This document shows positions 1 through 64,000 of a DNA stretch of 64,000 nucleotides, in pieces. Made by a program: the position numbers and the translations under genes. Under the pieces are notes generated by a model, which did no database searches, was not told the origin of the DNA, and worked only from the letters and a program-made list of their open reading frames with translations. The stretch spans positions 1 through 64,000 of the forward strand of contig NZ_JALQCW010000058.1 of NCBI RefSeq assembly GCF_023241715.1, written 5' to 3'. This DNA is from Pseudomonas morbosilactucae. GTDB lineage: Bacteria > Pseudomonadota > Gammaproteobacteria > Pseudomonadales > Pseudomonadaceae. The stretch's first letter is position 1. Each line of letters starts with the position of its first letter.

Positions 1-188
1 ATTATAGGCCCATAGAATCTGGCGTCAACCCTTAATTCAAAGTTTCTATTGCCTGGCCAAAATTCCACCTGAATCCTGACCTTATATAGAAGAATCACAA
101 AGAATTGAGCAATATATTGCTCAATCCGGTTTAGTTAAGCATCATATCCAGACTCACCCTCCTGACATTGCCCTGGATGACACCCTGC

Positions 189-1076
189 ATGAACACCCCA
201 CCTCGCAGCCTTGCCTCGACGTTGTTCCCGGTAGGCCTGCTGCTGATTGCCATGGCCTCGATCCAGTCTGGAGCCTCCCTGGCCAAGAGCATGTTCCCAA
301 TCGTGGGGGCTCAGGGCACAACAACACTGCGCTTGATCTTCGCCAGCATCATCATGCTGCTGCTATTGCGCCCTTGGCGCGCCAAGCTCAGCGCCAAGTC
401 ATTGCGCACGGTAGTCGTTTACGGGCTGGCCTTGGGCGGCATGAACTTCCTCTTCTATATGTCACTGAGAACCGTCCCCCTGGGAATCGCTGTTGCGCTG
501 GAGTTCACAGGCCCACTGGCAGTGGCGATCTACGCTTCTCGACGAGCCATCGACTTTCTATGGATCGGACTGGCGATCATCGGACTCCTGCTACTCATCC
601 CCACTGGCTCGACCAGCACAGGTATCGACCTGACCGGTGCGGCTTATGCACTCGGCGCCGGAGTCTGCTGGGCGCTGTACATTCTCTTCGGGCAAAAGGC
701 CGGTGCAGAGAACGGTATTCAAACCGCAGCGCTGGGCGTGATGATCGCCGCCTTGTTTATCGCCCCAATCGGTATTGTCCATGCCGGCGCGGCTCTGCTG
801 ACCCCCTCCTTGATTCCAATCGCCCTGGGCGTCGCTGTCTTGTCCACCGCCCTGCCTTACAGCCTGGAAATGGTCGCGCTGACCCGGATGCCAGCACGTA
901 CCTTTGGCACCCTGATGAGTATCGAGCCTGCTTTCGGTGCTCTCTCCGGCCTGTTGTTCCTCCATGAGTACCTTTCGCTGGCACAGTGGATGGCAATTGC
1001 CTGCATCATCTGCGCCTCCGTCGGCGCCACCATGACCATGGGTAACCAATCCCACCCACCGGTCGCGGCTGATTGA
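189..1076 (+). CDS. rhtA: RhtA-like threonine/homoserine exporter (EamA family)
   Basis: Inner-membrane exporter of the drug/metabolite transporter superfamily, 295 residues, the usual RhtA length. The product is almost wholly hydrophobic and fits two EamA repeats of five helices each; the second repeat begins near residue 145 (GAAYALGAGVCWALY). RhtA-type proteins export threonine, homoserine and some amino-acid analogues. I chose the ATG at 189 (MNTPPRS) over an in-frame ATG at 168, because the upstream codons lie outside the conserved part. It stands alone; the next gene is a small lipoprotein on the same strand 167 bp downstream. Family assignment is firm, exact substrate is inferred. Confidence 0.8.
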   Translation: MNTPPRSLASTLFPVGLLLIAMASIQSGASLAKSMFPIVGAQGTTTLRLIFASIIMLLLLRPWRAKLSAKSLRTVVVYGLALGGMNFLFYMSLRTVPLGIAVALEFTGPLAVAIYASRRAIDFLWIGLAIIGLLLLIPTGSTSTGIDLTGAAYALGAGVCWALYILFGQKAGAENGIQTAALGVMIAALFIAPIGIVHAGAALLTPSLIPIALGVAVLSTALPYSLEMVALTRMPARTFGTLMSIEPAFGALSGLLFLHEYLSLAQWMAIACIICASVGATMTMGNQSHPPVAAD

Positions 1077-1243
1077 TTAAGATTCAACTCAACTCTGGTA
1101 TTTGAGGCTCAATTAGGCCATGTTTAGCCGGCTACTGGACGTCGGCCATGGACATGTCGGACAGGGATATCGCAAACACTAAAGACGACAGTTAATGCAG
1201 TCACACTCGGGCATAAGATCCGAGGTTAGCGATAAGGACGGGG

Positions 1244-1525
1244 ATGAAACGATTTTTGATACTGTTGGCCGTACTTGCGATTGCAGGCTGCGCAGCGACC
1301 GCGGAGACCAAGGTCAAGCACGGTAAAAAAGGACTCCACATCAACTGCTCCGGCCTGTCCTCTTCCTGGGACAAGTGCTACGCCCGAGCCAACAAGTCCT
1401 GCGGCCCCGGCGGCTACAAGGTGCTCGCCAAATCAGGCGACGGCACTGAGGAGCCAGGGGATTACCCCTTCGGCTTGAATCCGGCGGGTTATACCAGTCG
1501 AAGCATGATCGTGATGTGCAAGTAA
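1244..1525 (+). CDS. small lipoprotein of unknown function
   Basis: A 93-residue predicted lipoprotein. The N-terminus is a short basic segment plus hydrophobic core ending in the lipobox LAIAGC (Cys16), so it should be lipidated and membrane anchored. The mature part is small and hydrophilic with four cysteines (NCSG, DKCYA, KSCGP, VMCK), compatible with two periplasmic disulfides. I do not recognise a named family. It has its own short upstream region and its 3' end faces the TetR gene at 1539. Confidence 0.7.
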   Translation: MKRFLILLAVLAIAGCAATAETKVKHGKKGLHINCSGLSSSWDKCYARANKSCGPGGYKVLAKSGDGTEEPGDYPFGLNPAGYTSRSMIVMCK

Positions 1526-1538
1526 ACGTCCCCCGGGC

Positions 1539-2108
1539 TCAAGCGCCGGGCGGATGTTCAAGCTGGTGAATAAGCTCATCGTGACTGGCCTTCAACACCT
1601 GGCGCTGAATGCCTGGGCTCACCAGCATCCGTGCGATCACCAGGGCGCCGACACATTGCGAGAGAATCGACCAGGCCAGACTGTCACTGCCCAGGGTCTC
1701 GGCCCAAGCCTGCTGTAAACGACAAATCCAATCCTCGGCCTGCTGGCGAACAGCCTGGCTCCCCCGGGAAATTTCCGCACCCAACGCAGGCAATGCACAC
1801 CCAGCCCCCGGCTGCTCAAGGTGCGCCATGCTTAAGTACTGCTTGAGGCAACGCCGCAGTTGCGCCTGACTCTGCTCTCCCTGCCCGCCCAAACGCTCCA
1901 GGCTCTGGCTCAGCTCGCGCTCGACGATCGCGCTGAACAACTCATCCTTGGAGGCGAAGTGACTGTAGAACGCCCCACCACTGAGCCCGATCGCCTTCAT
2001 CAATGCATCCACACCCACGCTGGAGAAACCTTCCTTCTTGGCGGACACCGCACTGCTTTTTAGCAAGCGCTCCCGGGTTTCCTGCTTGTGATCGGCTGAA
2101 TAACGCAT
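1539..2108 (-). CDS. TetR-family transcriptional regulator
   Basis: TetR/AcrR-type repressor of 189 residues. The N-terminal helix-turn-helix is clear (ETRERLLKSSAVSAKKEGF, then VGVDALMKAIGLSGGAFYSHF, and the SKDELF helix). The C-terminal ligand domain is divergent, so the inducer cannot be predicted. I chose the ATG at 2108 (MRYSADHKQ), preceded by the strong ribosome site AAGGGGAG; an ATG further upstream has none. It is divergent from the SDR gene at 2201, 92 bp apart, and most likely represses that SDR/DsbA-like pair and itself. Confidence 0.82.
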   Translation of the reverse strand: MRYSADHKQETRERLLKSSAVSAKKEGFSSVGVDALMKAIGLSGGAFYSHFASKDELFSAIVERELSQSLERLGGQGEQSQAQLRRCLKQYLSMAHLEQPGAGCALPALGAEISRGSQAVRQQAEDWICRLQQAWAETLGSDSLAWSILSQCVGALVIARMLVSPGIQRQVLKASHDELIHQLEHPPGA

Positions 2109-2200
2109 CTCGCTCCCCTTCGATTCATCACCTTGACGCATGGCGGATCGTAGCATAACGTTCGTTTAGTTAACGACCGTTTACCAAAGAGCGATTCCCC

Positions 2201-2941
2201 ATGACCCACACTGCCAACAATAAAAAAGTCGTACTGGTGGTCGGCGCCGGTGACGCCACTGGCGGAGCCATTGCCAAGCGCTTTGCCGCTGAAGGCTTTT
2301 TCGCCTGTGTTACCCGCCGCAGCGCCGAGAAGCTGCAACCCCTGGTGGACGCCATCCAGGCCGTAGGAGGTGAAGCCCAGGGCTTTGCCTGTGACGCGCG
2401 CAAGGAAGAAGAGGTGGTCGCGCTGATTGAGCAGATCGAAACCCAGATCGGCCCCATCGAAGCCATGGTGTTCAACATCGGCGCCAATGTGCCGTGCAGC
2501 ATCCTTGAAGAGACCGCGCGCAAATACTTCAAGATCTGGGAAATGGCGTGCTTTTCAGGCTTCCTCAATGCCCGGGAAGTGGCCAAGCGCATGGTCACCC
2601 GCCAGCGCGGCAGCATTCTGTTTACCGGTGCCACCGCTGGCCTGCGCGGTGCGGCAGGTTTCGCCGCCTTCGCCGGGGCCAAGCACGGCATCCGAGCCTT
2701 GGCGCAAAGCATGGCCAGGGAGCTGGGCCCCTTGAACATCCACGTCGCCCACGTGGTGGTCGACGGCGCCATCGATACCGACTTTATCCGCGACAATTTC
2801 CCGGAAAAGTACGCCCTCAAGGATCAGGACGGCATCCTCAACCCCGAACACATTGCCGAAAACTACTGGTACCTGCACAGCCAGCCCCGGGATGCCTGGA
2901 CCTTCGAGCTCGACCTGCGGCCCTGGAACGAACGCTGGTAA
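2201..2941 (+). CDS. SDR-family protein with altered catalytic residues
   Basis: Short-chain dehydrogenase/reductase-like protein of 246 residues with the Rossmann glycine motif GAGDATGGAIAKRF near residue 15 and the FNIGAN segment replacing the usual NNAG. The catalytic YxxxK is read here as FAGAK (in GFAAFAGAKHG), so the tyrosine is phenylalanine, and the usual active-site serine region reads FTGATAG. It may therefore bind NAD(P)H without ordinary dehydrogenase chemistry, or use another acid. It is followed 31 bp downstream by a DsbA/HCCA-isomerase-like gene, probably in one operon controlled by the divergent TetR regulator. Confidence 0.8.
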   Translation: MTHTANNKKVVLVVGAGDATGGAIAKRFAAEGFFACVTRRSAEKLQPLVDAIQAVGGEAQGFACDARKEEEVVALIEQIETQIGPIEAMVFNIGANVPCSILEETARKYFKIWEMACFSGFLNAREVAKRMVTRQRGSILFTGATAGLRGAAGFAAFAGAKHGIRALAQSMARELGPLNIHVAHVVVDGAIDTDFIRDNFPEKYALKDQDGILNPEHIAENYWYLHSQPRDAWTFELDLRPWNERW

Positions 2942-2972
2942 GCCCCTCCCCGATCACGACAAGGAGTTTGCC

Positions 2973-3566
2973 ATGCGCAAATCCGTGGAGTTTTTCTTCG
3001 ACCTCGGCAGTCCCACCTCGTACCTGGCCTACACCCAATTGCCAGGGATCTGCGCCGCCACCGACAGCCAACTGATCTACCAGCCGATGCTGCTGGGCGG
3101 CGTCTTCAAGACCACCGGCAATGCCTCGCCGATCACCATCCCCGCCAAGGGGCGCTACATGCTCCAGGACCTGGCTCGCTACGCCAAACGCTACCGGGTG
3201 ACGCTTAATTTCAACCCGCACTTCCCCATCAATACCTTGCTGCTGATGCGCGCCGTCACCGGCATGCAGATGCACCACCCGGAACGCCTGACGGCATTTT
3301 TGGATTGTCTGTTCCAGGCGCTCTGGGTCGACCAGCGCAACCTCAACGATCTGGCAGTGGTCAGCGAGGTGCTGGAGGCGGCCGGTTTCGAGCCCCATGC
3401 GGTGCTCGACCTGTGCAACAACGAGGCGGTTAAGAGCGCGCTTAAGGACAAGACCGAGCACGCCCTGCAGCGTGGCGTATTCGGTGCGCCCAGCCTGTTT
3501 GTGGGTGACCAGTTGTTTTTCGGCCAGGACCGGCTGGACTTCGTGCGCGAAGCCCTGGAGGGCTAA
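2973..3566 (+). CDS. 2-hydroxychromene-2-carboxylate isomerase/DsbA-like protein
   Basis: Thioredoxin-fold protein of 197 residues from the HCCA isomerase / kappa-class glutathione transferase group. It starts KSVEFFFDLGSPTSYLAY, where the FDxxSPxSY signature marks this family and a serine replaces the DsbA CxxC. The C-terminal GVFGAPSLFVGDQLFFGQDR is the typical cis-proline and ending of the family. The ATG at 2973 has the ribosome site AAGGAG. It probably forms an operon with the SDR; members act in aromatic-ring degradation or glutathione-dependent isomerisation, but the substrate is unknown. Confidence 0.82.
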   Translation: MRKSVEFFFDLGSPTSYLAYTQLPGICAATDSQLIYQPMLLGGVFKTTGNASPITIPAKGRYMLQDLARYAKRYRVTLNFNPHFPINTLLLMRAVTGMQMHHPERLTAFLDCLFQALWVDQRNLNDLAVVSEVLEAAGFEPHAVLDLCNNEAVKSALKDKTEHALQRGVFGAPSLFVGDQLFFGQDRLDFVREALEG

Positions 3567-3572
3567 GCGCAG

Positions 3573-3608
3573 CGGCGCGCCAGCCAGCCGAAAGCTGGTG
3601 GCGCGCCG
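3573..3608. terminator. strong stem-loop between convergent genes
   Basis: A near-perfect GC-rich inverted repeat (outer arms CGGCGCGCCA / TGGCGCGCCG, inner arms CCAGC / GCTGG, loop CGAAA) lies between the 3' ends of the DsbA-like gene and the aminopeptidase gene. There is no clear T-run, so it is likely a bidirectional transcript-end structure rather than a textbook intrinsic terminator. Confidence 0.55.
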
Positions 3609-3614
3609 TCTCCC

Positions 3615-5417
3615 TCAGATCGCCGCCGTGCGGACCTGCAACCACTCCAGCGCGGCGCCCTGCAACAGTGGGCTCAACCGCTCGCAAACCTCGGCGTGAT
3701 AGGCGTTGAACCAAGCCCGCTCATCCTCGGTCAGCAAGCTCGGCTCCAGACACCGCGTGTCGATCGGGCAGAGGGTCAGGGTTTCAAAACGCAGGAACTC
3801 ACCGAACTCGGTCTGCCCCGCCTCACGGTTCAACACCAGGTTCTCGATTCGAACGCCCCAGCGCCCGGGACGATAAGTCCCTGGCTCGATGGAGGTAATC
3901 ATTCCCGGCTGCATGGCCGTCTGTGGCGCCACCGCCGCCTGATAGGCGATCACTTGCGGGCCCTCGTGGACATTGAGGAAATACCCCACGCCATGCCCGG
4001 TGCCATGCCCGTAATCCACACCCTCGGCCCAGATCGGCGCGCGCGCGATGGCGTCCAGCAACGGCGACAGAATGCCCCGCGGAAACTGTGCCCGGGACAA
4101 GGCAATCACGCCCTTGAGCACCCGGGTGCAATCGCGTTTCTGCTCGGCAGTCGGCGTGCCGATGGGCACCATGCGCGTGATATCGGTGGTGCCGCCCAGG
4201 TACTGGCCACCGGAATCGATCAACAACAAACCATCACCTTCGATCAGCGCGTGCTCGGCCGGCGTGGCGTGGTAATGGGGCATGGCGCCATTGGCATTGA
4301 ACGCTGCAATGGTGTTGAAACTCAGCGATACAAACCCCGGGCGTCGGGCACGAGCAGCACTCAGGTGCTCATCGATGGTCAGCTCGGTGATGCGCTCCGT
4401 GCCCAGGGCCGTCTCCAGCCAGGCAAAAAACTCGCACAGCGCTGCACCGTCCTGCTCCATGGCCTGACGGATGTGCTCAGCATCCGCCAGGCTTTTCTGC
4501 GACTTGGCCAACGTACTGGGGTTCAAGCCCTCCACCAAGCGGACGCCATCCTGCACATTGTTCAGCAACCCGGCGGTGACCCGTGCCGGGTCGATCTGCA
4601 GGCTCGCGCCCACCGGCACCGCACCCAGGGCCGCCGCCACCTCGTGGTAGTCACGCAAGGTGACGCCGTCCTGCTCCAGCACCGCGCGCAAGGCGTCATC
4701 CACTTTGCTCAGGGCCACAAACAAGGTGGCCTGCTCTTGGCTGATCAGGGCGAAGGACACAAACACCGGGTTGAACGAAACATCTGCACCCCGCAGGTTA
4801 AACAGCCAGGCGATGTCATCCAGGGTGGCGATAAAGTGCCAATCAGCTCCCCGCTCCTTGAGGCTTTCCCGTACCCGGGCCAGCTTCTCCACCCGGCTGA
4901 CCGTGGCCTGGGGTGGCAAGTGTTGATAGATCGGTTGGTCCGGCAAGGCCGGGCGGTCGCTCCAAAGCTCATTCAACAGGTCCAGATCCGTGCGCAACTG
5001 CGCCCCGCGTTCCTGCAACTTGGCGCCCAGGGTCCGCGCGGCGGCCACCGCCATCACCGCTCCATCCACCGCCACCACCCCAGCGGACGGTGTGTGCTCG
5101 GCCAACCAGTCCAGCGGGCCGGGTTGGCCCGGACGCAGCTTGACCAACTCGATGCCACTGCCATCCAGCTCTTTCGCCGCCTGCTCCCAGTAACGGCTAT
5201 CGGCCCAGACCCCGGCAAAGTCGCCGGTGATGATCAGAGTACCCACCGAGCCGTGGAACCCCGACAACCACTGGCGCCCCTGCCAGTAACCCGGCAAGTA
5301 TTCCGACAGATGCGGGTCCGCCGACGGCACCAGCAAGGCATGAATGCCCTCGCGGCGCATCAGCTCACGGGTCTGCGCCAGGCGCTGGGGAACCACGGGC
5401 AAAGGCTGGGTAGTCAT
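3615..5417 (-). CDS. M24-family Xaa-Pro aminopeptidase
   Basis: Cytoplasmic metallo-aminopeptidase of 600 residues that removes an N-terminal residue preceding proline. Length and layout match the long, three-domain aminopeptidase P type: two creatinase-like N-terminal domains followed by a pita-bread catalytic domain. All five metal ligands are visible: Asp in LLIDSGGQY (about 400), Asp in GTTDITR (about 412), His in GHGTGHGVG (about 472), Glu in SIEPGTY (about 507) and Glu in RIENLVL (about 523). It lies 60 bp downstream of the cysteine desulfurase gene on the same strand and may be cotranscribed with it. Confidence 0.88.
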   Translation of the reverse strand: MTTQPLPVVPQRLAQTRELMRREGIHALLVPSADPHLSEYLPGYWQGRQWLSGFHGSVGTLIITGDFAGVWADSRYWEQAAKELDGSGIELVKLRPGQPGPLDWLAEHTPSAGVVAVDGAVMAVAAARTLGAKLQERGAQLRTDLDLLNELWSDRPALPDQPIYQHLPPQATVSRVEKLARVRESLKERGADWHFIATLDDIAWLFNLRGADVSFNPVFVSFALISQEQATLFVALSKVDDALRAVLEQDGVTLRDYHEVAAALGAVPVGASLQIDPARVTAGLLNNVQDGVRLVEGLNPSTLAKSQKSLADAEHIRQAMEQDGAALCEFFAWLETALGTERITELTIDEHLSAARARRPGFVSLSFNTIAAFNANGAMPHYHATPAEHALIEGDGLLLIDSGGQYLGGTTDITRMVPIGTPTAEQKRDCTRVLKGVIALSRAQFPRGILSPLLDAIARAPIWAEGVDYGHGTGHGVGYFLNVHEGPQVIAYQAAVAPQTAMQPGMITSIEPGTYRPGRWGVRIENLVLNREAGQTEFGEFLRFETLTLCPIDTRCLEPSLLTEDERAWFNAYHAEVCERLSPLLQGAALEWLQVRTAAI

Positions 5418-5477
5418 TGTTTCTCCTGCTAACCGCTTGAATCGTTCTGATAGAAGGGCAATTCGCCGCCCTCAAGG

Positions 5478-6641
5478 CTAAGGCTGGGCCCAGAATGCCG
5501 GCGCAGCGGCCACGGCATCCTTGAGCAGGCGCGCCGCCTGGTCGATGTCCTGTTCAGTGGTAAAACGCCCCAGGCTCAAACGAATGGTGCGCCCGGCACT
5601 TCGAGCGTCGAGCCCCAGGGCCAGCAATACATGGGAAGGCGCATTGCTCGCCGAATTACAGGCCGAGGTGGCGGAAAAAGCCATGGAAGCGCTGAGGGCC
5701 AACGGGTCGAAACTGCCTTCATTAAAGGTCAGGCTCAAGGTGTGCGGAATACGCTGGCTAACGCTGCCATTCAAACGCACGCCCGGCACGTCGGCCAACT
5801 GCTCCAACAAACGCTCGCGCAGTCGGGCAACCGTCGCCGCCTCTTCGTCGAAATGCTCCTGGGCCAAGGCAAAGGCCTCGCCCATGGCCACGATCTGATG
5901 AGTGGCCAAGGTTCCGGAACGCAAGCCGCCTTCATGGCCACCGCCATGGATCTGCGCCTGCAAGCGCTGCTGCGCCCGCGGCCCGACATACAGCGCGCCA
6001 ATACCCTTGGGGCCATAGATCTTGTGGGCGGAAAACGACATCAAGTCCACCGGCCACTGAGCCAGGTCGATCGCCACCTTGCCCGCCCCCTGGGCCGCAT
6101 CCACATGCAGCAAGGCGCCATGCTCACGCACCACCTGGCCGATACCGGGGATGTCGTTGACCGTGCCCAGTTCGTTGTTGACCAGCATCAGCGACACCAG
6201 AAAGGTGTCTTCACGCAGGGCTTCGCTGACCGCTTGCGCCGTGATCAGCCCTTCGGCGTCCGGCACCAGATAAGTCACCGCCACCCCGGCGTCCTGCAGT
6301 TGCCGAGCGGTGTCGAGGATCGCTTTGTGTTCGATCTGGCTGGTAATCAGGTGGCCGCCGGCACTCCCGCGCGCCTGGGCGACGCCCTTGAGGGCCAGGT
6401 TGTTCGACTCGGTGGCGCCGGAGGTCCAGACAATCTGCTCGGCACGGGCGCCCAGCAAATCGGCGACCTGCTGCCGCGCACGTTCAACGCTGCGCCGGGC
6501 CTGCTGACCGAAGGCGTGGGAACTGGAGGCCGGGTTGCCGAAATTACCGGAAAACCCCAGGCACTCCACCATCACCCGGATGACTCGCTCATCCACCGGA
6601 GTGGTGGCCGCGTAGTCGAAATAAAGAGGACGTTCATTCAT
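5478..6641 (-). CDS. cysteine desulfurase (NifS/IscS family)
   Basis: PLP-dependent enzyme of 387 residues that takes sulfur from cysteine as a persulfide. The PLP lysine is in SFSAHKIYGPKG (about 207), the cofactor histidine in SQIEHKAIL, and the persulfide cysteine in SACNSAS (about 328) on a class-I IscS-like loop. No iscR, iscU or hscBA genes are adjacent, so this is not the housekeeping isc operon. It is a stand-alone paralogue, possibly supplying sulfur for another cofactor or tRNA thiolation, and sits upstream of the M24 aminopeptidase. Confidence 0.88.
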   Translation of the reverse strand: MNERPLYFDYAATTPVDERVIRVMVECLGFSGNFGNPASSSHAFGQQARRSVERARQQVADLLGARAEQIVWTSGATESNNLALKGVAQARGSAGGHLITSQIEHKAILDTARQLQDAGVAVTYLVPDAEGLITAQAVSEALREDTFLVSLMLVNNELGTVNDIPGIGQVVREHGALLHVDAAQGAGKVAIDLAQWPVDLMSFSAHKIYGPKGIGALYVGPRAQQRLQAQIHGGGHEGGLRSGTLATHQIVAMGEAFALAQEHFDEEAATVARLRERLLEQLADVPGVRLNGSVSQRIPHTLSLTFNEGSFDPLALSASMAFSATSACNSASNAPSHVLLALGLDARSAGRTIRLSLGRFTTEQDIDQAARLLKDAVAAAPAFWAQP

Positions 6642-6853
6642 GGCAAAAACCCGCAGAGCCTATTCCAGAATCGAAGTGTGCACAGAGATCACCCCGCCTG
6701 GCCGAGTCACCACGCCGGGTAACGTCATATCAGGACAGGCTCCGGGCAAGACCCGATCAAATGCAGTTAAAGAAGGACAACTTCATTTAATAGTGCGTAG
6801 GAACGCTCCTGGCGCGAGCTTAACAGGCTGCGGGCACCGGCATGAAGCCCAGA

Positions 6854-7468
6854 TCAACCCAGGCTTTCCAGCAACAACGGATACAGGGAAATGACCAGCA
6901 AGGCCGCCATGCCCAGATTGAACAGGCGCAGCCAGCGCGGGTTACGCAGCGCATTGCGCAACAGGCTGCCACAGGCCGCCCAAAGGCTGACGGTCGGGGC
7001 GTTGATCAAGGCAAAGACCGCGGAAATCACCAGCACATTGGTGAAATAACCCTGCAACGGCGTGTAGGTGCTGATGGCCCCCACCGCCATGACCCACGCC
7101 TTGGGGTTGACCCACTGGAACGCCGCTGCCCCCCAATACCCCAGGGGCTGGCCCCGGCCGTCCTGGTTCTCGGCCATGGGACCCGAGCAGGCGATTTTCC
7201 ACGCCAGGTACAGCAGGTAAGCCGCGCCGACATAGCGCAACACGCTGTACAGCAACGGGTAGGCCTCGAACACCGCGCCCAGCCCCAGCCCAACCGCCAG
7301 CACCAAGACAAAGAAACCGCAGCTGATACCGAGAATATGGGGAATGGAGCGGTTGAACCCGAAGTTCACACCGGATGCCAGGAGCATGGTGTTGTTCGGT
7401 CCGGGGGTGATGGAAGTGACCAGGGCAAACAAGGCGAAAGCCAACAACAGGTCAGGCGAGAGCGTCAT
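6854..7468 (-). CDS. LysE/RhtB-family amino-acid exporter
   Basis: Integral membrane exporter of 204 residues, the family's normal size, with about six hydrophobic segments. The signature SITPGPNNTMLLASG near residue 20 and the NPKAW motif in the middle are diagnostic for LysE/RhtB proteins. The exported amino acid cannot be read from sequence. It is separate from the desulfurase gene by about 210 bp in which I see no other gene. Confidence 0.87.
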   Translation of the reverse strand: MTLSPDLLLAFALFALVTSITPGPNNTMLLASGVNFGFNRSIPHILGISCGFFVLVLAVGLGLGAVFEAYPLLYSVLRYVGAAYLLYLAWKIACSGPMAENQDGRGQPLGYWGAAAFQWVNPKAWVMAVGAISTYTPLQGYFTNVLVISAVFALINAPTVSLWAACGSLLRNALRNPRWLRLFNLGMAALLVISLYPLLLESLG

Positions 7469-7569
7469 AAAAGTCTATCCGCAGGCAGGGTCAGTCAGGC
7501 CTTGACCCTATCCCAGGCACCGCCGGAAACCCACGGACAGTTGGGGAAAACTTTCAGCCATACAGTGCC

Positions 7570-7839
7570 TCAGCTGGGCCGGCCCAACAGGCTGATACCG
7601 CGCTGCACACTCATTTCGCCCTGCTGATCAAAAGCCCCGGGGCGTTGCGGCTGGCCGAGCAAACGAGCTTTTTGCTGCTGGTAGTCGTCGAACGACAACC
7701 CGCGCCGGCTCAACGCCTCAAGCGCCAATTGGCGACTTTCCTCGGCCGTATAAGGGCGCAATTCGGGGCTGACGTGGCTCGCACAGCCGGCGAGAACGGA
7801 AACGGCAAGCAGCAAAAAAACAGTGAGAAAACGGTTCAT
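7570..7839 (-). CDS. small lipoprotein of unknown function
   Basis: An 89-residue predicted lipoprotein with signal MNRFLTVFLLLAVSVLAGC; the lipobox is VLAGC (Cys19) followed by ASH. The mature segment is a short helical region rich in Arg, Gln and Glu (TAEESRQLALEALSRRGLSFDDYQQQKARLL), resembling a SHOCT-like oligomerisation helix. I cannot name a function. It precedes the regulatory region of msuE, which is transcribed the other way. Confidence 0.72.
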   Translation of the reverse strand: MNRFLTVFLLLAVSVLAGCASHVSPELRPYTAEESRQLALEALSRRGLSFDDYQQQKARLLGQPQRPGAFDQQGEMSVQRGISLLGRPS

Positions 7840-8039
7840 GGCTCAGTCCTGGGAAGCGGGTTGCGAACAATGGACACAGGCTACTCGCGGCCCTTGCAGG
7901 TGAAAAATCAACACGCTCGATAGTCGCTATTGACCGCCCAGTCCAGCCCTTCATATTCATTAAAGTTCTATAAATATGGAAACAAGCTCTTTTGAGGAAT
8001 AACAACAACCCTTTATAACAGGCCCATCCCGTTGCTCGA

Positions 8040-8072
8040 CTGTTGCCAGGGCAACTGTTCACCAGGCAACAG
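8040..8072. promoter_or_regulatory. candidate SfnR enhancer sites upstream of msuE
   Basis: Two overlapping palindromic sites: CTGTTGCCAGGGCAACTG (8040-8057) and CTGTTCACCAGGCAACAG (8055-8072). The reverse complement of the second, CTGTTGCCTGGTGAACAG, differs at only two positions from CTGTTGCTGGGTGAACAG found upstream of sfnB at 26624. The sites lie about 87 bp upstream of the sigma-54 -24 element, the place expected for an enhancer-binding protein. Assignment to SfnR is inferred from the neighbouring sfnR gene. Confidence 0.6.
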
Positions 8073-8156
8073 CCGATCAACAAAACACCGCTCAACCAAC
8101 AGCAGCGCCACACCCACAAAACCGCCACAAGCCCCGCGTTACAAGGCCTTGACGGT

Positions 8157-8173
8157 TTGGTACAGCTCTTGCT
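8157..8173 (+). promoter_or_regulatory. sigma-54 promoter of msuEDC-sfnR
   Basis: TTGGTACAGCTCTTGCT matches the sigma-54 consensus, with GG at 8159-8160 and GC at 8171-8172 separated by exactly 10 bases. Transcription should start near 8184, about 45 bases before msuE. The rest of the 389-bp gap between 7839 and 8229 holds only the enhancer sites described separately. Confidence 0.78.
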
Positions 8174-8228
8174 CAAGCACTGACACTTCTCACTGCTCGT
8201 TGAGCCACTGTTTAAAAAGGAACTGATC

Positions 8229-8792
8229 ATGTCGCGTCCATTGCAAGTCGTTGCGGTATCCGGCGGTACCTGGCGTCCATCCCGCACCCTGGTGCTGACC
8301 CAAGCCGTACTCGCCGAACTGGCGACCCAGTTGCCGATCGAAAGCAAGCTGATCGAACTGGGGGATATCGCCCGGCCATTGGGCGCCGCACTGTCGCGCC
8401 AGGAATTGCCGGACGAGATCGAAGCCGAACTCAAGGCCATCGAAAACGCCGACCTGCTGATCGTCGCGGCACCGGTGTACCGCGGTTCCTACCCGGGCCT
8501 GCTCAAGCACCTGTTCGACCTGATCGACCTCAACGCCCTGATCGACACCCCGGTATTACTGGCCGCCACCGGTGGCAGCGAGCGCCACGCCCTGGTCCTG
8601 GATCACCAATTGCGGCCGCTGCTGAGTTTCTTCCAGGCCCTGACCCTGCCCATCGGCGTGTACGCCACCGAAGCCGACTTCACCCACTACCAAATAACCA
8701 GTGAGCCCTTGAAGGCCCGCATTCGCCTTGCTGCAGAACGCGCCGCGCCCCTGTTCGGCGTGCATCCAAAAAATCTGCTGAAAATCGCTTAA
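8229..8792 (+). CDS. msuE: NAD(P)H-dependent FMN reductase MsuE
   Basis: Flavodoxin-like reductase of 187 residues that supplies FMNH2 to the two-component monooxygenases encoded next to it. The FMN phosphate loop is SGGTWRPSRTLVLTQ near residue 11 and the family motif APVYRGSYPGLLKHLFDL is near residue 80. It is first in the operon msuE-msuD-msuC-sfnR, behind a sigma-54 promoter, with msuD starting 9 bp after its stop. This matches the Pseudomonas methanesulfonate/dimethylsulfone cluster; it could equally be called ssuE by sequence alone. Confidence 0.88.
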   Translation: MSRPLQVVAVSGGTWRPSRTLVLTQAVLAELATQLPIESKLIELGDIARPLGAALSRQELPDEIEAELKAIENADLLIVAAPVYRGSYPGLLKHLFDLIDLNALIDTPVLLAATGGSERHALVLDHQLRPLLSFFQALTLPIGVYATEADFTHYQITSEPLKARIRLAAERAAPLFGVHPKNLLKIA

Positions 8793-8801
8793 GGACCTGT
8801 C

Positions 8802-9950
8802 ATGGATGTTTTCTGGTTTCTCCCCACCCACGGCGACGGCCATTACCTGGGCACCACCCAGGGCGCCCGCCCGGTGACCCTCAACTACCTCAAGCAAGTG
8901 GCTCAGGCCGCAGACAACCTCGGTTACCACGGCGTACTGATCCCCACGGGTCGCTCCTGCGAAGACTCCTGGGTCATCGCCTCGGCCTTGGTGCCGCTGA
9001 CTGAACGCTTGCGCTACCTGGTGGCGATTCGTCCGGGGATCATCTCCCCCACCGTCTCGGCACGCATGGCCGCGACCCTCGATCGCCTGTCCAACGGCCG
9101 CCTGCTGATCAACGTGGTCACCGGTGGCGACCCCGATGAAAACCGTGGCGACGGCAGCTTCCTCGACCACAGCGAACGCTACGAAGTCACCGACGAGTTC
9201 CTGCAAATCTGGCGCCGGGTGCTGCAAGGCGAGGCCGTGGATTTCGAAGGCAAGCACTTACGCGTGCAAAACGCCAAGGCCCTGTATCCGCCAGTGCAGA
9301 AGCCCTACCCGCCGCTGTACTTCGGTGGTTCTTCCGAAGCGGCCCACGACCTGGCTGCCGATCAGGTCGATGTCTACCTGACCTGGGGCGAACCGCCGGC
9401 CGCCGTCGCGCAAAAGCTCGCCGATGTGCGTGAGCGCGCGGCCCGCAAAGGCCGCACGGTGAAGTTCGGCATTCGCCTGCACGTGATCGTCCGCGAAACC
9501 GAAGAAGACGCCTGGAAAGCCGCGGGCAAACTGATCGAGCACATCAGCGACGAAACCATCGCCGCCGCGCAAAAATCCTTTTCACGCTTCGACTCCGAAG
9601 GCCAGCGGCGCATGGCTGCCCTGCACGACGGGCGTCGCGACAACCTGGAAATTGCCCCCAACCTCTGGGCCGGTGTCGGCCTGGTGCGCGGTGGCGCCGG
9701 CACGGCCCTGGTGGGCAACCCCGAGCAAGTGGCGGCACGCATCAAGGAATACGCGGACCTGGGCATCGAAAGCTTCATCTTCTCGGGCTACCCGCACCTG
9801 GAAGAGGCCTATCGCTTCGCCGAACTGGTCTTCCCGTTGTTGCCCGAACCCTACGCCAGCCTGGCCGGACGCGGCATCACCAACCTGACCGGGCCGTTCG
9901 GCGAAATGATCGCCAACGACGTGCTGCCCAACACCCCGAAGGCCGGCTAA
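8802..9950 (+). CDS. msuD: FMNH2-dependent alkanesulfonate monooxygenase MsuD
   Basis: Bacterial-luciferase-fold oxygenase of 382 residues that uses FMNH2 and O2 to cleave the C-S bond of alkanesulfonates, releasing sulfite. Characteristic segments are the start [13 protein letters not shown], the RPGIISPT strand, the [14 protein letters not shown] loop and [12 protein letters not shown] near residue 255. The length matches SsuD/MsuD. It follows msuE by 9 bp and precedes msuC. The sequence does not separate a methanesulfonate preference from a longer-chain one; the operon context argues for the Msu branch. Confidence 0.88.
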
Positions 9951-10087
9951 AGCGCCCTCTGCACGCCCGCTAGCGCCGCTGCCCGGCGCCGACCCAGTAC
10001 GAGGTCGCGCCGCCCAGCTGGCGATCAGCGCAACGCGCTTGCCCCTATCCCCTGGTCGCCCCAACGACCACGAACGAGGAACACCGC

Positions 10088-11275
10088 GTGACTGCCAAGC
10101 CGCAAAGCGCCCTGTTGTCCCCCCTGCAGACCGCCCGCCAACTGGCCGCCGAGTTTGCCCTGACCGCTGCCGAACGCGACGAGCGCGGCGGCACCCCCAA
10201 AGCCCAGCGCGATGCCCTGCGCCAAAGCGGGCTGCTGGCCCTGAGCATTCCGCCCCAATATGGCGGCCTCGGCGCCAGTTGGAGCGACACCCTGAACATC
10301 GTTCGCGAGTTCGCCAAGGTCGACAGTTCCATCGCCCACGTCTTCGGCTTTCATCACCTGATGCTGGCCACGGTGCGTCTGTTCGCCAAGCCCGAGCAAT
10401 GGCAGCCCTGGTTCGAGCAAACCGCGCGCAAGAACTGGTTCTGGGGCAACGCCCTCAACCCGCTGGACACCCGCACCCTGGTCAAGAATCTGGGTGGCTG
10501 GCGCGAGTTCTCCGGCAAGAAGAGTTTCTGCTCCGGCGCCAGCGACTCGGAAATGCTCATCGCCTCGGCGGTGGATGAAAACAACGGCGGCAAATTGCTG
10601 ATCGCCGCCATCCCCAGCGGGCGCAGCGGCATCACCCTGCACAACGACTGGAACAACATGGGCCAGCGCCAGACCGACAGCGGCAGCGCCAGCTTCGAGC
10701 GGGTGCGGGTCGAAGAATCGGAGCTGCTGCTGGACCCGGGCCCACTGAGCACGCCGTTCGCCTGCCTGCGCCCATTGATCGCCCAGCTGACCTTCACCCA
10801 TATGTTCCTCGGCATCGCCGAAGGGGCCTTTGAGGAAGCCCGGCAATACACCCTCACCGAAACCCGGGCCTGGCATAAATCCAGCGCCCAGGAAGCCCAC
10901 CAAGACCCTTATGTGCTCAGTCACTATGGCGATTTCTGGGTGGCCCTGGAAGGCATGCGCTTGCTGGTGGAACGGGCCGCCGACCTGCTGGACAAGGCCT
11001 GGGCCAAGGGGCCGAGCCTGAGCGCCGAAGAGCGCGGGCACCTGGCCACCGCCATCGCCGCCGCCAAGGTCGCCACCAGCCGCCAGGGCCTGGACCTGTG
11101 CAGCCGCCTGTTCGAAGTCACCGGCGCCCGTTCCACCCATGCGTCCCTGCGCCTGGACCGCCACTGGCGCAACCTGCGCACGCAAACCCTGCACGACCCG
11201 CTGGATTACAAACTCCATGAACTGGGCGACTGGGCGCTGAACCAGTCGCTGCCGACGCCGACCTTCTACTCCTAG
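10088..11275 (+). CDS. msuC: acyl-CoA-dehydrogenase-like flavin monooxygenase MsuC
   Basis: A 395-residue protein of the acyl-CoA dehydrogenase fold that in this operon acts as an FMNH2-dependent monooxygenase (methanesulfinate/sulfone oxidation) rather than a dehydrogenase. It has the family's helical N-domain (PPQYGGLGASW), the middle beta domain (NNMGQRQTDSGSASF) and a helical C-domain ending RHWRNLRTQTLHDPLDYK. That ending is shared with SfnB at 25262. It starts with GTG at 10088 behind GAGGAA. The 137-bp gap after msuD holds no gene I can see. Confidence 0.85.
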   Translation: MTAKPQSALLSPLQTARQLAAEFALTAAERDERGGTPKAQRDALRQSGLLALSIPPQYGGLGASWSDTLNIVREFAKVDSSIAHVFGFHHLMLATVRLFAKPEQWQPWFEQTARKNWFWGNALNPLDTRTLVKNLGGWREFSGKKSFCSGASDSEMLIASAVDENNGGKLLIAAIPSGRSGITLHNDWNNMGQRQTDSGSASFERVRVEESELLLDPGPLSTPFACLRPLIAQLTFTHMFLGIAEGAFEEARQYTLTETRAWHKSSAQEAHQDPYVLSHYGDFWVALEGMRLLVERAADLLDKAWAKGPSLSAEERGHLATAIAAAKVATSRQGLDLCSRLFEVTGARSTHASLRLDRHWRNLRTQTLHDPLDYKLHELGDWALNQSLPTPTFYS

Positions 11276-11298
11276 CCTTCTATTCATAGAGCGTGCCC

Positions 11299-12399
11299 AT
11301 GCAACTTTTGACGTTACCGCCCTCGCCCGCGCTGGCCACCTCGATCCGGGCCACCGCCCAGGTCTTCGAAGACCCGAAATCCCAGGCCTTGCTCGCGCAT
11401 TTGCAGCAGGTCGCGCCCAGTGAAGCCAGCGTGCTGATCATCGGCGAGACCGGCACCGGTAAAGAGCTGGTGGCGCGGCACATCCACAACCTCAGCGCCC
11501 GGCGCAACCGGCCCTTTGTCGCGGTGAACTGCGGTGCGTTCTCCGAATCCCTGGTGGAAGCCGAACTCTTCGGCCATGAAAAAGGTGCCTTCACCGGCGC
11601 CCTCAGCGCCAAGGCCGGGTGGTTCGAGGAGGCCAACGGCGGCACCCTGTTCCTCGATGAAATCGGCGACCTGCCGATGGCCATCCAGGTCAAATTGTTG
11701 CGGGTGTTGCAAGAGCGGGAAGTGGTGCGCCTGGGCTCGCGAAAAAGCATCCCCATTGATGTGCGGGTGTTGGCCGCTACTAACGTGCAACTGGAAAAAG
11801 CCATCAACGCCGGGCATTTCCGCGAGGACCTGTACTACCGACTGGACGTGGTCAGCCTGGAACTCAGCCCGCTGCGCGATCGCCCCGGCGACATCCTGCC
11901 CCTGACCCGGCACTTTATCGAGGCCTACAGTCAGCGCCTGGGCTACGGCACCATCAGCATCAGCAAGGAGGCCGAGCACAAGCTCAAGGGCTACAGCTGG
12001 CCGGGCAATATCCGCGAGCTGGAAAACGTCATTCACCACACCCTGTTGATCTGCCGCAACGGGATCATCGAGCGCGACGACCTGCGCCTGTCAAACATGC
12101 GCATCGAACGCCAGGACGACAGCCATGGCGGCCACGACGACTCAGCGGAAGCCCTGCTCGACCGGGCCTTTCAAAAGCTCTTCGAAGAACAGGCCGGCGC
12201 CCTGCATGAAAAAGTCGAGGACGCTCTGCTGCGTGCGGCCTATCGCTTCAGCCATTACAACCAGGTGCACACCGCCAACCTGCTGGGCCTGAGCCGCAAC
12301 GTCACGCGCACCCGGCTGATCAAGATCGGCGAACTGGCGGTGAATAAACGGCGGCCGATCGAGGGCCCCAGCGAACGCACCCTGCAGTTGTCGATCTAG
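11299..12399 (+). CDS. sfnR: sigma-54-dependent activator SfnR
   Basis: Enhancer-binding protein of 366 residues that lacks an N-terminal receiver or sensory domain, as SfnR does. It begins directly with the AAA+ domain: Walker A GETGTGKE (about residue 50), the sigma-54-contact loop GAFTGA (about 96), Walker B TLFLDEIGD, the arginine-finger region RPGDI, and the linker YSWPGNIRELENVI. A Fis-type helix-turn-helix closes the protein (HTANLLGLSRNVTRTRLIKIG). Without a sensor domain, its activity is probably set by its own expression level under sulfate starvation. It likely acts at the sites upstream of msuE and sfnB. A GTG six bases upstream is an alternative start. Confidence 0.88.
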   Translation: MQLLTLPPSPALATSIRATAQVFEDPKSQALLAHLQQVAPSEASVLIIGETGTGKELVARHIHNLSARRNRPFVAVNCGAFSESLVEAELFGHEKGAFTGALSAKAGWFEEANGGTLFLDEIGDLPMAIQVKLLRVLQEREVVRLGSRKSIPIDVRVLAATNVQLEKAINAGHFREDLYYRLDVVSLELSPLRDRPGDILPLTRHFIEAYSQRLGYGTISISKEAEHKLKGYSWPGNIRELENVIHHTLLICRNGIIERDDLRLSNMRIERQDDSHGGHDDSAEALLDRAFQKLFEEQAGALHEKVEDALLRAAYRFSHYNQVHTANLLGLSRNVTRTRLIKIGELAVNKRRPIEGPSERTLQLSI

Positions 12400-12401
12400 C
12401 C

Positions 12402-12797
12402 TCAATTGACCCGGTGCTGGGCGTCCAGTCGCGGCTCCACCAGCAGGCAGTGCAGCGCGTTGTCCGGGCTGCGCTCGATGCTGCGCAGCACCTGGAACGA
12501 ACCGAAGGTCACGGTCCTGGCCTGATGGGCGTGAATCAGGTACCAGAAGTCCTGCTCGCCGTTTTCAAAACTGCGAAAGGCCGCTTCGCCGGCCTCCCGT
12601 GATTGCCACTGCAGGTAATTGAGCACGCGCCGGCCATCATCGCTGGCCTGTACGCTGGCACTCAAAAAGCCCCGGTACGAACGGGCCAGGCGCTCGGTCT
12701 GCTCGGACAACGCCGCCACCAGCGCGGGCTGTTGATGGGGCTCGATTTCAAATTCGATCAATTGCGTAAAGCTGCGGTTCTTCTCGGGCGCGTGCAT
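12402..12797 (-). CDS. antibiotic-biosynthesis-monooxygenase-domain protein (SoxR target)
   Basis: A 131-residue ferredoxin-like ABM protein. It has the family's opening strand FTQLIEFEIEPHQQPALVAAL, the GFLSASVQASDDGRRVLNYLQW strand pair and a C-terminal extension. Members oxidise quinone-like or polyketide compounds without metal. It is divergent from soxR across a palindromic SoxR box, which in Pseudomonas is the usual arrangement for a SoxR-activated monooxygenase. Its 3' end nearly touches that of sfnR. Confidence 0.82.
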   Translation of the reverse strand: MHAPEKNRSFTQLIEFEIEPHQQPALVAALSEQTERLARSYRGFLSASVQASDDGRRVLNYLQWQSREAGEAAFRSFENGEQDFWYLIHAHQARTVTFGSFQVLRSIERSPDNALHCLLVEPRLDAQHRVN

Positions 12798-12857
12798 GGC
12801 TCATCCCCACTGACCAGTAAATCTCAAAGATTGCGATTCGACGGTGCGCAGGGTAAA

Positions 12858-12877
12858 ACCTCGAGTTAACTAGAGGT
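12858..12877. promoter_or_regulatory. SoxR box between soxR and the ABM gene
   Basis: ACCTCGAGTTAACTAGAGGT is a palindrome with one mismatched pair and matches the known SoxR operator core CCTCAAGTTAACTTGAGG at all but two positions. It lies 27 bp before soxR and 61 bp before the divergent monooxygenase gene. Confidence 0.82.
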
Positions 12878-12903
12878 CAAGCAACTTTTACCCGGGGCCG
12901 GCG

Positions 12904-13350
12904 ATGATCAGCAAAGACAACATCCACAAGGAATTGACCGTCGGCCAGCTCGCCCAGCGCAGCGGCGTGGCGGTTACGGCCCTGCACTTCTACGAGTCCA
13001 AGGGGCTGATCAGCAGCAATCGCAACGCGGGCAACCAGCGCCGCTACCATCGAGAAGTACTGCGCCGGGTGGCCTTGATCAAAATCGCCCAGCGCCTGGG
13101 TATTCCGCTGGCCACCATCGGCGAAGCCCTGCGAGCCTTGCCCGACGGCCGCGCGCCTACCGCAGCGGACTGGAAAAACCTCTCGGCCCAATGGCGCAAT
13201 GACCTGGACAACCGCATCAACCAACTGATCTGGCTGCGTGATCAACTCAACGGTTGCATCGGCTGCGGTTGCCTGTCCATGGAAGCCTGCCCGCTGCGCA
13301 ACTTTGGCGACGTGCTGGGCGAGCGCGGGCCGGGGATTCATTTGGATTGA
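12904..13350 (+). CDS. soxR: redox-sensing MerR-family activator SoxR
   Basis: Regulator of 148 residues with a [2Fe-2S] cluster oxidised by redox-cycling compounds such as phenazines. The MerR helix-turn-helix is [21 protein letters not shown] near residue 11, followed by [18 protein letters not shown]. The cluster ligands are four cysteines in [12 protein letters not shown] (about residues 118-129), the SoxR signature CX2CXCX5C. It is divergent from an ABM monooxygenase with a SoxR box between, so it probably activates that gene. No soxS is expected in Pseudomonas. Confidence 0.93.
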
Positions 13351-13404
13351 AGATGGGCAGAGAGCCCGTCGCTGCCAAGCCATCACCTACAACACCCATC
13401 CCTC

Positions 13405-13437
13405 CTATAGGAGCCGGCGTGCCGGCGATAGCGCCCT
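13405..13437. repeat. REP-type palindromic element
   Basis: The core GCCGGCGTGCCGGC (13413-13426) with flanks TATAGGAG and GATAGCGCCC matches the Pseudomonas fluorescens REP element family. It sits between soxR and the four-gene AAA+/helicase cluster, marking the left edge of that cluster. Such elements often form transcript-end stem-loops. Confidence 0.7.
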
Positions 13438-13529
13438 CAAACCAAGACAAGAAAACTCCGAGGGCATCGTCAGCAAAATCGCCCCTATGCTAAGGTCGGC
13501 GCCTGCCTCCTACGACGAGTCTCGCCTCC

Positions 13530-15368
13530 ATGCCACGGACTGCTTCCTTCGAAAAGCCACGCTGGCTTCGCGACCTGCTGCGTTTCCTGCCCCTGAAAAG
13601 TCAATTCGTGCTGTCCGGCAACGTCCGCGACCTGCAGGCCAGTGAAGTGGCGCCCGGGGTCATCACGCCCCAGGCCTTCAACCTCAACCTGCGCGACGAA
13701 TTGCTGGCGGCCGGCTACAGCCAGGTCATCAGTTGGGACCCACTGGCCGGCTTTCGAGTGCTGCAGCCCCCAGGCGCCGACCTGGCGATCGCCGACACTC
13801 TGCTGCGCGAGCTCGGCCTGACCCCGGTGGAAGGCAGCGCGCCAGCCGGCACCGACCTGCTCAGCGCCACCCTGCAACGGCTGGTCAATCGCACCGGCGA
13901 ACCGCTGGCGCTGATTGTCGATTTCGCCTCGCGCCTGGTCATCCGCAACGACGCCCTGACCGCCGCCGAGCACCAGCTCTTCACCCAGGCCCTGGTGCTG
14001 TCCCACCAGGCCCGTGGGCGCCCGGCCGGCGAGCAGCGCAAACCGTTTTTCAACAGCATTCTCTGGGTGGTGGAAAAAGAAGGCGACTTGCCGGACTGGA
14101 TGCTGATCGACAACCCTCGGCTGCGCCATATTCCCGTCTCCAAACCGGACCAGCAGGCCCGCCTGGCCCTGGCGCCGGCGTTGTTACGTGGCCTGGCCGG
14201 CAGCCAGGACGCCAGTGAAGAAACCCAGCAAAAAGCCGCCCAGGCCTTTGCCGAGAACACCGAAGGCTTGTTGCTGCTCGACCTCAATGCCATTGCCCAA
14301 CTGGCCCGGGTCGAAGGCCTGGCCCTGGAGCGCATCGGCGATGCAGTGCGGCGCTACAAGGTCGGGGTCACCGAAGACCCGTGGTTGAAGATCGACCGTC
14401 AGCGGATTCGCCAGGCCGATGACTTCATCCGCCAGCGGGTCAAGGGCCAAAGCCACGCCGTGACCCACATGCTGGATATCGTCAAGCGCGCCATGACCGG
14501 GGTCGGTGCCAGCCGCAAGGGCAACCGCCCCCGGGGCGTGGCCTTCCTCGCCGGCCCGACCGGGGTGGGCAAGACCGAGTTGGCGAAAACCATCACCAGC
14601 CTGCTGTTCGGCGATGAAAGCGCATACATCCGCTTCGATATGTCGGAATTCAGTGCCGAACACGCCGACCAGCGTCTGGTCGGTGCGCCACCCGGCTATG
14701 TCGGCTACGACGTTGGCGGCGAACTGACCAATGCCATCCGCGAAAAACCCTTCAGCGTGGTGCTGTTCGATGAAATCGAAAAAGCCCACCCGCGCATCCT
14801 CGACAAGTTTTTGCAGATCCTCGACGACGGCGTGCTCACCTCGGGCCGGGGCGACCGGGTGTATTTTTCCGAGGCGCTGATTGTCTTCACCTCCAACCTC
14901 GGTATCTACCGTCAGGGCGACAACGGCGAACGGGTGGCCAACGTGTTGCCCGGGGAAACCTTCCCGGTGGTCCAGGGCAAGGTTCTGAGCGAAATCGAGC
15001 GCTACTTCAAACTGGTGCTCAACCGCCCGGAGATCCTTAACCGGATCGGCGAAAACATCATCGTCTTCGACTTCATCCGCGAGGACGTGGCCGGGGAAAT
15101 CTTCCACCAGATGGTCGGCAATACCCTGGCCGACCTCACCGCCCAGGCGCTGCACATCGAGCTGGAAGCCGGCTCCCTGCAAAGCCTGCGCGCCCTGTGC
15201 CTGCATGACCTGTCCAACGGCGGCCGGGGCATCCGCAACCAGCTCGAAGCGCACCTGATCAACCCGCTGGCCAGGGCCCTGTTCGACCAGGACGCCCAAC
15301 CCGGCGAGCACTTCCTGATCAGCCAGTTGAACGCTGAAGGCCTGCTGCTGGAACGTCGTACGCTGTGA
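13530..15368 (+). CDS. ClpB-like AAA+ ATPase of the four-gene cluster
   Basis: AAA+ protein of 612 residues. The C-terminal half is a Clp/HSP100 D2-type module: Walker A GPTGVGKTELAK (about 345), pore loop GYVGYDVGG (about 390), Walker B VVLFDEIEKAHP (about 411), sensor-1 IVFTSNLG, and RPEILNRIGENIIVFDF, as in ClpB. The N-terminal 300 residues look like a degenerate first AAA domain: they open LKSQFVLSGNVRDL and include ALIVDFASRL but no Walker A. There is no ClpB N-domain or M-domain. It is first in a cluster with the radical-SAM gene (4-bp overlap), the giant helicase and a coiled-coil gene. It may be an unfoldase or remodeller for one of them; function unknown. Confidence 0.82.
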   Translation: MPRTASFEKPRWLRDLLRFLPLKSQFVLSGNVRDLQASEVAPGVITPQAFNLNLRDELLAAGYSQVISWDPLAGFRVLQPPGADLAIADTLLRELGLTPVEGSAPAGTDLLSATLQRLVNRTGEPLALIVDFASRLVIRNDALTAAEHQLFTQALVLSHQARGRPAGEQRKPFFNSILWVVEKEGDLPDWMLIDNPRLRHIPVSKPDQQARLALAPALLRGLAGSQDASEETQQKAAQAFAENTEGLLLLDLNAIAQLARVEGLALERIGDAVRRYKVGVTEDPWLKIDRQRIRQADDFIRQRVKGQSHAVTHMLDIVKRAMTGVGASRKGNRPRGVAFLAGPTGVGKTELAKTITSLLFGDESAYIRFDMSEFSAEHADQRLVGAPPGYVGYDVGGELTNAIREKPFSVVLFDEIEKAHPRILDKFLQILDDGVLTSGRGDRVYFSEALIVFTSNLGIYRQGDNGERVANVLPGETFPVVQGKVLSEIERYFKLVLNRPEILNRIGENIIVFDFIREDVAGEIFHQMVGNTLADLTAQALHIELEAGSLQSLRALCLHDLSNGGRGIRNQLEAHLINPLARALFDQDAQPGEHFLISQLNAEGLLLERRTL

Positions 15369-16009
15369 ACATCAGCCTGTCGCGGGTGCACTTCCCGGTC
15401 ACCACCCTCGGCCCGGGACGGCGCCTGGGCATCTGGTTCCAGGGTTGCAGCATCCGCTGCGAGGGCTGTATTTCCGCCGACACCTGGGGCCCCGGCAAAC
15501 AGCCGCTGGCCCTGGAACAATTGCTGGAGGACATCCAGCCCTGGCTGGTCGAGGCCGAGGGCATCACCCTTTCGGGCGGCGAACCCTTCGACCAGCCCGA
15601 GGCCCTGCTGGCCTTGCTCGGCGCCCTGCGCCAACGCACCCGGGCCGACATCCTGGTCTACAGCGGGCACACCCTGGAGACCCTGCAACCCCTGCTGCAA
15701 CGCGCCCAAGGTTTGCTCGATGCATTGATTTGCGACCCCTTCGAGCAACAACAGGCGCAAACGCGGGTCCTACGCGGCAGCGATAACCAACGCCTGATTT
15801 TTTTCACCGAGCTGGGTCGTCAACGCCTGGGCGCCTACGAGCGTCCCTTGCAGGCTGACGACCGGGCCCTGGACCTGATGTTCGATGACGATGGCAGCGT
15901 CTGGATGGCCGGCATCCCTCGCCGTGACGACTTGTTGCACCTGCGCGACCTGTTGCACGACCAGGGCCACCAACTCCAGATCAGCGCCCATACCTCACGC
16001 CGCCGTTAA
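15365..16009 (+). CDS. radical-SAM activase-like protein (NrdG/PflA group)
   Basis: A 214-residue radical-SAM protein starting at the GTG that overlaps the preceding stop by 4 bp, so translation is probably coupled. The [4Fe-4S] motif CSIRCEGC (CX3CX2C, about residues 28-35) sits in GIWFQGCSIRCEGC, and the SAM-binding motif LSGGEPFDQPEAL follows near residue 70. This is the size and layout of glycyl-radical-enzyme activases such as NrdG. No glycyl-radical enzyme is encoded nearby, so the target is more likely a partner in the cluster. Catalytic class is firm, role unknown. Confidence 0.85.
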   Translation: MNISLSRVHFPVTTLGPGRRLGIWFQGCSIRCEGCISADTWGPGKQPLALEQLLEDIQPWLVEAEGITLSGGEPFDQPEALLALLGALRQRTRADILVYSGHTLETLQPLLQRAQGLLDALICDPFEQQQAQTRVLRGSDNQRLIFFTELGRQRLGAYERPLQADDRALDLMFDDDGSVWMAGIPRRDDLLHLRDLLHDQGHQLQISAHTSRRR

Positions 16010-16024
16010 CCGGAATTGCCCCCG

Positions 16025-19000
16025 ATGATACGTTTTTGCCCCAACTGCCAGACCGCACGCCCGCTGGCGGAAATCTTTTGCGAAGGCCAACTGGCGGATC
16101 ACCGCCCCTGTGGCTGGGAGCTGTCCGCCGAGGCCATTCACCCCGATGGCTGGCACCCGCAACCGGTGATCACCCAGGAACGGTTGGCGCAGCAACAGCA
16201 GGCCCTGGAGGCCGCACCCGTTGGCCTGCATTGCAGCGCCGGCCACCCCATGGACCCGGGCGACATGATGTGCCTGGTCTGCGGCGCCGACCCAGCCAGC
16301 GCCGAACCTGCCACCCCCGACAGTGAGCCCGTACCGGCCAGCACCAGCCCGGAACCGGCAGCCGCCAGCGGCGAAACCGTGATCGATGGCTGGCGCCTGC
16401 TGCGCCAGATCAGCAGCACCGGGGTCCGCGAACGCTTTATGGCCGAGCACCTGGACAACGCCCACCAGGCGGTGCTGACCCTCTACCAGGCCGGTGCCGA
16501 ACCCGACCCGGCGGTCTACGAAGTGCTCAAGCGCCTGCCCCGCGAGCACGTGCCGGACATCATCGCCACCGGCCGTTGGGACGAACGCGCCTATGAAGTG
16601 GCCGAAGAACTCACCGGCGGCACCCTGGCCGACCTGGGGATGGTGGTCACCGACGTGAGCGCGGTGCAGCACATCGTCCGCGAACTGGGCCAGGCCCTGC
16701 ATGCCTTCAGCGAAGCCGGCCTGCGCCACCGCGACCTGCGCCCGGCAACCCTGCTGGTGCGCAGCCGCGAACCGCTGGACCTGGTGATCAGCGGCTTCGG
16801 TTCGGCGCGCCTGTCAGAGTTCGACCTGGACATCGTCTCGCCCCTGGAAACCAGCCGCTACATGGCCCCCGAAGCGATTGCCGGCGGCGTGGCTGCAGCG
16901 TCGGACTGGTGGAGCCTGGGCATGATCCTGCTCGAACAGTTGACCCAGGGCGCCTGCTTTGCCGGCATCAATGCCAATGCCTACCTGATCCATATCCTCG
17001 CCAACGGCGTGCTGCTGCCCGAGGACCTGGACCCGCAACTCGACCTGCTGCTGCGCGGCCTGCTGGCCCGGGATCGCCACCAACGCTGGCAATGGCCGCA
17101 GGTCCAGGCCTGGCTCAACGGCGAGGCGGTCAGCGCCCCCGCCGCCATGGCCGCCGAAGAAGACAACGCCGAAGGCGCGACCCTGACCCTGGGCGACCGG
17201 CGCTTTCGCAAACCCCGGCTGTTTGCCCTGGCGGCCGCCGAAGCCCAGCACTGGGCCCAGGCCCTGGATCACCTGCTGCGCGGGGTGATCGTGACCTGGG
17301 CCGAGCAAGCCGGCTTGGCCCCCAAGCTGCTGGCCGGCCTGCGCCAGGTGGTCCAGCACGAAGGCCTGGAAGACGACGTGCGGCTGATGCTCGCGCTCAA
17401 GCTGCTGAACCCGGAAATGCCCTTGATCCAGCGCGGCGACATCGTCACCCCGGGCTGGCTGCTGGAACACCCCCTGGACGGTTATCGCCTGATCAGCGGC
17501 CCGGCCCCCGACCTGCTGGAACGCCTGGAAACCGAACACTGGCTGACCCGGCTCAAGGTGCGCGCCGAGCAAGTGCGTCAGCGCGCCCAGCACCAGTCCA
17601 TCGAGCTGGACGAAGACCAGTTGCGTATCTACCTGCTCTCTACCTCCCGTGCACGCCTGGCGGCGCAGTGGGAAGAGCGCCAGCGCTTGCTGCCCGACAG
17701 TGAGCACCACGGCGTGCTGTCGCTGTCGGACCGCCGGTTGATCAGCGAAGAAGACCTGATCGTGCTGCTCAGCGCCGCCATCGGCCAGTTCCGCTCGGTG
17801 GACGCGATCCTCGAAGAAGCCGCGCAACTGGCCCGCGACGCCGTGGTGCTGAGCTTCGAAACCGACGCTGCACAGGCTTTGCTGGAACAGCCACGGCCGC
17901 AGATTTACCGCGATGTCGACGAGCGCATCAGTGGTTTCGCCCGCTGCGGCGTGCCGGCAATCGACGACTGGGCCGAGCAGTTCCGCCTGGAGCGGCGCAT
18001 GCCATTGGCCCGGGCCCTGGTGCTGTTGGCGATCCCGGCCGAGCAATGGCTGGAGCCGCAAAAACAGCACTATGTGTCGCAGATTCTGGATTTCTTCGAG
18101 AAGAAGGTCGCCAGCGTAGTGATGCGCGGGCCCCTGGTGCGCATGAGCATCGGCAAAACCACGGCCCGGGTCGACCTGCACGAACTGCACAGCGAGCGCA
18201 GCGCCGCGCCAGCGCTGCTCGATCACTTGGTGGCGCGTAACGCGCAGCCGATTGCTCTGGACCCGGGCTGCTTCGCTGGCAACGACGGGCTGGAGGGGCG
18301 CTTGAACAGCCTGTACCGGCAAAGCTCGCTGTACAAACGCGACACCGGCATCGACGGCCTGTACCTGGGCTTCCCCTTCCTCCTGACCCGCGACCCGCGC
18401 GGCACCACCCGCACCCGCATCGCCCCGCTGCTGCTGTGGCCGGTCAAGCTGCTGCTGGAAGTCGGCAGCCGGGGCCAGGTGTCCCTGGTGTTCGACAGCG
18501 AACGCGAAGAAGTGCGGCTCAACCCCGGCCTGGAAACCCTGCTCGGCATCGACGCCAGCAAGGTCTGGCGCAAGACCGCCGACGAACTGCTGGGGCGTTC
18601 GGCACTCAAGGCCGCCGACGTGATGGACGCCTTCGGCATGCTCGCCACCGCCCGCTCGCGAGTCCTGGGCGCACTGCCGCCAGCGACCACCGAAGTGCTG
18701 GCCTACCAGGACCAGTTGGCCTGCGCCGCGGTGCTGTTCCACGTGGCCTTTATGGGCCAGGCCATTGGCGAAGACCTGCGCCAGCTCAAGGCCCTGCCGC
18801 CCGGTGGCACCGGCTTGGAAACCGCCCTGCGCCTGAATGAAGGCAGCACCCAGGCACCGCCCATGGAGGTGGTGCCAGAGCTGCAGCGCTTCTTTACCGT
18901 GGCCAGCGACCCGTCCCAGGAAGCCGCCGTGCTCCAGGCCCGGCAAGCCCCCGGGCTGCTGGTAGAGGGCCCGCCCGGCACCGGCAAGAGCCAGACCATC

Positions 19001-22000
19001 GTCAACATGGTGGCCGACGCCATCGGCCGCCAACGCAGCCTGTTGATCGTCTGCCAGAAGCACGCTGCCCTGGAGGTGGTGCACAAGCGCCTGGTGGCCG
19101 AAGGCCTGGGCAACCGTATCGTCATGCTCAATGACATCAACCGCGACCGCGAACCGGTGATCCGCAGCGTGCGCGAACAACTGGAAGCCCTGTTCAAGGT
19201 CGAGGTGCTGGAGCAACCCTGGCTGCGCCAGCGTGAACGCCTGGCGGCGCGCATCGAAGCCCTGGAAGGCGAGCTGGACCGTTTCCACCAGAGCCTGCAC
19301 CGCCTCGATGAACACACGGGCTTGAGTTACCGGACCCTGCTCGGCGAACTGATCGGCCTGGAGCAAGGGGCTCCGCCCCTGGACATGCCGGTGCTGCGCC
19401 AGCGCCTGGCAGCTCTGGACATCGCCGACCTGACCCGCCTGGAAGAAGCCTGCGCCCCCCTGACCCGGCTGTGGTTGCCGGCCCGTTATGAACACAGCGT
19501 GCTGGCCCAGGTCCAGGCCTTCCCCACCGACAAGGCCAGCCTGCAAGCCTTCGACAGCAGCCTGCGGGCGTTCCAGGCCGCCGAAAGCACGCGCCTGCAG
19601 ACCCTGCAAGCGCACCCGGCAAGCTTCGAGGTCGAGGACCCGGCGCCTTACCGCGCCTGGCTCGACGGCCATGTGCAAAGCCTGCTCGGCCTTGATGACA
19701 ACCATCGCCACCTGCTGGCTCGCTGGCTGCCGCTGTTTCGCAGCCATGGCGGCGAAACGCCTCAGGGCGACGGCCTGATCCAGGCACTGGAACAGCTGGA
19801 CCTGCAATTGCAACAGTGCGACCCGGCCCATTACCTGGCCAACCTGTCCCCGGCCCTCAGCGCCTTGCCGGCCGCCGAACTGCGCGCGCTGCAGCAGCGC
19901 ACCCGCAGCCTGATCCAGGGCCAGTCGTGGTGGGCCCGGCTCAACCCACTGCGCCTGCTGCGGCGGAGCAAAGTCCTGGGGTTCCTTAGCGAACACGGTG
20001 ACAACGCCGGCGAACAACGGCTGCCGGCCTTGCTCAACGCCGCGTTGCTGGAAAACCAATGGCGCCCGCTGCGCAACCAGCTCGGCCAGTTGCATCAACA
20101 GCTGGGCCTGGCTGACGTCACCGCCGACATCGGCCTGAGCCTGCACCCGCTGGTGCGCAACGACCTGCGGCAACTGCAGGAAATCGGCGCCCTGGCCCAG
20201 GGCCTGGCCGAAGCGCCACGGGTCGACCAGGTGGACGCCGCCATCCTCACGGGTGAGCGTCAATCCCTGGACGCCCTGCTGGCCGACTACGACGCGGCCT
20301 TTATCCGCTGCAATGTGCGCCAGCTCAGCCTCGCCGCCCTGCAACGCCTGGGCGACTGGCTGGAGCCACCGCTGTTGGCGCAACTGCACACTGCAGTGAG
20401 CCAGAACCAGAGCAACCTGCTGGTGCTGAACCGCCTGGACGATGCCCTGCCCACGCTGGCGGCCTATCAGCAATTCCGCAGCCGGGTCGGCCAACTGTCA
20501 GCCGCCGACCTTGAGCTGTTCGCCGTGCTGCGCGAACAACAGGCGTCTCTGGATGCCGTGCCGCCCGAGCAACTGGAAGCGCTGGTCCGCCGCCTGCTCA
20601 ATCGCGAGGCGCGCCTGGGCTGGAAGCGCCGCATGGAACAACAACTGCCGGAGCTGATGCTGGAGCAAAGCGAAACCGCGGCGAAAATCGCCAGCCTGGC
20701 CGAAGCCGATGCGCAGATGCGCCTGCTCAACCGCCAGTTGCTCAGCGAAGGCATCGACGCCGCGCGCTTGGGCACCCGCAAACAGTGGGAAGACGTGACG
20801 CGCCTGACCGGTCGCCGCTCGCGACGCCTACGGGAATTCATCGAGATGGGGTCGAGCCTGGGCCTGATGAGCCTGCGCCCGGTATGGCTGATGAACCCCG
20901 ATGTGGCCAGCCGGGTGCTGCCCCTCAAGCCCGGCCTGTTCGACATCGTGATCTACGACGAAGCCTCGCAGATGCCCGTGGAGTTCGCCCTGCCAACCCT
21001 GTATCGCGGGCGGGTCACGGTGGTCAGTGGCGATGAAAAGCAAATGCCGCCGACGGCGTTTTTCTCCAGCCGGGTCGAGAGCGACGAGGCCGAACTGTTC
21101 GACGGCGACCTGCCCGACGACCAGGACAACGAAGAACAGCGCGAGCAATTCGAAGACACCTGGAACCGCCGCGAGATCAAGGACTGCCCGGACCTGCTGC
21201 AACTGGCCCGCAGCTCGCTGCCGGCCACCACCTTGCAGATCCACTACCGCTCGGCCTACCGCGAGCTGATTGGCTTTTCCAACGCCTCGTTCTATGGCAA
21301 CCGCCTGAGCATTCCGGTGCGCCACCCAGAGGCCAACATCCTCAGCATCAAGCCCCTGGAGCTGATCCGCGTCGACGGCCTCTACCAGCAACAGACCAAC
21401 GCCCTGGAAGCCGAGCGCGTGGTCGAGCACCTGGCCCAACTGTGGCTGACACCTTACGAGGCGCGGCCGTCAGTGGGCGTGGTGACCTTCAACCGCAAGC
21501 AGGCCGACCTGATCGAGGAATGCCTGGAACGCCGCGCCGAGCAAGACCCGGTGTTCCGCGCCGCTTACAGCCAGGAGCGGGAACGCAGTGAAGACGGCGA
21601 AGACATGTCGGTGTTCGTCAAGAACGTGGAAAACGTCCAGGGTGACGAGCGCGACATCATCGTCTTCTCCTCGACCTTTGGCCGTAACAGCCAGGGCAGC
21701 TTCCGCCGCAACTTCGGCGTGCTCGGGCAGACCGGAGGCGAACGGCGGCTCAATGTGGCGGTGACCCGGGCGCGGAAAAAGGTGGTGATGATCACCTCGA
21801 TGCCAATCGCCGACATCTCCGACATGCTCAGCACCCAGCGCCCGCCGGCCAGCCCCCGGGACTACCTGCAGGGCTACTTGGAATACGCAAGGGCGCTGTC
21901 CGCCGGGGAGTTCAGCACCAGCCAGAACGTGCTCGGCCGCTTGCTCACCGAGCGCCCGGAAGTGCGCCTGCAACACAGCGCCCACAGCGACGGCTTTACC

Positions 22001-22378
22001 CAGGCCGTGGCGGCCTTTGTGCAAAGCCTGGGCTGGACCGCCGCGCCGGCCAACGAAGGCGATGCCTTCGGCCTGGATTTCGCCATCGAGAACCCGGCCA
22101 CCGGGCTCTACGCCATCGGCATCGAGTGCGACACCCCACGCCACGCCCTGCTCAGCCGCGCCCGCTCGCGGGAAATCTGGCGGCCGTCGGTGTTGCGCCG
22201 GGCCATTCCCCATATCCATCGGGTTTCGTCCCAGGGCTGGTACCAGGATGGCGACGCCGAGCGCGCACGCCTGCAAGCCGCCATCGAGCGCGCCTTGAGC
22301 CTGGCAGTGGTGACCCCGGTCACCGTCACCGAGCCCGAAACAGCGCAGCCCCTCCTCGACACGGAAGACACCCCATGA
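16025..22378 (+). CDS. giant zinc-ribbon/pseudokinase/SF1 helicase/nuclease fusion
   Basis: A 2117-residue multidomain protein. Domains in order: zinc ribbon (CPNC at 5-8, Cys19, Cys29); a second Cys/His cluster near 70-86 (HCSAGH, CLVC); a protein-kinase-like domain at about 118-370 with HRDLRPATLL, YMAPEA and SDWWSLGM but GFG for DFG; a long helical region; a UPF1/COG1112-type SF1 helicase with Walker A GPPGTGKS (about 980), an insert of some 650 residues, DEAS (about 1640), GDEKQMPP, ENVQGDERDIIVFS and NVAVTRARKKV; then a Vsr/PD-(D/E)XK-like C-terminal domain (about 1977-2085) with IGIECD and PHIHRVSSQGWY. Kinase-helicase fusions of this kind are known in Mokosh-type phage defence, but this partner set is unfamiliar. 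I start at the ATG at 16025. The stop overlaps the next gene (ATGA). Confidence 0.8.
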   Translation: MIRFCPNCQTARPLAEIFCEGQLADHRPCGWELSAEAIHPDGWHPQPVITQERLAQQQQALEAAPVGLHCSAGHPMDPGDMMCLVCGADPASAEPATPDSEPVPASTSPEPAAASGETVIDGWRLLRQISSTGVRERFMAEHLDNAHQAVLTLYQAGAEPDPAVYEVLKRLPREHVPDIIATGRWDERAYEVAEELTGGTLADLGMVVTDVSAVQHIVRELGQALHAFSEAGLRHRDLRPATLLVRSREPLDLVISGFGSARLSEFDLDIVSPLETSRYMAPEAIAGGVAAASDWWSLGMILLEQLTQGACFAGINANAYLIHILANGVLLPEDLDPQLDLLLRGLLARDRHQRWQWPQVQAWLNGEAVSAPAAMAAEEDNAEGATLTLGDRRFRKPRLFALAAAEAQHWAQALDHLLRGVIVTWAEQAGLAPKLLAGLRQVVQHEGLEDDVRLMLALKLLNPEMPLIQRGDIVTPGWLLEHPLDGYRLISGPAPDLLERLETEHWLTRLKVRAEQVRQRAQHQSIELDEDQLRIYLLSTSRARLAAQWEERQRLLPDSEHHGVLSLSDRRLISEEDLIVLLSAAIGQFRSVDAILEEAAQLARDAVVLSFETDAAQALLEQPRPQIYRDVDERISGFARCGVPAIDDWAEQFRLERRMPLARALVLLAIPAEQWLEPQKQHYVSQILDFFEKKVASVVMRGPLVRMSIGKTTARVDLHELHSERSAAPALLDHLVARNAQPIALDPGCFAGNDGLEGRLNSLYRQSSLYKRDTGIDGLYLGFPFLLTRDPRGTTRTRIAPLLLWPVKLLLEVGSRGQVSLVFDSEREEVRLNPGLETLLGIDASKVWRKTADELLGRSALKAADVMDAFGMLATARSRVLGALPPATTEVLAYQDQLACAAVLFHVAFMGQAIGEDLRQLKALPPGGTGLETALRLNEGSTQAPPMEVVPELQRFFTVASDPSQEAAVLQARQAPGLLVEGPPGTGKSQTIVNMVADAIGRQRSLLIVCQKHAALEVVHKRLVAEGLGNRIVMLNDINRDREPVIRSVREQLEALFKVEVLEQPWLRQRERLAARIEALEGELDRFHQSLHRLDEHTGLSYRTLLGELIGLEQGAPPLDMPVLRQRLAALDIADLTRLEEACAPLTRLWLPARYEHSVLAQVQAFPTDKASLQAFDSSLRAFQAAESTRLQTLQAHPASFEVEDPAPYRAWLDGHVQSLLGLDDNHRHLLARWLPLFRSHGGETPQGDGLIQALEQLDLQLQQCDPAHYLANLSPALSALPAAELRALQQRTRSLIQGQSWWARLNPLRLLRRSKVLGFLSEHGDNAGEQRLPALLNAALLENQWRPLRNQLGQLHQQLGLADVTADIGLSLHPLVRNDLRQLQEIGALAQGLAEAPRVDQVDAAILTGERQSLDALLADYDAAFIRCNVRQLSLAALQRLGDWLEPPLLAQLHTAVSQNQSNLLVLNRLDDALPTLAAYQQFRSRVGQLSAADLELFAVLREQQASLDAVPPEQLEALVRRLLNREARLGWKRRMEQQLPELMLEQSETAAKIASLAEADAQMRLLNRQLLSEGIDAARLGTRKQWEDVTRLTGRRSRRLREFIEMGSSLGLMSLRPVWLMNPDVASRVLPLKPGLFDIVIYDEASQMPVEFALPTLYRGRVTVVSGDEKQMPPTAFFSSRVESDEAELFDGDLPDDQDNEEQREQFEDTWNRREIKDCPDLLQLARSSLPATTLQIHYRSAYRELIGFSNASFYGNRLSIPVRHPEANILSIKPLELIRVDGLYQQQTNALEAERVVEHLAQLWLTPYEARPSVGVVTFNRKQADLIEECLERRAEQDPVFRAAYSQERERSEDGEDMSVFVKNVENVQGDERDIIVFSSTFGRNSQGSFRRNFGVLGQTGGERRLNVAVTRARKKVVMITSMPIADISDMLSTQRPPASPRDYLQGYLEYARALSAGEFSTSQNVLGRLLTERPEVRLQHSAHSDGFTQAVAAFVQSLGWTAAPANEGDAFGLDFAIENPATGLYAIGIECDTPRHALLSRARSREIWRPSVLRRAIPHIHRVSSQGWYQDGDAERARLQAAIERALSLAVVTPVTVTEPETAQPLLDTEDTP

Positions 22379-23708
22379 GCGGCCCCAAAGTCGTACGCAT
22401 CGTCACCCGCGAAGAAATCCTCGCGATCTGCGCCGGCCACCTGCGCCGCCTGGAAACAGCCATCGCCCGCTGGGAACAGCACGCCACGCGGATCGGTGAA
22501 CTCAACGCCAGCGAACAGGCCGCCACCTACGCCCGTCGCGACCAGCTACAGCGCTTGATCGACGCCGACCAACTGCGCGAGCTGCAAACCCGAGTGCCCA
22601 TCGAGATCGAGTTTCTCCAGCGGGACCTGGCACAGCGTGAAGCGCGGGCGGTACAGCGCGCCACCGAGCAGCGGCAATGGCAGCGGCGCCTGCGGGAGAA
22701 TGCCGCGACCCTGCTCAAGGCCCTGCACGACAAGGACGCGCCAGCCGCACTGCTGGAGCAACTGCAAGCCCTGGCGGACGGCCAAGGCAGCGAGCAGGCC
22801 GAACGCATTCTGGCTCAGGGCTTTGCTGCCTTGAGCACAGCACCGGCGGAAAGTCGCCTGAGCGAAGCGCAACAGCAATTGGCCCGCCGCCTGCAAACCG
22901 ACAGCGCACCGCTGACCCTGGCCCAATGGCGCGCGGCCCATGAACAACGTGAACCCCGCCTGCTGGACATCGACCGCCATATCGCCCACCTGCAAACCCT
23001 CGACAGCCACGCCAGCGCCGAACCGTACTTGGCCAAGCTGACGTTGATCGAAGAGGAACACCGGCCCCAGCAACGCAACCTGCTGCTCGACAGCCTGGTC
23101 CTGGAATTGGCCGCGCCACCCGTGCCTGCAACGAGCGCCGGGCGCGCTGGGCGCAGTTGCAGGACCTGGCGGCGGAAGTCGAGACCCTGCTGGGCGAGAC
23201 CGCGGAGGCCTTGCTGAAGCAGGTGCAACAGTGCACGGCCGAGGATCTGGAAACAGTCAGCGCGCTGAGCGAGCAATGCACCGCGCTGATCGCCGAGCAT
23301 CTGCAACAGCAAGCCGCCCTGGCTCGCCGCCAGGCGGTATTGGAAGGCCTGAGCAGCCTGGGTTATGAAGTGCGCGAAGGCATGGCCACGGCCTGGGCGG
23401 AAAAGGGCCGGGTGGTACTGCGCAAGACCGCGACCCCGGGCTACGGCGTTGAAGTCGGCGGCAGCGCCGACAATGGCCGCCTGCAAGTGCGTGCGGTGGC
23501 ACTGACGGCCAACCACGACACCCAGCGCGACAAGGACATCGAAACCATCTGGTGCAGCGAATTCCAGCGTTTGCAGGCACTGCTCGCCGCCCAGGGCGAT
23601 GACCTGAGCATCGAAAAAGCCCTGGCGGTCGGCGCCGTGCCACTTAAGGAAGTGGCGCTGGACGCCGCTCTGGAACAGCAGGACGTGCGTCAGCTGCGGA
23701 CCTTGTAA
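22375..23708 (+). pseudogene. coiled-coil protein of the four-gene cluster, frameshifted
   Basis: Fourth gene of the cluster, coupled to the helicase gene by an ATGA overlap. The reading frame from MSGPKVVRIVTREEIL runs to about 23115, then continues in the next frame (AEVETLLGETAEALL to the TAA at 23706). One base appears missing near 23110-23118; restoring it gives an intact protein of roughly 444 residues. The first 250 residues are helical and rich in Arg, Glu, Gln and Leu, as in long coiled coils. The last 130 residues form a compact domain (KGRVVLRKTATPGYGVEVGG, then ALTANHDTQRDKDIETIWC). I recognise no family. The shift may be real or a sequencing error, since two similar ones occur in this window. 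Confidence 0.7.
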
Positions 23709-23734
23709 CAGCGCCCGGCGAGCACCGGGCGCTG
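23709..23734. terminator. stem-loop between the cluster and metQ
   Basis: A perfect 10-bp inverted repeat (CAGCGCCCGG / CCGGGCGCTG, loop CGAGCA) lies directly after the stop of the coiled-coil gene and before the 3' end of convergent metQ. Only a short T-run follows (AGTTT), so it may serve both strands. Confidence 0.6.
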
Positions 23735-23744
23735 AGTTTCCCCA

Positions 23745-24515
23745 TCAGAAGCCCGGTGCAATCTGCCCTTTGTAGCGGGTCAGGATGAACTGGCGCACCG
23801 CATCGGAATTCAACGCCTTGGCCAGTTTCTGAATCCGCGGATCGTTGATGTTGTCCGGACGCGCCACCAGGAATTCGATGTATAGGTCCTTGCCCTTCTC
23901 CACGATCAGCGCGCTGTTGGTGTCGATCCCGGCTTCCAGGGCGTAGTTGGCAAACACAAAGGCCAGGTCCACCTGGCTCACCGAACGGGCCAGCAAGGCC
24001 CCTTCCAGCTCACGGATTTTCAGGTGCTTGGGGTTCTCTGCGATATCGCGCTGGGTGGCCAGGGTGTTGCTCGGGTCTTTGAGTTTGATCAGGCCGGCTT
24101 CGTGCAGCAGCACCAGGGCGCGACCGGTGTTCACTGGGTCATTGGGGATAGACACCGTGGCGCCGTCCTTCAATTCGGCAATGTTCTTGATCCTGGTCGA
24201 GTAGGCACCAAAGGGTTCGATGTGCACACCCACCACCGGCACCAGGTCGGTGTGCCGGGTCTTGTTGAAGTCATCGAGAAACGGCCGGTACTGGTAATAG
24301 TTGGCGTCCAGGTTCTTCAGCGCCAACTGCTGGTTGGGCTGGATAAAGTCGGTGAAGACCTTGATGTCCAGGTCAACGCCTTCCTTGGCCAACTCGGGTT
24401 TGACGAATTCAAGGATCTCCGCGTGGGGCACCGGGGTGGCACCGACGATCAGTTTTTCATTGGCGTGAGCGCTCAACGACAGGACGGCGGCCAGGATGGC
24501 CAGGGACTTTTTCAT
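23745..24515 (-). CDS. MetQ/NlpA-family ABC substrate-binding protein
   Basis: Periplasmic binding protein of 256 residues related to MetQ (EKLIVGATPVPHAEIL near residue 20, LDANYYQYRPFLDDFN, SIPNDPVNTGRALVLL). It has a signal peptide ending SAHA but no lipobox cysteine, unlike classical NlpA lipoproteins, so it should be a soluble periplasmic protein. It is last in the operon sfnB-metI-metQ. The context argues for a sulfur compound such as methionine, a sulfoxide or another organosulfur ligand taken up during sulfate starvation. The exact ligand is not predictable. Confidence 0.85.
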   Translation of the reverse strand: MKKSLAILAAVLSLSAHANEKLIVGATPVPHAEILEFVKPELAKEGVDLDIKVFTDFIQPNQQLALKNLDANYYQYRPFLDDFNKTRHTDLVPVVGVHIEPFGAYSTRIKNIAELKDGATVSIPNDPVNTGRALVLLHEAGLIKLKDPSNTLATQRDIAENPKHLKIRELEGALLARSVSQVDLAFVFANYALEAGIDTNSALIVEKGKDLYIEFLVARPDNINDPRIQKLAKALNSDAVRQFILTRYKGQIAPGF

Positions 24516-24592
24516 GCGGTGCTCCTAAGGCAGATACAAGTGACCGTCGTGGGGCGCACGTGGGGCCGTTTTTTGGTTTAAAAAAAGGGGGG

Positions 24593-25258
24593 TCAACGTC
24601 GGCTGTAGTGCGCCACCAAACGGTCGCCGGTCATCTGCAGGGCCTGTACCAGCACCAGCAACAACACCACGGTGACCACCATCACATCGGTCTGGAAGCG
24701 TTGATAACCGTACCGGATCGCCAGGTCGCCCAAGCCCCCGCCGCCGATCACCCCGGCCATGGCGGTGTAGTCCACCAGCACAATGGCCGTCACGGTGACC
24801 GCCGCGAGCAAGCCTCCACGGGCTTCGGGCAACAAGGTGTGGCGAATGATCTGCCAGGTGCTGCCGCCCATGGCCTGGGTCGCCTCGACCACCCCGCGAT
24901 CCACTTCCCGCAGGGCGGTTTCCACCAGGCGGGCGAAGAACGGCGTGCACCCCACCACCAGGGGCGGGATGGTCCCGGGCACACCGAGGGAGGTGCCCAC
25001 CAGCAAGGTGGTCAGGGGGATCAGCACGATCAGCAGAATGATGAAAGGCAACGAGCGCAGCATGTTGACGATCACCGACAGCACCCGATACACGCCCAGC
25101 GCTTCGTGCAACTGGCGCTTGCCGGTGAGAAACAGCAACACGCCCAAGGGCAGCCCCAGCACCACGGTAAACGCCAGGGCCGCGCCGAGCATGCTCAGGG
25201 TGTCCAGGCAGGCCTGGCCGATGTCGGCCCAATAGATGTTCTTGAATAACTCGGCCAT
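24593..25258 (-). CDS. MetI-family ABC transporter permease
   Basis: Inner-membrane permease of 221 residues with about five hydrophobic helices and the cytoplasmic EAA-loop region VVEATQAMGGSTWQIIRHTLLPEA that docks the ATPase. Length and sequence match MetI. It lies 3 bp after sfnB and 77 bp before metQ. No metN-type ATPase gene is found in this operon or elsewhere in the window, so the ATPase must be supplied from another locus. Confidence 0.87.
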   Translation of the reverse strand: MAELFKNIYWADIGQACLDTLSMLGAALAFTVVLGLPLGVLLFLTGKRQLHEALGVYRVLSVIVNMLRSLPFIILLIVLIPLTTLLVGTSLGVPGTIPPLVVGCTPFFARLVETALREVDRGVVEATQAMGGSTWQIIRHTLLPEARGGLLAAVTVTAIVLVDYTAMAGVIGGGGLGDLAIRYGYQRFQTDVMVVTVVLLLVLVQALQMTGDRLVAHYSRR

Positions 25259-25261
25259 GGC

Positions 25262-26485
25262 TCAGGACCAGTCGTGACGTGGCGGCTTGACGCCGTTGAG
25301 CAGCCAGTTGCCGACCACGTGGTACTTCCAGCGCACCGGGTCATGCAGGGTGTGGACCCGGGCATTGCGCCAGTGGCGATCGAAATTATGCGTCTTCAGG
25401 GTCGAGCGGGTGCCGCCCAGTTCGAACAGCTTGTTGCTGGCTTCGATGGCAATTTCAGTGGTCAGCACCTTGGCCTTGGCCACCGCCAGGGAGGCCCGAG
25501 CGACGTTGTCTTCATCAGGCGCCGGACGCGCCGCATCCAGGGCCAGGCCGGCCCTTTCCAACAAGGCTTCGGCCGCCTCCAGGCGAATCTCCAGAGCACC
25601 CACCTGGATGATGGTCAGCGGGTCCTCACTGGCCTTGTCCACCCCGGCGTCGATCCATGGCCGGGCGTGCTGCTGGACGAACGCAATGGTGTCGCGCAGG
25701 GCCGCCCGGGCAATCCCGGCGTCGATGGCGGCAGTGGTCAATTGGGCAAAGGGCCCGGCCAGGGTCGGGTGCTCGTAGGAGCGATAAGTGGGGAACAGGT
25801 TGAACGCCGGAACCTGGAGGTTTTCCGCCAGCACCGTGCCGCTCGACGTGGTGCGCTGGCCGATGCTGTCCCAGTCGTCGATCACCACCAGCCCCGGCGT
25901 CCCCCGCGGGACAAACGCCAGTTGCGCGCGTTGCTCCTCGTCCAGGGCCAGCACCGCCAGCCAGTGGGCGTACAACGAACCGGTGCAGTAACCCTTGCGC
26001 CCGTTGACCACATACCCCTCGCCGAAGGGACGGATGCTGGCCTGGATATCTTGCACGGTCTTGCCCCTGGTCTCCGACAAGGCATTGGCAAACCGATGGC
26101 CTTGCAGGGCCAGGCCAAAGAAATGCGCCTGCTGTTCGGCACTGCCTTGCAGGCGGATGTCCTCCAGCAAGCAGTAGTGGTTCTGCGGGATCTGCCCCAG
26201 GGACGGATCGGCCGCCGAAATGATCGCAATCACCCGGGCCAGCACCGCGTAGGACACCTGCGCCCCACCGAACTCGCGGGGCACGCTAATGCCCCACAAG
26301 CCACTGTTGGAATACAAATCCACAATCGCCGCCGGCACCTCGCGCGTACGGTCACGCTCGGCGTCCTGCTCCAGCAGGACAGCGGCCACCCGCTCAGCCA
26401 CGGCAATGGCTTCGGCCCCATCGCGAATGACATGGGCAGCGGGGACATGGATAGGGTAGGCGGCAGATTCAGGCAAGGCAGGCAT
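25262..26485 (-). CDS. sfnB: SfnB-type sulfur-acquisition oxidoreductase
   Basis: Acyl-CoA-dehydrogenase-fold flavoprotein of 407 residues, of the SfnB family linked to sulfur acquisition. Its closest relative here is MsuC; both share a C-terminal run like RHWRNARVHTLHDPVRWK. Visible segments include VPREFGGAQVSYAVL, GRKGYCTGSLYAHW and DSIGQRTTSSGT. It probably uses reduced flavin to oxygenate an organosulfur compound imported by the metI/metQ system that follows. It has a sigma-54 promoter and a putative SfnR site upstream, tying it to the msu operon. Confidence 0.87.
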   Translation of the reverse strand: MPALPESAAYPIHVPAAHVIRDGAEAIAVAERVAAVLLEQDAERDRTREVPAAIVDLYSNSGLWGISVPREFGGAQVSYAVLARVIAIISAADPSLGQIPQNHYCLLEDIRLQGSAEQQAHFFGLALQGHRFANALSETRGKTVQDIQASIRPFGEGYVVNGRKGYCTGSLYAHWLAVLALDEEQRAQLAFVPRGTPGLVVIDDWDSIGQRTTSSGTVLAENLQVPAFNLFPTYRSYEHPTLAGPFAQLTTAAIDAGIARAALRDTIAFVQQHARPWIDAGVDKASEDPLTIIQVGALEIRLEAAEALLERAGLALDAARPAPDEDNVARASLAVAKAKVLTTEIAIEASNKLFELGGTRSTLKTHNFDRHWRNARVHTLHDPVRWKYHVVGNWLLNGVKPPRHDWS

Positions 26486-26524
26486 ACAACGCTCTCGGGC
26501 GAATTAAGGTTCAATCCCAGTAAT

Positions 26525-26541
26525 TGCAGCTTCTGTGCCGA
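26525..26541 (-). promoter_or_regulatory. sigma-54 promoter of sfnB-metI-metQ
   Basis: On the minus strand, CGGCACAGAAGCTGCA has the sigma-54 GG (26538-26539) and GC (26526-26527) elements spaced by exactly 10 bases. The start of transcription would be near 26515, about 30 bases before sfnB. Two positions differ from the consensus. Confidence 0.65.
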
Positions 26542-26623
26542 CTCCCCTGCCCCTGCCTTTACAAGACCTCGCGCCTTCCAGCCCCCCTCGATGCCAGGGC
26601 TGGGCAGGCAAAATGCTGGATCA

Positions 26624-26641
26624 CTGTTGCTGGGTGAACAG
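26624..26641. promoter_or_regulatory. candidate SfnR enhancer site upstream of sfnB
   Basis: CTGTTGCTGGGTGAACAG (inverted arms CTGTT/AACAG) differs at only two positions from the reverse complement of the site at 8055-8072 upstream of msuE. It lies 85 bp upstream of the -24 element; the msuE site lies 87 bp upstream of its own. The equal geometry supports a shared sigma-54 activator. Confidence 0.6.
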
Positions 26642-26754
26642 TGCCTGGTGAGTCACCCACAGCACCTCGTCGGCCCACGACCGAGGCCAGCAAGGCCAAG
26701 CCTATAGTCAATCCATCGGAACTCGACAGCGAGCCCCCCCTCAGGAGAACCGTC

Positions 26755-27213
26755 ATGAGCGTCAAACCCATTCCCGAAGGCTATAGCAGCGTCACTCCCT
26801 ACATGGGCGTCCAACGCGCCGCCGAGGCCATCGAATTCTACAAACAGGCTTTTGGCGCCACAGAAGTCATGCGCCTGGAGATGCCCGATGGCGGCATCGG
26901 GCATGCCGAATTGCGCATCGGTGACTCCGCCATCATGCTCGGCACGCCCTGCGAGGACATGGCCCTGGGCAGCCCCGACAGTCACAAGACCACCGTGGGC
27001 ATACACCTTTATGTGGAAGACGTTGACCTTCTGTTCGCCCGCGCGATTGCTGCAGGCGGCCAGGTAGCGTCCGAGGTCAAGGACCAGTTCTACGGCGACC
27101 GCAGCGGCACCCTGAAGGATCCGTTCGGCCACCTGTGGTTTATCTCCAGCCGTAAGGAAAACCTCAGCCCCGAGGAAATCCGCCAACGCGCAGCGCAGAT
27201 GTTCAAGCACTGA
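26755..27213 (+). CDS. VOC-family (PhnB/glyoxalase-like) protein
   Basis: Vicinal-oxygen-chelate protein of 152 residues, similar to PhnB-type proteins: opening VTPYMGVQRAAEAIEFYKQA, then MPDGGIGHAELRIGDSAIML, VGIHLYVEDVDLLFARAI and the closing GDRSGTLKDPFGHLWFIS. The metal-ligand pattern of true glyoxalases is incomplete, as usual in this subgroup, so enzymatic activity is uncertain. The ATG at 26755 follows the ribosome site AGGAGA. It stands alone between the sfnB promoter region and the fpv operon. Confidence 0.82.
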   Translation: MSVKPIPEGYSSVTPYMGVQRAAEAIEFYKQAFGATEVMRLEMPDGGIGHAELRIGDSAIMLGTPCEDMALGSPDSHKTTVGIHLYVEDVDLLFARAIAAGGQVASEVKDQFYGDRSGTLKDPFGHLWFISSRKENLSPEEIRQRAAQMFKH

Positions 27214-27273
27214 GCCCAGACGCGGCCAGCCGTGCAAGTAACTAGGAGACAGGTGCCGTCTTGCCGACGCCTC

Positions 27274-27297
27274 TAAATGCTGGCCCCTGTGCTGCGA
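27274..27297 (+). promoter_or_regulatory. possible PvdS-type promoter of the fpv operon
   Basis: TAAAT (27274-27278), 16 bases, then CGA (27295-27297) differs from the PvdS box TAAAT-N16-CGT by one base. It lies about 190 bp upstream of fpvG. A single mismatch in so short a motif makes this tentative. Confidence 0.35.
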
Positions 27298-27362
27298 TCA
27301 AACGCCCGAAACAGGGCGCTTTAACGCCTTGAAACATTTCCTTGCATATCGAGGTTCAGGTT

Positions 27363-27380
27363 TTACGATTCTCATTCGTC
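27363..27380. promoter_or_regulatory. possible Fur box upstream of fpvG
   Basis: GATTCTCATT (27367-27376), read on the other strand as AATGAGAATC, matches the core of the Fur consensus AATGATAATC with one difference. It is about 110 bp upstream of the fpv operon. The outer parts of the 19-bp consensus fit poorly. Confidence 0.4.
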
Positions 27381-27489
27381 TTAATTAGATGCAGCCGGCC
27401 GCGTTGGCCAAGGTCATGCCCGGGGTTTTCCAACCGGGCAGACCGACGGTCCCAGCGCCGCTCCACTCCTCGAACAAGACGTGCATTCA

Positions 27490-28701
27490 ATGTCGAAGAA
27501 GTCCCGCTCGAAAATCTGGTTTCTCGTTCACAGCTGGCTGGCCTTGCCCATCTGGTTTTTTGTCCTGATTGTCTGCGTCACCGGCACCCTGGCGGTGGTC
27601 AGCCAAGAGATTGTCTGGCTGGCCAACCCGGACATCCGCGCCAGCAAGCCGTCTGACGACGCTCAGCCGTTGAGCTATGACCAGATCGTCAGTGCCATCA
27701 AAAAAGCCGAGCCCCAGACCCTGGTGCAAACCATCATCACCCCGGACGAATCACACTTCGCCCTGGACGTAAGGGTCAGCTACCCGGACGGGCGTTCGGT
27801 CACGGTCTACGTCAACCCTTACACCGGCGTCATTCAGGGCGTCAGCCCGCAGTTCAACTTCCAGGCCTTCACCCGGGCGTTGCACGGCTGGTGGCTGGTG
27901 CCCTTCACCAATGGCTTCAGCTGGGGCTGGTACCTGGTATCGATCCTGGGCCTGCCCATGCTCGCCTCGCTCGTCACTGGGCTGGTGGTCTACAAGCGTT
28001 TCTGGAAGGGCTTTTTCAAACCGACCCTGCGCTTTCGCCACGGTGCGCGGATTTTCTGGGGTGATTTCCACCGCCTGAGCGGGATTTGGTCGATCTGGTT
28101 TATCGCGGTGATTTCCATCACCGGCACTTGGTTCCTGATCCAGGCCATTCTTTCCGACAACCAGATCAGCATTTCCAGTGAACCGGTGCTGCCGGTGATC
28201 GCGCGGGAAACCGTGCCCGTCTCGGCGGACGGCAGCCCGGCCCCCATGATCGGCCTGGACCAGGCCATCAATCTGGCGACACAGAAGATCCCCGGCTTCG
28301 ACATCAGCTTTATCAGCCTGCCGAGCAACGCCTACAGCCACCTGTTTGTCGGTGGGCGTGGCTGGTACCCGTTGATGTTCCAGACCGCCAGCATCAACCC
28401 CTACAACGGTTCGGTGGACACCTCCCACCTGCTCAGCGACCGCACCGGCCTGGAGTTCGTCACCGAATCCATGCGCCCGTTGCACACCGGTGATTTCGGC
28501 GGGATCTGGATCAAGCTGATCTGGTTCTTCTTCGGCCTGCTGCTGAGCATGATGGTCCTCAGCGGCCTGCTGATCTGGACCAAGCGTACCGCCCTGGCCA
28601 CCGCCAATGCCCTCAAGCGCAGCAACAAGCCGGCCCGTGTGAAGCACGCGCAGCAACCTGCCCCAGCCCTTAATACCGAAGCCGCGGAGAGCAACCTGTG
28701 A
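27490..28701 (+). CDS. fpvG: FpvG, inner-membrane ferri-pyoverdine reductase (PepSY-TM)
   Basis: PepSY-associated transmembrane protein of 403 residues. Known FpvG is the inner-membrane reductase that reduces Fe(III) in pyoverdine in the periplasm so the iron can be released. The sequence shows an N-terminal helix after KIWFLVHSWLALPIW, a periplasmic PepSY-like region (TVYVNPYTGVIQGV), histidines in ALHGWW and DFHRLSGIWSIWF, and a last helix near residue 350. It opens an operon of eight genes in the order fpvG-H-J-K-C-D-E-F. I chose the ATG at 27490; a GTG three codons upstream is possible. Confidence 0.88.
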   Translation: MSKKSRSKIWFLVHSWLALPIWFFVLIVCVTGTLAVVSQEIVWLANPDIRASKPSDDAQPLSYDQIVSAIKKAEPQTLVQTIITPDESHFALDVRVSYPDGRSVTVYVNPYTGVIQGVSPQFNFQAFTRALHGWWLVPFTNGFSWGWYLVSILGLPMLASLVTGLVVYKRFWKGFFKPTLRFRHGARIFWGDFHRLSGIWSIWFIAVISITGTWFLIQAILSDNQISISSEPVLPVIARETVPVSADGSPAPMIGLDQAINLATQKIPGFDISFISLPSNAYSHLFVGGRGWYPLMFQTASINPYNGSVDTSHLLSDRTGLEFVTESMRPLHTGDFGGIWIKLIWFFFGLLLSMMVLSGLLIWTKRTALATANALKRSNKPARVKHAQQPAPALNTEAAESNL

Positions 28702-29240
28702 GCAAGGCAACCCCCGCAGCACCGACCTCGGGCCTGAGCCAGCTCTGGCACAAATGGCGCTTCCACCTGAACATCCTGCTGTTGCTGATCCCCCTGGGCT
28801 TTATGCCCAAGTACTTTTCCGACGCGGCGCTGTTCCGCGGTGAAAGCGGCCTGGGCGAGCGGGACGTCGGCAGCGTCCAGGTCGGCCCCTGGAGCCTGCG
28901 CCTGGCGGAACTGCGCAACGAGGCTCCGCGCCTCAATGGTCCGGCCGGCTACATGAAAAGCTTCAACGCAGCCCTGTGTGACACCTGCACCCAGCAGGTC
29001 AAGGCCACCTACCTGCGCATCGGCAAACCCCGGAGCCTGCGCGCCGCCGGAGTGATCTTCTTTGGCACCCCATACCGCATGGGCGCGACGTTGCCGATTC
29101 CGGAAAAAACCAAACCCGACGCCGAGCTGTGGATCACCATGGAAGGCTGGGACGGCAGCATGCACCAGGCGGCTATCCCCCTGAGCCAGGCGTCCCCGGC
29201 CACCATTGCCTGGCTCACCAAACAAGGAGGCAAACCATGA
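28698..29240 (+). CDS. fpvH: FpvH, membrane-anchored accessory protein
   Basis: A 180-residue protein starting at a GTG that overlaps the fpvG stop. One membrane helix (LNILLLLIPLGFMPKYF, about residues 25-42) is followed by a periplasmic domain with paired cysteines ALCDTCTQQ. FpvH works with FpvG, FpvJ and FpvK in reducing pyoverdine-bound iron, and its presence increases FpvG activity. The identification rests mainly on gene order, which matches PA2403-PA2410 of P. aeruginosa. Confidence 0.8.
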   Translation: MSKATPAAPTSGLSQLWHKWRFHLNILLLLIPLGFMPKYFSDAALFRGESGLGERDVGSVQVGPWSLRLAELRNEAPRLNGPAGYMKSFNAALCDTCTQQVKATYLRIGKPRSLRAAGVIFFGTPYRMGATLPIPEKTKPDAELWITMEGWDGSMHQAAIPLSQASPATIAWLTKQGGKP

Positions 29241-29584
29241 TTTTCGCCGCACCTAACCACCGCCTGCGGCGGCTCGGCGCCCTCGCCCTGCTGCTGTTGA
29301 GCACAGGCTTTTGCAGCCAGGTCCTGGCCCACAACCCGATGTGCGAATGCAAGGAGATCGAGGGTGAGCAAATTCGTTGTACAGGCGGTTTTTCCGACGG
29401 CAGCGGCGCACCCGGAGTGACCCTGGACGTGATCGGCTATGACGAAACCATCCTGGTCCCGGGCAAGCTGGGCAGCGACTCGACCCTGACCTTCAAGAAA
29501 CCGTCGGCCGAGTTCTATGTATTGTTCGATGCGGGCCCCGGCCACGTGGTCGAGATCGACCAAGCGGATATCGAGGCCCCATGA
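29237..29584 (+). CDS. fpvJ: FpvJ, small exported accessory protein
   Basis: A 115-residue exported protein with a signal peptide ending near QVLA, then HNPMCECKEIEGEQIRCTGG with three cysteines. The remainder resembles a small beta-sandwich (GVTLDVIGYDETILVPGKLG). It is coupled to fpvH (ATGA overlap) and to fpvK (4-bp overlap). It is part of the fpvGHJK set that supports periplasmic iron release from pyoverdine; the cysteines near the N-terminus suggest metal or redox contact, which is inference. Confidence 0.78.
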   Translation: MIFAAPNHRLRRLGALALLLLSTGFCSQVLAHNPMCECKEIEGEQIRCTGGFSDGSGAPGVTLDVIGYDETILVPGKLGSDSTLTFKKPSAEFYVLFDAGPGHVVEIDQADIEAP

Positions 29585-30153
29585 ACAGCCCCACCACCCA
29601 CGTCGTACGCCCCGCCGGTGCCGGCCACGAAACCCTGTATGTCCTGCTGTTGTGCCTGTTGATCCTCACCGTCTCCGGCTCCGTGGTGCTGTGGCACGGT
29701 GAAACCCAGGAGGTCAGTGCCGTGGCCAGCCATCAATTGGATGCCCGGCGCGACCTGAGCGCCTCCGAGCAAGGCATCTACGCCGACCTGCGGGTAACCC
29801 TGGATGAGATCCGCCTGCTGCGCGAAGACACCCAGGCCTTGCCCGCGCCCAAGGAGTTGGCCGCCGAAGGCTTTGCCCCCTTCGCCCAGGACGCCAGTTC
29901 GGTCAGCCGCGGCGATCATCAATGGCAATTGCTAGACCAGGCCTATGTCGGACTGAGCAACGACCCGCAAGTCGCCGGTTCCTTCGTCATGCGTATCAGC
30001 GCTCAAGACAGTGACCAGCCGGACATCTGGCTCAATCGCAGCCCCTCCCTCAGCGCCCCCGACGACCTCAGTGACAGCGCGCTGACCAGCGCCGGCTGGA
30101 AGCAGGTCATCGCCCAATACGATGCCGGTGTGACTCGCCAGCATCGCCACTGA
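29581..30153 (+). CDS. fpvK: FpvK, inner-membrane accessory protein
   Basis: A 190-residue protein with one N-terminal membrane helix (TLYVLLLCLLILTVSGSVVL, about residues 18-38) and a soluble periplasmic part. The soluble part has a helical stretch (YADLRVTLDEIRLLREDTQ) and a small domain ending VTRQHRH. By position it is FpvK, the fourth member of the reductase complex. Its start overlaps the fpvJ stop by 4 bp; fpvC follows after 34 bp with its own ribosome site. Confidence 0.78.
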   Translation: MNSPTTHVVRPAGAGHETLYVLLLCLLILTVSGSVVLWHGETQEVSAVASHQLDARRDLSASEQGIYADLRVTLDEIRLLREDTQALPAPKELAAEGFAPFAQDASSVSRGDHQWQLLDQAYVGLSNDPQVAGSFVMRISAQDSDQPDIWLNRSPSLSAPDDLSDSALTSAGWKQVIAQYDAGVTRQHRH

Positions 30154-30187
30154 ACCCACGCATTCACCGAGAGAAGACCGCTAGCCC

Positions 30188-31117
30188 ATGCCTACTCCAT
30201 CGCAACGTCGCCCGCTGCTGCGGGTGCTGCTGGTCAGCCTGCTGGCCCTGCTGCTCAGCCCCCTGGCCAGCGCCGACCAGGCCAAGCGCCTGCGCATCGG
30301 CATCACCCTGCACCCTTACTACAGCTACGTCGCCAATATCGTCGGCGACAAGGCCGAAGTGGTGCCGCTGATTCCTGCCGGCTTCAACCCCCACGCCTAC
30401 GAGCCCCGGGCCGAAGACATCAAGCGCATCAGCGGGCTGGACGTGGTGGTACTCAATGGCGTGGGTCACGATGACTTCGCCGACCGCATGATCGCCGCCA
30501 GCGAGCGTCCGGACATCCCAGTGATCGAAGCCAACGAAAACGTGCCGCTGCTGGCCGCCACCGGCGTTGCCGCCAGGGGCGCCGGCAAGGTGGTCAACCC
30601 TCACACCTTCCTGTCGATCAGCGCGTCCATCGCCCAGGTCAACAACATCGCCCGTGAGCTGGGCAAGATGGACCCGGCCAACGCCAAGACTTACACCCAG
30701 AACGCCCGGGCCTACGGCAAGCGCCTGCGGCAGATGCGGGCCGACGCCCTGGCCAAGCTGACCCAGGCGCCCAACGCCGACCTGCGAGTGGCCACAGTGC
30801 ATGCCGCTTACGACTACCTGCTACGTGAGTTCGGCCTGGAGGTGACGGCGGTCGTGGAACCGGCCCATGGCATCGAACCCAGCCCCAGCCAGTTGAAGAA
30901 GACCATCGACCAACTGCGCGAACTGGACGTCAAAGTGATCTTCTCCGAGATGGATTTCCCCTCCACCTATGTGGAAACCATCCAGCGCGAATCCGGGGTC
31001 AAGCTGTACCCGCTGTCGCACATTTCCTACGGCGAATACACCGCCGACAAATACGAAAAGGAAATGACCGGCAACCTCAACACCGTGGTCCGGGCGATCC
31101 AGGAGTCAGGCGCATGA
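30188..31117 (+). CDS. fpvC: FpvC, periplasmic iron-binding protein (ZnuA/TroA family)
   Basis: Metal ABC-transporter binding protein of 309 residues with a signal peptide cleaved near ASA-DQ. Family residues include LHPYYSYVANIVGD, the metal-site histidine in GFNPHAYEP, the VVNPHTFLS histidine and AHGIEPSPSQLKKTI. FpvC captures the Fe(II) released from pyoverdine and delivers it to the FpvDE transporter; together with FpvF it also contacts pyoverdine. It overlaps fpvD by 4 bp. Confidence 0.88.
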   Translation: MPTPSQRRPLLRVLLVSLLALLLSPLASADQAKRLRIGITLHPYYSYVANIVGDKAEVVPLIPAGFNPHAYEPRAEDIKRISGLDVVVLNGVGHDDFADRMIAASERPDIPVIEANENVPLLAATGVAARGAGKVVNPHTFLSISASIAQVNNIARELGKMDPANAKTYTQNARAYGKRLRQMRADALAKLTQAPNADLRVATVHAAYDYLLREFGLEVTAVVEPAHGIEPSPSQLKKTIDQLRELDVKVIFSEMDFPSTYVETIQRESGVKLYPLSHISYGEYTADKYEKEMTGNLNTVVRAIQESGA

Positions 31118-31869
31118 CCGCTCGTGAACCCCTCACTCGTGGCCCGGCCATCGAGTTCGACCACGTCAGCCTGACCCTCGGCCGCACCACCATCCTCGAC
31201 CAGGTGAACTTCCAGGTGCAGCCAGGCACGGTGCACGCCTTGGTCGGCCCCAACGGCGGCGGCAAGAGTTCGCTGATCAAGACCCTGCTCGGGCAAATGC
31301 CCCATCAGGGCCAGCTGCGCCTGCAATGGCCCACCGAACCCGGGGTGATCGGCTACGTGCCGCAGGCCTTGGAGTTCGATCGTGGCTTGCCCATGACCGT
31401 CGACGACTTCATGGCCGCCATGTGCCAGCGCCGCCCGGCGTTCCTTGGCCTCAGCCGCCATTACGCCAAGGCCATCGGCGAGGCCCTGGAACGGGTCGGC
31501 ATGCAGGACAAGCGCAAGCGGCGCATGGGCGCCTTGTCCGGCGGCGAACGGCAGCGGGTGCTGCTGGCCCAGGGGCTGATCCCGGCCCCACAACTGCTGG
31601 TACTGGACGAACCCATGTCGGCCCTCGATGAGGCCGGCATCCAGGTCTTCGAACGCCTGCTCAACGACTGGCGCCAGAGCGGCATCACCCTGCTGTGGAT
31701 CGAACACGACCTGGAGGCCGTAGGCCGCCTGGCGGACCGGGTCACCGGGCTCAATCGCCGCGTATTGTTCGACGGCCCGGCGCGCCAGACCCTGACCCCG
31801 GAGCGCCTGCTGAGCCTGTTCTCCACCCATCCTCGTGCTGTGGACACGGCCGCTGGGAGTGCTGCCTGA
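31114..31869 (+). CDS. fpvD: FpvD, ABC transporter ATPase
   Basis: ATP-binding subunit of 251 residues for the iron transporter FpvCDEF. Walker A is GPNGGGKSS (about residue 45), the Q-loop is VPQALEF, the signature is LSGGERQRV and Walker B is LLVLDEPMSALD. The family is the manganese/zinc/iron group. The start overlaps fpvC and the stop overlaps fpvE (TGATG), so the three proteins are translationally coupled. Confidence 0.9.
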   Translation: MTAREPLTRGPAIEFDHVSLTLGRTTILDQVNFQVQPGTVHALVGPNGGGKSSLIKTLLGQMPHQGQLRLQWPTEPGVIGYVPQALEFDRGLPMTVDDFMAAMCQRRPAFLGLSRHYAKAIGEALERVGMQDKRKRRMGALSGGERQRVLLAQGLIPAPQLLVLDEPMSALDEAGIQVFERLLNDWRQSGITLLWIEHDLEAVGRLADRVTGLNRRVLFDGPARQTLTPERLLSLFSTHPRAVDTAAGSAA

Positions 31870-32768
31870 TGAGCTATGAAGCCTTTCGTCTGATGATCCA
31901 GGGCTGGGCCTCTTCGGGTTACCTGCCCGAAGCCCTGGCCTATGGTTTTGTCGTCAACGCCCTGCTCGCCGGTCTGCTGATCGGCCCTGTGCTGGGCGGC
32001 CTGGGCACCCTGGTGGTGGTCAAACGCTTTGCCTTTTTCTCCGAAGCCGTGGGGCACGCAGCCTTGACCGGCGTGGCCGTGGGCATTCTGCTCGGCGAAC
32101 CCTACACCGGCCCTTACGGCAGCCTGTTCGGGTACTGCCTGCTGTTCGGCATTCTCCTCAACTACCTGCGCAACCGCACCGGCTTGGCACCGGACACCCT
32201 GATCGGGGTGTTCCTCTCAGTCTCCCTGGCCCTGGGTGCCAGCCTGCTGCTGATTCTGGCGGGCAAAATCAACGTGCACATCCTGGAGAACGTCCTGTTT
32301 GGTTCGGTGCTCACGGTCAACGGCAATGACCTGCTGGTGCTGCTGGTGGTGGGCGCACTGGTGCTGGGCCTGAGCCTGCCGCTGTACAACCGCATCATGC
32401 TGGCCAGCTTCAACCCGCAACTGGCAGCAGTACGTGGCGTGGCGGTGAAGTCCCTGGACTACCTGTTCGTGATCCTCGTGACCCTGATCACCGTGGCGGC
32501 CGTGAAGGTCATCGGCGCGATCCTGGTGGGCGCCCTGCTGGTGATTCCAGCGGCGGCTGCACGCTTGCTGAGCCAGTCACTGAAAGGCTTTTTCTGGATT
32601 TCGGTCGCCATCGCCACGGTCAGCACCTTGTGCGGCATCCTGCTGCCGATCGTCTTCGACCTGCCCGTGCCCTCCGGCGCCGCGATCATTCTGGTGGCCG
32701 GCATCGCCTTCGCCCTGGCCGCGATTGCCCGCGGCACCGTCCCCAGCCTCAAAGGGAATATCGGATAA
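31869..32768 (+). CDS. fpvE: FpvE, metal ABC transporter permease
   Basis: Inner-membrane permease of 299 residues from the ABC-3 (ZnuB/MntB) family, with about eight helices. Family segments are SEAVGHAALTGVAVGILLG near residue 58 and GAILVGALLVIPAAAARLL near residue 218. It forms the channel of the FpvDE transporter that brings iron released from pyoverdine into the cytoplasm. It ends directly at the fpvF start. Confidence 0.9.
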   Translation: MSYEAFRLMIQGWASSGYLPEALAYGFVVNALLAGLLIGPVLGGLGTLVVVKRFAFFSEAVGHAALTGVAVGILLGEPYTGPYGSLFGYCLLFGILLNYLRNRTGLAPDTLIGVFLSVSLALGASLLLILAGKINVHILENVLFGSVLTVNGNDLLVLLVVGALVLGLSLPLYNRIMLASFNPQLAAVRGVAVKSLDYLFVILVTLITVAAVKVIGAILVGALLVIPAAAARLLSQSLKGFFWISVAIATVSTLCGILLPIVFDLPVPSGAAIILVAGIAFALAAIARGTVPSLKGNIG

Positions 32769-33737
32769 ATGCACAGTTCCTTGCGTCACCTGACATTGGC
32801 CTTGGCCCTCGCCGGCTTGGGCAACACCGCACTGGCACAGGACCGTTACGAGCCCATGCGCATGCTGGCCAGCAATGGTTTGGGCAATACCGCACGGCAC
32901 GCCGCCAAGAGCAGCCCGGCGCCGACGGTGCTCGCGTCCCTGCCCGTGACCTACGGCCTGGCCCAGCACCTGCTGCAAGGCACCGAGGTCAAGCTGGAAC
33001 GGGCCGCCCCGGGCAACCTTCCGGGCTCACGGCAAACCGCCTACTTCACCGGGCGCGGCGCGCCGGCCCTGCACAAACTGGCCCTGCAAGCGGATGCGGT
33101 GATCGGCCTGCGCTCCATCTGGCCCGATGACCCGCTGTACCCCAATGCCCGGCGCAGCAACATCCGCATCATTGAAGTGGACGCCGCGCGGCCGGTGGAT
33201 GGAGCCCTGCCGGGCATCGCCGTGCAACCGGGAAAAACCGATGGCCTCAACAGCCAGCCCTGGCAGACCAGCAACAACCTTGGGCGCATGGGCGATGTGC
33301 TGGCAGCGGACCTTTCGCGCCTGGCGCCTGAAGCCAAACCGAAGATCGACGCCAACCTGGCCGCGCTGAAACAGCGCCTGCTCAAGCTCAGTGCCGAGAG
33401 CGAGGCGCGCCTGGGCGAAGCAGACAACCTGAGCGTGCTGAGCCTCAGCGATCATTTCGGCTACCTGGCCAGCGGGCTGAACCTGGAGATGGTCGCGGTG
33501 GATGCCCGTGCCGACAACGAATGGACCCCCGAGGCCCTGAAAGCACTGGAAACCCAGCTCAAAGACAACGATGTGGCGCTGGTGCTGCATCACCGCCAGC
33601 CGTCGGATGCCGTGAAGGCAGCCATCAGTGCCGCCGGCAGCCAGTTGCTGGTGCTGAAAACCGACAGCGACGATCCACTGGCCGAGCTGGAGGGCAACAT
33701 CCAGCAAATCACCACCGCCCTCAACGCCAAATCCTGA
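32769..33737 (+). CDS. fpvF: FpvF, periplasmic binding protein of the pyoverdine-iron system
   Basis: A second ZnuA/TroA-like binding protein of 322 residues, with a signal peptide cleaved near ALA-QD. It is more divergent than FpvC: the metal histidines of the family are largely absent, while segments such as LSVLSLSDHFGYLASGLNLE and DVALVLHHRQPSDAV are retained. Known FpvF binds pyoverdine together with FpvC rather than free metal, which fits. It is the last gene of the operon and its ATG follows the fpvE TAA directly. Confidence 0.87.
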   Translation: MHSSLRHLTLALALAGLGNTALAQDRYEPMRMLASNGLGNTARHAAKSSPAPTVLASLPVTYGLAQHLLQGTEVKLERAAPGNLPGSRQTAYFTGRGAPALHKLALQADAVIGLRSIWPDDPLYPNARRSNIRIIEVDAARPVDGALPGIAVQPGKTDGLNSQPWQTSNNLGRMGDVLAADLSRLAPEAKPKIDANLAALKQRLLKLSAESEARLGEADNLSVLSLSDHFGYLASGLNLEMVAVDARADNEWTPEALKALETQLKDNDVALVLHHRQPSDAVKAAISAAGSQLLVLKTDSDDPLAELEGNIQQITTALNAKS

Positions 33738-33867
33738 CGACCTCGCAGTCAAAGCCTGTCGCCGGCGCCCAGCCCGGTGGCAGGCTTACACAATCCCTCA
33801 AGAATTGCTCCGCGCCTGAATGCTAACCTGCCGCTTGCCCTCAAGGACCGACAGGAAGCCAACCCCC

Positions 33868-34694
33868 ATGAGCGACTACCTCAAGCTCAATCAAGCCAAC
33901 TGGGACGAGCGCGCGCCGTTGCACGCGGCGTCCAAGGAATACGCGTTCCAGCGCTATATCGATGACCCCCATCACCTGTCCTGCGTGGTGCGTTTTGACT
34001 TGCCCCTGCTGGGGGATATCCGTGGGCTGCGGGCATTGCATCTGCAATGCCATATCGGCACCGACACCCTGTCCCTGGCCCGCCTGGGCGCGCAGATGAG
34101 CGGGCTGGATTTCTCCGCAGCATCCCTGATCGAGGCGCGACATCTGGCCGAGCGCTGCGGCACGTCGATCGACTATGTCGAATCCGATGTCTATGCCGCC
34201 GCCGAGGCCTTGCCGACCGGTAGTTTCGACCTGGTCTACACCGGCATCGGCGCCCTGTGCTGGCTGCCCAGCATCGACCGCTGGGCGCACAACGTCAGTA
34301 CCCTGCTCAAGCCCGGCGGCCGGCTGTTCCTGCGCGATGGCATCCCATGATGATGAGCATCAATGAAGACCGTCACGACGCCCTGGTGGTGGACCGGCCC
34401 TACTTCGAACAGCCCCAGCCCATGAGCTGGAACGATGACAGCACCTACGTCGAAACCTCGGTGCGACTCAAGGCGACCCAGAGCTATGAGTGGAACCACG
34501 GCCTGGGCGAAGTCATCAGTGCGCTGCTCAAGCACGGCCTGCAGATCACCGGGCTGGTGGAGCACCAGAGCATTCCGTGGGAGGCGCTGCCTGGGCAGAT
34601 GGTCTGCGACGAGCAGGAGGAATGGCACCTCAAGGATGCGCCGTGGCGCTTGCCCCTGAGCTACACCTTGCAGGCCTGCAAACCCAAGGGCTGA
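33868..34694 (+). pseudogene. class-I SAM-dependent methyltransferase, frameshifted
   Basis: The frame from MSDYLKLNQANWDERAPLH carries the SAM site (LRALHLQCHIGTDTLSLARLGAQMSGLDFS) and runs to a premature TGA at 34348. The expected continuation (MMMSINEDRHDALVVDRPYF to LPLSYTLQACKPKG) is in the next frame to 34694. One base, probably a C, is missing at about 34341 (GATGGCATCCC for GATGGCCATCCC). Repaired, the protein would be about 275 residues, the usual length for this family. The substrate is unknown. The lesion may be a sequencing error. Confidence 0.75.
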
Positions 34695-34706
34695 AACCCC
34701 GGCGAC

Positions 34707-34745
34707 AAAAAAGCCCGCGGCACCTCAGGGTGCGGCGGGCTTTTT
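34707..34745. terminator. bidirectional intrinsic terminator
   Basis: Arms GCCCGC/GCGGGC around GGCACCTCAGGGTGC, with AAAAAA before and TTTTT after, form an intrinsic terminator for both strands. It ends the methyltransferase transcript from the left and the MbtH-like transcript from the right. Confidence 0.88.
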
Positions 34746-34760
34746 CATGGGGTCGACGAC

Positions 34761-34985
34761 TCAGTTGGCGGCGGCCTGCTGGTCCATCTTCTGCCGCAGG
34801 CTCAGGGGCCGCATGTCGGTCCAGACTTCTTCGATGTAGGCCAGGCATTCCTTTTTCAGGCCGCTCTTGCCCACGGTGCGCCAGCCTTCCGGCACAGCCT
34901 TGTAATCCGGCCAGATCGAATACTGCTCCTCGTGGTTGACCACTACCTGAAAGAGGATGTCCTCGCGGTCAAATACTGAAGTCAT
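34761..34985 (-). CDS. MbtH-like protein of the pyoverdine locus
   Basis: A 74-residue MbtH-fold protein with the full signature: [28 protein letters not shown] and [18 protein letters not shown]. MbtH proteins bind NRPS adenylation domains and are needed for their folding or activity; here the partner should be the pyoverdine synthetases, including PvdL. It corresponds to PA2412 by position next to pvdH. It has its own perfect PvdS box (35046-35069) overlapping the end of pvdH. Confidence 0.93.
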
Positions 34986-35045
34986 TGCTTGTCTCCATCG
35001 CTATAGGGTTGCCTGCGCCCACGGCACAGCGCTTGTGTAGAAGGA

Positions 35046-35069
35046 ACGGATCAGCCCGGCAAAAATTTA
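35046..35069 (-). promoter_or_regulatory. PvdS-dependent promoter of the MbtH-like gene
   Basis: On the minus strand, TAAAT (35069-35065), exactly 16 bases, then CGT (35048-35046) matches the PvdS iron-starvation box. The TAAAT contains the TAA stop codon of pvdH. Transcription would start near 35039, about 55 bases before the MbtH-like gene. Confidence 0.8.
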
Positions 35070-36479
35070 CAGGCTGGCCACGGCGGCGGCCACGGCCTTG
35101 CTGAAGATCTCCGCCACCTGATCGATTTCGGCGGCGCTGATCACCAGCGGCGGCAGGAAGCGCACCACGCTGCCGTGGCGCCCACCCAGTTCAAGGATCA
35201 GGCCGCGCTTGAGGCACTCGCGCTGCACCAAAGGCGCCAGTTTGCTGAAATACGGCGGATGGCCCTGGGCATCCAGGGCGCCGCTCGGGTCCACCAGCTC
35301 GACGCCGAGCATCAGCCCGCGCCCCCGGATATCCCCCAACTGCGGGTAATCGCGCTGCAGGATCAGCAAGTGCTCGCGCAGGCGGTCACCCATGGCGGCC
35401 GCGTGCTCGGGCAGGCGCTGTTCCTTGAGGTAGCGCATCACCGCAGAACCGGTGGCCATGGCCATCTGATTGCCGCGGAAGGTGCCGGCGTGGGCGCCGG
35501 GCAGCCAGGTGTCGAGCCAGTCGCGGTAGACCATCACCGCCATCGGCAGGCTGCCACCAATGGCCTTGGACATCACCACCACATCGGGAATGATCCCCGC
35601 GTGCTCAAAGGCGAACATCTTGCCGGTGCGGCCGAAACCACTCTGGATCTCGTCGAGAATCAAGGCCACCCCGGCCTCCTCGGTAATCCGCCGCAGCCCG
35701 CGCAGCCAGTCCAGGTCCGCCGGGATCACTCCGCCTTCGCCCTGCACCGCCTCGACGATCACCGCCGCTGGCAACTGCACGCCGGCTTCCGGGTCCTTGA
35801 GCAGGTTTTCCAGGTAATGCAGGTTGACCTTGACCCCTTCCGCGCCGCCCAGCCCGAAGGGGCAGCGGTAGTCGTACGGGTACGGCAGGAACTGCACACC
35901 ATTGCTCAGCAAACCGGCAATCGGCCGCTTGGCCCCCAGGTTGCCCATCAGGCTCAGGGCGCCCTGGCTCATGCCGTGGTAGCCGCCCTGGAATGACAAC
36001 ACCGTGCTGCGGCCAGTGGCGGTGCGCACCAGCTTCAGCGCGGCTTCCACGGCGTCGGTGCCGGTGGGGCCGCAGAACTGGATCTTGGCCTCGGCCGCCA
36101 GCTCAGCGGGCAACAGGCCGAACAGGTCCTGGACGAACTGGTCCTTGACCGGGGTGGTCAGGTCCAGGGTCAGCAGCGGTAGCTCGTCGGCCAGCACTTG
36201 CTGGATCGCCGCGATCACCACCGGGTGGTTATGCCCCAGGGCCAGGGTGCCGGCACCGGCCAGGCAGTCGATAAAACGTCGGCCTTCAACGTCTTCGACG
36301 TGAATCCCGCGCGCCCGTTTGAGGGCCAGGGGAATGCGCCGCGGGTAGCTGCGGGCATTGGACTCCTGGCGGTTCTGGCGGGCCAGCAGAGGCGACTCGG
36401 TGAACTGATACAGGGTTTCCGCCGGTGCGGGGCTAAGGCCCACGGCCGGGTCTTGGATAAGGCTGGTAACGGCTGACAT
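35067..36479 (-). CDS. pvdH: L-2,4-diaminobutyrate:2-oxoglutarate aminotransferase PvdH
   Basis: PLP-dependent class-III aminotransferase of 470 residues, essentially the PvdH length. It makes L-2,4-diaminobutyrate from aspartate semialdehyde for the chromophore precursor of pyoverdine. Visible are the PLP-binding [27 protein letters not shown], the aspartate in [20 protein letters not shown] and the Schiff-base lysine in [13 protein letters not shown] chose the ATG at 36479 ([10 protein letters not shown]), which gives a family-length product and lies about 90 bases after a perfect PvdS box; open frame continues upstream. Confidence 0.93.
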
Positions 36480-36574
36480 CTCGCGAACCCTCACGCTGCA
36501 ATTGAGCAAAACGGCCACCGGCCGGATGCGCAGCCGAAGCAGGGTGCGCACTGACAGGTTTTCCTGTTCTGGAA

Positions 36575-36598
36575 ACGCATCAGCGCAGTCAGGATTTA
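36575..36598 (-). promoter_or_regulatory. PvdS-dependent promoter of pvdH
   Basis: On the minus strand, TAAAT (36598-36594), exactly 16 bases, then CGT (36577-36575) is a perfect PvdS box. Transcription would start near 36568, about 90 bases before pvdH. Confidence 0.85.
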
Positions 36599-36744
36599 CA
36601 CCCTCAGGTCGCAAAATTGCACAAAGGCCAATCAGGCAGCGTCCCCCCTACCGGCAACAGCGCCCTTTGCAGGCGCCCGGTTGGCCGGCGATGGCGGTCC
36701 TGGGGGCCTTATCGCTGGCAAGGGGGGATTTGAGTGCGTGGGGC

Positions 36745-38067
36745 TTAGGCGCGGTGGGCTGGCAGCGTCAGTTCAACACGCAGGCCATCGGGGCGGCTGT
36801 CGAAATGCAGGTCGCAATCGCAGCGCTGGACGATGGCCTGGACAATCGCCAAGCCCAGGCCGCAGCCGCTGCTCTGGCTGTCCCGCCAGAAGCGCTGGGT
36901 CAGGTGCTGCAAGTCGTCCGGGGGAATCCCCGCGCCATGGTCACGCACCTGGAACCGCAGGCGACCGGCGATGATCTCCAGGTTCAACTCCACCGGGCAG
37001 TCCTCCGGCGTGTGCCGCAGGGCGTTGTCCAGCAGGTTGCGCAAGGCGGCAATGGCCAGGGTCGAGGGCATGTCCACTGACGCGTCGCCCGCCTTCTCCC
37101 CCAGGTGCAACTTGACCCGCTGGCGCGCGCCTGCGGCAGCATCCTGGATCGCCAGGCGCGCCACTTGCTCGGCGCTGCACTGCACACCGTCATCAAACGA
37201 CAGGCTGCCTTCCACTCGGGCCAGCAGCAGCAATTGCTCCAGGGTCCGGTGCATGCGGTCGGCGCCCTCTTCGGCGCGGGCCAGGGATTGGTCCCGGGCC
37301 GCGCCTTCGGTCATGCGCGCTACCTGCAAGTGGGTCTTGATTGCCGTCAGCGGGCTGCGCAGTTCATGGGCCGCATCGCCGGTCAGGCGGCGTTCACGCT
37401 CGATGGTCTTGCCGATGCGCTGGAACAATTGGTTCTGGGTTTCCAGCAGCGGCCGCAGTTCACTGGGCAACGGATGAATCTGCAACGGCTCCAGGGAGTC
37501 GGCGTTGCGCCGCATCAGCGCGTCACGCATGCGGTTGAGCGGCATCAGGCTTTGCCCGATGCCCAGCCATAACAGCCACAGGCAACCGAGCAAGGCCACG
37601 CCAACCGGCACCGAGGCCGCCAGCAACACCGACAGGTTCAGGGCCTCGCGCTCCACTTGGCGATCGGCCGTGGTGATGCGCAAATCGCCCCGGGCCAGGG
37701 TGAAAGTGCGCCAGGGCGCGCCGTCGATTATCTGATCGTGGAAGCCCATCTTCTCGGCTTCGAGTTTTTCGTCCGGCGTGCTGTGGCTGCGGGCGAGAAT
37801 TTCGCCGCGCAGAGAGCTGACCTGGCAGGCCATGCCCCCGGGGATATTCAACTGCTCGGAGCTGAAGTGCGTGCCCTCGCCCTTGCTCGGCAGCGCCGGC
37901 AACTGCTCCAGCAAGCCGGCGACCATGCGCGCAGACGCCACCAGGCGCTGGTCGAGGGAGAACATCATCTGGTTGCGCAGATCGCTGAGCATCCAGGCCG
38001 CCGCCAAGGCCCAGATCAGGATGAACGCAGCGCCCAGCGTCAGGCTCAGGCGCAAACGCAAACTCAT
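36745..38067 (-). CDS. DsbS-like sensor histidine kinase
   Basis: Membrane histidine kinase of about 440 residues with two helices (near 10-28 and 148-170) around a short periplasmic sensor. The phospho-acceptor motif is DAAHELRSPLTAIKTHL, then LRNLLDNALRHTP (N box), DHGAGIPPDD (G1) and GCGLGLAIVQAI (G2). The sensor domain has a single cysteine (GGMACQVSS, residue 81, or 82 with the GTG start three bases upstream). In P. aeruginosa DsbS a sensor-domain cysteine at this place is reported to bind copper. The gene directly follows its response regulator and faces the dsbD2-tlpA-dsbG operon, as in P. aeruginosa. Confidence 0.87.
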   Translation of the reverse strand: MSLRLRLSLTLGAAFILIWALAAAWMLSDLRNQMMFSLDQRLVASARMVAGLLEQLPALPSKGEGTHFSSEQLNIPGGMACQVSSLRGEILARSHSTPDEKLEAEKMGFHDQIIDGAPWRTFTLARGDLRITTADRQVEREALNLSVLLAASVPVGVALLGCLWLLWLGIGQSLMPLNRMRDALMRRNADSLEPLQIHPLPSELRPLLETQNQLFQRIGKTIERERRLTGDAAHELRSPLTAIKTHLQVARMTEGAARDQSLARAEEGADRMHRTLEQLLLLARVEGSLSFDDGVQCSAEQVARLAIQDAAAGARQRVKLHLGEKAGDASVDMPSTLAIAALRNLLDNALRHTPEDCPVELNLEIIAGRLRFQVRDHGAGIPPDDLQHLTQRFWRDSQSSGCGLGLAIVQAIVQRCDCDLHFDSRPDGLRVELTLPAHRA

Positions 38068-38070
38068 CAC

Positions 38071-38748
38071 TTACGCATCCTCCCCGCCCTCGGCCGGCCC
38101 CAGGCGATAGCCCAGGCCGCGCACGGTCTCGACGATGCCGTTGCCGAGTTTGCGGCGCAGGTGATGGATATGCACGTTGAGGGCATTGCTTTCCAATTCG
38201 TCATTGAAGCCATAGACGCTGTCCTTGAGCTGCTCGCTGGACAACACCCGGCCGCGGTTGTGCAACAGTGCCTGGAGCAGCGCCTGCTCGCGGCGCGACA
38301 AGTCCACCGGCTGGCCGCCGAGCTGGGTTTCCCGAGTGCTCGGGTCGTAGGTCAGGCGGCCGTGTTCGATCAGGTTGACGCTGCGCCCGGCGACCCGGCG
38401 CAACAGGGTGTGCAGGCGCGCCGCCAGTTCGCGCAGGTCAAACGGCTTGAGCAGGTAATCGTCGGCCCCGGCTTGCAAACCGTCGACCCGGTCGGTCACC
38501 GAATCCCGGGCGGTGAGGATCAGCACCGGGATTTCCAGGCCGTGCTGGCGTTGCTGCTTGAGCAACTTGAGGCCGTCCTCATCGGGCAGGCCCAGGTCCA
38601 GCACCATGACATCGAACTCGGCCACGGCTAGCATGGCGCGGGCCGCCGACGCACTGGCGACATGTTCCACCGTCAGGCCCTGGGCGGTGAGACCGGCGAC
38701 AATGCCACTGGCGATCAGCTCATCATCTTCACAGACAAGTACGTGCAT
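38071..38748 (-). CDS. DsbR-like OmpR-family response regulator
   Basis: Response regulator of 225 residues: receiver domain with the acidic pair EDDE, phospho-acceptor aspartate in VMVLDLGLPDEDG (about 51), the switch T in LILTARD and K in LLKPFD, then a winged-helix DNA-binding domain (LSRREQALLQALLHNRGRV to HIHHLRRKLG). It is the first gene of the regulator-kinase pair and its TAA abuts the kinase start. It is divergent from dsbD2, with a direct-repeat box typical of this subfamily in the gap, so it probably activates that operon. Confidence 0.88.
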   Translation of the reverse strand: MHVLVCEDDELIASGIVAGLTAQGLTVEHVASASAARAMLAVAEFDVMVLDLGLPDEDGLKLLKQQRQHGLEIPVLILTARDSVTDRVDGLQAGADDYLLKPFDLRELAARLHTLLRRVAGRSVNLIEHGRLTYDPSTRETQLGGQPVDLSRREQALLQALLHNRGRVLSSEQLKDSVYGFNDELESNALNVHIHHLRRKLGNGIVETVRGLGYRLGPAEGGEDA

Positions 38749-38836
38749 GGTGAGACCCGTAGAAAAGCGTTGATTAAGACGGCGGCGGATTAAGCGGACA
38801 TTATGCCCGCGCCGCCAAGGGAACAAGGCGTGGCGG

Positions 38837-38853
38837 TTTAATCGTCGGTTAAT
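38837..38853. promoter_or_regulatory. candidate response-regulator box before dsbD2
   Basis: TTTAAT-CGTCG-GTTAAT is a direct repeat with an 11-bp period, the pattern bound by PmrA/QseB-type regulators. It lies about 50 bp upstream of dsbD2 in the divergent region shared with the response regulator. A second pair of GATTAAG repeats lies at 38772 and 38788. Confidence 0.55.
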
Positions 38854-38901
38854 CGCCGACCGCCATTGTGCTGCACACTTACCGCGTATTAAGGCTGGGT
38901 C

Positions 38902-40638
38902 ATGGCGCGTTTGTTTATTGTTCTGTTCATGTTGTTGTCGAGCCTGGCTCAGGCGGGGGCCAACCCGTTCGAGGTCAAGGCTGAATTCCTGCCCGTGGGC
39001 AAAGCCTTTGTCTTCACCTCCCAGCGCCTGGACTCGGGGGAAACCCAGCTCTATTGGCAAATCGCCGACGGTTACTACCTCTACCAGAAGCGCCTGAAAT
39101 TCGACGGCCTGCCCGAGGCGCAAAAGCCCGCCCTGCCTGAAGGCGAGGCCCACAGCGACGAGTACTTTGGCGACCAGCAGGTCTATCGCCAGGGCCTGGA
39201 ACTCAAGCTCCCGGCCAACGCCAGCGGCACCCTCAAACTGGGTTGGCAGGGCTGCGCCGACGCCGGCCTGTGTTACCCGCCGCAAACCCTGGAAGTCGAC
39301 CTCGGCAGCAACCCGGCCACCAGCGCCGTACCAAGCGCTGCCCAGGCCAGTGACCAGGCCCTGGCCAGCGGCCTGCAACAGCGCAGCCTGGGCTGGAACC
39401 TATTGCTGTTCTTCGGCCTGGGCCTGTTGCTGGCTTTTGCTCCGTGTTCGTTGCCGATGCTGCCGATCCTCGCCGGCCTGGTGGTGGGCAGCGGCGCCGG
39501 CCCGCGACGCGGTTTGGCCCTGGCCGGCAGCTACGTGCTGTGCATGGCCCTGGTCTACGCGGCCATGGGGGTGCTGGCGGCCCTGCTCGGCGCCAACCTG
39601 CAAGCGGTGTTGCAACAGCCCTGGGTGCTGGGCAGCTTCGCCGGGCTGTTCGTGCTGCTGGCCCTGCCGATGTTCGGCGTCTTCGAGCTGCAATTGCCGG
39701 CGGCCCTGCGTGACCGCCTGGAAAACGCCAGCCGCCAGCGCCAGGGTGGCAGCCTGATTGGCGCGGGAGTGTTGGGCGCCCTGTCGGGCCTGCTGGTGGG
39801 CCCATGCATGACCGCGCCCCTGGCCGGCGCCCTGCTGTACATCGCACAAAGCGGCAATGCCCTGCACGGCGGGCTGATCCTGTTGGTCATGGGCCTGGGC
39901 ATCGGCCTGCCGTTGCTGTTGCTGGTGACCGTGGGCAACCGCTTCCTACCCAAACCCGGCCCCTGGATGAACCTGCTCAAGGGGCTGTTCGGCTTCCTGT
40001 TCCTGGGCACCGCCATCTACATGCTGCGCCCGGTGCTGGCGGACCCACTGTGGATCGGCCTGTGGGGTGCCCTGGCCCTGGTCCTGGCCTATGCCGCCTG
40101 GCAGCACCGGGCGACTGCGGGCCGCGCCATGCACCTGATCGGCGCCGGAGCCTGGCTGCTTGGCCTGTGGGGCAGCCTGCTGGTGGTGGGCGCCGCCGGT
40201 GGCAGCGACAACCTGTGGCAGCCGTTGAAGGTGTACAGCGGCCAGCGCCTCGAAGCCCCGGCGCTGCATGCCGACTTCACCGCCTTCAAGGACCCCGTTG
40301 CCCTGCAAAGGGCCCTGGACGACGCCCAGGCCCAGGGCCAGTGGGTGCTGCTGGACTACTACGCCGACTGGTGTGTGTCGTGCAAGGTCATGGAAAAAAC
40401 CGTGTTCGCCCAACCCCAGGTCCGCGACGCGTTGCAAGGTGTGCGCCTGCTGCGCCTGGACGTGACCACGGACAACGCCGACAGCCGCGAGCTGCTCAAC
40501 CGGTATAAAGTGCCGGGGCCGCCGAGCCTGCTGTGGATCGGCCCGGACGGCGCAGAACGACGCAGCCAGCGGATTACCGGCGAGGTAGGCGCAGCTGAGT
40601 TCCTCCAACACTGGACCCTGACCCGGGAAGCTCGTTGA
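38902..40638 (+). CDS. dsbD: thiol:disulfide interchange protein DsbD
   Basis: Inner-membrane reductant transporter of 578 residues. It has all three DsbD domains: N-terminal periplasmic alpha domain with the pair in QGCADAGLCYPP; eight-helix beta domain with FAPCSLPMLP and VGPCMTAPLAG; C-terminal thioredoxin-like gamma domain with DWCVSCKVME. It passes electrons from cytoplasmic thioredoxin to DsbG and the TlpA-like protein encoded after it. Overlap with the next gene is one base (TGATG). It corresponds to the second DsbD of Pseudomonas (PA2478 type). Confidence 0.92.
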   Translation: MARLFIVLFMLLSSLAQAGANPFEVKAEFLPVGKAFVFTSQRLDSGETQLYWQIADGYYLYQKRLKFDGLPEAQKPALPEGEAHSDEYFGDQQVYRQGLELKLPANASGTLKLGWQGCADAGLCYPPQTLEVDLGSNPATSAVPSAAQASDQALASGLQQRSLGWNLLLFFGLGLLLAFAPCSLPMLPILAGLVVGSGAGPRRGLALAGSYVLCMALVYAAMGVLAALLGANLQAVLQQPWVLGSFAGLFVLLALPMFGVFELQLPAALRDRLENASRQRQGGSLIGAGVLGALSGLLVGPCMTAPLAGALLYIAQSGNALHGGLILLVMGLGIGLPLLLLVTVGNRFLPKPGPWMNLLKGLFGFLFLGTAIYMLRPVLADPLWIGLWGALALVLAYAAWQHRATAGRAMHLIGAGAWLLGLWGSLLVVGAAGGSDNLWQPLKVYSGQRLEAPALHADFTAFKDPVALQRALDDAQAQGQWVLLDYYADWCVSCKVMEKTVFAQPQVRDALQGVRLLRLDVTTDNADSRELLNRYKVPGPPSLLWIGPDGAERRSQRITGEVGAAEFLQHWTLTREAR

Positions 40639-41501
40639 TGCTGACCTTTACCATCGGCACCTTCGCCATTGCCCTCAACCACCTGCTGCTGATCAGTGCC
40701 CTGGCCCTGGCCACTCTGGTGGGCTGGCGTGTGGCCAAACGCGGCGGCGATAACCCCGAGTCGGCGCTGTTCAGCCTGTTCCTGCTGGGCATGCTCGCCG
40801 CGCGCGTGAGCTTTGTGCTGGTGTACTGGAAGCATTACCGCGACGACCTGTGGCAGATCGTCGACCTGCGGGACGGTGGTTTCCTGGCCTGGCCCGGGGT
40901 CTTGTTCATGCTGGTCGCGGCGCTGGCCTGGGGCTGGCGCCGCTCGGCCCTGCGCCGGCCCCTGGCCGCCGGGGTGGTCAGCGGCCTGGCGTTCTGGCTG
41001 CTGGCCAGCCTGTCCCTGAACCTCTATGAACAAGGCTCGCGTCTGCCGGACGTGGCCCTGCGCACCACCAATGGCGACAACGTGCAACTCACCGACTACC
41101 AGGGCGGGCCACTGGTGATTAACCTCTGGGCCACCTGGTGCCCACCGTGCCGGCGGGAAATGCCGGTGCTGGAAAAAGCCCAGCAGCAACGCCCGGACCT
41201 GACCTTCCTGTTCGTCAACCAGGCGGAAAGCATGCAGAGCGTCAGCACCTACCTGGCCACCCAGGACCTGAGCCTGAGCAACGTGCTGTTCGATGGCAGC
41301 GGTCGCCTGGGCAAAGCCGTGGGCTCCATGGCCCTGCCCACCACCCTGTTCTACAGTGCCGATGGCCGATTGCTGGGCAGCCACCTGGGCGAGTTGTCCG
41401 AAGCCAGCCTGGCCCGGGCCCTGGAAAGTTTCGGCCCGCTCAATCCCAACGCGCCCGCCCCCACAAGGAAATCGCCATGCCTGTCATCCGCCACCTGCTG
41501 A
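40638..41501 (+). CDS. TlpA/DsbE-like thioredoxin with multi-helix membrane domain
   Basis: A 287-residue protein. The first 130 residues hold about four membrane helices (FAIALNHLLLISALALATL, LFLLGMLAARVSFVLVYW, PGVLFMLVAALAWGW, VVSGLAFWLLASLSL), an arrangement resembling the membrane part of Lgt. They are followed by a periplasmic TlpA/DsbE domain with active site WATWCPPCRREMP near residue 170 and the cis-proline SMALPTTLF. It probably receives electrons from DsbD. Its end overlaps the dsbG start by 25 bp. Confidence 0.85.
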   Translation: MLTFTIGTFAIALNHLLLISALALATLVGWRVAKRGGDNPESALFSLFLLGMLAARVSFVLVYWKHYRDDLWQIVDLRDGGFLAWPGVLFMLVAALAWGWRRSALRRPLAAGVVSGLAFWLLASLSLNLYEQGSRLPDVALRTTNGDNVQLTDYQGGPLVINLWATWCPPCRREMPVLEKAQQQRPDLTFLFVNQAESMQSVSTYLATQDLSLSNVLFDGSGRLGKAVGSMALPTTLFYSADGRLLGSHLGELSEASLARALESFGPLNPNAPAPTRKSPCLSSATC

Positions 41502-42244
41502 GCCTCTCACTGGGCGCCGCCCTGCTGCAGGTGCCCCTGGCCCAGGCCGAGGAACTGCCGGCGCCAATCCGCCAGATCGAAGCCAAGGGCGCCAAGATCA
41601 TCGGCCGCTTCGACGCCCCGGCCGGTCTCAAGGGCTACGCCGCCCAGTACCAGAACCGCGGCATGACCCTGTACCTGACCGCCGATGGCCAGCACGTGCT
41701 GCTGGGCAACCTGTACGACGCCAACGGCAAGGACCTGAGCGCCGAGCCGCTGCAGAAACTGGTCTACGCGCCGATGGCCAAGGAAGTCTGGGGCAAGATG
41801 GAAAACAGCAACTGGATCGCCGACGGCAAAGACGATGCCCCGCGCATCGTCTACCTGTTCAGCGACCCCAACTGCCCGTACTGCAACCTGTTCTGGGAAC
41901 AGGCGCGGCCCTGGGTCAACGCCGGCAAGGTGCAGTTGCGGCACATCATGGTGGGCATCATCCGCGAAGACAGCCCGGGTAAATCCGCCGCCCTGCTCGC
42001 CGCCAAGGACCCGAAAAAGGCCCTGGCCGATCACGAAAAAGCCGGCAAGGCCAGTTCGCTGAAAGCCCTGGCCAAGATCCCCGCGGACGTCCAGGCCAAG
42101 CTCGACGCCAATCTGAAGCTGATGCAAGAGCTGGAGCTGTCGGCCACCCCGGCGATCTTCTACCTGGACAGCAAAGGTGAGCTGCAACAACAGCAAGGCG
42201 CCCCCTCGCCAGACAAATTGACGCAGATCCTCGGCCCGAGATAA
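41477..42244 (+). CDS. dsbG: periplasmic disulfide isomerase/sulfenate reductase DsbG
   Basis: Exported thioredoxin-fold protein of 255 residues, signal peptide cleaved near AQA-EE, then a DsbC/DsbG dimerisation domain and the catalytic domain with DPNCPYCNLFW (CPYC). The cis-proline segment is SATPAIFYL. It repairs wrong disulfides or single oxidised cysteines and is kept reduced by DsbD. It is last of dsbD-tlpA-dsbG; the start lies inside the end of the tlpA-like gene. Confidence 0.9.
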   Translation: MPVIRHLLSLSLGAALLQVPLAQAEELPAPIRQIEAKGAKIIGRFDAPAGLKGYAAQYQNRGMTLYLTADGQHVLLGNLYDANGKDLSAEPLQKLVYAPMAKEVWGKMENSNWIADGKDDAPRIVYLFSDPNCPYCNLFWEQARPWVNAGKVQLRHIMVGIIREDSPGKSAALLAAKDPKKALADHEKAGKASSLKALAKIPADVQAKLDANLKLMQELELSATPAIFYLDSKGELQQQQGAPSPDKLTQILGPR

Positions 42245-42272
42245 ACCGCGAAAAGTTGCTTGGCTTGAGGGC

Positions 42273-42299
42273 CCTATCGCTGGCAAGCCAGCTCCTACA
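42273..42299. repeat. REP-type palindromic element
   Basis: CCTATCGCTGGCAAGCCAGC followed by TCCTACA, with core GCTGGC-AA-GCCAGC (42279-42292), is the common Pseudomonas REP sequence. It follows dsbG directly and probably ends its transcript. Confidence 0.8.
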
Positions 42300-42572
42300 A
42301 GAGCAGAACGCCTTCAGCCCCGCGCACGCACGGCTGCCATAACGCAGAAACAACGGGCAGAAAAACCCAGGACTGTTTATGACAACGGTGCGCCGACATG
42401 ACCGGACTTGCACTTCCGAGCCATCGTTTGAGCGATGGCTCCAATACACTCGCCCGACCTTGAGGCGCACTCAGGCGGTCCGCAGTTCCTCGAAAAAAAC
42501 GCTACAAAAGAAAGCGAACAAGCGCCGTTTCAGACAGCCTTAAACGCCGTGACAGAGGGCCAGACAGGCTCA
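42300..42572. other. non-coding stretch between dsbG and the paralogue array
   Basis: With the REP before it, this makes a 328-bp gap without a gene. The only structure I see is a 9-bp inverted repeat GAGCCATCG/CGATGGCTC at 42418-42441 with a 6-base loop. A run of A at 42497-42503 would read as T on the minus strand, which may help end the paralogue transcript coming from the right. Confidence 0.4.
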
Positions 42573-43622
42573 TCAGTAGTATTCGTTGGGCCCTTCGCGG
42601 GCCAGGATGTTTTCCAGTTCGCAGGTGTCGGCCCGCGCCTCAAGAAGACCGCTGACCTGATCGATCCACACCTGTTCCGACGCGATCCCCGCCCAAGACT
42701 GGCTGCCAAAACCGTGGTAAGGCCGGTCGTCAAAGGTGCTGATCAGCAATTGGTTGAGGCGCCCGGTCTCGAGTTTTTTGCGCTGGATCTGCACCTGCAG
42801 GGCACCCATCACCTTCTGCTGCTCCTGCGGGTTGGGGCGATAACGGGTGAGGCGCGGCGAGCCCAGCACCAAGAACTCCGGTGGCAGGTTTTCATCGATG
42901 GCCGCCTGCAAACGGTAATGACCGTCGAGGATCAGGTAGGCATTCAGGCCGCTGACGTACCACAGCAGCACGGGCGGCAAGGTGCCTTCGCGGGCTTTTT
43001 TGCGCCACCACTTCAGCCGCCCGGCCTGGGGGTCCACACCATGCAGGCCGACCACCGCGCCCCCTTGCTCCCCCAACTCGATCCAACGCGCCGCGCCGGG
43101 CTGCTGATTGTCGAGGATCGTGTGACCGCGGAGCGACCACTGCGGCATATGGCTCAGAGCGTCTTCGCCACCCTTGAAGTACCAGGCGTCGATGCCCTCC
43201 AGCAGTGGCCGCATCGGCTTGAGGGATTCCGGGCGCAGGGCCCGCACCAGCCAGTAGCCTGGGTAAAAGAAGTCCGGCTGGTGCCGCAGCAATTGCTCGA
43301 CGAAGAAGCGGCTCCAGGCCTTGAGGCGCAGAGCCGGGTCAAGGCGGGCCTGCTGCTCCACCAGGGGCGAGTCGATGGGGTCCACCAGGGTTTGCGGCAG
43401 TTGTTCCAACAGGTCATTGCGCACCAGCCACACGCCGTAAAGGCAGCGGGACATGGTGCCCCAGAGCAGGGTGTGCTCGCCCAAAACCAGTTGCATGCGT
43501 CGGTTGTTGCCACTGAGCAGGCGCAAGGCCGGCTTGCCGCTGGCCGGGCGCTTCACGTCCACCCCCAGGCCTTGCCAGTGCCCAGCCAAATCCTCGATGT
43601 CTCGCCAAAAAATCTGTTCCAC
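42573..43622 (-). CDS. ParB/sulfiredoxin-motif protein, paralogue 3
   Basis: A 349-residue protein of unknown function, the most divergent of three tandem paralogues. It shares the N-terminal pattern WRDIEDLAGHWQGLGVDV, a middle segment FFYPGYWLVRALRP, and the conserved core AGRLKWWRKKAREGTLPP followed by LILDGHYRLQAAIDENLPP (about residues 215-250). The DGHYRLQAA part resembles the DGHHR motif of ParB/sulfiredoxin-fold proteins. I start it at the GTG at 43622 behind AGGGACG. No signal peptide or membrane segment is visible, so it is probably cytoplasmic. Confidence 0.72.
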   Translation of the reverse strand: MEQIFWRDIEDLAGHWQGLGVDVKRPASGKPALRLLSGNNRRMQLVLGEHTLLWGTMSRCLYGVWLVRNDLLEQLPQTLVDPIDSPLVEQQARLDPALRLKAWSRFFVEQLLRHQPDFFYPGYWLVRALRPESLKPMRPLLEGIDAWYFKGGEDALSHMPQWSLRGHTILDNQQPGAARWIELGEQGGAVVGLHGVDPQAGRLKWWRKKAREGTLPPVLLWYVSGLNAYLILDGHYRLQAAIDENLPPEFLVLGSPRLTRYRPNPQEQQKVMGALQVQIQRKKLETGRLNQLLISTFDDRPYHGFGSQSWAGIASEQVWIDQVSGLLEARADTCELENILAREGPNEYY

Positions 43623-43690
43623 GATCGTCCCTAATGCCTAAGCTGCCCTGCGGTAAACGGGCGCGACTATAACAGCCTTATCGCCGCCTT

Positions 43691-44737
43691 CTACAGCGGG
43701 TGCTGGCGGCCAATCACCGACTCTGCCTGATCGCCCAGCCCCTGCTCGGTGAGGCAGCGCCGTACGTCTTCGCACCACTGCGGTTCCGAATCCGTGCTGG
43801 CCCAGGCATGGGTGACGCAATTGTATTCAGGCCGGTCGTCGAAGGCCTGGATCAGCGCATCGTTAACGCTTTCGATGTAGGTCAGGCGATTGCGTGCAGG
43901 GGCGTCGCCCCGTTTGAGCAATGAATCCAGCACCCGCTGCTGGTGTTCGGGGCAAGGGCTGATGGGGTCCACCTGGGTGGCACTGAGGACGATAAACGAC
44001 GGCGGCAGGTTCTCGTCGATGGCGGCCTGCAAACGGTAATGGCCGTCGATCACCACATAGGAATCCAGGCTGGCGACGAACCACAACAGGATCGGCGGCA
44101 AGCAGCCCTCACGCGCGGTCTTGCGCCACCACTTCAAACGCCCGGCAACAGGGTCCACCGGGTGCAAGGTGATCAGTTTCAGGCCACTGGGTACCCAGTT
44201 CAGCCACTGCACGCTGCCGGGTTGCTGGGTGTCGAGAAAATTCGCGCCGTCCAGGCCGAAGCCCGGAAGGTGGTGGTGGGCATCATGGATGGGCCTGAAA
44301 GACCAGGCCGATAGCCCGTTGCGCTCAATCACTCGGCGGTTTGAGCCCTCGGGGGGCAAGGCGCGGGCCAGCCAAAACCCCGGGTAGAAAAAATCGCCGA
44401 GGTGTTCGCTGAGCTGGCGCACAAAGAAGCGGCTCCAGGCCTGGAGCCGCTGTTCGGGGGCCAACTGAGCATGGCGTTGCACATCGGCCGCATTAAGGCC
44501 CGGCAACAACCTGCCCTGCTCCCAGCCATGGGGGTTCTTGACCAGCCACCAACCGCTGCAGTTGCGCGCCAGGGTGGCCCAGAATAGTGGGCTTGATCCC
44601 AGCATCAACCTGATCCGCCCGTTGCTGTACGCCTGCACATGCAAGGCCGGCCTGGCCACGGCGCCCTCGACCTGAAACCCCAGGCCGGCCCACTGGCCTT
44701 GCAGGTCTTTGAGGTCGTGCCAGTGAAGCGACTGCAT
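43691..44737 (-). CDS. ParB/sulfiredoxin-motif protein, paralogue 2
   Basis: A 348-residue paralogue of its two neighbours. It begins MQSLHWHDLKDLQGQWAGLG and carries AGRLKWWRKTAREGCLPP and YVVIDGHYRLQAAIDENLPP. Its last 90 residues (CPEHQQRVLDSLLKRGDAP, AWASTDSEPQWCEDVRRCL) are nearly the same as in paralogue 1, so these two are the closer pair. The ATG at 44737 follows AAGGACGAC; open frame upstream overlaps the previous gene and was not used. Function unknown. Confidence 0.72.
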   Translation of the reverse strand: MQSLHWHDLKDLQGQWAGLGFQVEGAVARPALHVQAYSNGRIRLMLGSSPLFWATLARNCSGWWLVKNPHGWEQGRLLPGLNAADVQRHAQLAPEQRLQAWSRFFVRQLSEHLGDFFYPGFWLARALPPEGSNRRVIERNGLSAWSFRPIHDAHHHLPGFGLDGANFLDTQQPGSVQWLNWVPSGLKLITLHPVDPVAGRLKWWRKTAREGCLPPILLWFVASLDSYVVIDGHYRLQAAIDENLPPSFIVLSATQVDPISPCPEHQQRVLDSLLKRGDAPARNRLTYIESVNDALIQAFDDRPEYNCVTHAWASTDSEPQWCEDVRRCLTEQGLGDQAESVIGRQHPL

Positions 44738-44786
44738 AGGTCGTCCTTGATGCTGTGCGGCCCTGACGGCGGGCGGACTCGTCTGC

Positions 44787-45824
44787 TTACCCATGGCGAG
44801 CAATCACCGCCTCCACCTGATCGTCCAGCCCCTGCTGGGTCAGGCAGCGCCGTACTTCTTCGCACCACTGCGGTTCCGAATCCGTGCTGGCCCAGGCGTA
44901 AGTGGCGCTGCGGTACTCCGGGCGGTTGTCGAAGGCCTGGATCAGTACCCGGTTCAGGGTTTCGGTGCTGATGAGTTTGTTGCGCGGCACGGCGTCGCCA
45001 CGCTTGCTCAACGAATCCAGCACCCGTTGCTGGTGCTCGGGGCACGGGGTGACTTCTCGTAGCTGGGTGGCGCTGAGGACGATAAAGGCCGGGGGAATGT
45101 TCTCGGCAATCGCCGCTTGCAGGCGGTAATGACCATCGATGACCACGTAGGACGCCAGGCCGCCGACGTACCACAACAGGATCGGCGGCAGGCTGCCTTC
45201 CCGGGCTTTCTTGCGCCACCACTTCAGGCGTCCGGCCAGGGGGTCGACGGGGTGCAGGCCGACCAGCTTGCCGCCGCCGTGCCACCAGTCGATCCACTCC
45301 AGGGTCTGGGGTTGCAGGTTGTCGAGGAAGTCTTTGCCGTACAGGTACCAACGGGGCAACGGGCTCAGGGGGTCCACGACGGAGGTAAAGCGCCAGCCGT
45401 CCAGACTGAGAGGGGGGGCGCTCGCGTCCGGCAGCAAGCCCTGGGCCAACCAATGCCCGGGGGTAAGAAAGTGCGCGTTGCCTTCGCCGAGGCGAGCAAC
45501 GAAATAACGGCTCCAGGCCTTGATCCGCAACTCAGGTGCCAACTGCGCGTGCTGTTCGACAGTGGGTGAGTCGATGGGCGCGATCAATCGGCAATCAGGC
45601 GCATCCGGCGCCGGGTTGCGCACCAGCCAGACACCGCCGTGGTCGGTCGCCAGGGTGGCCCAGAACAGCGGGGTGTCGTCGTGCATCAGCTTGAAACGGG
45701 CATTGCTGCCGCTGCGCAGGTGCAACACCGGCCGGCCCGCCGGAGGGTGCTCGACCTCGACGCCCAGGCCGCTCCAGCGCCCCTGGGAATCTTCGATATC
45801 ACGCCAATACAGTTGTTCTGCCAT
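44787..45824 (-). CDS. ParB/sulfiredoxin-motif protein, paralogue 1
   Basis: A 345-residue protein, first of the three tandem paralogues, with WRDIEDSQGRWSGLGVEVE at the start and the core DPLAGRLKWWRKKAREGSLP followed by YVVIDGHYRLQAAIAENIPP near residue 210-245. The conserved ending AWASTDSEPQWCEEVRRCL is shared with paralogue 2. It begins 111 bp after the pvdL stop on the same strand, but an intrinsic terminator lies between, so read-through would have to be partial or a separate promoter used. Function unknown. Confidence 0.72.
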   Translation of the reverse strand: MAEQLYWRDIEDSQGRWSGLGVEVEHPPAGRPVLHLRSGSNARFKLMHDDTPLFWATLATDHGGVWLVRNPAPDAPDCRLIAPIDSPTVEQHAQLAPELRIKAWSRYFVARLGEGNAHFLTPGHWLAQGLLPDASAPPLSLDGWRFTSVVDPLSPLPRWYLYGKDFLDNLQPQTLEWIDWWHGGGKLVGLHPVDPLAGRLKWWRKKAREGSLPPILLWYVGGLASYVVIDGHYRLQAAIAENIPPAFIVLSATQLREVTPCPEHQQRVLDSLSKRGDAVPRNKLISTETLNRVLIQAFDNRPEYRSATYAWASTDSEPQWCEEVRRCLTQQGLDDQVEAVIARHG

Positions 45825-45843
45825 CGTCCCTGACCCTTGAATG

Positions 45844-45881
45844 AAAACGCCCGGCTCAGGTACTTGGACCTGGGCCGGGCG
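45844..45881 (-). terminator. intrinsic terminator after pvdL
   Basis: Read on the minus strand, a 14-bp stem (outer arms CGCCCGGC/GCCGGGCG, loop near 45862-45867, one G-T pair) is followed by TTTT. It lies between the pvdL stop and the start of paralogue 1. Confidence 0.75.
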
Positions 45882-45934
45882 CGATCATAGCAGAGGGTTT
45901 GGAGCCCTTAGCACCGGCAAGCCGACGCCGGCCG

Positions 45935-48900
45935 TTACAAGCCCTCCAACTCGGCCATCAGGTCGCTCAGGCGGTCGACCTTTTCCTCACTGATGGCATT
46001 GTCCCCCAGGCCCTCGATGTACTCGGCCAACTCCTGCACCGTGCTGCATTCGAACATGGCCCGCAGGGGCACGTTGCGTTGCAGGGTTTTCTGCACCCGC
46101 GAGGCGATCTGCGTGGCCAACAGCGAATGCCCGCCCAACTCGAAGAAGTTATCGTGCACCCCGACCCGCTCGACCTTGAGCACCTCGGCCCAGATGTCGG
46201 CCAGGGTCTGCTGCAGCTCGTTGCTCGGCGCCTGGTAGTCCTGGCTTTGCAACTGGCCGATCTCCAGGGCCGGCAGGGCCTTGCGGTCGAGCTTGCCGTT
46301 GGCGTTCAGGGGCAGCCGCTCCAGCCACAGCCAGTGCAGCGGCACCATGTATTCCGGCAGCTCGACGCGCAGGCGCTGCTTGATGCGCTCCAGTCGCTCG
46401 CTGGCACTCAGGCCCGATTCGCCGGCCCCTTGGCTCTCCACCAGGTACCCCACCAGGTGCTTGCCGTTGACCCCTTCCTGCACCGCCACCGCCGCGTCAC
46501 GGACTTCCGGTTGCTCGTGCAGGCGGGCTTCGATTTCACCCAGTTCGATGCGGTAGCCGCGAATTTTCACCTGATGGTCGATACGCCCGACGTACTCCAG
46601 CACACCGTCGCTGCGACGCCGTGCCAAGTCGCCGCTGCGGTACAGACGCTCGCCCGGCGCACCGAACGGGTTCGGCACAAAGGCCTGGGCGGTGCGCAAC
46701 GGGTCGCTGACATAACCGCGCCCGACCCCGGTGCCGGCCACGCAGAGTTCACCGACGGCGCCCAGGGGCACCAAGTCCAGGGCACCGTCCACCAGGTACA
46801 ACAGGTTGTTGTCGGTGGGAGTGCCAATCGGCAGGTAACTGCCACGGGTCGACGCCAGGTCCACACGGTAGAAGGCCACATCGTCCGAGCACTCCGCCGG
46901 GCCATAGGCGTTGACCAGGCCGATCTGTGGATAACGCAGCAGCCACTGATGGGCCAGTTCCGGTGGCATCGCCTCGCCGGTGGGCAACATCCAACGCAGG
47001 CCGTCGAGGGGAATCGACTCGTGTGCCAGCATGCCCTGGATCAGCGACGGCACGCTCTCCAGCACGCTGATGCCCTGGGCCTGCACATGCTCCAGCAAGC
47101 CCTGGGGATCGTGGGCAATGGTGTTCGGCACGATGTCCACCCGAGCGCCAAACAGCGGTGCGGCAAGGAACTGCCAGACCGAAATATCGAAGCTCTGGGA
47201 CGCGGTCTGGGCGATCACATCGGCCTCGCTCAGTTGCAGGTACGGCACCTTGCTCAATTGGTTATTGAGCATGCCGCGCTGCTCCACCATCACGCCCTTG
47301 GGCAGGCCGGTGGAACCGGAGGTGTAGATCACGTAGGCCAGGTTGTCCGGGGCGCTGTAGCGGCCAGGGTTGTCCTCGGCATAGTCGCCGTTCTGCACCT
47401 CATCCCAGACCAGCAAGCGTGGCCGGCCGGCACAGCCAAACTCGTCCAGCAGGGCCTGCGCCTGTTCACGGCAGGCTTCGGTGCACACCAGCATCGGTGT
47501 GTGGCTCAGCTCGATGATGCGCCCCAGGCGCTGGCTCGGCAGGCCCGGGTCCAGGGGCAGGTAACCAGCCCCGGCCTTGAAGCTGCCGATGATCATGCCC
47601 AGCAGGTCCAGGCCGCGCTCGGCCAGCAGGGCCACCGGCTGGTCGAAGCCCACGCCCTTGCTCAGCAAGGCATGGCCCAGGCGGTTGCTGCGCCGGTTCA
47701 ACTCGGCGTAGCTGTAGTGCTGATCCAGGCAACTGGCGGCGATGCGCTGTGGATAAGTCGCCACCTGGGCTTCGAACAGCTCCACGTAGCTGCGCTCCAA
47801 CGGGTATTCATGCGCGCTCTGATTGCAGCCGTGCAGCAGGAAGTCCTGCTCCTCGTCACCCAGCAGCGGCAAGTCGGCCATGTCGCCGTGGAAGCCCTGG
47901 ACCAGGGCCAGCAGCAGGCGCTTGAACTCGCCGAGCATGCGTTCCACGGTGGACTCGTCGAAATAACGCTGGTCGTAGGACAGGTGCAGGCCCAGGTCGT
48001 CCCCCGGGTAGCACACCGCGGTCAGCGGGAAGTTGGTGTGGGTACGACCGGAATCCGAGGTGGCATTCAAGCTTTGCGCACGGTCCAGCACCGAGACTTC
48101 AACCGGTGCGTTCTCGAACACGAACAGGCTGTCGAACAGCGGCTGGCCCTTGGGCAGTTCGCTGGTTTCCTGGATCGCCACCAACGGCAGGTATTCGTAC
48201 TCGCGCAGCTGCATGTTGCTGTCCAGCAAAGCGCTGAGCCATTGGCGCACGCTGCAACGCTGGCCGTCTTCCGGCAGTTGCACCCGCAGGGCGACGCTGT
48301 TGATAAACAGGCCCACAGTGCGCTGCATCTCGGGCATGTCCACCGGACGCCCGGCCACGGTGACGCCGAACAGCACGTCGCGATCACCGCTCAAGCGGCG
48401 CAATACCAGGGCCCAGGCCGCCTGGGCGAAGGTGTTGATGGTCAGTTGATGCTGCTGGGCCAGCTCGCGCAGTTGCGCGCCGTCCCGGGCATCCAGGCGG
48501 GTGTAGCGGTCGCCCACCACCATGCCGCCGCTGTCGCCGGCGTGTTCCCGCAGGAAAGGTCGGTCGCTCGGAATCGGCGTAGTACGCTCGAAGCCTTGCA
48601 GGTTGTCGCGCCACCACTGGCGCGCCTCGGCCAGGCTCTGGCGTTGCAGCCAGCCGATGTAGTCGCGGTAGCGCGGCGGCACGGCCAGTTGCGCTTCGCG
48701 GCCCTCGCCCAAAGCGGTGTACAGCTCGAAGAAGTCATTCATCAGCAACGAGCGGCACCAGGCATCGATGAGGATGTGGTGGTTGCTCATCATGAACCAG
48801 TACCGCGCCGCGCCGACCCGGATCAGCCGCAGGTGGAACGGGGCCTGGTTGAGCAAATCGAAACCGGCTTCGCGCTCGCTTTTGAGCAAGGCTTGCAGCT

Positions 48901-51900
48901 TGGGTTCCTGCTCGGCCTCGGCCACCGCCGTCCAGTCCAGGTACTCGATGGGCGTGCTGCCCGGCTTGTGGATAACCTGCAGCATGTCTTCGCCGACGTT
49001 CCAGCAGAACGATGCGCGCAGTGCTTCGTGACGGGCGATCACCGCTTGCCAGGCCTGGGCGAAACGCTCCGGGTCCAGCTCGCTGTTGATGCGGTAGCGG
49101 TCCTGCATGAAGTACAGGCCGGTGCCGGGTTCCAGCAAGGTGTGCAAGAGCATGCCTTCCTGCATCGGCGTCAACGGGTAAACGTCTTCGATCTGCGCCG
49201 CCGGCACCGGCAAGGCGTCCAACTGCGGCTGGGTCAGGCGCGCCAGGGGGAAGTCCGACGGCGTCAGGCCACCGGCCTCGTCTTTCAGGCAATGGCTGAT
49301 CAGGCTTTGCAGCTCGCCCAGGTAGGCCTGGGCCAGATCATCGATGGTCTGGATGTCGAAGCGCTCGGCACTGAAGGTCCAGCGCAACACCAACTCGCCG
49401 CCATACACCTGGCTGTCCACGCTGAGTTCGTTGGGCAACGGCGCGTCCGGCGAATGGGCCGCGCCCATCGGCTCATCCAGGGGCCGGAACAGCGCGTCCT
49501 GGCCGAAACTCTGGTCGAACTGGCCCAGGTAGTTGAAGGTCACCGGCGCAGCCGGCAGGCCCGCCAGGGTCTGGCGGCACAGGTCATCGGCCAGGTAGCG
49601 CAGCACGCCATAGCCCAGGCCCTTGTGCGGCACGCCGCGCAGTTGCTCCTTGATGGCCTTGATCGAGGCGCCCTGCCCGGCCGCTTCTTCGATCTGCAGT
49701 GGAGTCAAGCGCAGCGGATAGGCGCTGGTGAACCAACCGACGCTGCGGGTCAGGTCGATGTCATCGAACAGGGTTTCGCGGCCGTGGCCTTCAAGCTGGA
49801 TCAATGCCGATGCTTGCCCGGTCCAGCGGCACAGCACCCGGGCCAGGGCGGTCAGCAGCAGGTCATTGACCTGGGTGCGGTAAGCCGCCGGGGCCTGTTG
49901 CAGCAGTTGCCGGGTGTACTCGGCGTCCAGGGTCACGCTGAGGCTGTGGGCGTGTTTGTGCTGCCGGCCGCCTTGCGGACGCTCGCACGGCAGCGTCAGG
50001 CTCGGGCCCGCCAACTGCGCCTGCCAGACGCTCAGTTCCTCACGCAGCGACTCGCTGCCGGCATAGGCCTGCAAGCGCGCCGCCCAGTCCCGCAGGGCAC
50101 TGGTCTTGGCCGGCAGGCTCAACGGCTGCTGCGCCTGCAACTGGCGGTAAGCCGTTTGCAGGTCTTCCAGCAGCACCCGCCAGGACACGCCATCGACCAC
50201 CAGGTGGTGAATGGCAAGCAACAGGCGTTGCTCGCCTTCGGGCCCGTCTGCCAGCACGGCACGCACCAGCGGCCCGTGTTCCAGGTCGAGGCTGCGCTGG
50301 GCATCGGCGAACAGCTCGGTGCAGTGAGCCAGGCTCGGCACCCGCACTTGCCACAACAACGGTGCATCGCTCAGCGGCTGGTGCTCGGCCCGCCAGGCAC
50401 CCTGCTCTTCAGTGAAGCGCAGGCGCAGGGCGTCATGCTGTTCCAGCACCGCCAACAGTGCCTGTTCCAGGTGCTGGGCGTTCAGGGGTTGGGTCGGCTC
50501 CAGCAGCAACGCCTGGTTCCAGTGCTGGCGTTCGGGGATGGCACTGTCGAAGAACCAGTGCTGGATCGGTGTCAGGGCCGACTCGCCGCTGAGCAAGCCT
50601 TGCTCCGCGCTCACCTGCTGGCTGCGACTGGCCACAGCGGCCAGGGTTTGCACGGTCTGGTGCTGGAACAGGTCGCGCGGGCTGAAATGAATGCCCAACT
50701 GGCGTGCCCGGCTGACCACCTGGATCGACAGGATCGAGTCGCCGCCCAATTCAAAGAAGTTGTCATGCAGGCCGACCTGCTGCAGGTTCAACACCTCGCA
50801 CCAGACGCGCGCCAGGGTCTGCTCCAACTCGTTGCTCGGCGCCACATATTGCTGGCGATTGAGGCTTGGGTCCGGCATCGGCAAGGCCCGACGGTCCAGC
50901 TTGCCGTTGGCGGTCAGCGGCATGCTGGCCAACAGCAGCAGGTGCGTCGGCACCATGTAGTCCGGCAGTTGGGTCTTGAGCTGGGCCTTGAGTGCTTCAC
51001 GCAGGGCGGCCTGTTGTGCCTCGTCGGCCTCGGCCACGTCGCTGACCAGGTAGCCGGCCAGCTGTTTGCCCCCCGGCATGTCCAGGGCCAGCACCACCGC
51101 TTCACGCACCGCCTCATGCTCCAGCAGGCGGGTTTCGATTTCCCCCAGTTCGATGCGGAAGCCGCGGATTTTCACTTGGTGGTCGACCCGGCCGATGTAT
51201 TCCACTTGGCCGTCGGCGCATTGGCGCACCAGGTCGCCGGTACGGTACAGGCGACCGCCGTCGGCACTGAACGGGTCAGCGACAAAGCGCTCGGCACTCA
51301 TGCCCGGCCGCTGGTGGTAACCCTGGGCCAGGCCCGCTCCACCGACAAACAGCTCGCCGGTGGCACCCGGGGGAACCAGGGCCAGGTCGGCATCCAGGAT
51401 GTAGGCCACCCGGGCCCCCACCACGGTGCCGATGGGCACGCTGGCCACGCCGTCCGCCAACTGCTCGGGCGCCAGGCTGGCCAGGGGCATGACCACGGTT
51501 TCGGTCGGCCCGTAGGCATTGAAGAACAGGCTCGGCGTAAAGGCCGCGCGAATCCGCTGCAGGTGCTCGCCGGTCAGGGCCTCGCCGCCGGTGATGCACA
51601 TGCGCACCGGCAGGGTCTGGTTCTGGGTCGCCAGCCATTGGGCCAATTGGCTGCCGTAGCTGGGGGTAAAACCGAGGATGTTGATCCCATGCTGGCGGAT
51701 CAACTGGCAGATTTCCTCGGCGTCCCACTGCCCTTGAGCGCGCAGCACCACATGGGCGCCACTGAGCAGCGGCACCAGCAGGCGCTCGGTGGCGGCGTCG
51801 AAGTTGATGGAGTAGAAGTGCAGCTCACAGTCGTCCGGGCGCATGCCGAAGCGCTGGATCACCGCCTGGCAATGCATGGCGATTTCACCCTGGGACACCA

Positions 51901-54900
51901 CCACGCCCTTGGGCTTGCCCGTGGAACCCGAGGTGTAGATCAGGTACGCCTGGTGCTGGGGCAGACTGATGAATGACGGCTCGTCGCTCGGGTAGCCGGC
52001 CAGAAGCGCGCCATCCTCTTCCAGGCACCAGCGGCCGACACCGACCGGCAGGTCGCCCAGGGCGCTGAACATCGCCGCGTCGCTGAGCAGCAGGCCAACG
52101 CCGCTGTCTTCGATCATGTAGTGCAGGCGGTCCAGGGGGTATTCCGGGTCCAGGGGCACGTACGCGCCGCCGGCCTTAAGGATCGCCAGCAGGCCGATGA
52201 CCATTTCCAGGGAGCGTTCCAGGGCCAGGCCGACCCGCACTTGCGGGCCCACGCCGCGCTCACGGAGCATCCAGGCCAGGCGATTGGCCCGACGCTCGAG
52301 TTCGGCGTAGCTCAGGGTCTGCCCTGCAAAGGTCAGGGCCGGGGCGTCCTGGCGCACCCGGGCCTGCTCGCTGAACAAGCGCTGGATGCACTGGTCAAGG
52401 CGATGCTCGCCCGGCTCGCGGCCCAGGCTGTCGAGCAGGCCCTGGCGTTCGGCGTTGTCGAGCAATGGCAGTTCGCACAGGCGCTGCTGCGGATCGGCCA
52501 GCAAGGCCTCCAGCAGGTTGCGCCAATGGCCGGCCATGCGAGCAATGCGTGGCTCGTCGAACAGGTCGGTGCTGTAGGTCAGGCAGCAACCCAGACGATG
52601 ATCCAGGTCGGTGACTTCCAGGTTGAGGTCGAACTTGGTGGCCCGGGCGTCGTTGACCAGGTATTCCACTCGCATGCCCGCCAGTTGCCGGCTCTGTTGG
52701 AACTCCCAGCGCTGAACGTTGCACATCACCTGGAACAGCGGGTTGTACGCGGCGCTGCGCGGTGGCTGCAGGGCTTCTACCAGGTGGTCGAAGGGCAGGT
52801 CCTGGTGGGACTGGCCTTCGATCACGGTGTGGCGGACCTGGTCGAACAACTGGCCGACGCTCATCTGCCCGTCGAGCTGGCAACGCAGCACCTGGGTGTT
52901 GAGGAAGGCCCCGATCAGCCCTTCACTTTCCGGACGGATACGGTTGGCCACCGGCGCGCCGATGCGCAGGTCGGTCTGGCCGCTGTAGCGGTAGAGCAAG
53001 ACGGCCAGGGCCGCGGTCATGGTCATGAAAAGGGTCAGGCCATGCTGGGCGTTGAAGGCCCGCACCCGGGCCGCCAAATCGTCGCTCAGATCAAAGCGGT
53101 ACAGCTCGCCCTGGTGACTTTGCACCGGCGGCCGTGGGCGGTCGCTGGGCAATTCCAACAGTGGGTGTTCGCGGCCCAGTTGCCCGGTCCAGTAATCGAG
53201 CTGACGCTGACGCTCGCCGGATTCCAGCCACTCACGCTGCCACACGCTGTAATCCAGGTACTGCACCGGCAGCGGTGCCAGGGGCGACTCGCGCTCATCG
53301 ATAAAGGCTTCGTACAGGGCGCTGAGCTCCCGGGCGAAGATGTCCATGGCCCAACCTTCGGTGACGATGTGGTGCAAGGTCAGCACCAGGTAATGCTCTT
53401 GCTCACCAGCCTTGACCATGCAGGCGCGCAGCAGCGGCCCGGTTTCCAGGTCGAAGGGCTTGTGCGCTTCGCTGTCCGCCAACTGCTGCAGGCGTTGTTC
53501 ACGGGCCGCAACGTCCAGGGCGGAAAAATCCTTCCAGTCCATGCGCAGGCCGGTTTGCCCATGCACTTGCTGACGGGCCACGCCGTTGACGCTGGGGAAC
53601 GTGGTGCGCAGGGTTTCGTGACGCATGATCAGGGCTTGCAGGGCCGCTTCGAAGCGCGCGACATCCAGTGCCCCGGTAAAGCGCGCCATGCCGCCGACGT
53701 TATAGGCCGGGCTGTCGGGCTCCATCTGCCAGAGGAACCACATGCGCTGCTGGGAATAGGACAACGGCACTGGCTGGCTGCGATCCACCTGGGCGATCGG
53801 CAGTTGGCTGTTGCGCTGACCGGCAGCCTGGATCAGCCGCACCTGCTCGGCAAAGTCGCCCAGCTCGCTGGCCTCGAACAAGGCCCGCAGCGGCAGCTCC
53901 ACATCGCAAGCCTGGCGGGTGCGGGAAATAATCTGGGTGGCCAGCAAGGAGTGGCCGCCCAAGGCAAAAAAGTCGTCCCGCAGGCCGATGCGCTGCTGGC
54001 TCAGCACTTCACGCCAGATAGCCGCGATCTGCTGCTCCAGCGCGGTGACCGGCTCGACGTGCTCACGTACCTGCCATTGCGGCTCCGGCAGGGCCCGGCG
54101 ATCCAGCTTGCCGCTGGGGCTCAGGGGCATTGCGTCCAGACGCAGCAATTGCGCCGGCACCATGTACTCCGGCAGTTCGGCGGCCAGGGCGGTTTTCAGG
54201 CGGCTGTTTTGCGCCTCTTCACTTTCACTCGAGTCCTGGGCGGTGTAGTAGCCGATCAACTGTGGGCCGGCCGCGCTCTCGCGCACCAATACAGCCGCCT
54301 GGGCCACGCCGTCCTGGACCAGCAGGTGCGCCTCGATTTCCTGGGGCTCGACACGAAAGCCGCGCAGCTTGACCTGCTGGTCGAGGCGGCCCAGGTACTC
54401 CAGGGCGCCGTCAGCATTCCAACGCGCACGGTCACCGGTGCGGTACAGGCGCGCGCCCTCTTCACTCAAGGGGTCCACGACAAAACGTTCGGCGGTCAGC
54501 GCCGGACGGCCCAGGTAACCCCGGGCCAGGCCCAGGCCACTGATGCACAGCTCGCCGGGCACACCGGCCGGAACCGGGTTGAGCTCGGCGTCCAGCACGC
54601 GGCAGATCACGTTGGCCAGAGGCCGGCCGATGGGCGAACGCTCGCCGTCTTCTGGGCGGCAGTGCCAATGGGTGACGTTGATCGCGGTTTCCGTCGGGCC
54701 GTAGCGGTTGTGCAATTGCACCTGGGGCAAGTGCTCCAGCAGGCGGTTGCGCAATTGCGTGGGCAAGGCTTCGCCGCCGGAGAACACCCGACGCAGGCTG
54801 GCGCACTGGGCAGCCAGGGGCTCGTCGACAAACAGCTGCAACAGCGGCGGCACAAAGTGCAGGGTGGTCACGCCATAGGCTTGCACCAACTGGGCAATGC

Positions 54901-57900
54901 GATGGGGGTCGCGATGTTCTCCCGGCGCCGCCAGCAGCAGGCGGCAGCCGGTGATCAGCGGCCAGAAGCATTCCCACACCGACACGTCGAAGCTGATGGG
55001 CGCCTTCTGCATCAGCACATCGCTGTCATTGAGGGCGTAGCGGCTCTGCATCCATTGCAGCCGCTCACTCAAGGCGCTGTGGGTGTTGCCCACGCCCTTG
55101 GGCTGGCCGGTGGAACCGGAGGTGTAGATGACATACGCCAGGTTGTCCCCCTGCAGGTGCAGGCCCGGCGCGTGGCTCGGCCAGCTGTCGAGCTTGAGGC
55201 TGTCCATGGCGATGGCGCTTACACCTTCGGCCTGGGGCAGTTGGGGCAGCAAGTGGGTCTGGGTCAGAAGCAGTTCGACGCCGCTGTCATTGAGCATGTA
55301 AGCCAGGCGCTCGGCGGGGTAATCCGGGTCCAGGGGCACGTAAGCGCCGCCGGCCTTGATGATCGCCAGCAAGCCGATCAACAGTTGCGGCGAGCGCTCG
55401 GCGGCGATGGCCACGCACACATCAGGGCCGACGCCCTTGTCCCGCAGGTAATGGGCCAGGCGGTTAGCCTGGGCATGCAGTTCGGCAAAGCTCAGTTGCC
55501 CACCGTCCCAGACCAGCGCCGTGCGCTCCGGGGTCAGGCGCAGTTGCTCATTGAGCAACTCGGGCAGCCACTGGCTGGCAGGCGCTGCGGGTGCCACGCT
55601 CCAGTGCTGTTGCTGGGTGTGCTCGGCGGCGCTGAGCAAGGGCAGATCGCCCAGGGCCGTGTCCGGGCGTTCGCAGGCCTGTTGCAGCAGGCTGACAAAA
55701 TGCTCCGCCAGGCGTTCGATGGTGGCGGCCTCGAACAGCTCGTCGGCGTAGTCGAACGCCAGGCTCAGACGGCCGTTGCGGTCTTCATCGCTATGCAGTT
55801 GCAGATCGAACTTGGCTTCGCGGCTGTGCCACGGCAGCTCTTCGGCGAGCAGGCCCGGCAGGCGGCGCAAGGCGCTGAGGTCCCGTTGCTGGTGGTTGAA
55901 CATGACCTGGAACAGGCCCTGTTCACGGCCTTGGGGGAAGGCTTCCAGCAGTTGTTCGAAAGGCAGGTCCTGATGGGCCTGGGCACCCAGGGCCGCCTCA
56001 CGGGTACGGCCGAGCAACTCGGCAAACGGCAGGCGCCCGTCCAGCTCGGCGCGCAGCACCAGGGTGTTGATAAAGAAGCCGATCAGGCCTTGGGTTTCCA
56101 GGCGTGGGCGGTTGGCATTGGGCACGCCAATGCGGATATCGCCCTGGCCGGTGTAGCGATGCAGCAGGCTCTGGAACGCCGCCAGCAGCAGCATGAACGG
56201 CGTGGCGTCATGGGCCTGGGCGGTCTGGCGAACGGCCTGGCTCAGGCTCGCACTCAGGCGCAGGCTATGGCGGGCGGCGCTGCGTTGCACTTGGGCCGAA
56301 CGCGGGTGATCGGTGGCCAGGTCGAGCACAGGCAGCTCATCCCCCAGTTGCTGCTGCCAATAGGCCAGTTGCCGCTGGCCTTCGCCCTGGGCCAGCCATT
56401 GGCGCTGCCAACTGCCGTAATCGGCGTATTGCAGGGCCAGGGGCGCCAGTTCCAGGGACTGGCCCTGGGAGGCTGCGGCATAGCATCGCGAGAACTCGTC
56501 GATCAGGACATTCAGCGACCAGCCGTCGGCAATGATGTGGTGCAAGGTCACCAGCAACTGATGCTCGTCCTCGTCCAGGCGCACCAGGGTCACCCACAAC
56601 AGCGGGCCTTTTTCCAAGTCGAACTGGGTGCGGGCTTCCTGTTCGCGAATCTGCTGCGCCCGAGCCTCACGCTCGGCTGGCGGCAGGTCGCTGAGGTCGA
56701 TGACTTGCAGGTTGAATTCCGCCGCTGCATCCACTTGCTGCAAGGCGTGGCCGTCGCGTTCGAAGAAGCGCGTGCGCAGGGATTCGTGGCGTTCGATCAG
56801 TTGCTGGAAGCTGGCACGCAGGGCCTGTTCATCCAGCTCGCCACGCAGGCGCAGGCCGCCGGGAATGTTGTAGGCGTGGCTGTGCGGGTCCAGTTGCCAG
56901 GTGATCCACAGACGGTTCTGGGCCAGGGATTGGGGCAAGGGTTGCTGGCGCGCCAGGGCCTGGATATCGCCCTGGGCCTGGCCGCCATCCTGTTGCTGAC
57001 GTGCGATCTGTTCACTGAAGGCTTCAAGGGTCGGGGCCTCGAACAACAGGCGCAGGTTCAGCTCCAGGCCCAAGTCTTCACGCAGGCGCGCCAGGACCTG
57101 GGTCGCGGCAATGGAGTTGCCGCCCAGGAGGAAGAAGTGGTCGTCGGCCGCCACCTGCTCCACCTGCAATTGCTCGCACCAGATAGCCGCGATGCGCTCC
57201 TGCAAGGCCGAGCCCGAGGGCGCGGTGGCCGGCGCTGAAGAGGCCTGGCGATCGGGAAATACCGCGTAGCTGTCGAGACTGCCATCGGCCAGGCGGTTGC
57301 GGCAGGCGGAACGCTGCAACTTGCCGCTGGAGGTTTTCGGCAAAGCCCCCGGGTTAAGCAGGACCACCACACTCGGCGCTTCCTGGTAGGCCTCGGCCAC
57401 GGTCTGGCGCAGGGTCTTGATCAGCGCTTCGGGGGAGAGGATTTTCTGCACGCTGCGGCTGATTTCCGCGGCGATGCCGATGCCTTCATGGCCCTGCTCC
57501 TGCACGGCGAAGGCCGCGACCCGGCCCTTGCGCACCACTTCCACTTCGCGCTCGATGGTTTGCTCGATGTCCTGGGGATACAGGTTGTGGCCGCGAACGA
57601 TCAGCATGTCCTTGAGGCGCCCGGTGATAAACACCTCGCCCTGGTGGATAAAGCCCAGGTCGCCGGTGCGCAACCAGGTGCGCCCGGCATACTGGACAAA
57701 GGTCTTGGCGGTGGCTTCAGGGTTGCGCCAGTAGCCCAGGGCGATGCTCGGGCCGGCGGCCCAGACTTCACCGACCTGGCCGTCCGCCCGTTCCGTGAGG
57801 CTGGCCGGGTCCATCAACAACACCGCGTGTTCCGGCTGGCTGGTGCCGCAGCTCATCATCACCGTGCCGCTTCCCGGCTCGGCGCGGTTCTGCGCCAGGG

Positions 57901-58963
57901 CCTGATCGTCCAGGCCCAGGGCGGGGATGCCCTGGCCACGGGTGCCGCCGGCGACAAACAGGGTGGCTTCGGCCAGGCCGTAGGAGGCAAGGAAATTGTT
58001 CGAGGTGAAACCGCACGGGGCGAACTTCTCGGCAAAACGCTCCAGGGTGTCCTGGCGGATCGGTTCAGAGCCCGAATAGGCCACGCGCCAGCCGCTCAGG
58101 TCCAGGCGTTCCAGGGCCGACTCGCTGACCCGCTCGCTGCACAGGCGGTAGGCAAAGTCGGGACCACCGCTGATGGTGCCGCCGTATTGGCTGATCGCCT
58201 CCAGCCAGCGCAACGGCCGGGCCAGGAAGTAGGCCGGCGACATCAACACGCAAGGCACACCGCTGAAGATCGGTTGCAGCAAGCCGCCAATCAGGCCCAT
58301 GTCGTGGTAAAGCGGCAGCCAGCTGACGATCACGTCGTCAGGGTTGAGATCAATGCCAAAGCCGCGGCGGATCAACAGTTCGTTGGCCACCAGGTTGCCG
58401 TGGCTGACTTGCACACCCTTGGGCAAGGCGGTGGAGCCGGAGGTGTATTGCAGGAAGGCGATGTCATCCGCCTGCAGCGTCGGCTCGACCCAGGCCTGGG
58501 CCAGGCTGGCCTCCAAGGCATCGACGCAGAGCAGTTGCGGTGCGTCCTGGGCATTGAGTTCGTCCATCTGCAACAAGGCTTCGCGCACCGCGCTGCTGGT
58601 CAGCAGCAAGCGCGGTTCGGCATCGGCCATGATCGACAGCAGGCGTTCCTGATGGTGGCGACGGGCGGACTCCGGCGGATAGGCCGGCACCGCGATCACA
58701 CCGGCATACAGGCAGCCAAAAAACGCGGCCACATAGTCCGGCCCACTGGGGAACAGCAGCACCGCGCGATCGCCCACCTGGGCATTGGCCTGTAGGGCAC
58801 TGGCGATGGTCCGCGCACGCAGATCCAGATCCCGATAGCTGAGCACCACGTTCTGTTCCTGCTCTTCGGCAAGGAAGCGCAAGGCCACTTGGTCGGGGGT
58901 CTGCACCGCCCGGCGTTGAAGGGCTTGAGCCAGGGTGCTGGGGAGTTCGAACGCGTCCGTCAT
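45935..58963 (-). CDS. pvdL: pyoverdine chromophore NRPS PvdL
   Basis: Non-ribosomal peptide synthetase of 4342 residues, the length I recall for PvdL. It starts the pyoverdine peptide: an acyl-CoA ligase domain (about 1-580) loads a fatty acid, then Glu, D-Tyr and Dab are added to form the chromophore precursor. Carrier serines lie at about 614 (LLGGNSIAA), 1669 (ALGGHSLLA), 2742 (ELGGDSILS) and 4281 (ELGGHSLLA). Adenylation cores IYTSGSTG lie near 1283, 2343 and 3881. An epimerisation domain ([10 protein letters not shown]) follows carrier 3, then a last condensation domain ([11 protein letters not shown]). There is no thioesterase, as expected because the chain passes to the next synthetase. 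The chosen ATG at 58963 has AGGAAA before it. Cytoplasmic, membrane-associated in related species. Confidence 0.95.
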
Positions 58964-59033
58964 GGGGTTTCCTGCCAGGAGAGTGCATGCCATTGGTATC
59001 GGGATCCAGGGCACCACGCAGGAAATAATCCCT

Positions 59034-59070
59034 TAAAAAACAAAGCCTTGATTACTCACCCAAGGCTTTG
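59034..59070 (-). terminator. intrinsic-terminator-like hairpin in the pvdL leader
   Basis: Read on the minus strand, CAAAGCCTTG, a 10-base loop GGTGAGTAAT, CAAGGCTTTG and then TTTTTT: a perfect 10-bp stem followed by a T-run. It lies between the predicted pvdL promoter (59120-59143) and the pvdL start at 58963, and no minus-strand gene ends here. It is therefore a candidate attenuator. Confidence 0.7.
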
Positions 59071-59119
59071 TACAGGCTGCGCGGCGGGGCTTTTGGCCCG
59101 GAACCTTTCACCAATGAGA

Positions 59120-59143
59120 ACGGATGACGTCTTGAAATAATTA
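59120..59143 (-). promoter_or_regulatory. PvdS-type promoter of pvdL (variant box)
   Basis: On the minus strand, TAATT (59143-59139), exactly 16 bases, CGT (59122-59120). This differs from the box TAAAT-N16-CGT found before pvdH and the MbtH-like gene by one base. The predicted start near 59113 gives a leader of about 150 bases before pvdL. Confidence 0.65.
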
Positions 59144-59237
59144 GTCTGCATCCTCCCCTTCCAGGTCGCCCTCACGCACACGGACGAGCAGTGGTTCTCA
59201 ATCTGCACTCGACTGGAGCATTAATTCTCTTTCTCAA

Positions 59238-59266
59238 TTGACAATCATTATCATTCAACCTAATTT
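59238..59266 (+). promoter_or_regulatory. Fur-controlled sigma-70 promoter of pvdS
   Basis: A perfect -35 TTGACA (59238-59243), 17-base spacer and -10-like TAATTT (59261-59266). The spacer contains a Fur-box-like sequence, GACAATCATTATCATTC (59240-59256), whose complement includes AATGATAAT. Iron-loaded Fur would cover the promoter, as known for pvdS. The leader before the pvdS ATG is about 65 bases. Confidence 0.82.
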
Positions 59267-59337
59267 GTCGCTCGATGTGTAGGACGCTTCCGATTTTCCT
59301 GTCGTCCCACTTACCTCTTTGCAGCAAGGTGAATTCC

Positions 59338-59885
59338 ATGACGGAACAAGTATCCACAAGCAGGTGCGACTCACCGTTACTCCAGGCCTTTGTCGACAAT
59401 CGACTGATCCTGGTCAAAATCGCAGCCCGCATCACCGGCTGCGCTCCCGTGCCGAGGATGTGGTGCAGGATGCGTTCTTCCGCTTGCAATCGGCGCCGCA
59501 GATCACCTCATCCTTCAAGGCCCAGCTCAGCTATCTGTTCCAGATCGTGCGCAACCTGGCGATCGATCACTACCGCAAGCAGGCCCTGGAGCAAAAGTAT
59601 TCGGGGACGGAAGAGGAGGGTTTGAACGTGGTCGTTCACGGTGCATCACCTGAAACTTCCCACATGAACTTCTCAACCCTGGAACACATCGCCGATGCGC
59701 TGACCGAGCTGCCCAGCCGCACCCGCTATGCGTTCGAGATGTACCGCCTGCACGGTGTCCCGCAAAAGGACATTGCCAAGGAACTGGGGGTCTCCCCGAC
59801 CCTGGTGAACTTCATGATTCGGGATGCCCTGATCCATTGCCGCAAAGTATCCGGCACCCGCAGCGATACCTTCGCCCGTCGCTGA
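59338..59885 (+). pseudogene. pvdS: iron-starvation sigma factor PvdS, frameshifted as sequenced
   Basis: ECF sigma factor that directs transcription of pyoverdine genes. The frame from the ATG at 59338 (MTEQVSTSRCDSPLLQAF, then ILVKIAARITGC) matches PvdS up to the cysteine at 59440-59442. The rest, RSRAEDVVQDAFFRLQSAPQ through KDIAKELGVSPTLVNFMIRD, is in the next frame. One C is missing: the sequence reads TGC GCT CCC where TGC CGC TCC CGT is expected. As written, translation leaves the sigma-2 region after about 35 residues. Repaired, the protein has about 182 residues, the normal PvdS size, with complete sigma-2 and sigma-4 regions. No slippery site is visible. A sequencing error cannot be excluded. 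Confidence 0.88.
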
Positions 59886-59895
59886 AACACCCCGC

Positions 59896-60249
59896 TTAAC
59901 CCAGAGCACACTGGTTCGCCACATCAACGATGCGGGGCGTCTGCGTTCCCGCCATCGCCCGCCCACCTTCGCGGGCGAGGATCAGCAGGGCCGCACGCTT
60001 GTGTGGAAAGTCGAATTCTTTCTGGCAGTAAAGGCACTGGTTGCACGCGGCGGGCCCCACCACCGGCGGGTGAGCGGCGGGCGCTGCCGTGGCCGCCAGG
60101 TCCAGGCACAACGCATGCACCATAGCCGCCAGCCAGCCGGCCATTTGCTCAGCATTGGAAGAGGACAGGACGGCGCTTGGCGACTCGGGAAGGCACATGG
60201 CAGGACTCGAGAAATCATCATCGGTACTTAATCCAATGACGTGAGCCAT
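59896..60249 (-). CDS. hypothetical Cys-containing small protein
   Basis: A 117-residue open frame beginning MAHVIGLSTDDDF. It carries the cysteine cluster AACNQCLYCQKEFDFPHKR (three cysteines and a histidine, possibly a small metal site) and a short leucine-rich stretch. I do not recognise a family. The start lies 10 bp after the stop of the binding-protein gene on the same strand, but no strong ribosome site precedes it. It is convergent with pvdS. Moderately likely to be a real gene. Confidence 0.5.
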   Translation of the reverse strand: MAHVIGLSTDDDFSSPAMCLPESPSAVLSSSNAEQMAGWLAAMVHALCLDLAATAAPAAHPPVVGPAACNQCLYCQKEFDFPHKRAALLILAREGGRAMAGTQTPRIVDVANQCALG

Positions 60250-60259
60250 GGGCAAAAAT

Positions 60260-61054
60260 TTAGCCTGGGGGAACGGGCATCACGGCAATGCGGTAAGGCT
60301 CGAAGATCTTCAGCATCTGCCCGTTATCGCGCAGCCCTTGGAGCAATTGAGCAAAGGCTGCGGCGCTGATCGGCGCCTTGGGGCGCAGCAGCGCGTAGTG
60401 GTGATAGATCTGGTCGATGCGCTCAGAGATCAGCAACTGCCGAGCCTCATCGGCATTGGCCACGAGAAATTCGCTGAGGTAGGAACGGGTGACCAGGGCC
60501 ATGTCTGCCCGCCCCCGCAGGACCATCAACAGATTGCTGTCGTGGGAGTAGGTCAGGGTCGCGTTGTAGGTGTCGGCGAGGTACTTGGGGTCGGCGTTGA
60601 AATCGGCAAACGCGTAGTGATAACCGCTGAACAGCGCCAATCGCTTGCCCTTGAGTTCGTTGAAATAGTCTTGCTGGCGACCGGGCTGGTCATGGGCGAC
60701 AAAGATCTCAGCGTCTTCCAGCCCCATGTCGACACTGCTGTGGGGGATGTTCTTCCAGCCCCAGGCCGGGTTCTCGAAGATCGCCAGGTCGACCCGGCCC
60801 TGCTCGAAGTCGCGAAAACGTCGGGGGATGGACGTCGGCACCAGCACAAACTGATAGTCGCTTTGCAGAGCGTTGAGCGCCTCGACCAATTGCGGCAGCA
60901 AGCCGGTGTCCGCCCCTTGCTCGGGGCGCACGGTGTAAGGCGGGAAATGTGCCGCAGCCACTCGCACCAACTGCGCTGCAGAAGCCGAACCACCCCATAG
61001 AACCGTCAGTGCCAGCATCAACAGTGGCAACGCCGTACGCCTAGGCGAAGACAT
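60260..61054 (-). CDS. periplasmic solute-binding protein (SBP family 3-like)
   Basis: Exported binding protein of 264 residues, signal peptide ending near SASA-AQ, then LVRVAAAHFPPYTVRPEQG and GLLPQLVEALNAL, typical of the amino-acid type SBP_bac_3 fold. Middle segments GRVDLAIFENPAWGW and LRGRADMALVTRSYL fit the family. No permease or ATPase is adjacent, so it may be an orphan sensor-type binding protein. I chose the ATG at 61054 (MSSPRRTAL), which places the signal peptide correctly; one six codons upstream is also possible. Confidence 0.78.
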   Translation of the reverse strand: MSSPRRTALPLLMLALTVLWGGSASAAQLVRVAAAHFPPYTVRPEQGADTGLLPQLVEALNALQSDYQFVLVPTSIPRRFRDFEQGRVDLAIFENPAWGWKNIPHSSVDMGLEDAEIFVAHDQPGRQQDYFNELKGKRLALFSGYHYAFADFNADPKYLADTYNATLTYSHDSNLLMVLRGRADMALVTRSYLSEFLVANADEARQLLISERIDQIYHHYALLRPKAPISAAAFAQLLQGLRDNGQMLKIFEPYRIAVMPVPPG

Positions 61055-61175
61055 CAAGGCACCGCACCTCAAACCAGAGAAAGGGGGAATGCGACTAAGC
61101 TAGGCGTTTTCGTCCACTTCGACAACTTTATGCTGAAGAATTAGTGCGTTGGCACTTTGCCTGACGCGGGCGGCC

Positions 61176-61823
61176 TCAGCCTTGCTTGAGCACCAGGGTC
61201 AAGGCTTCATCGGCCAACTGCTCAAGCGTCAGGCTGCCTTGGGGGCGAAACCAGGTGGTGGTCCAGGACAGGGCGCCAGTCAGGAAGCGCCGCGTGATAA
61301 ACACATCACCCTTGATAAACCCTGCGTCCTTGGCTTCGCCCAGCACCTGCAGCCAGATCTGCTCATAGATATCCCGCAGCGCCAGCACGGCGGCCTGCCC
61401 TTCCGGCGACAGCGAGCGCCATTCGTAGACTAGCACCGCCATGGCCTCGCCACTGCCGCCCATGATCGATTGCAGCTCGCAGCGAATCAGCGCCAGCACC
61501 CGTTCACGCACGCTGCCGGCCTCGGCCAGGTCGGCGCGCATCAGGGCCGTGTTGTAGAGGATGGTTTCCTGCATCACCGCCCGCAGGATGTCGTCCTTGC
61601 TTTTGAAGTGATGGAAGATGCTGCCCGACTGAATCCCCACCGCGCTCGCCAGGTCGCGCACCGTGGTGCGTTCATAGCCCTTGTTGCGAAACAGGTGGGC
61701 GGCGGTTTGCAGCAATTTGCCGCGGGCGCTGTCCGGATCGGTCAGTTGTCCGTTGGCGATCAGCTCGCTGACTACCTGCAAGGCTTTTTGCTCGTCCACG
61801 GCTGTTCTCCTACATTCACTCAA
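61176..61823 (-). CDS. atuR: TetR-family repressor AtuR
   Basis: TetR-type regulator of 215 residues with an HTH of the FadR/PsrA-like kind: KLLQTAAHLFRNKGYERTTV, then RDLASAVGIQSGSIFHHFKSK. By gene order (atuR divergent from atuA, then a short-chain dehydrogenase) it is AtuR, the repressor of acyclic terpene utilisation. Two operator-like inverted repeats lie in the gap between atuR and atuA. An internal GTG at codon 9 is an alternative start. Confidence 0.8.
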   Translation of the reverse strand: MSECRRTAVDEQKALQVVSELIANGQLTDPDSARGKLLQTAAHLFRNKGYERTTVRDLASAVGIQSGSIFHHFKSKDDILRAVMQETILYNTALMRADLAEAGSVRERVLALIRCELQSIMGGSGEAMAVLVYEWRSLSPEGQAAVLALRDIYEQIWLQVLGEAKDAGFIKGDVFITRRFLTGALSWTTTWFRPQGSLTLEQLADEALTLVLKQG

Positions 61824-61896
61824 TCAATCAATCAATAGTGCGGCAAAGCCCCTGAAAACAGGCGGCCGGCGCGCGCAATTTAAGCCGCTGGGGACG

Positions 61897-61914
61897 ACCA
61901 AGCAAGCGCTCGGG
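61897..61914. promoter_or_regulatory. AtuR operator-like repeat 1
   Basis: ACCAAGC-AAGC-GCTCGGG, an imperfect inverted repeat. Its reverse complement is nearly the same as repeat 2 at 61940. It lies in the atuR-atuA gap, where AtuR is known to bind two inverted repeats in P. aeruginosa. Confidence 0.6.
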
Positions 61915-61939
61915 TCGAAGATAGTTTGCTCGTTTACAA

Positions 61940-61957
61940 ACCAAGCGCTTGCTTGGT
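61940..61957. promoter_or_regulatory. AtuR operator-like repeat 2
   Basis: ACCAAGC-GCTT-GCTTGGT, a perfect inverted repeat with 7-bp arms, 36 bp before atuA. It lies 43 bp (start to start) from repeat 1, about four helical turns. Confidence 0.68.
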
Positions 61958-61992
61958 AGTCTCGCCACAGTTGTTTTTCCGAGAGCCCTGCC

Positions 61993-63783
61993 ATGACCAA
62001 GACTCTACGCATCGGCTGCGCCAGCGCCTTCTGGGGCGACACCTCCAGCGCCGCCGCACAACTGGTAAACGGTGGCCACCTGGATTACCTGGTGTTCGAC
62101 TACCTCGCCGAGATCACCCTGTCGATCATGGCCGGGGCCCGCATGAAGGACCCGGGCGCCGGTTACGCCACGGATTTCATCGAAGTGCTGGCGCCCCTGC
62201 TGGGCTCCATCGCCGAGCAGCGCATACGGGTCATCAGCAACGCCGGCGGGGTCAACCCCCTGGCCTGTGCCGCCGCCCTGCAAGCGGCCTGCGACCGCGC
62301 CGGTATCACCTTGAAGATCGCGGTGCTGCTGGGGGACGACGTGCAACCGCAACTGCCGCAACTGAGCCAGGCCGGCGTCAGGGAAATGTTCAGCGGCGCG
62401 CCCCTGCCGTCGATGTGCGTCTCCAGCAACGCCTACCTGGGGGCACCGGGGATTGTCGAAGCGCTGCGCCTGGGGGCGGACATCGTCATCACCGGGCGGG
62501 TGGTGGACAGCGCCGTGGTCAGCGGCGCCCTGGTGCACGAGTTCGGCTGGTGCTGGCAAGACCACGACAAACTGGCCCAGGCCGCCCTCGCCGGGCACAT
62601 CATCGAATGCGGCGCCCAATGCACCGGTGGCAACTTCACCGACTGGCGCGCCGTGCCGGACTACGAACACATCGGTTTCCCCATCGTTGAAGTCAGCGCC
62701 GACGGCCAGTTCGTCGTCAGCAAGGTCGAAGGCACCGGCGGCCTGGTGACGCCGCTGACCGTGGGTGAACAACTGCTGTATGAGATTGGCGATCCCCAGG
62801 CCTATCAGTTGCCCGATGTGATCTGCGATTTCAGCCAGGTGCAGCTGCAACAACAAGGCCCGGACCGGGTGCAGGTCCAGGGTGCCAGGGGCTTGCCGCC
62901 GACGGCGCAGTACAAGGTCAGCGCCACCTACCTCGACGGGTTCCGTTGCACCGCCAGTTGCCTGATCGCCGGCATCGATGCCGTGGCCAAGGCCCGCCGG
63001 GTCAGCCAGGCGATCATCGACAAGACCAGCGAGATGTTCAGCCAGCGCGGCTGGGCACCCTACACCGAAGTCAACATCGAATTGCTGGGCAGCGAGGCCA
63101 CGTACGGCCCCCACGGCCAGCGCCAGGACAGCCGCGAAGTGGTGATCAAACTGGCGGTGCGCCACCCCAGCAAGCAGGCGCTGATTCTGTTCTCCCGGGA
63201 GATCGCCCAAGCCGCAACCGGCATGGCCCCGGGGCTGACCGGGATTGTCGGCGGGCGGCCGACGGTGTACCCGCTGATTCGCCTGTTTTCCTTTTTGCTG
63301 GATAAAAGCGCCTGCCTGCTGAGCCTCGACATCAATGGCCAGCGCCACCCCTGCCCCCTGCCGCAAAGCACCTCTCCCGGCAGCAGCACCCTGCCCACGC
63401 CACCGCTGCCACCGACACCCAGAGGCCGGGCCGACACACAGGTGGCGTTGGTCAAGCTGGCGGTGGCGCGCTCAGGCGACAAGGGCAACCACAGCAATAT
63501 CGGCGTGCTGCCTCGCGCCGCCGAATACCTGCCATGGATCGCCGAAGCCCTGACCCCGGAGGTGCTGATGGACTGGATGAGCCACGTGCTCGACCCGGTC
63601 CACGGCCGGGTCACGCGCTGGTACCTGCCCGGCACCCACAGCCTGAATTTCCTGCTGGAAAACGCCCTGGGCGGTGGCGGCGTGGCCAGCCTGCGCATCG
63701 ACCCACAAGGCAAGGCCTTCGCCCAGCAATTGCTGGAAATCCCCATCCCGGTGCCGCAAAGCATCGCCGACGCCGTCAACTAG
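61993..63783 (+). CDS. atuA: AtuA, acyclic terpene utilisation protein (DUF1446)
   Basis: A 596-residue protein of the AtuA family. The N-terminal domain (about 1-450) carries [33 protein letters not shown] and [18 protein letters not shown] separate C-terminal domain of about 110 residues ([19 protein letters not shown]) is the typical AtuA C-terminal unit. The family is required for growth on citronellol and geraniol, but its reaction is not established. It opens the atu operon, divergent from atuR, with atuB 12 bp after its stop. Confidence 0.87.
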
Positions 63784-63795
63784 AGGAGGCTTGCC

Positions 63796-64000
63796 GTGGT
63801 CTATGACTCGATTTTTCGCCGCGACCTGTTCGCCGCTCAAACCCTGATCGTCACCGGTGGCGGCAGCGGTATCGGCCGCTGCACCGCCCATGAGCTGGCA
63901 GCCCTCGGCGCTCGGGTGCTGCTGGTGGGGCGCAAGGCGGAAAAACTGCAAAAGGTCGCCGCCGAGATCAGCGCCGACGGCGGTCAGGCGGCCTGGCACG
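63796..64000 (+). CDS. atuB: AtuB, short-chain dehydrogenase (partial, runs off the window)
   Basis: The first 68 codons of an SDR, beginning at a GTG behind GAGGAGG: VYDSIFRRDLFAAQTLIVTG, with the NAD(P)-binding motif TGGGSGIGRCTAHELAALGA and RKAEKL. Position after atuA identifies it as AtuB, a dehydrogenase of the citronellol/geraniol pathway. The rest, including the catalytic YxxxK, lies beyond the right edge. Confidence 0.82.
   Translation, partial: MVYDSIFRRDLFAAQTLIVTGGGSGIGRCTAHELAALGARVLLVGRKAEKLQKVAAEISADGGQAAWH

What the first reader, a model, noticed from the sequence alone, without database searches (positions are those of the whole stretch)
13530..23708. Uncharacterised four-gene system: AAA+ / radical SAM / pseudokinase-helicase-nuclease / coiled coil
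Four genes in one orientation, with overlaps of 4 bp, a 15-bp gap and an overlap of 4 bp, are bounded by a REP element on the left and a strong stem-loop on the right. Seen in sequence: a ClpB-D2-like ATPase, a NrdG/PflA-type radical-SAM protein, a 2117-residue fusion and a coiled-coil partner. I know of no described pathway with this set. A kinase-like domain, COG1112 helicase and Vsr-like nuclease in one protein recall antiphage systems such as Mokosh, but the AAA+ unfoldase and radical-SAM activase do not belong to any defence system I can name. Proposed role (inference): nucleic-acid-targeting defence or stress repair with a radical-modified component.
Basis: partly seen in the sequence, partly recalled or inferred. 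Interest (0 to 1): 0.82.

Follow-up and report, generated by a model that had tools for sequence, protein, structure and literature searches.

The report
Candidate defence operon with radical enzyme
A four-gene bacterial operon, found in the same order across several phyla, couples an unfolding machine, a radical enzyme and a helper protein to a large DNA/RNA-cutting protein with a dead kinase inside; it looks like an unrecognised anti-phage system that evolved from a kinase signalling module.

Summary
The four genes exist as described, but gene 4 (D) is broken in this genome by one frameshift near 23114; a same-species genome has it intact. The AAA+/radical-SAM/helicase-fusion/D operon is not a Pseudomonas oddity: 27 of 80 loci retrieved with the radical-SAM protein carry all four genes in this order, in Pseudomonadota, Bacteroidota, Acidobacteriota, Chlamydiota and Cyanobacteriota; others lie on Rhizobium and Caballeronia plasmids. 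Another 34 of the 80 hold AAA+, radical SAM and D with a stand-alone Ser/Thr kinase in the locus, some with FHA and PP2C genes. All 39 stand-alone kinase rows keep the four catalytic residues checked; none of 35 helicase-fused rows does. The fused form is one clade among kinase-only forms. D has no Pfam or NCBIfam family; two separate models of its C-terminal domain best resemble KA1/AMPK kinase-associated domains (Z 6-8, weak). The operon resembles the right flank of Pseudomonas aeruginosa core defence hotspot 1, used in print as a boundary marker. Best reading: a nucleic-acid-targeting defence system in which a kinase signalling module was rewired to a helicase-nuclease. Defence function and the radical-SAM substrate are inferred, not shown.

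The parts
13530..15368 (+). gene A: AAA+ protein, ClpB-D2-like ATPase domain at about residues 290-600 with intact Walker A/B, sensor 1, arginine finger and GYVGY pore loop; N-terminal domain unassigned
15365..16009 (+). gene B: NrdG/PflA-type radical SAM protein, CX3CX2C and GGE motifs intact
16025..22378 (+). gene C: 2117-aa fusion: zinc ribbon, pseudokinase, DUF4011, SF1 helicase, MTES_1575 nuclease
16520..17104 (+). pseudokinase domain of C (residues 166-360)
   Evidence: Pfam; lost catalytic residues
18281..18544 (+). DUF4011 part of C (residues 753-840)
18908..21799 (+). split SF1 helicase of C (AAA_11 962-1084, AAA_12 1732-1925)
   Evidence: motifs
21995..22285 (+). REase_MTES_1575 (Vsr-like) nuclease of C (residues 1991-2087)
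   Evidence: D..ExCD residues
22375..23708 (+). gene D: coiled coil plus C-terminal alpha/beta domain (KA1-like by weak fold match on relatives); frameshifted near 23114 in this genome (frames 22375-23217 and 23157-23708)
13411..13432 (+). REP-like element left of the operon
23710..23733 (.). 9-bp stem-loop right of the operon, no T run
   Evidence: read by eye; not called
12904..13350 (+). left flank: MerR-family regulator, SoxR-like by its CxGCxC cluster read by eye
23745..24515 (-). right flank: NlpA-type lipoprotein, next to an importer permease gene

Best explanation
The operon is a nucleic-acid-targeting defence system built on an older signalling module. SHOWN by sequence: AAA+ (A), radical SAM (B) and the D protein occur with a Ser/Thr kinase in many phyla; in one clade, which includes the window, the kinase protein is fused to a DUF4011 / SF1 helicase / MTES_1575 nuclease and has lost catalytic residues, while the ATPase, radical-SAM, helicase and nuclease motifs stay intact. 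INFERRED mechanism: C is the effector, a helicase that engages foreign or damaged nucleic acid and cuts it with its C-terminal nuclease. The pseudokinase no longer phosphorylates and serves as a docking site for D, whose coiled coil and KA1-like domain hold C inactive, as KA1 domains restrain their kinases (recalled). A is a threading unfoldase that strips or remodels D/C on a trigger (a phage protein or stalled fork) and so switches the nuclease. B makes a 5'-deoxyadenosyl radical and installs a maturation mark on a conserved residue of D or C (candidates: the invariant Gly-Tyr or the near-invariant Cys of the D C-terminal domain) that licenses the complex. I rate defence or foreign-DNA control at about 0.6 and this order of steps at about 0.25.
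For: Order A-B-C-D in 27 of 80 rSAM-retrieved loci (one of them, L051, has B and C broken) and on Rhizobium and Caballeronia plasmids. Patchy presence: full-length D in 11 of 297 other genomes of the genus sample, strong D matches in 2 of 397 other Pseudomonadota genomes. Cross-phylum joins in the AAA+ tree (Bacteroidota with Hahella; Parachlamydiales MAG with Legionella) suggest transfer. PADLOC matches at 1e-10 to 98 families among 138 neighbouring ORFs of fused-form loci (shown names include LmuB, HamC, AbiEi, AriA, GajA, MkoA) against 16 families among 132 neighbours of kinase-only loci. In G708 the operon lies about 19 kb from a tRNA-Pro with Vsr, DndH-like and methyltransferase genes between, which resembles P. 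aeruginosa cDHS1 (PMC10250203). C matches antiphage helicase models (ProA 527 bits, candidate PDC-S37 490 bits). Catalytic motifs intact; kinase residues complete in 0 of 35 fused versus 39 of 39 stand-alone rows; KA1/AMPK-like domain in two separate D models.
Against: No phage test exists. In the P. protegens group the operon sits at one site beside soxR, and PMC10250203 reports merR and the DUF4011 gene in every P. aeruginosa isolate: more like core genes than a mobile cassette. No phage record carries D. The neighbour comparison is weak: the tool gives family counts, not numbers of proteins; several names may be one OLD-type protein; the control differs in taxonomy and itself holds CRISPR type III, DrmC, MzaA and caspase matches; of 9 large fused-form neighbours scanned singly 6 matched nothing. 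KA1 matches have Z under 8, in the range the tool calls common, other folds tie with them (spermine synthase 7.3), and Foldseek alone gave nothing below E 0.1. Five fused rows keep the DFG Asp and 29 the HRD Asp. No substrate of the radical SAM is identified. In the window D is broken. The P. aeruginosa link rests on the paper's wording and on G708, not on a P. aeruginosa sequence.
Confidence: 0.5

Rival explanations
1. A housekeeping or stress operon: the helicase-nuclease repairs or clears damaged nucleic acid (for example under oxidative stress), with A and B as repair or maturation factors; its place beside defence islands is only because those islands insert next to it.
For: Fixed site beside soxR in the P. 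protegens group; hotspot flank genes reported in every P. aeruginosa isolate and treated as core markers (PMC10250203); no phage copies of D.
Against: 286 of 297 other genomes of the genus sample lack a full-length D; on plasmids in Rhizobium and Caballeronia; other sites within the genus; the best NCBIfam matches of C are antiphage proteins.
Confidence: 0.25
2. The radical SAM acts like NrdG/PflA on a stable glycyl radical carried by D: D would be a radical-bearing subunit and A its reactivating chaperone.
For: B is closest to NrdG/PflA activases; a Gly-Tyr pair is invariant in the D C-terminal domain, 58 of 58; one D copy (L090, second) has a sub-threshold match to a ribonucleotide-reductase barrel, 17.6 of 23.9 bits. 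The glycyl-radical signature around Gly-Tyr is recalled, not taken from a call.
Against: The other candidate site (PGYG near residue 356 of L022 D) loses its first glycine in many members; the arginine of the recalled signature is missing before the invariant Gly-Tyr; hosts such as Bradyrhizobium, Methylorubrum, Sphingomonas and Actinoplanes live in air as far as I recall, which is hard on a glycyl radical; the NrdG cut-off is not reached (75 of 126 bits).
Confidence: 0.07
3. C alone is the defence protein and A, B and D are a separate chaperone/maturation cassette that only helps it fold.
For: C's helicase-nuclease part resembles other antiphage proteins (ProA, Hhe, MkoA models).
Against: A, B and D occur with kinases that have no helicase (34 of 80 loci), so they do not exist for the helicase alone; the four genes are kept together in 27 of 80 loci.
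Confidence: 0.15

Closest known systems
P. aeruginosa core defence hotspot 1 right flank (PMC10250203; section 17 and term passages read)
   Same: [quoted passage not shown] G708 shows a tRNA-Pro, defence-type genes and then the full operon
   Different: The paper uses the genes as boundary markers and gives them no function in the passages read; the word AAA does not occur in it. I had no named P. aeruginosa chromosome to compare
ProA / Hhe / PDC-S37 antiphage or candidate helicases (NCBIfam NF058533, NF042953; PADLOC)
   Same: Large helicase proteins matched by C over its helicase and nuclease parts (527, 323 and 490 bits)
   Different: ProA and Hhe cut-offs (1500, 2000) not reached; the make-up of those systems was not checked in a paper
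Mokosh (MkoA/MkoB)
   Same: Kinase-like domain and SF1 helicase in one protein (PADLOC MkoA 169 bits over the helicase)
   Different: Nuclease is MTES_1575, not a phospholipase-D type (Mokosh make-up recalled); extra AAA+, radical SAM and D
NrdG/PflA activases
   Same: Fer4_12 radical SAM, CX3CX2C
   Different: No glycyl-radical enzyme recognised among the partner proteins; NrdG cut-off not reached
ClpB/ClpV/DolB-type AAA+
   Same: D2-type ATPase with GYVGY pore loop
   Different: 249 of 1232 bits for ClpB, D2 part only; a different N-terminal domain
FtsH ternary conflict systems with a radical SAM (PMC7159879; passages only)
   Same: AAA+-type ATPase and radical SAM in a conflict-system neighbourhood
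   Different: Those are built on vWA and FtsH-type proteins; no such domain is among the Pfam matches of A, B, C or D. The radical SAMs were not compared

Membership tests
ProA (NF058533) | NCBIfam cut-off 1500 bits | tested here: not met
   527 bits, residues 950-2105
Hhe (NF042953) | NCBIfam cut-off 2000 bits | tested here: not met
   323 bits
Mokosh | MkoA helicase with kinase domain | tested here: inconclusive
   169 bits, helicase part only, profile 791-1079 of 1112
Mokosh | phospholipase-D type nuclease (recalled) | tested here: not met
   no PLD family among the Pfam matches of the four genes; the nuclease is MTES_1575
NrdG | NCBIfam TIGR02491 cut-off 126.1 bits | tested here: not met
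   75 bits
NrdG/PflA activase | radical SAM cluster CX3CX2C | tested here: met
   80 of 80 rows, window included, B matches of 200 bits or more
NrdG/PflA activase | a glycyl-radical enzyme partner | tested here: inconclusive
   none reached among Pfam or NCBIfam matches of A, C and D members; one D copy has a sub-threshold reductase match; the rest of the genome was not searched
viperin (pVip) | NF038283 cut-off 180 bits | tested here: not met
   12.5 bits
ClpB | TIGR03346 cut-off 1232 bits | tested here: not met
   249 bits, D2 part only
MADS kinase MAD6 | NF047741 cut-off 460 bits | tested here: not met
   62.6 bits
active Ser/Thr kinase | HRD Asp, Lys+2, Asn+5, DFG Asp together | tested here: not met
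   0 of 35 fused rows, the window among them; Lys+2 is lost in every fused row that has a letter there; 39 of 39 stand-alone rows have all four
KA1 domain (D) | KA1 fold | tested here: inconclusive
   Chk1 KA1 5wi2_B Z 7.6, rmsd 2.9, 89 aligned; SNF1 C-terminal domain 2qlv_A Z 7.3, rmsd 3.2, 84 aligned for the second model; no Pfam match for D and no kinase in the sequence search of solved structures
antiphage system | protects against phage | not testable with these tools
   needs plaque assays

The most novel reading that the evidence does not exclude
AAA+, radical SAM, D and a Ser/Thr kinase (with FHA and PP2C in some phyla) form a previously unrecognised bacterial phospho-signalling machine in which a radical-SAM enzyme modifies the kinase-associated D subunit and an unfoldase resets it; the window's operon is its conversion into an antiviral nuclease whose kinase died and became a scaffold.
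Probability: 0.3. Interest if true: 0.9.

Novelty: categorically new. Interest (0 to 1): 0.74.

Why it matters
If right, it adds a radical enzyme of the NrdG type and a protein unfoldase to the parts list of bacterial immunity and gives a traceable case of a live kinase becoming a dead scaffold when a helicase-nuclease was fused to it. It would also give the marker genes of a known P. aeruginosa defence hotspot a likely function, and it names an undescribed conserved protein family (D) with specific residues to test for radical-SAM modification.

Tried and rejected
Viperin-like nucleotide chemistry for B: viperin model 12.5 of 180 bits. A PGYG glycyl-radical site in D, suggested by five sequences: dropped, because many members have another residue for the glycine. 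Type VI secretion link (ClpV, FHA, PP2C and kinase together recall it): the ClpV model scores 196 of 885 bits; neighbours were not scanned for T6SS genes. An E. coli copy: no DNA match of a 1771-base helicase/nuclease stretch in E. coli genomes at the sensitivity of blastn. A phage copy of D: none. Foldseek alone on D: best E 0.16; sequence search of solved structures with D: two helical bundles, E 0.14 and 2.4. The top rows for the first D model are the helical part of RF2 (Z 9.3) and a designed helical protein (8.1), taken as common helical arrangements. tRNA scan of 34 loci: one tRNA-Gly beside the operon in G232, none elsewhere.

Literature: ten searches, all that were allowed, showed no paper that describes the four-gene set; I judged from listings, except PMC10250203 (section 17 and passages) and PMC7159879 (passages). 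Subscription papers and bioRxiv-only work are mostly not held. The locus tags PA2725-PA2728 for the P. aeruginosa copy are recalled; the search for them gave 8 papers with one to three mentions each or unrelated titles, not opened. What ProA refers to in print was not found.

Counting choices: D under 60 bits (L070, 28 bits), kinase under 150 bits, C under 1000 bits and an AAA+ hit under 300 bits away from a contig end (a second one in L086) were not counted. Of the 80: 61 have all four (27 fused, 34 stand-alone kinase anywhere on the same strand of the locus), 3 fused have no counted D at truncated contigs, 16 lack one or more parts, several of them at contig ends. Flank scan: 138 of 140 fused-form neighbours of at least 150 aa (2 dropped: one for the residue limit, one a truncated D; L022 and L023 left out beforehand) and 132 of 238 control neighbours, picked by hand to the residue limit. 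Kinase rows: the 35 fused rows are the window, L011, L012, L016, L017 and 29 of the 30 fused loci (L031 not aligned), L051 twice as fragments with gaps at some sites; the 39 stand-alone rows come from 31 of the 34 loci (L073, L089 and L098 not aligned), from L057, L061, L070, L072, L076, L082 and L084, and from L021, a plasmid kinase not adjacent to its rSAM gene. Tree: 70 AAA+ rows of at least 450 aa; the fused group of 31 includes the window and L036, whose C gene is cut by the contig end.
Full report
WHAT IS THERE. D is not intact: its stretch read as one frame has 6 stops and it consists of two overlapping frames. Alignment with a genome of the same species (98.6% over 21 kb) shows one base missing near 23114. 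Relatives keep D as one frame, including the same-species genome G084 and a Rhizobium plasmid with the same four-gene order and a 452-aa D. Whether this is a real loss or an error of a 160-contig assembly cannot be told.

DOMAINS. A carries a ClpB-D2-type ATPase domain. In 71 rows Walker A, Walker B, sensor 1 and the arginine finger are nearly invariant, and the first tyrosine of the GYVGY pore loop is kept in 70 of 71. B is an NrdG/PflA-type radical SAM; the three cluster cysteines and the GGE motif are kept in 80 of 80 rows. C has zinc-ribbon-like cysteine pairs at its start, a kinase-like domain, DUF4011, an SF1 helicase and an MTES_1575 nuclease. In 29 aligned C rows the key helicase residues are kept in 27 of 27 (Walker A) or 28-29 of 29, and the nuclease residues D, E and D in 29, 28 and 29 of 29. 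D had no Pfam match at its cut-off in the window frames, no PHROG match (L022 member) and no NCBIfam match (L022, L059, L093 and L077 members).

WIDER FAMILY. A scan of bacterial and archaeal species genomes with a profile of B returned the 80 best of 526 confirmed relatives. Profiles for A, B, C, D and the kinase on these loci give: 61 of 80 with A, B, D and a kinase region, of which 27 have the window's four-gene form (one, L051, with broken B and C) and 34 have a stand-alone kinase, mostly about 700-1260 aa; 3 more are fused forms cut by contig ends; 16 lack one or more parts. The 27 fall in Pseudomonas, Burkholderia, Lysobacter, Legionella, Orbaceae, Bradyrhizobium, sphingomonads, Methylorubrum, Providencia, Hahella, Flavobacteriaceae and in MAGs named Acidobacteria, Parachlamydiales, Cyanobacteria, Bradyrhizobiaceae and Alphaproteobacteria. 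The retrieval conditioned on B only, so the presence of A, D and the kinase is not built in. D was found by an iterated profile of its C-terminal domain in 58 ORFs; in these Gly330-Tyr331 is 58 of 58, Cys394 57, Asp386 54, Tyr357 53 and Trp393 52 (L022 numbering).

A SIGNALLING MODULE UNDERNEATH. In Synergistaceae (L093) and Hydrogenedens (L077) the A and B genes are followed by a zinc-ribbon-FHA protein and a PP2C phosphatase, with kinase and D genes beside them. PP2C relatives occur in 14 of 80 loci and in none of the 30 fused-form loci (classes). The profile of the zinc-ribbon-FHA protein also matches the N-terminal 60-100 residues of most kinases and C proteins (weakly in the fused forms, 19-39 bits), so the gene after B seems to begin with the same part in the different forms. 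The kinase active site splits cleanly: HRD Asp, Lys+2, Asn+5 and DFG Asp are all present in 39 of 39 stand-alone rows and in 0 of 35 fused rows; in the fused rows Lys+2 is always lost, while 29 keep the HRD Asp, 10 the Asn and 5 the DFG Asp (first look). In a maximum-likelihood tree of 70 AAA+ proteins the fused form is one clade (100/100), among kinase-only forms; the Verrucomicrobia next to it, with live kinase motifs, are joined at 86/61 only. I infer that a live-kinase module came first and that fusion to a helicase-nuclease went with loss of kinase activity. The root is at the midpoint, for drawing only, so this direction is an inference.

THE D FOLD. AlphaFold models of D from the fused form (L022, 24 sequences, pLDDT 81) and from the kinase-only form (L059, 12 sequences, pLDDT 74, pTM 0.42), about 20% identical, were compared with solved structures. 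For the first, KA1-type domains recur: Chk1 KA1 Z 7.6 with 89 residues aligned, AMPK 6.8, SOS2 6.6, SAD 6.4; helical rows score higher (RF2 9.3) and spermine synthase ties (7.3). For the second, the top row is the SNF1 C-terminal domain (Z 7.3, 84 residues), and SNF1/AMPK chains are 16 of the first 18 rows. These Z values are in the range the tool calls common and Foldseek alone gave nothing under E 0.1, so the match is a lead. It gains weight from two separate models and from the gene's place beside a kinase. That KA1 domains restrain their kinases is recalled.

DEFENCE CONTEXT. C matches PADLOC PDC-S37 (490 bits), Hhe and MkoA models and NCBIfam ProA (527 bits); the NCBIfam cut-offs are not reached. 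Among 138 ORFs beside fused-form loci 98 PADLOC families match at 1e-10; among 132 ORFs beside kinase-only loci 16 do, CRISPR type III and DrmC among them. The tool does not give the number of matching proteins, and the sets differ in taxonomy, so this is suggestive only. Of 9 large fused-form neighbours scanned singly, 3 matched (PDC-S06, LmuB, MkoA-like) and 6 did not. In G708, from another genus code of the family (1 of 25 genomes with D), the operon lies about 19 kb from a tRNA-Pro; of 7 ORFs scanned between them 4 matched PADLOC (a weak REase_II, Vsr, DndH-like, DNA methyltransferase) and 3 did not. This resembles P. [quoted passage not shown] merR and the DUF4011 gene were found in every isolate (PMC10250203, section 17). 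The paper treats them as boundary markers in the parts I read. I looked for the tRNA only on the left side of G708 and had no named P. aeruginosa chromosome to confirm orthology.

DISTRIBUTION. B at about 70% identity over its full length in 2 of 37 other relatives; full-length D in 11 of 297 other genomes of the genus sample, with 3 further weak matches; D in 4 of 397 other Pseudomonadota genomes, 2 of them strong; 12 plasmid records with D, 10 covering at least 80% of it; none in 50,697 phage records. In the P. protegens group the operon sits between soxR and nlpA (G084, G086, G074, L022; in G285 and L023 soxR is there and nlpA was not found); G294, G232, G003, G252, G306, G157, G010, L024 and L032 show none of the window's flanking genes tested in the stretches fetched. 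In G232 a tRNA-Gly lies beside the D end. Some cross-phylum placements rest on MAGs, where binning errors are possible.

VERDICT. Not ordinary. The set is a real, widely conserved operon whose combination matches no described system in the libraries and papers searched. The most likely function is nucleic-acid-targeting defence (about 0.6). The roles of the radical SAM and of D are inferences that can be tested directly. I rate it categorically new because the A/B/D/kinase module fits no known kind that I could find, although the effector half resembles a known kind of antiphage helicase-nuclease.

Noticed in passing
L019 (Moellerella wisconsensis plasmid pW18-2-a) 4584-14537: A related AAA+ (about 35% identical to A) and radical-SAM pair follows a different set: an AAA-domain protein with weak similarity to the helicase of C, a PIN-domain protein and a hypothetical protein, on a conjugative plasmid with restriction and ArdA genes nearby. 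It may be another effector swap on the same core.
   Followed up: partly
L018 and L021 (Paenarthrobacter and Rhodococcus plasmids): An AAA ATPase, a small hypothetical protein, a DUF2997 protein, a protein with a helix-hairpin-helix motif and a radical SAM in a row; the radical SAM is about 32-36% identical to B.
   Followed up: partly
L020 (Calothrix plasmid pCAL6303.02) 8424-19945: A radical SAM related to B follows Hsp70 and TPR genes and precedes an AAA ATPase, on a plasmid with dynamin and vWA genes.
   Followed up: no
L090 (Leptospiraceae MAG) 1039-4982: Two D-type genes in tandem, then a PP2C gene, before the AAA+/radical-SAM pair; the second D has a sub-threshold match to a ribonucleotide-reductase barrel.
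   Followed up: no
window 45899-59017: Very long ORFs on both strands (4360 aa on the - strand; 2025 and 1705 aa on the + strand); not examined.
   Followed up: no
L056, L059, L062 (Undibacterium and kin), about 14200-19260: Three ORFs of similar size and spacing recur downstream of the kinase-only operon (two of them shifted in L058), which hints at a fixed site or a linked function; compared by size only.
   Followed up: no
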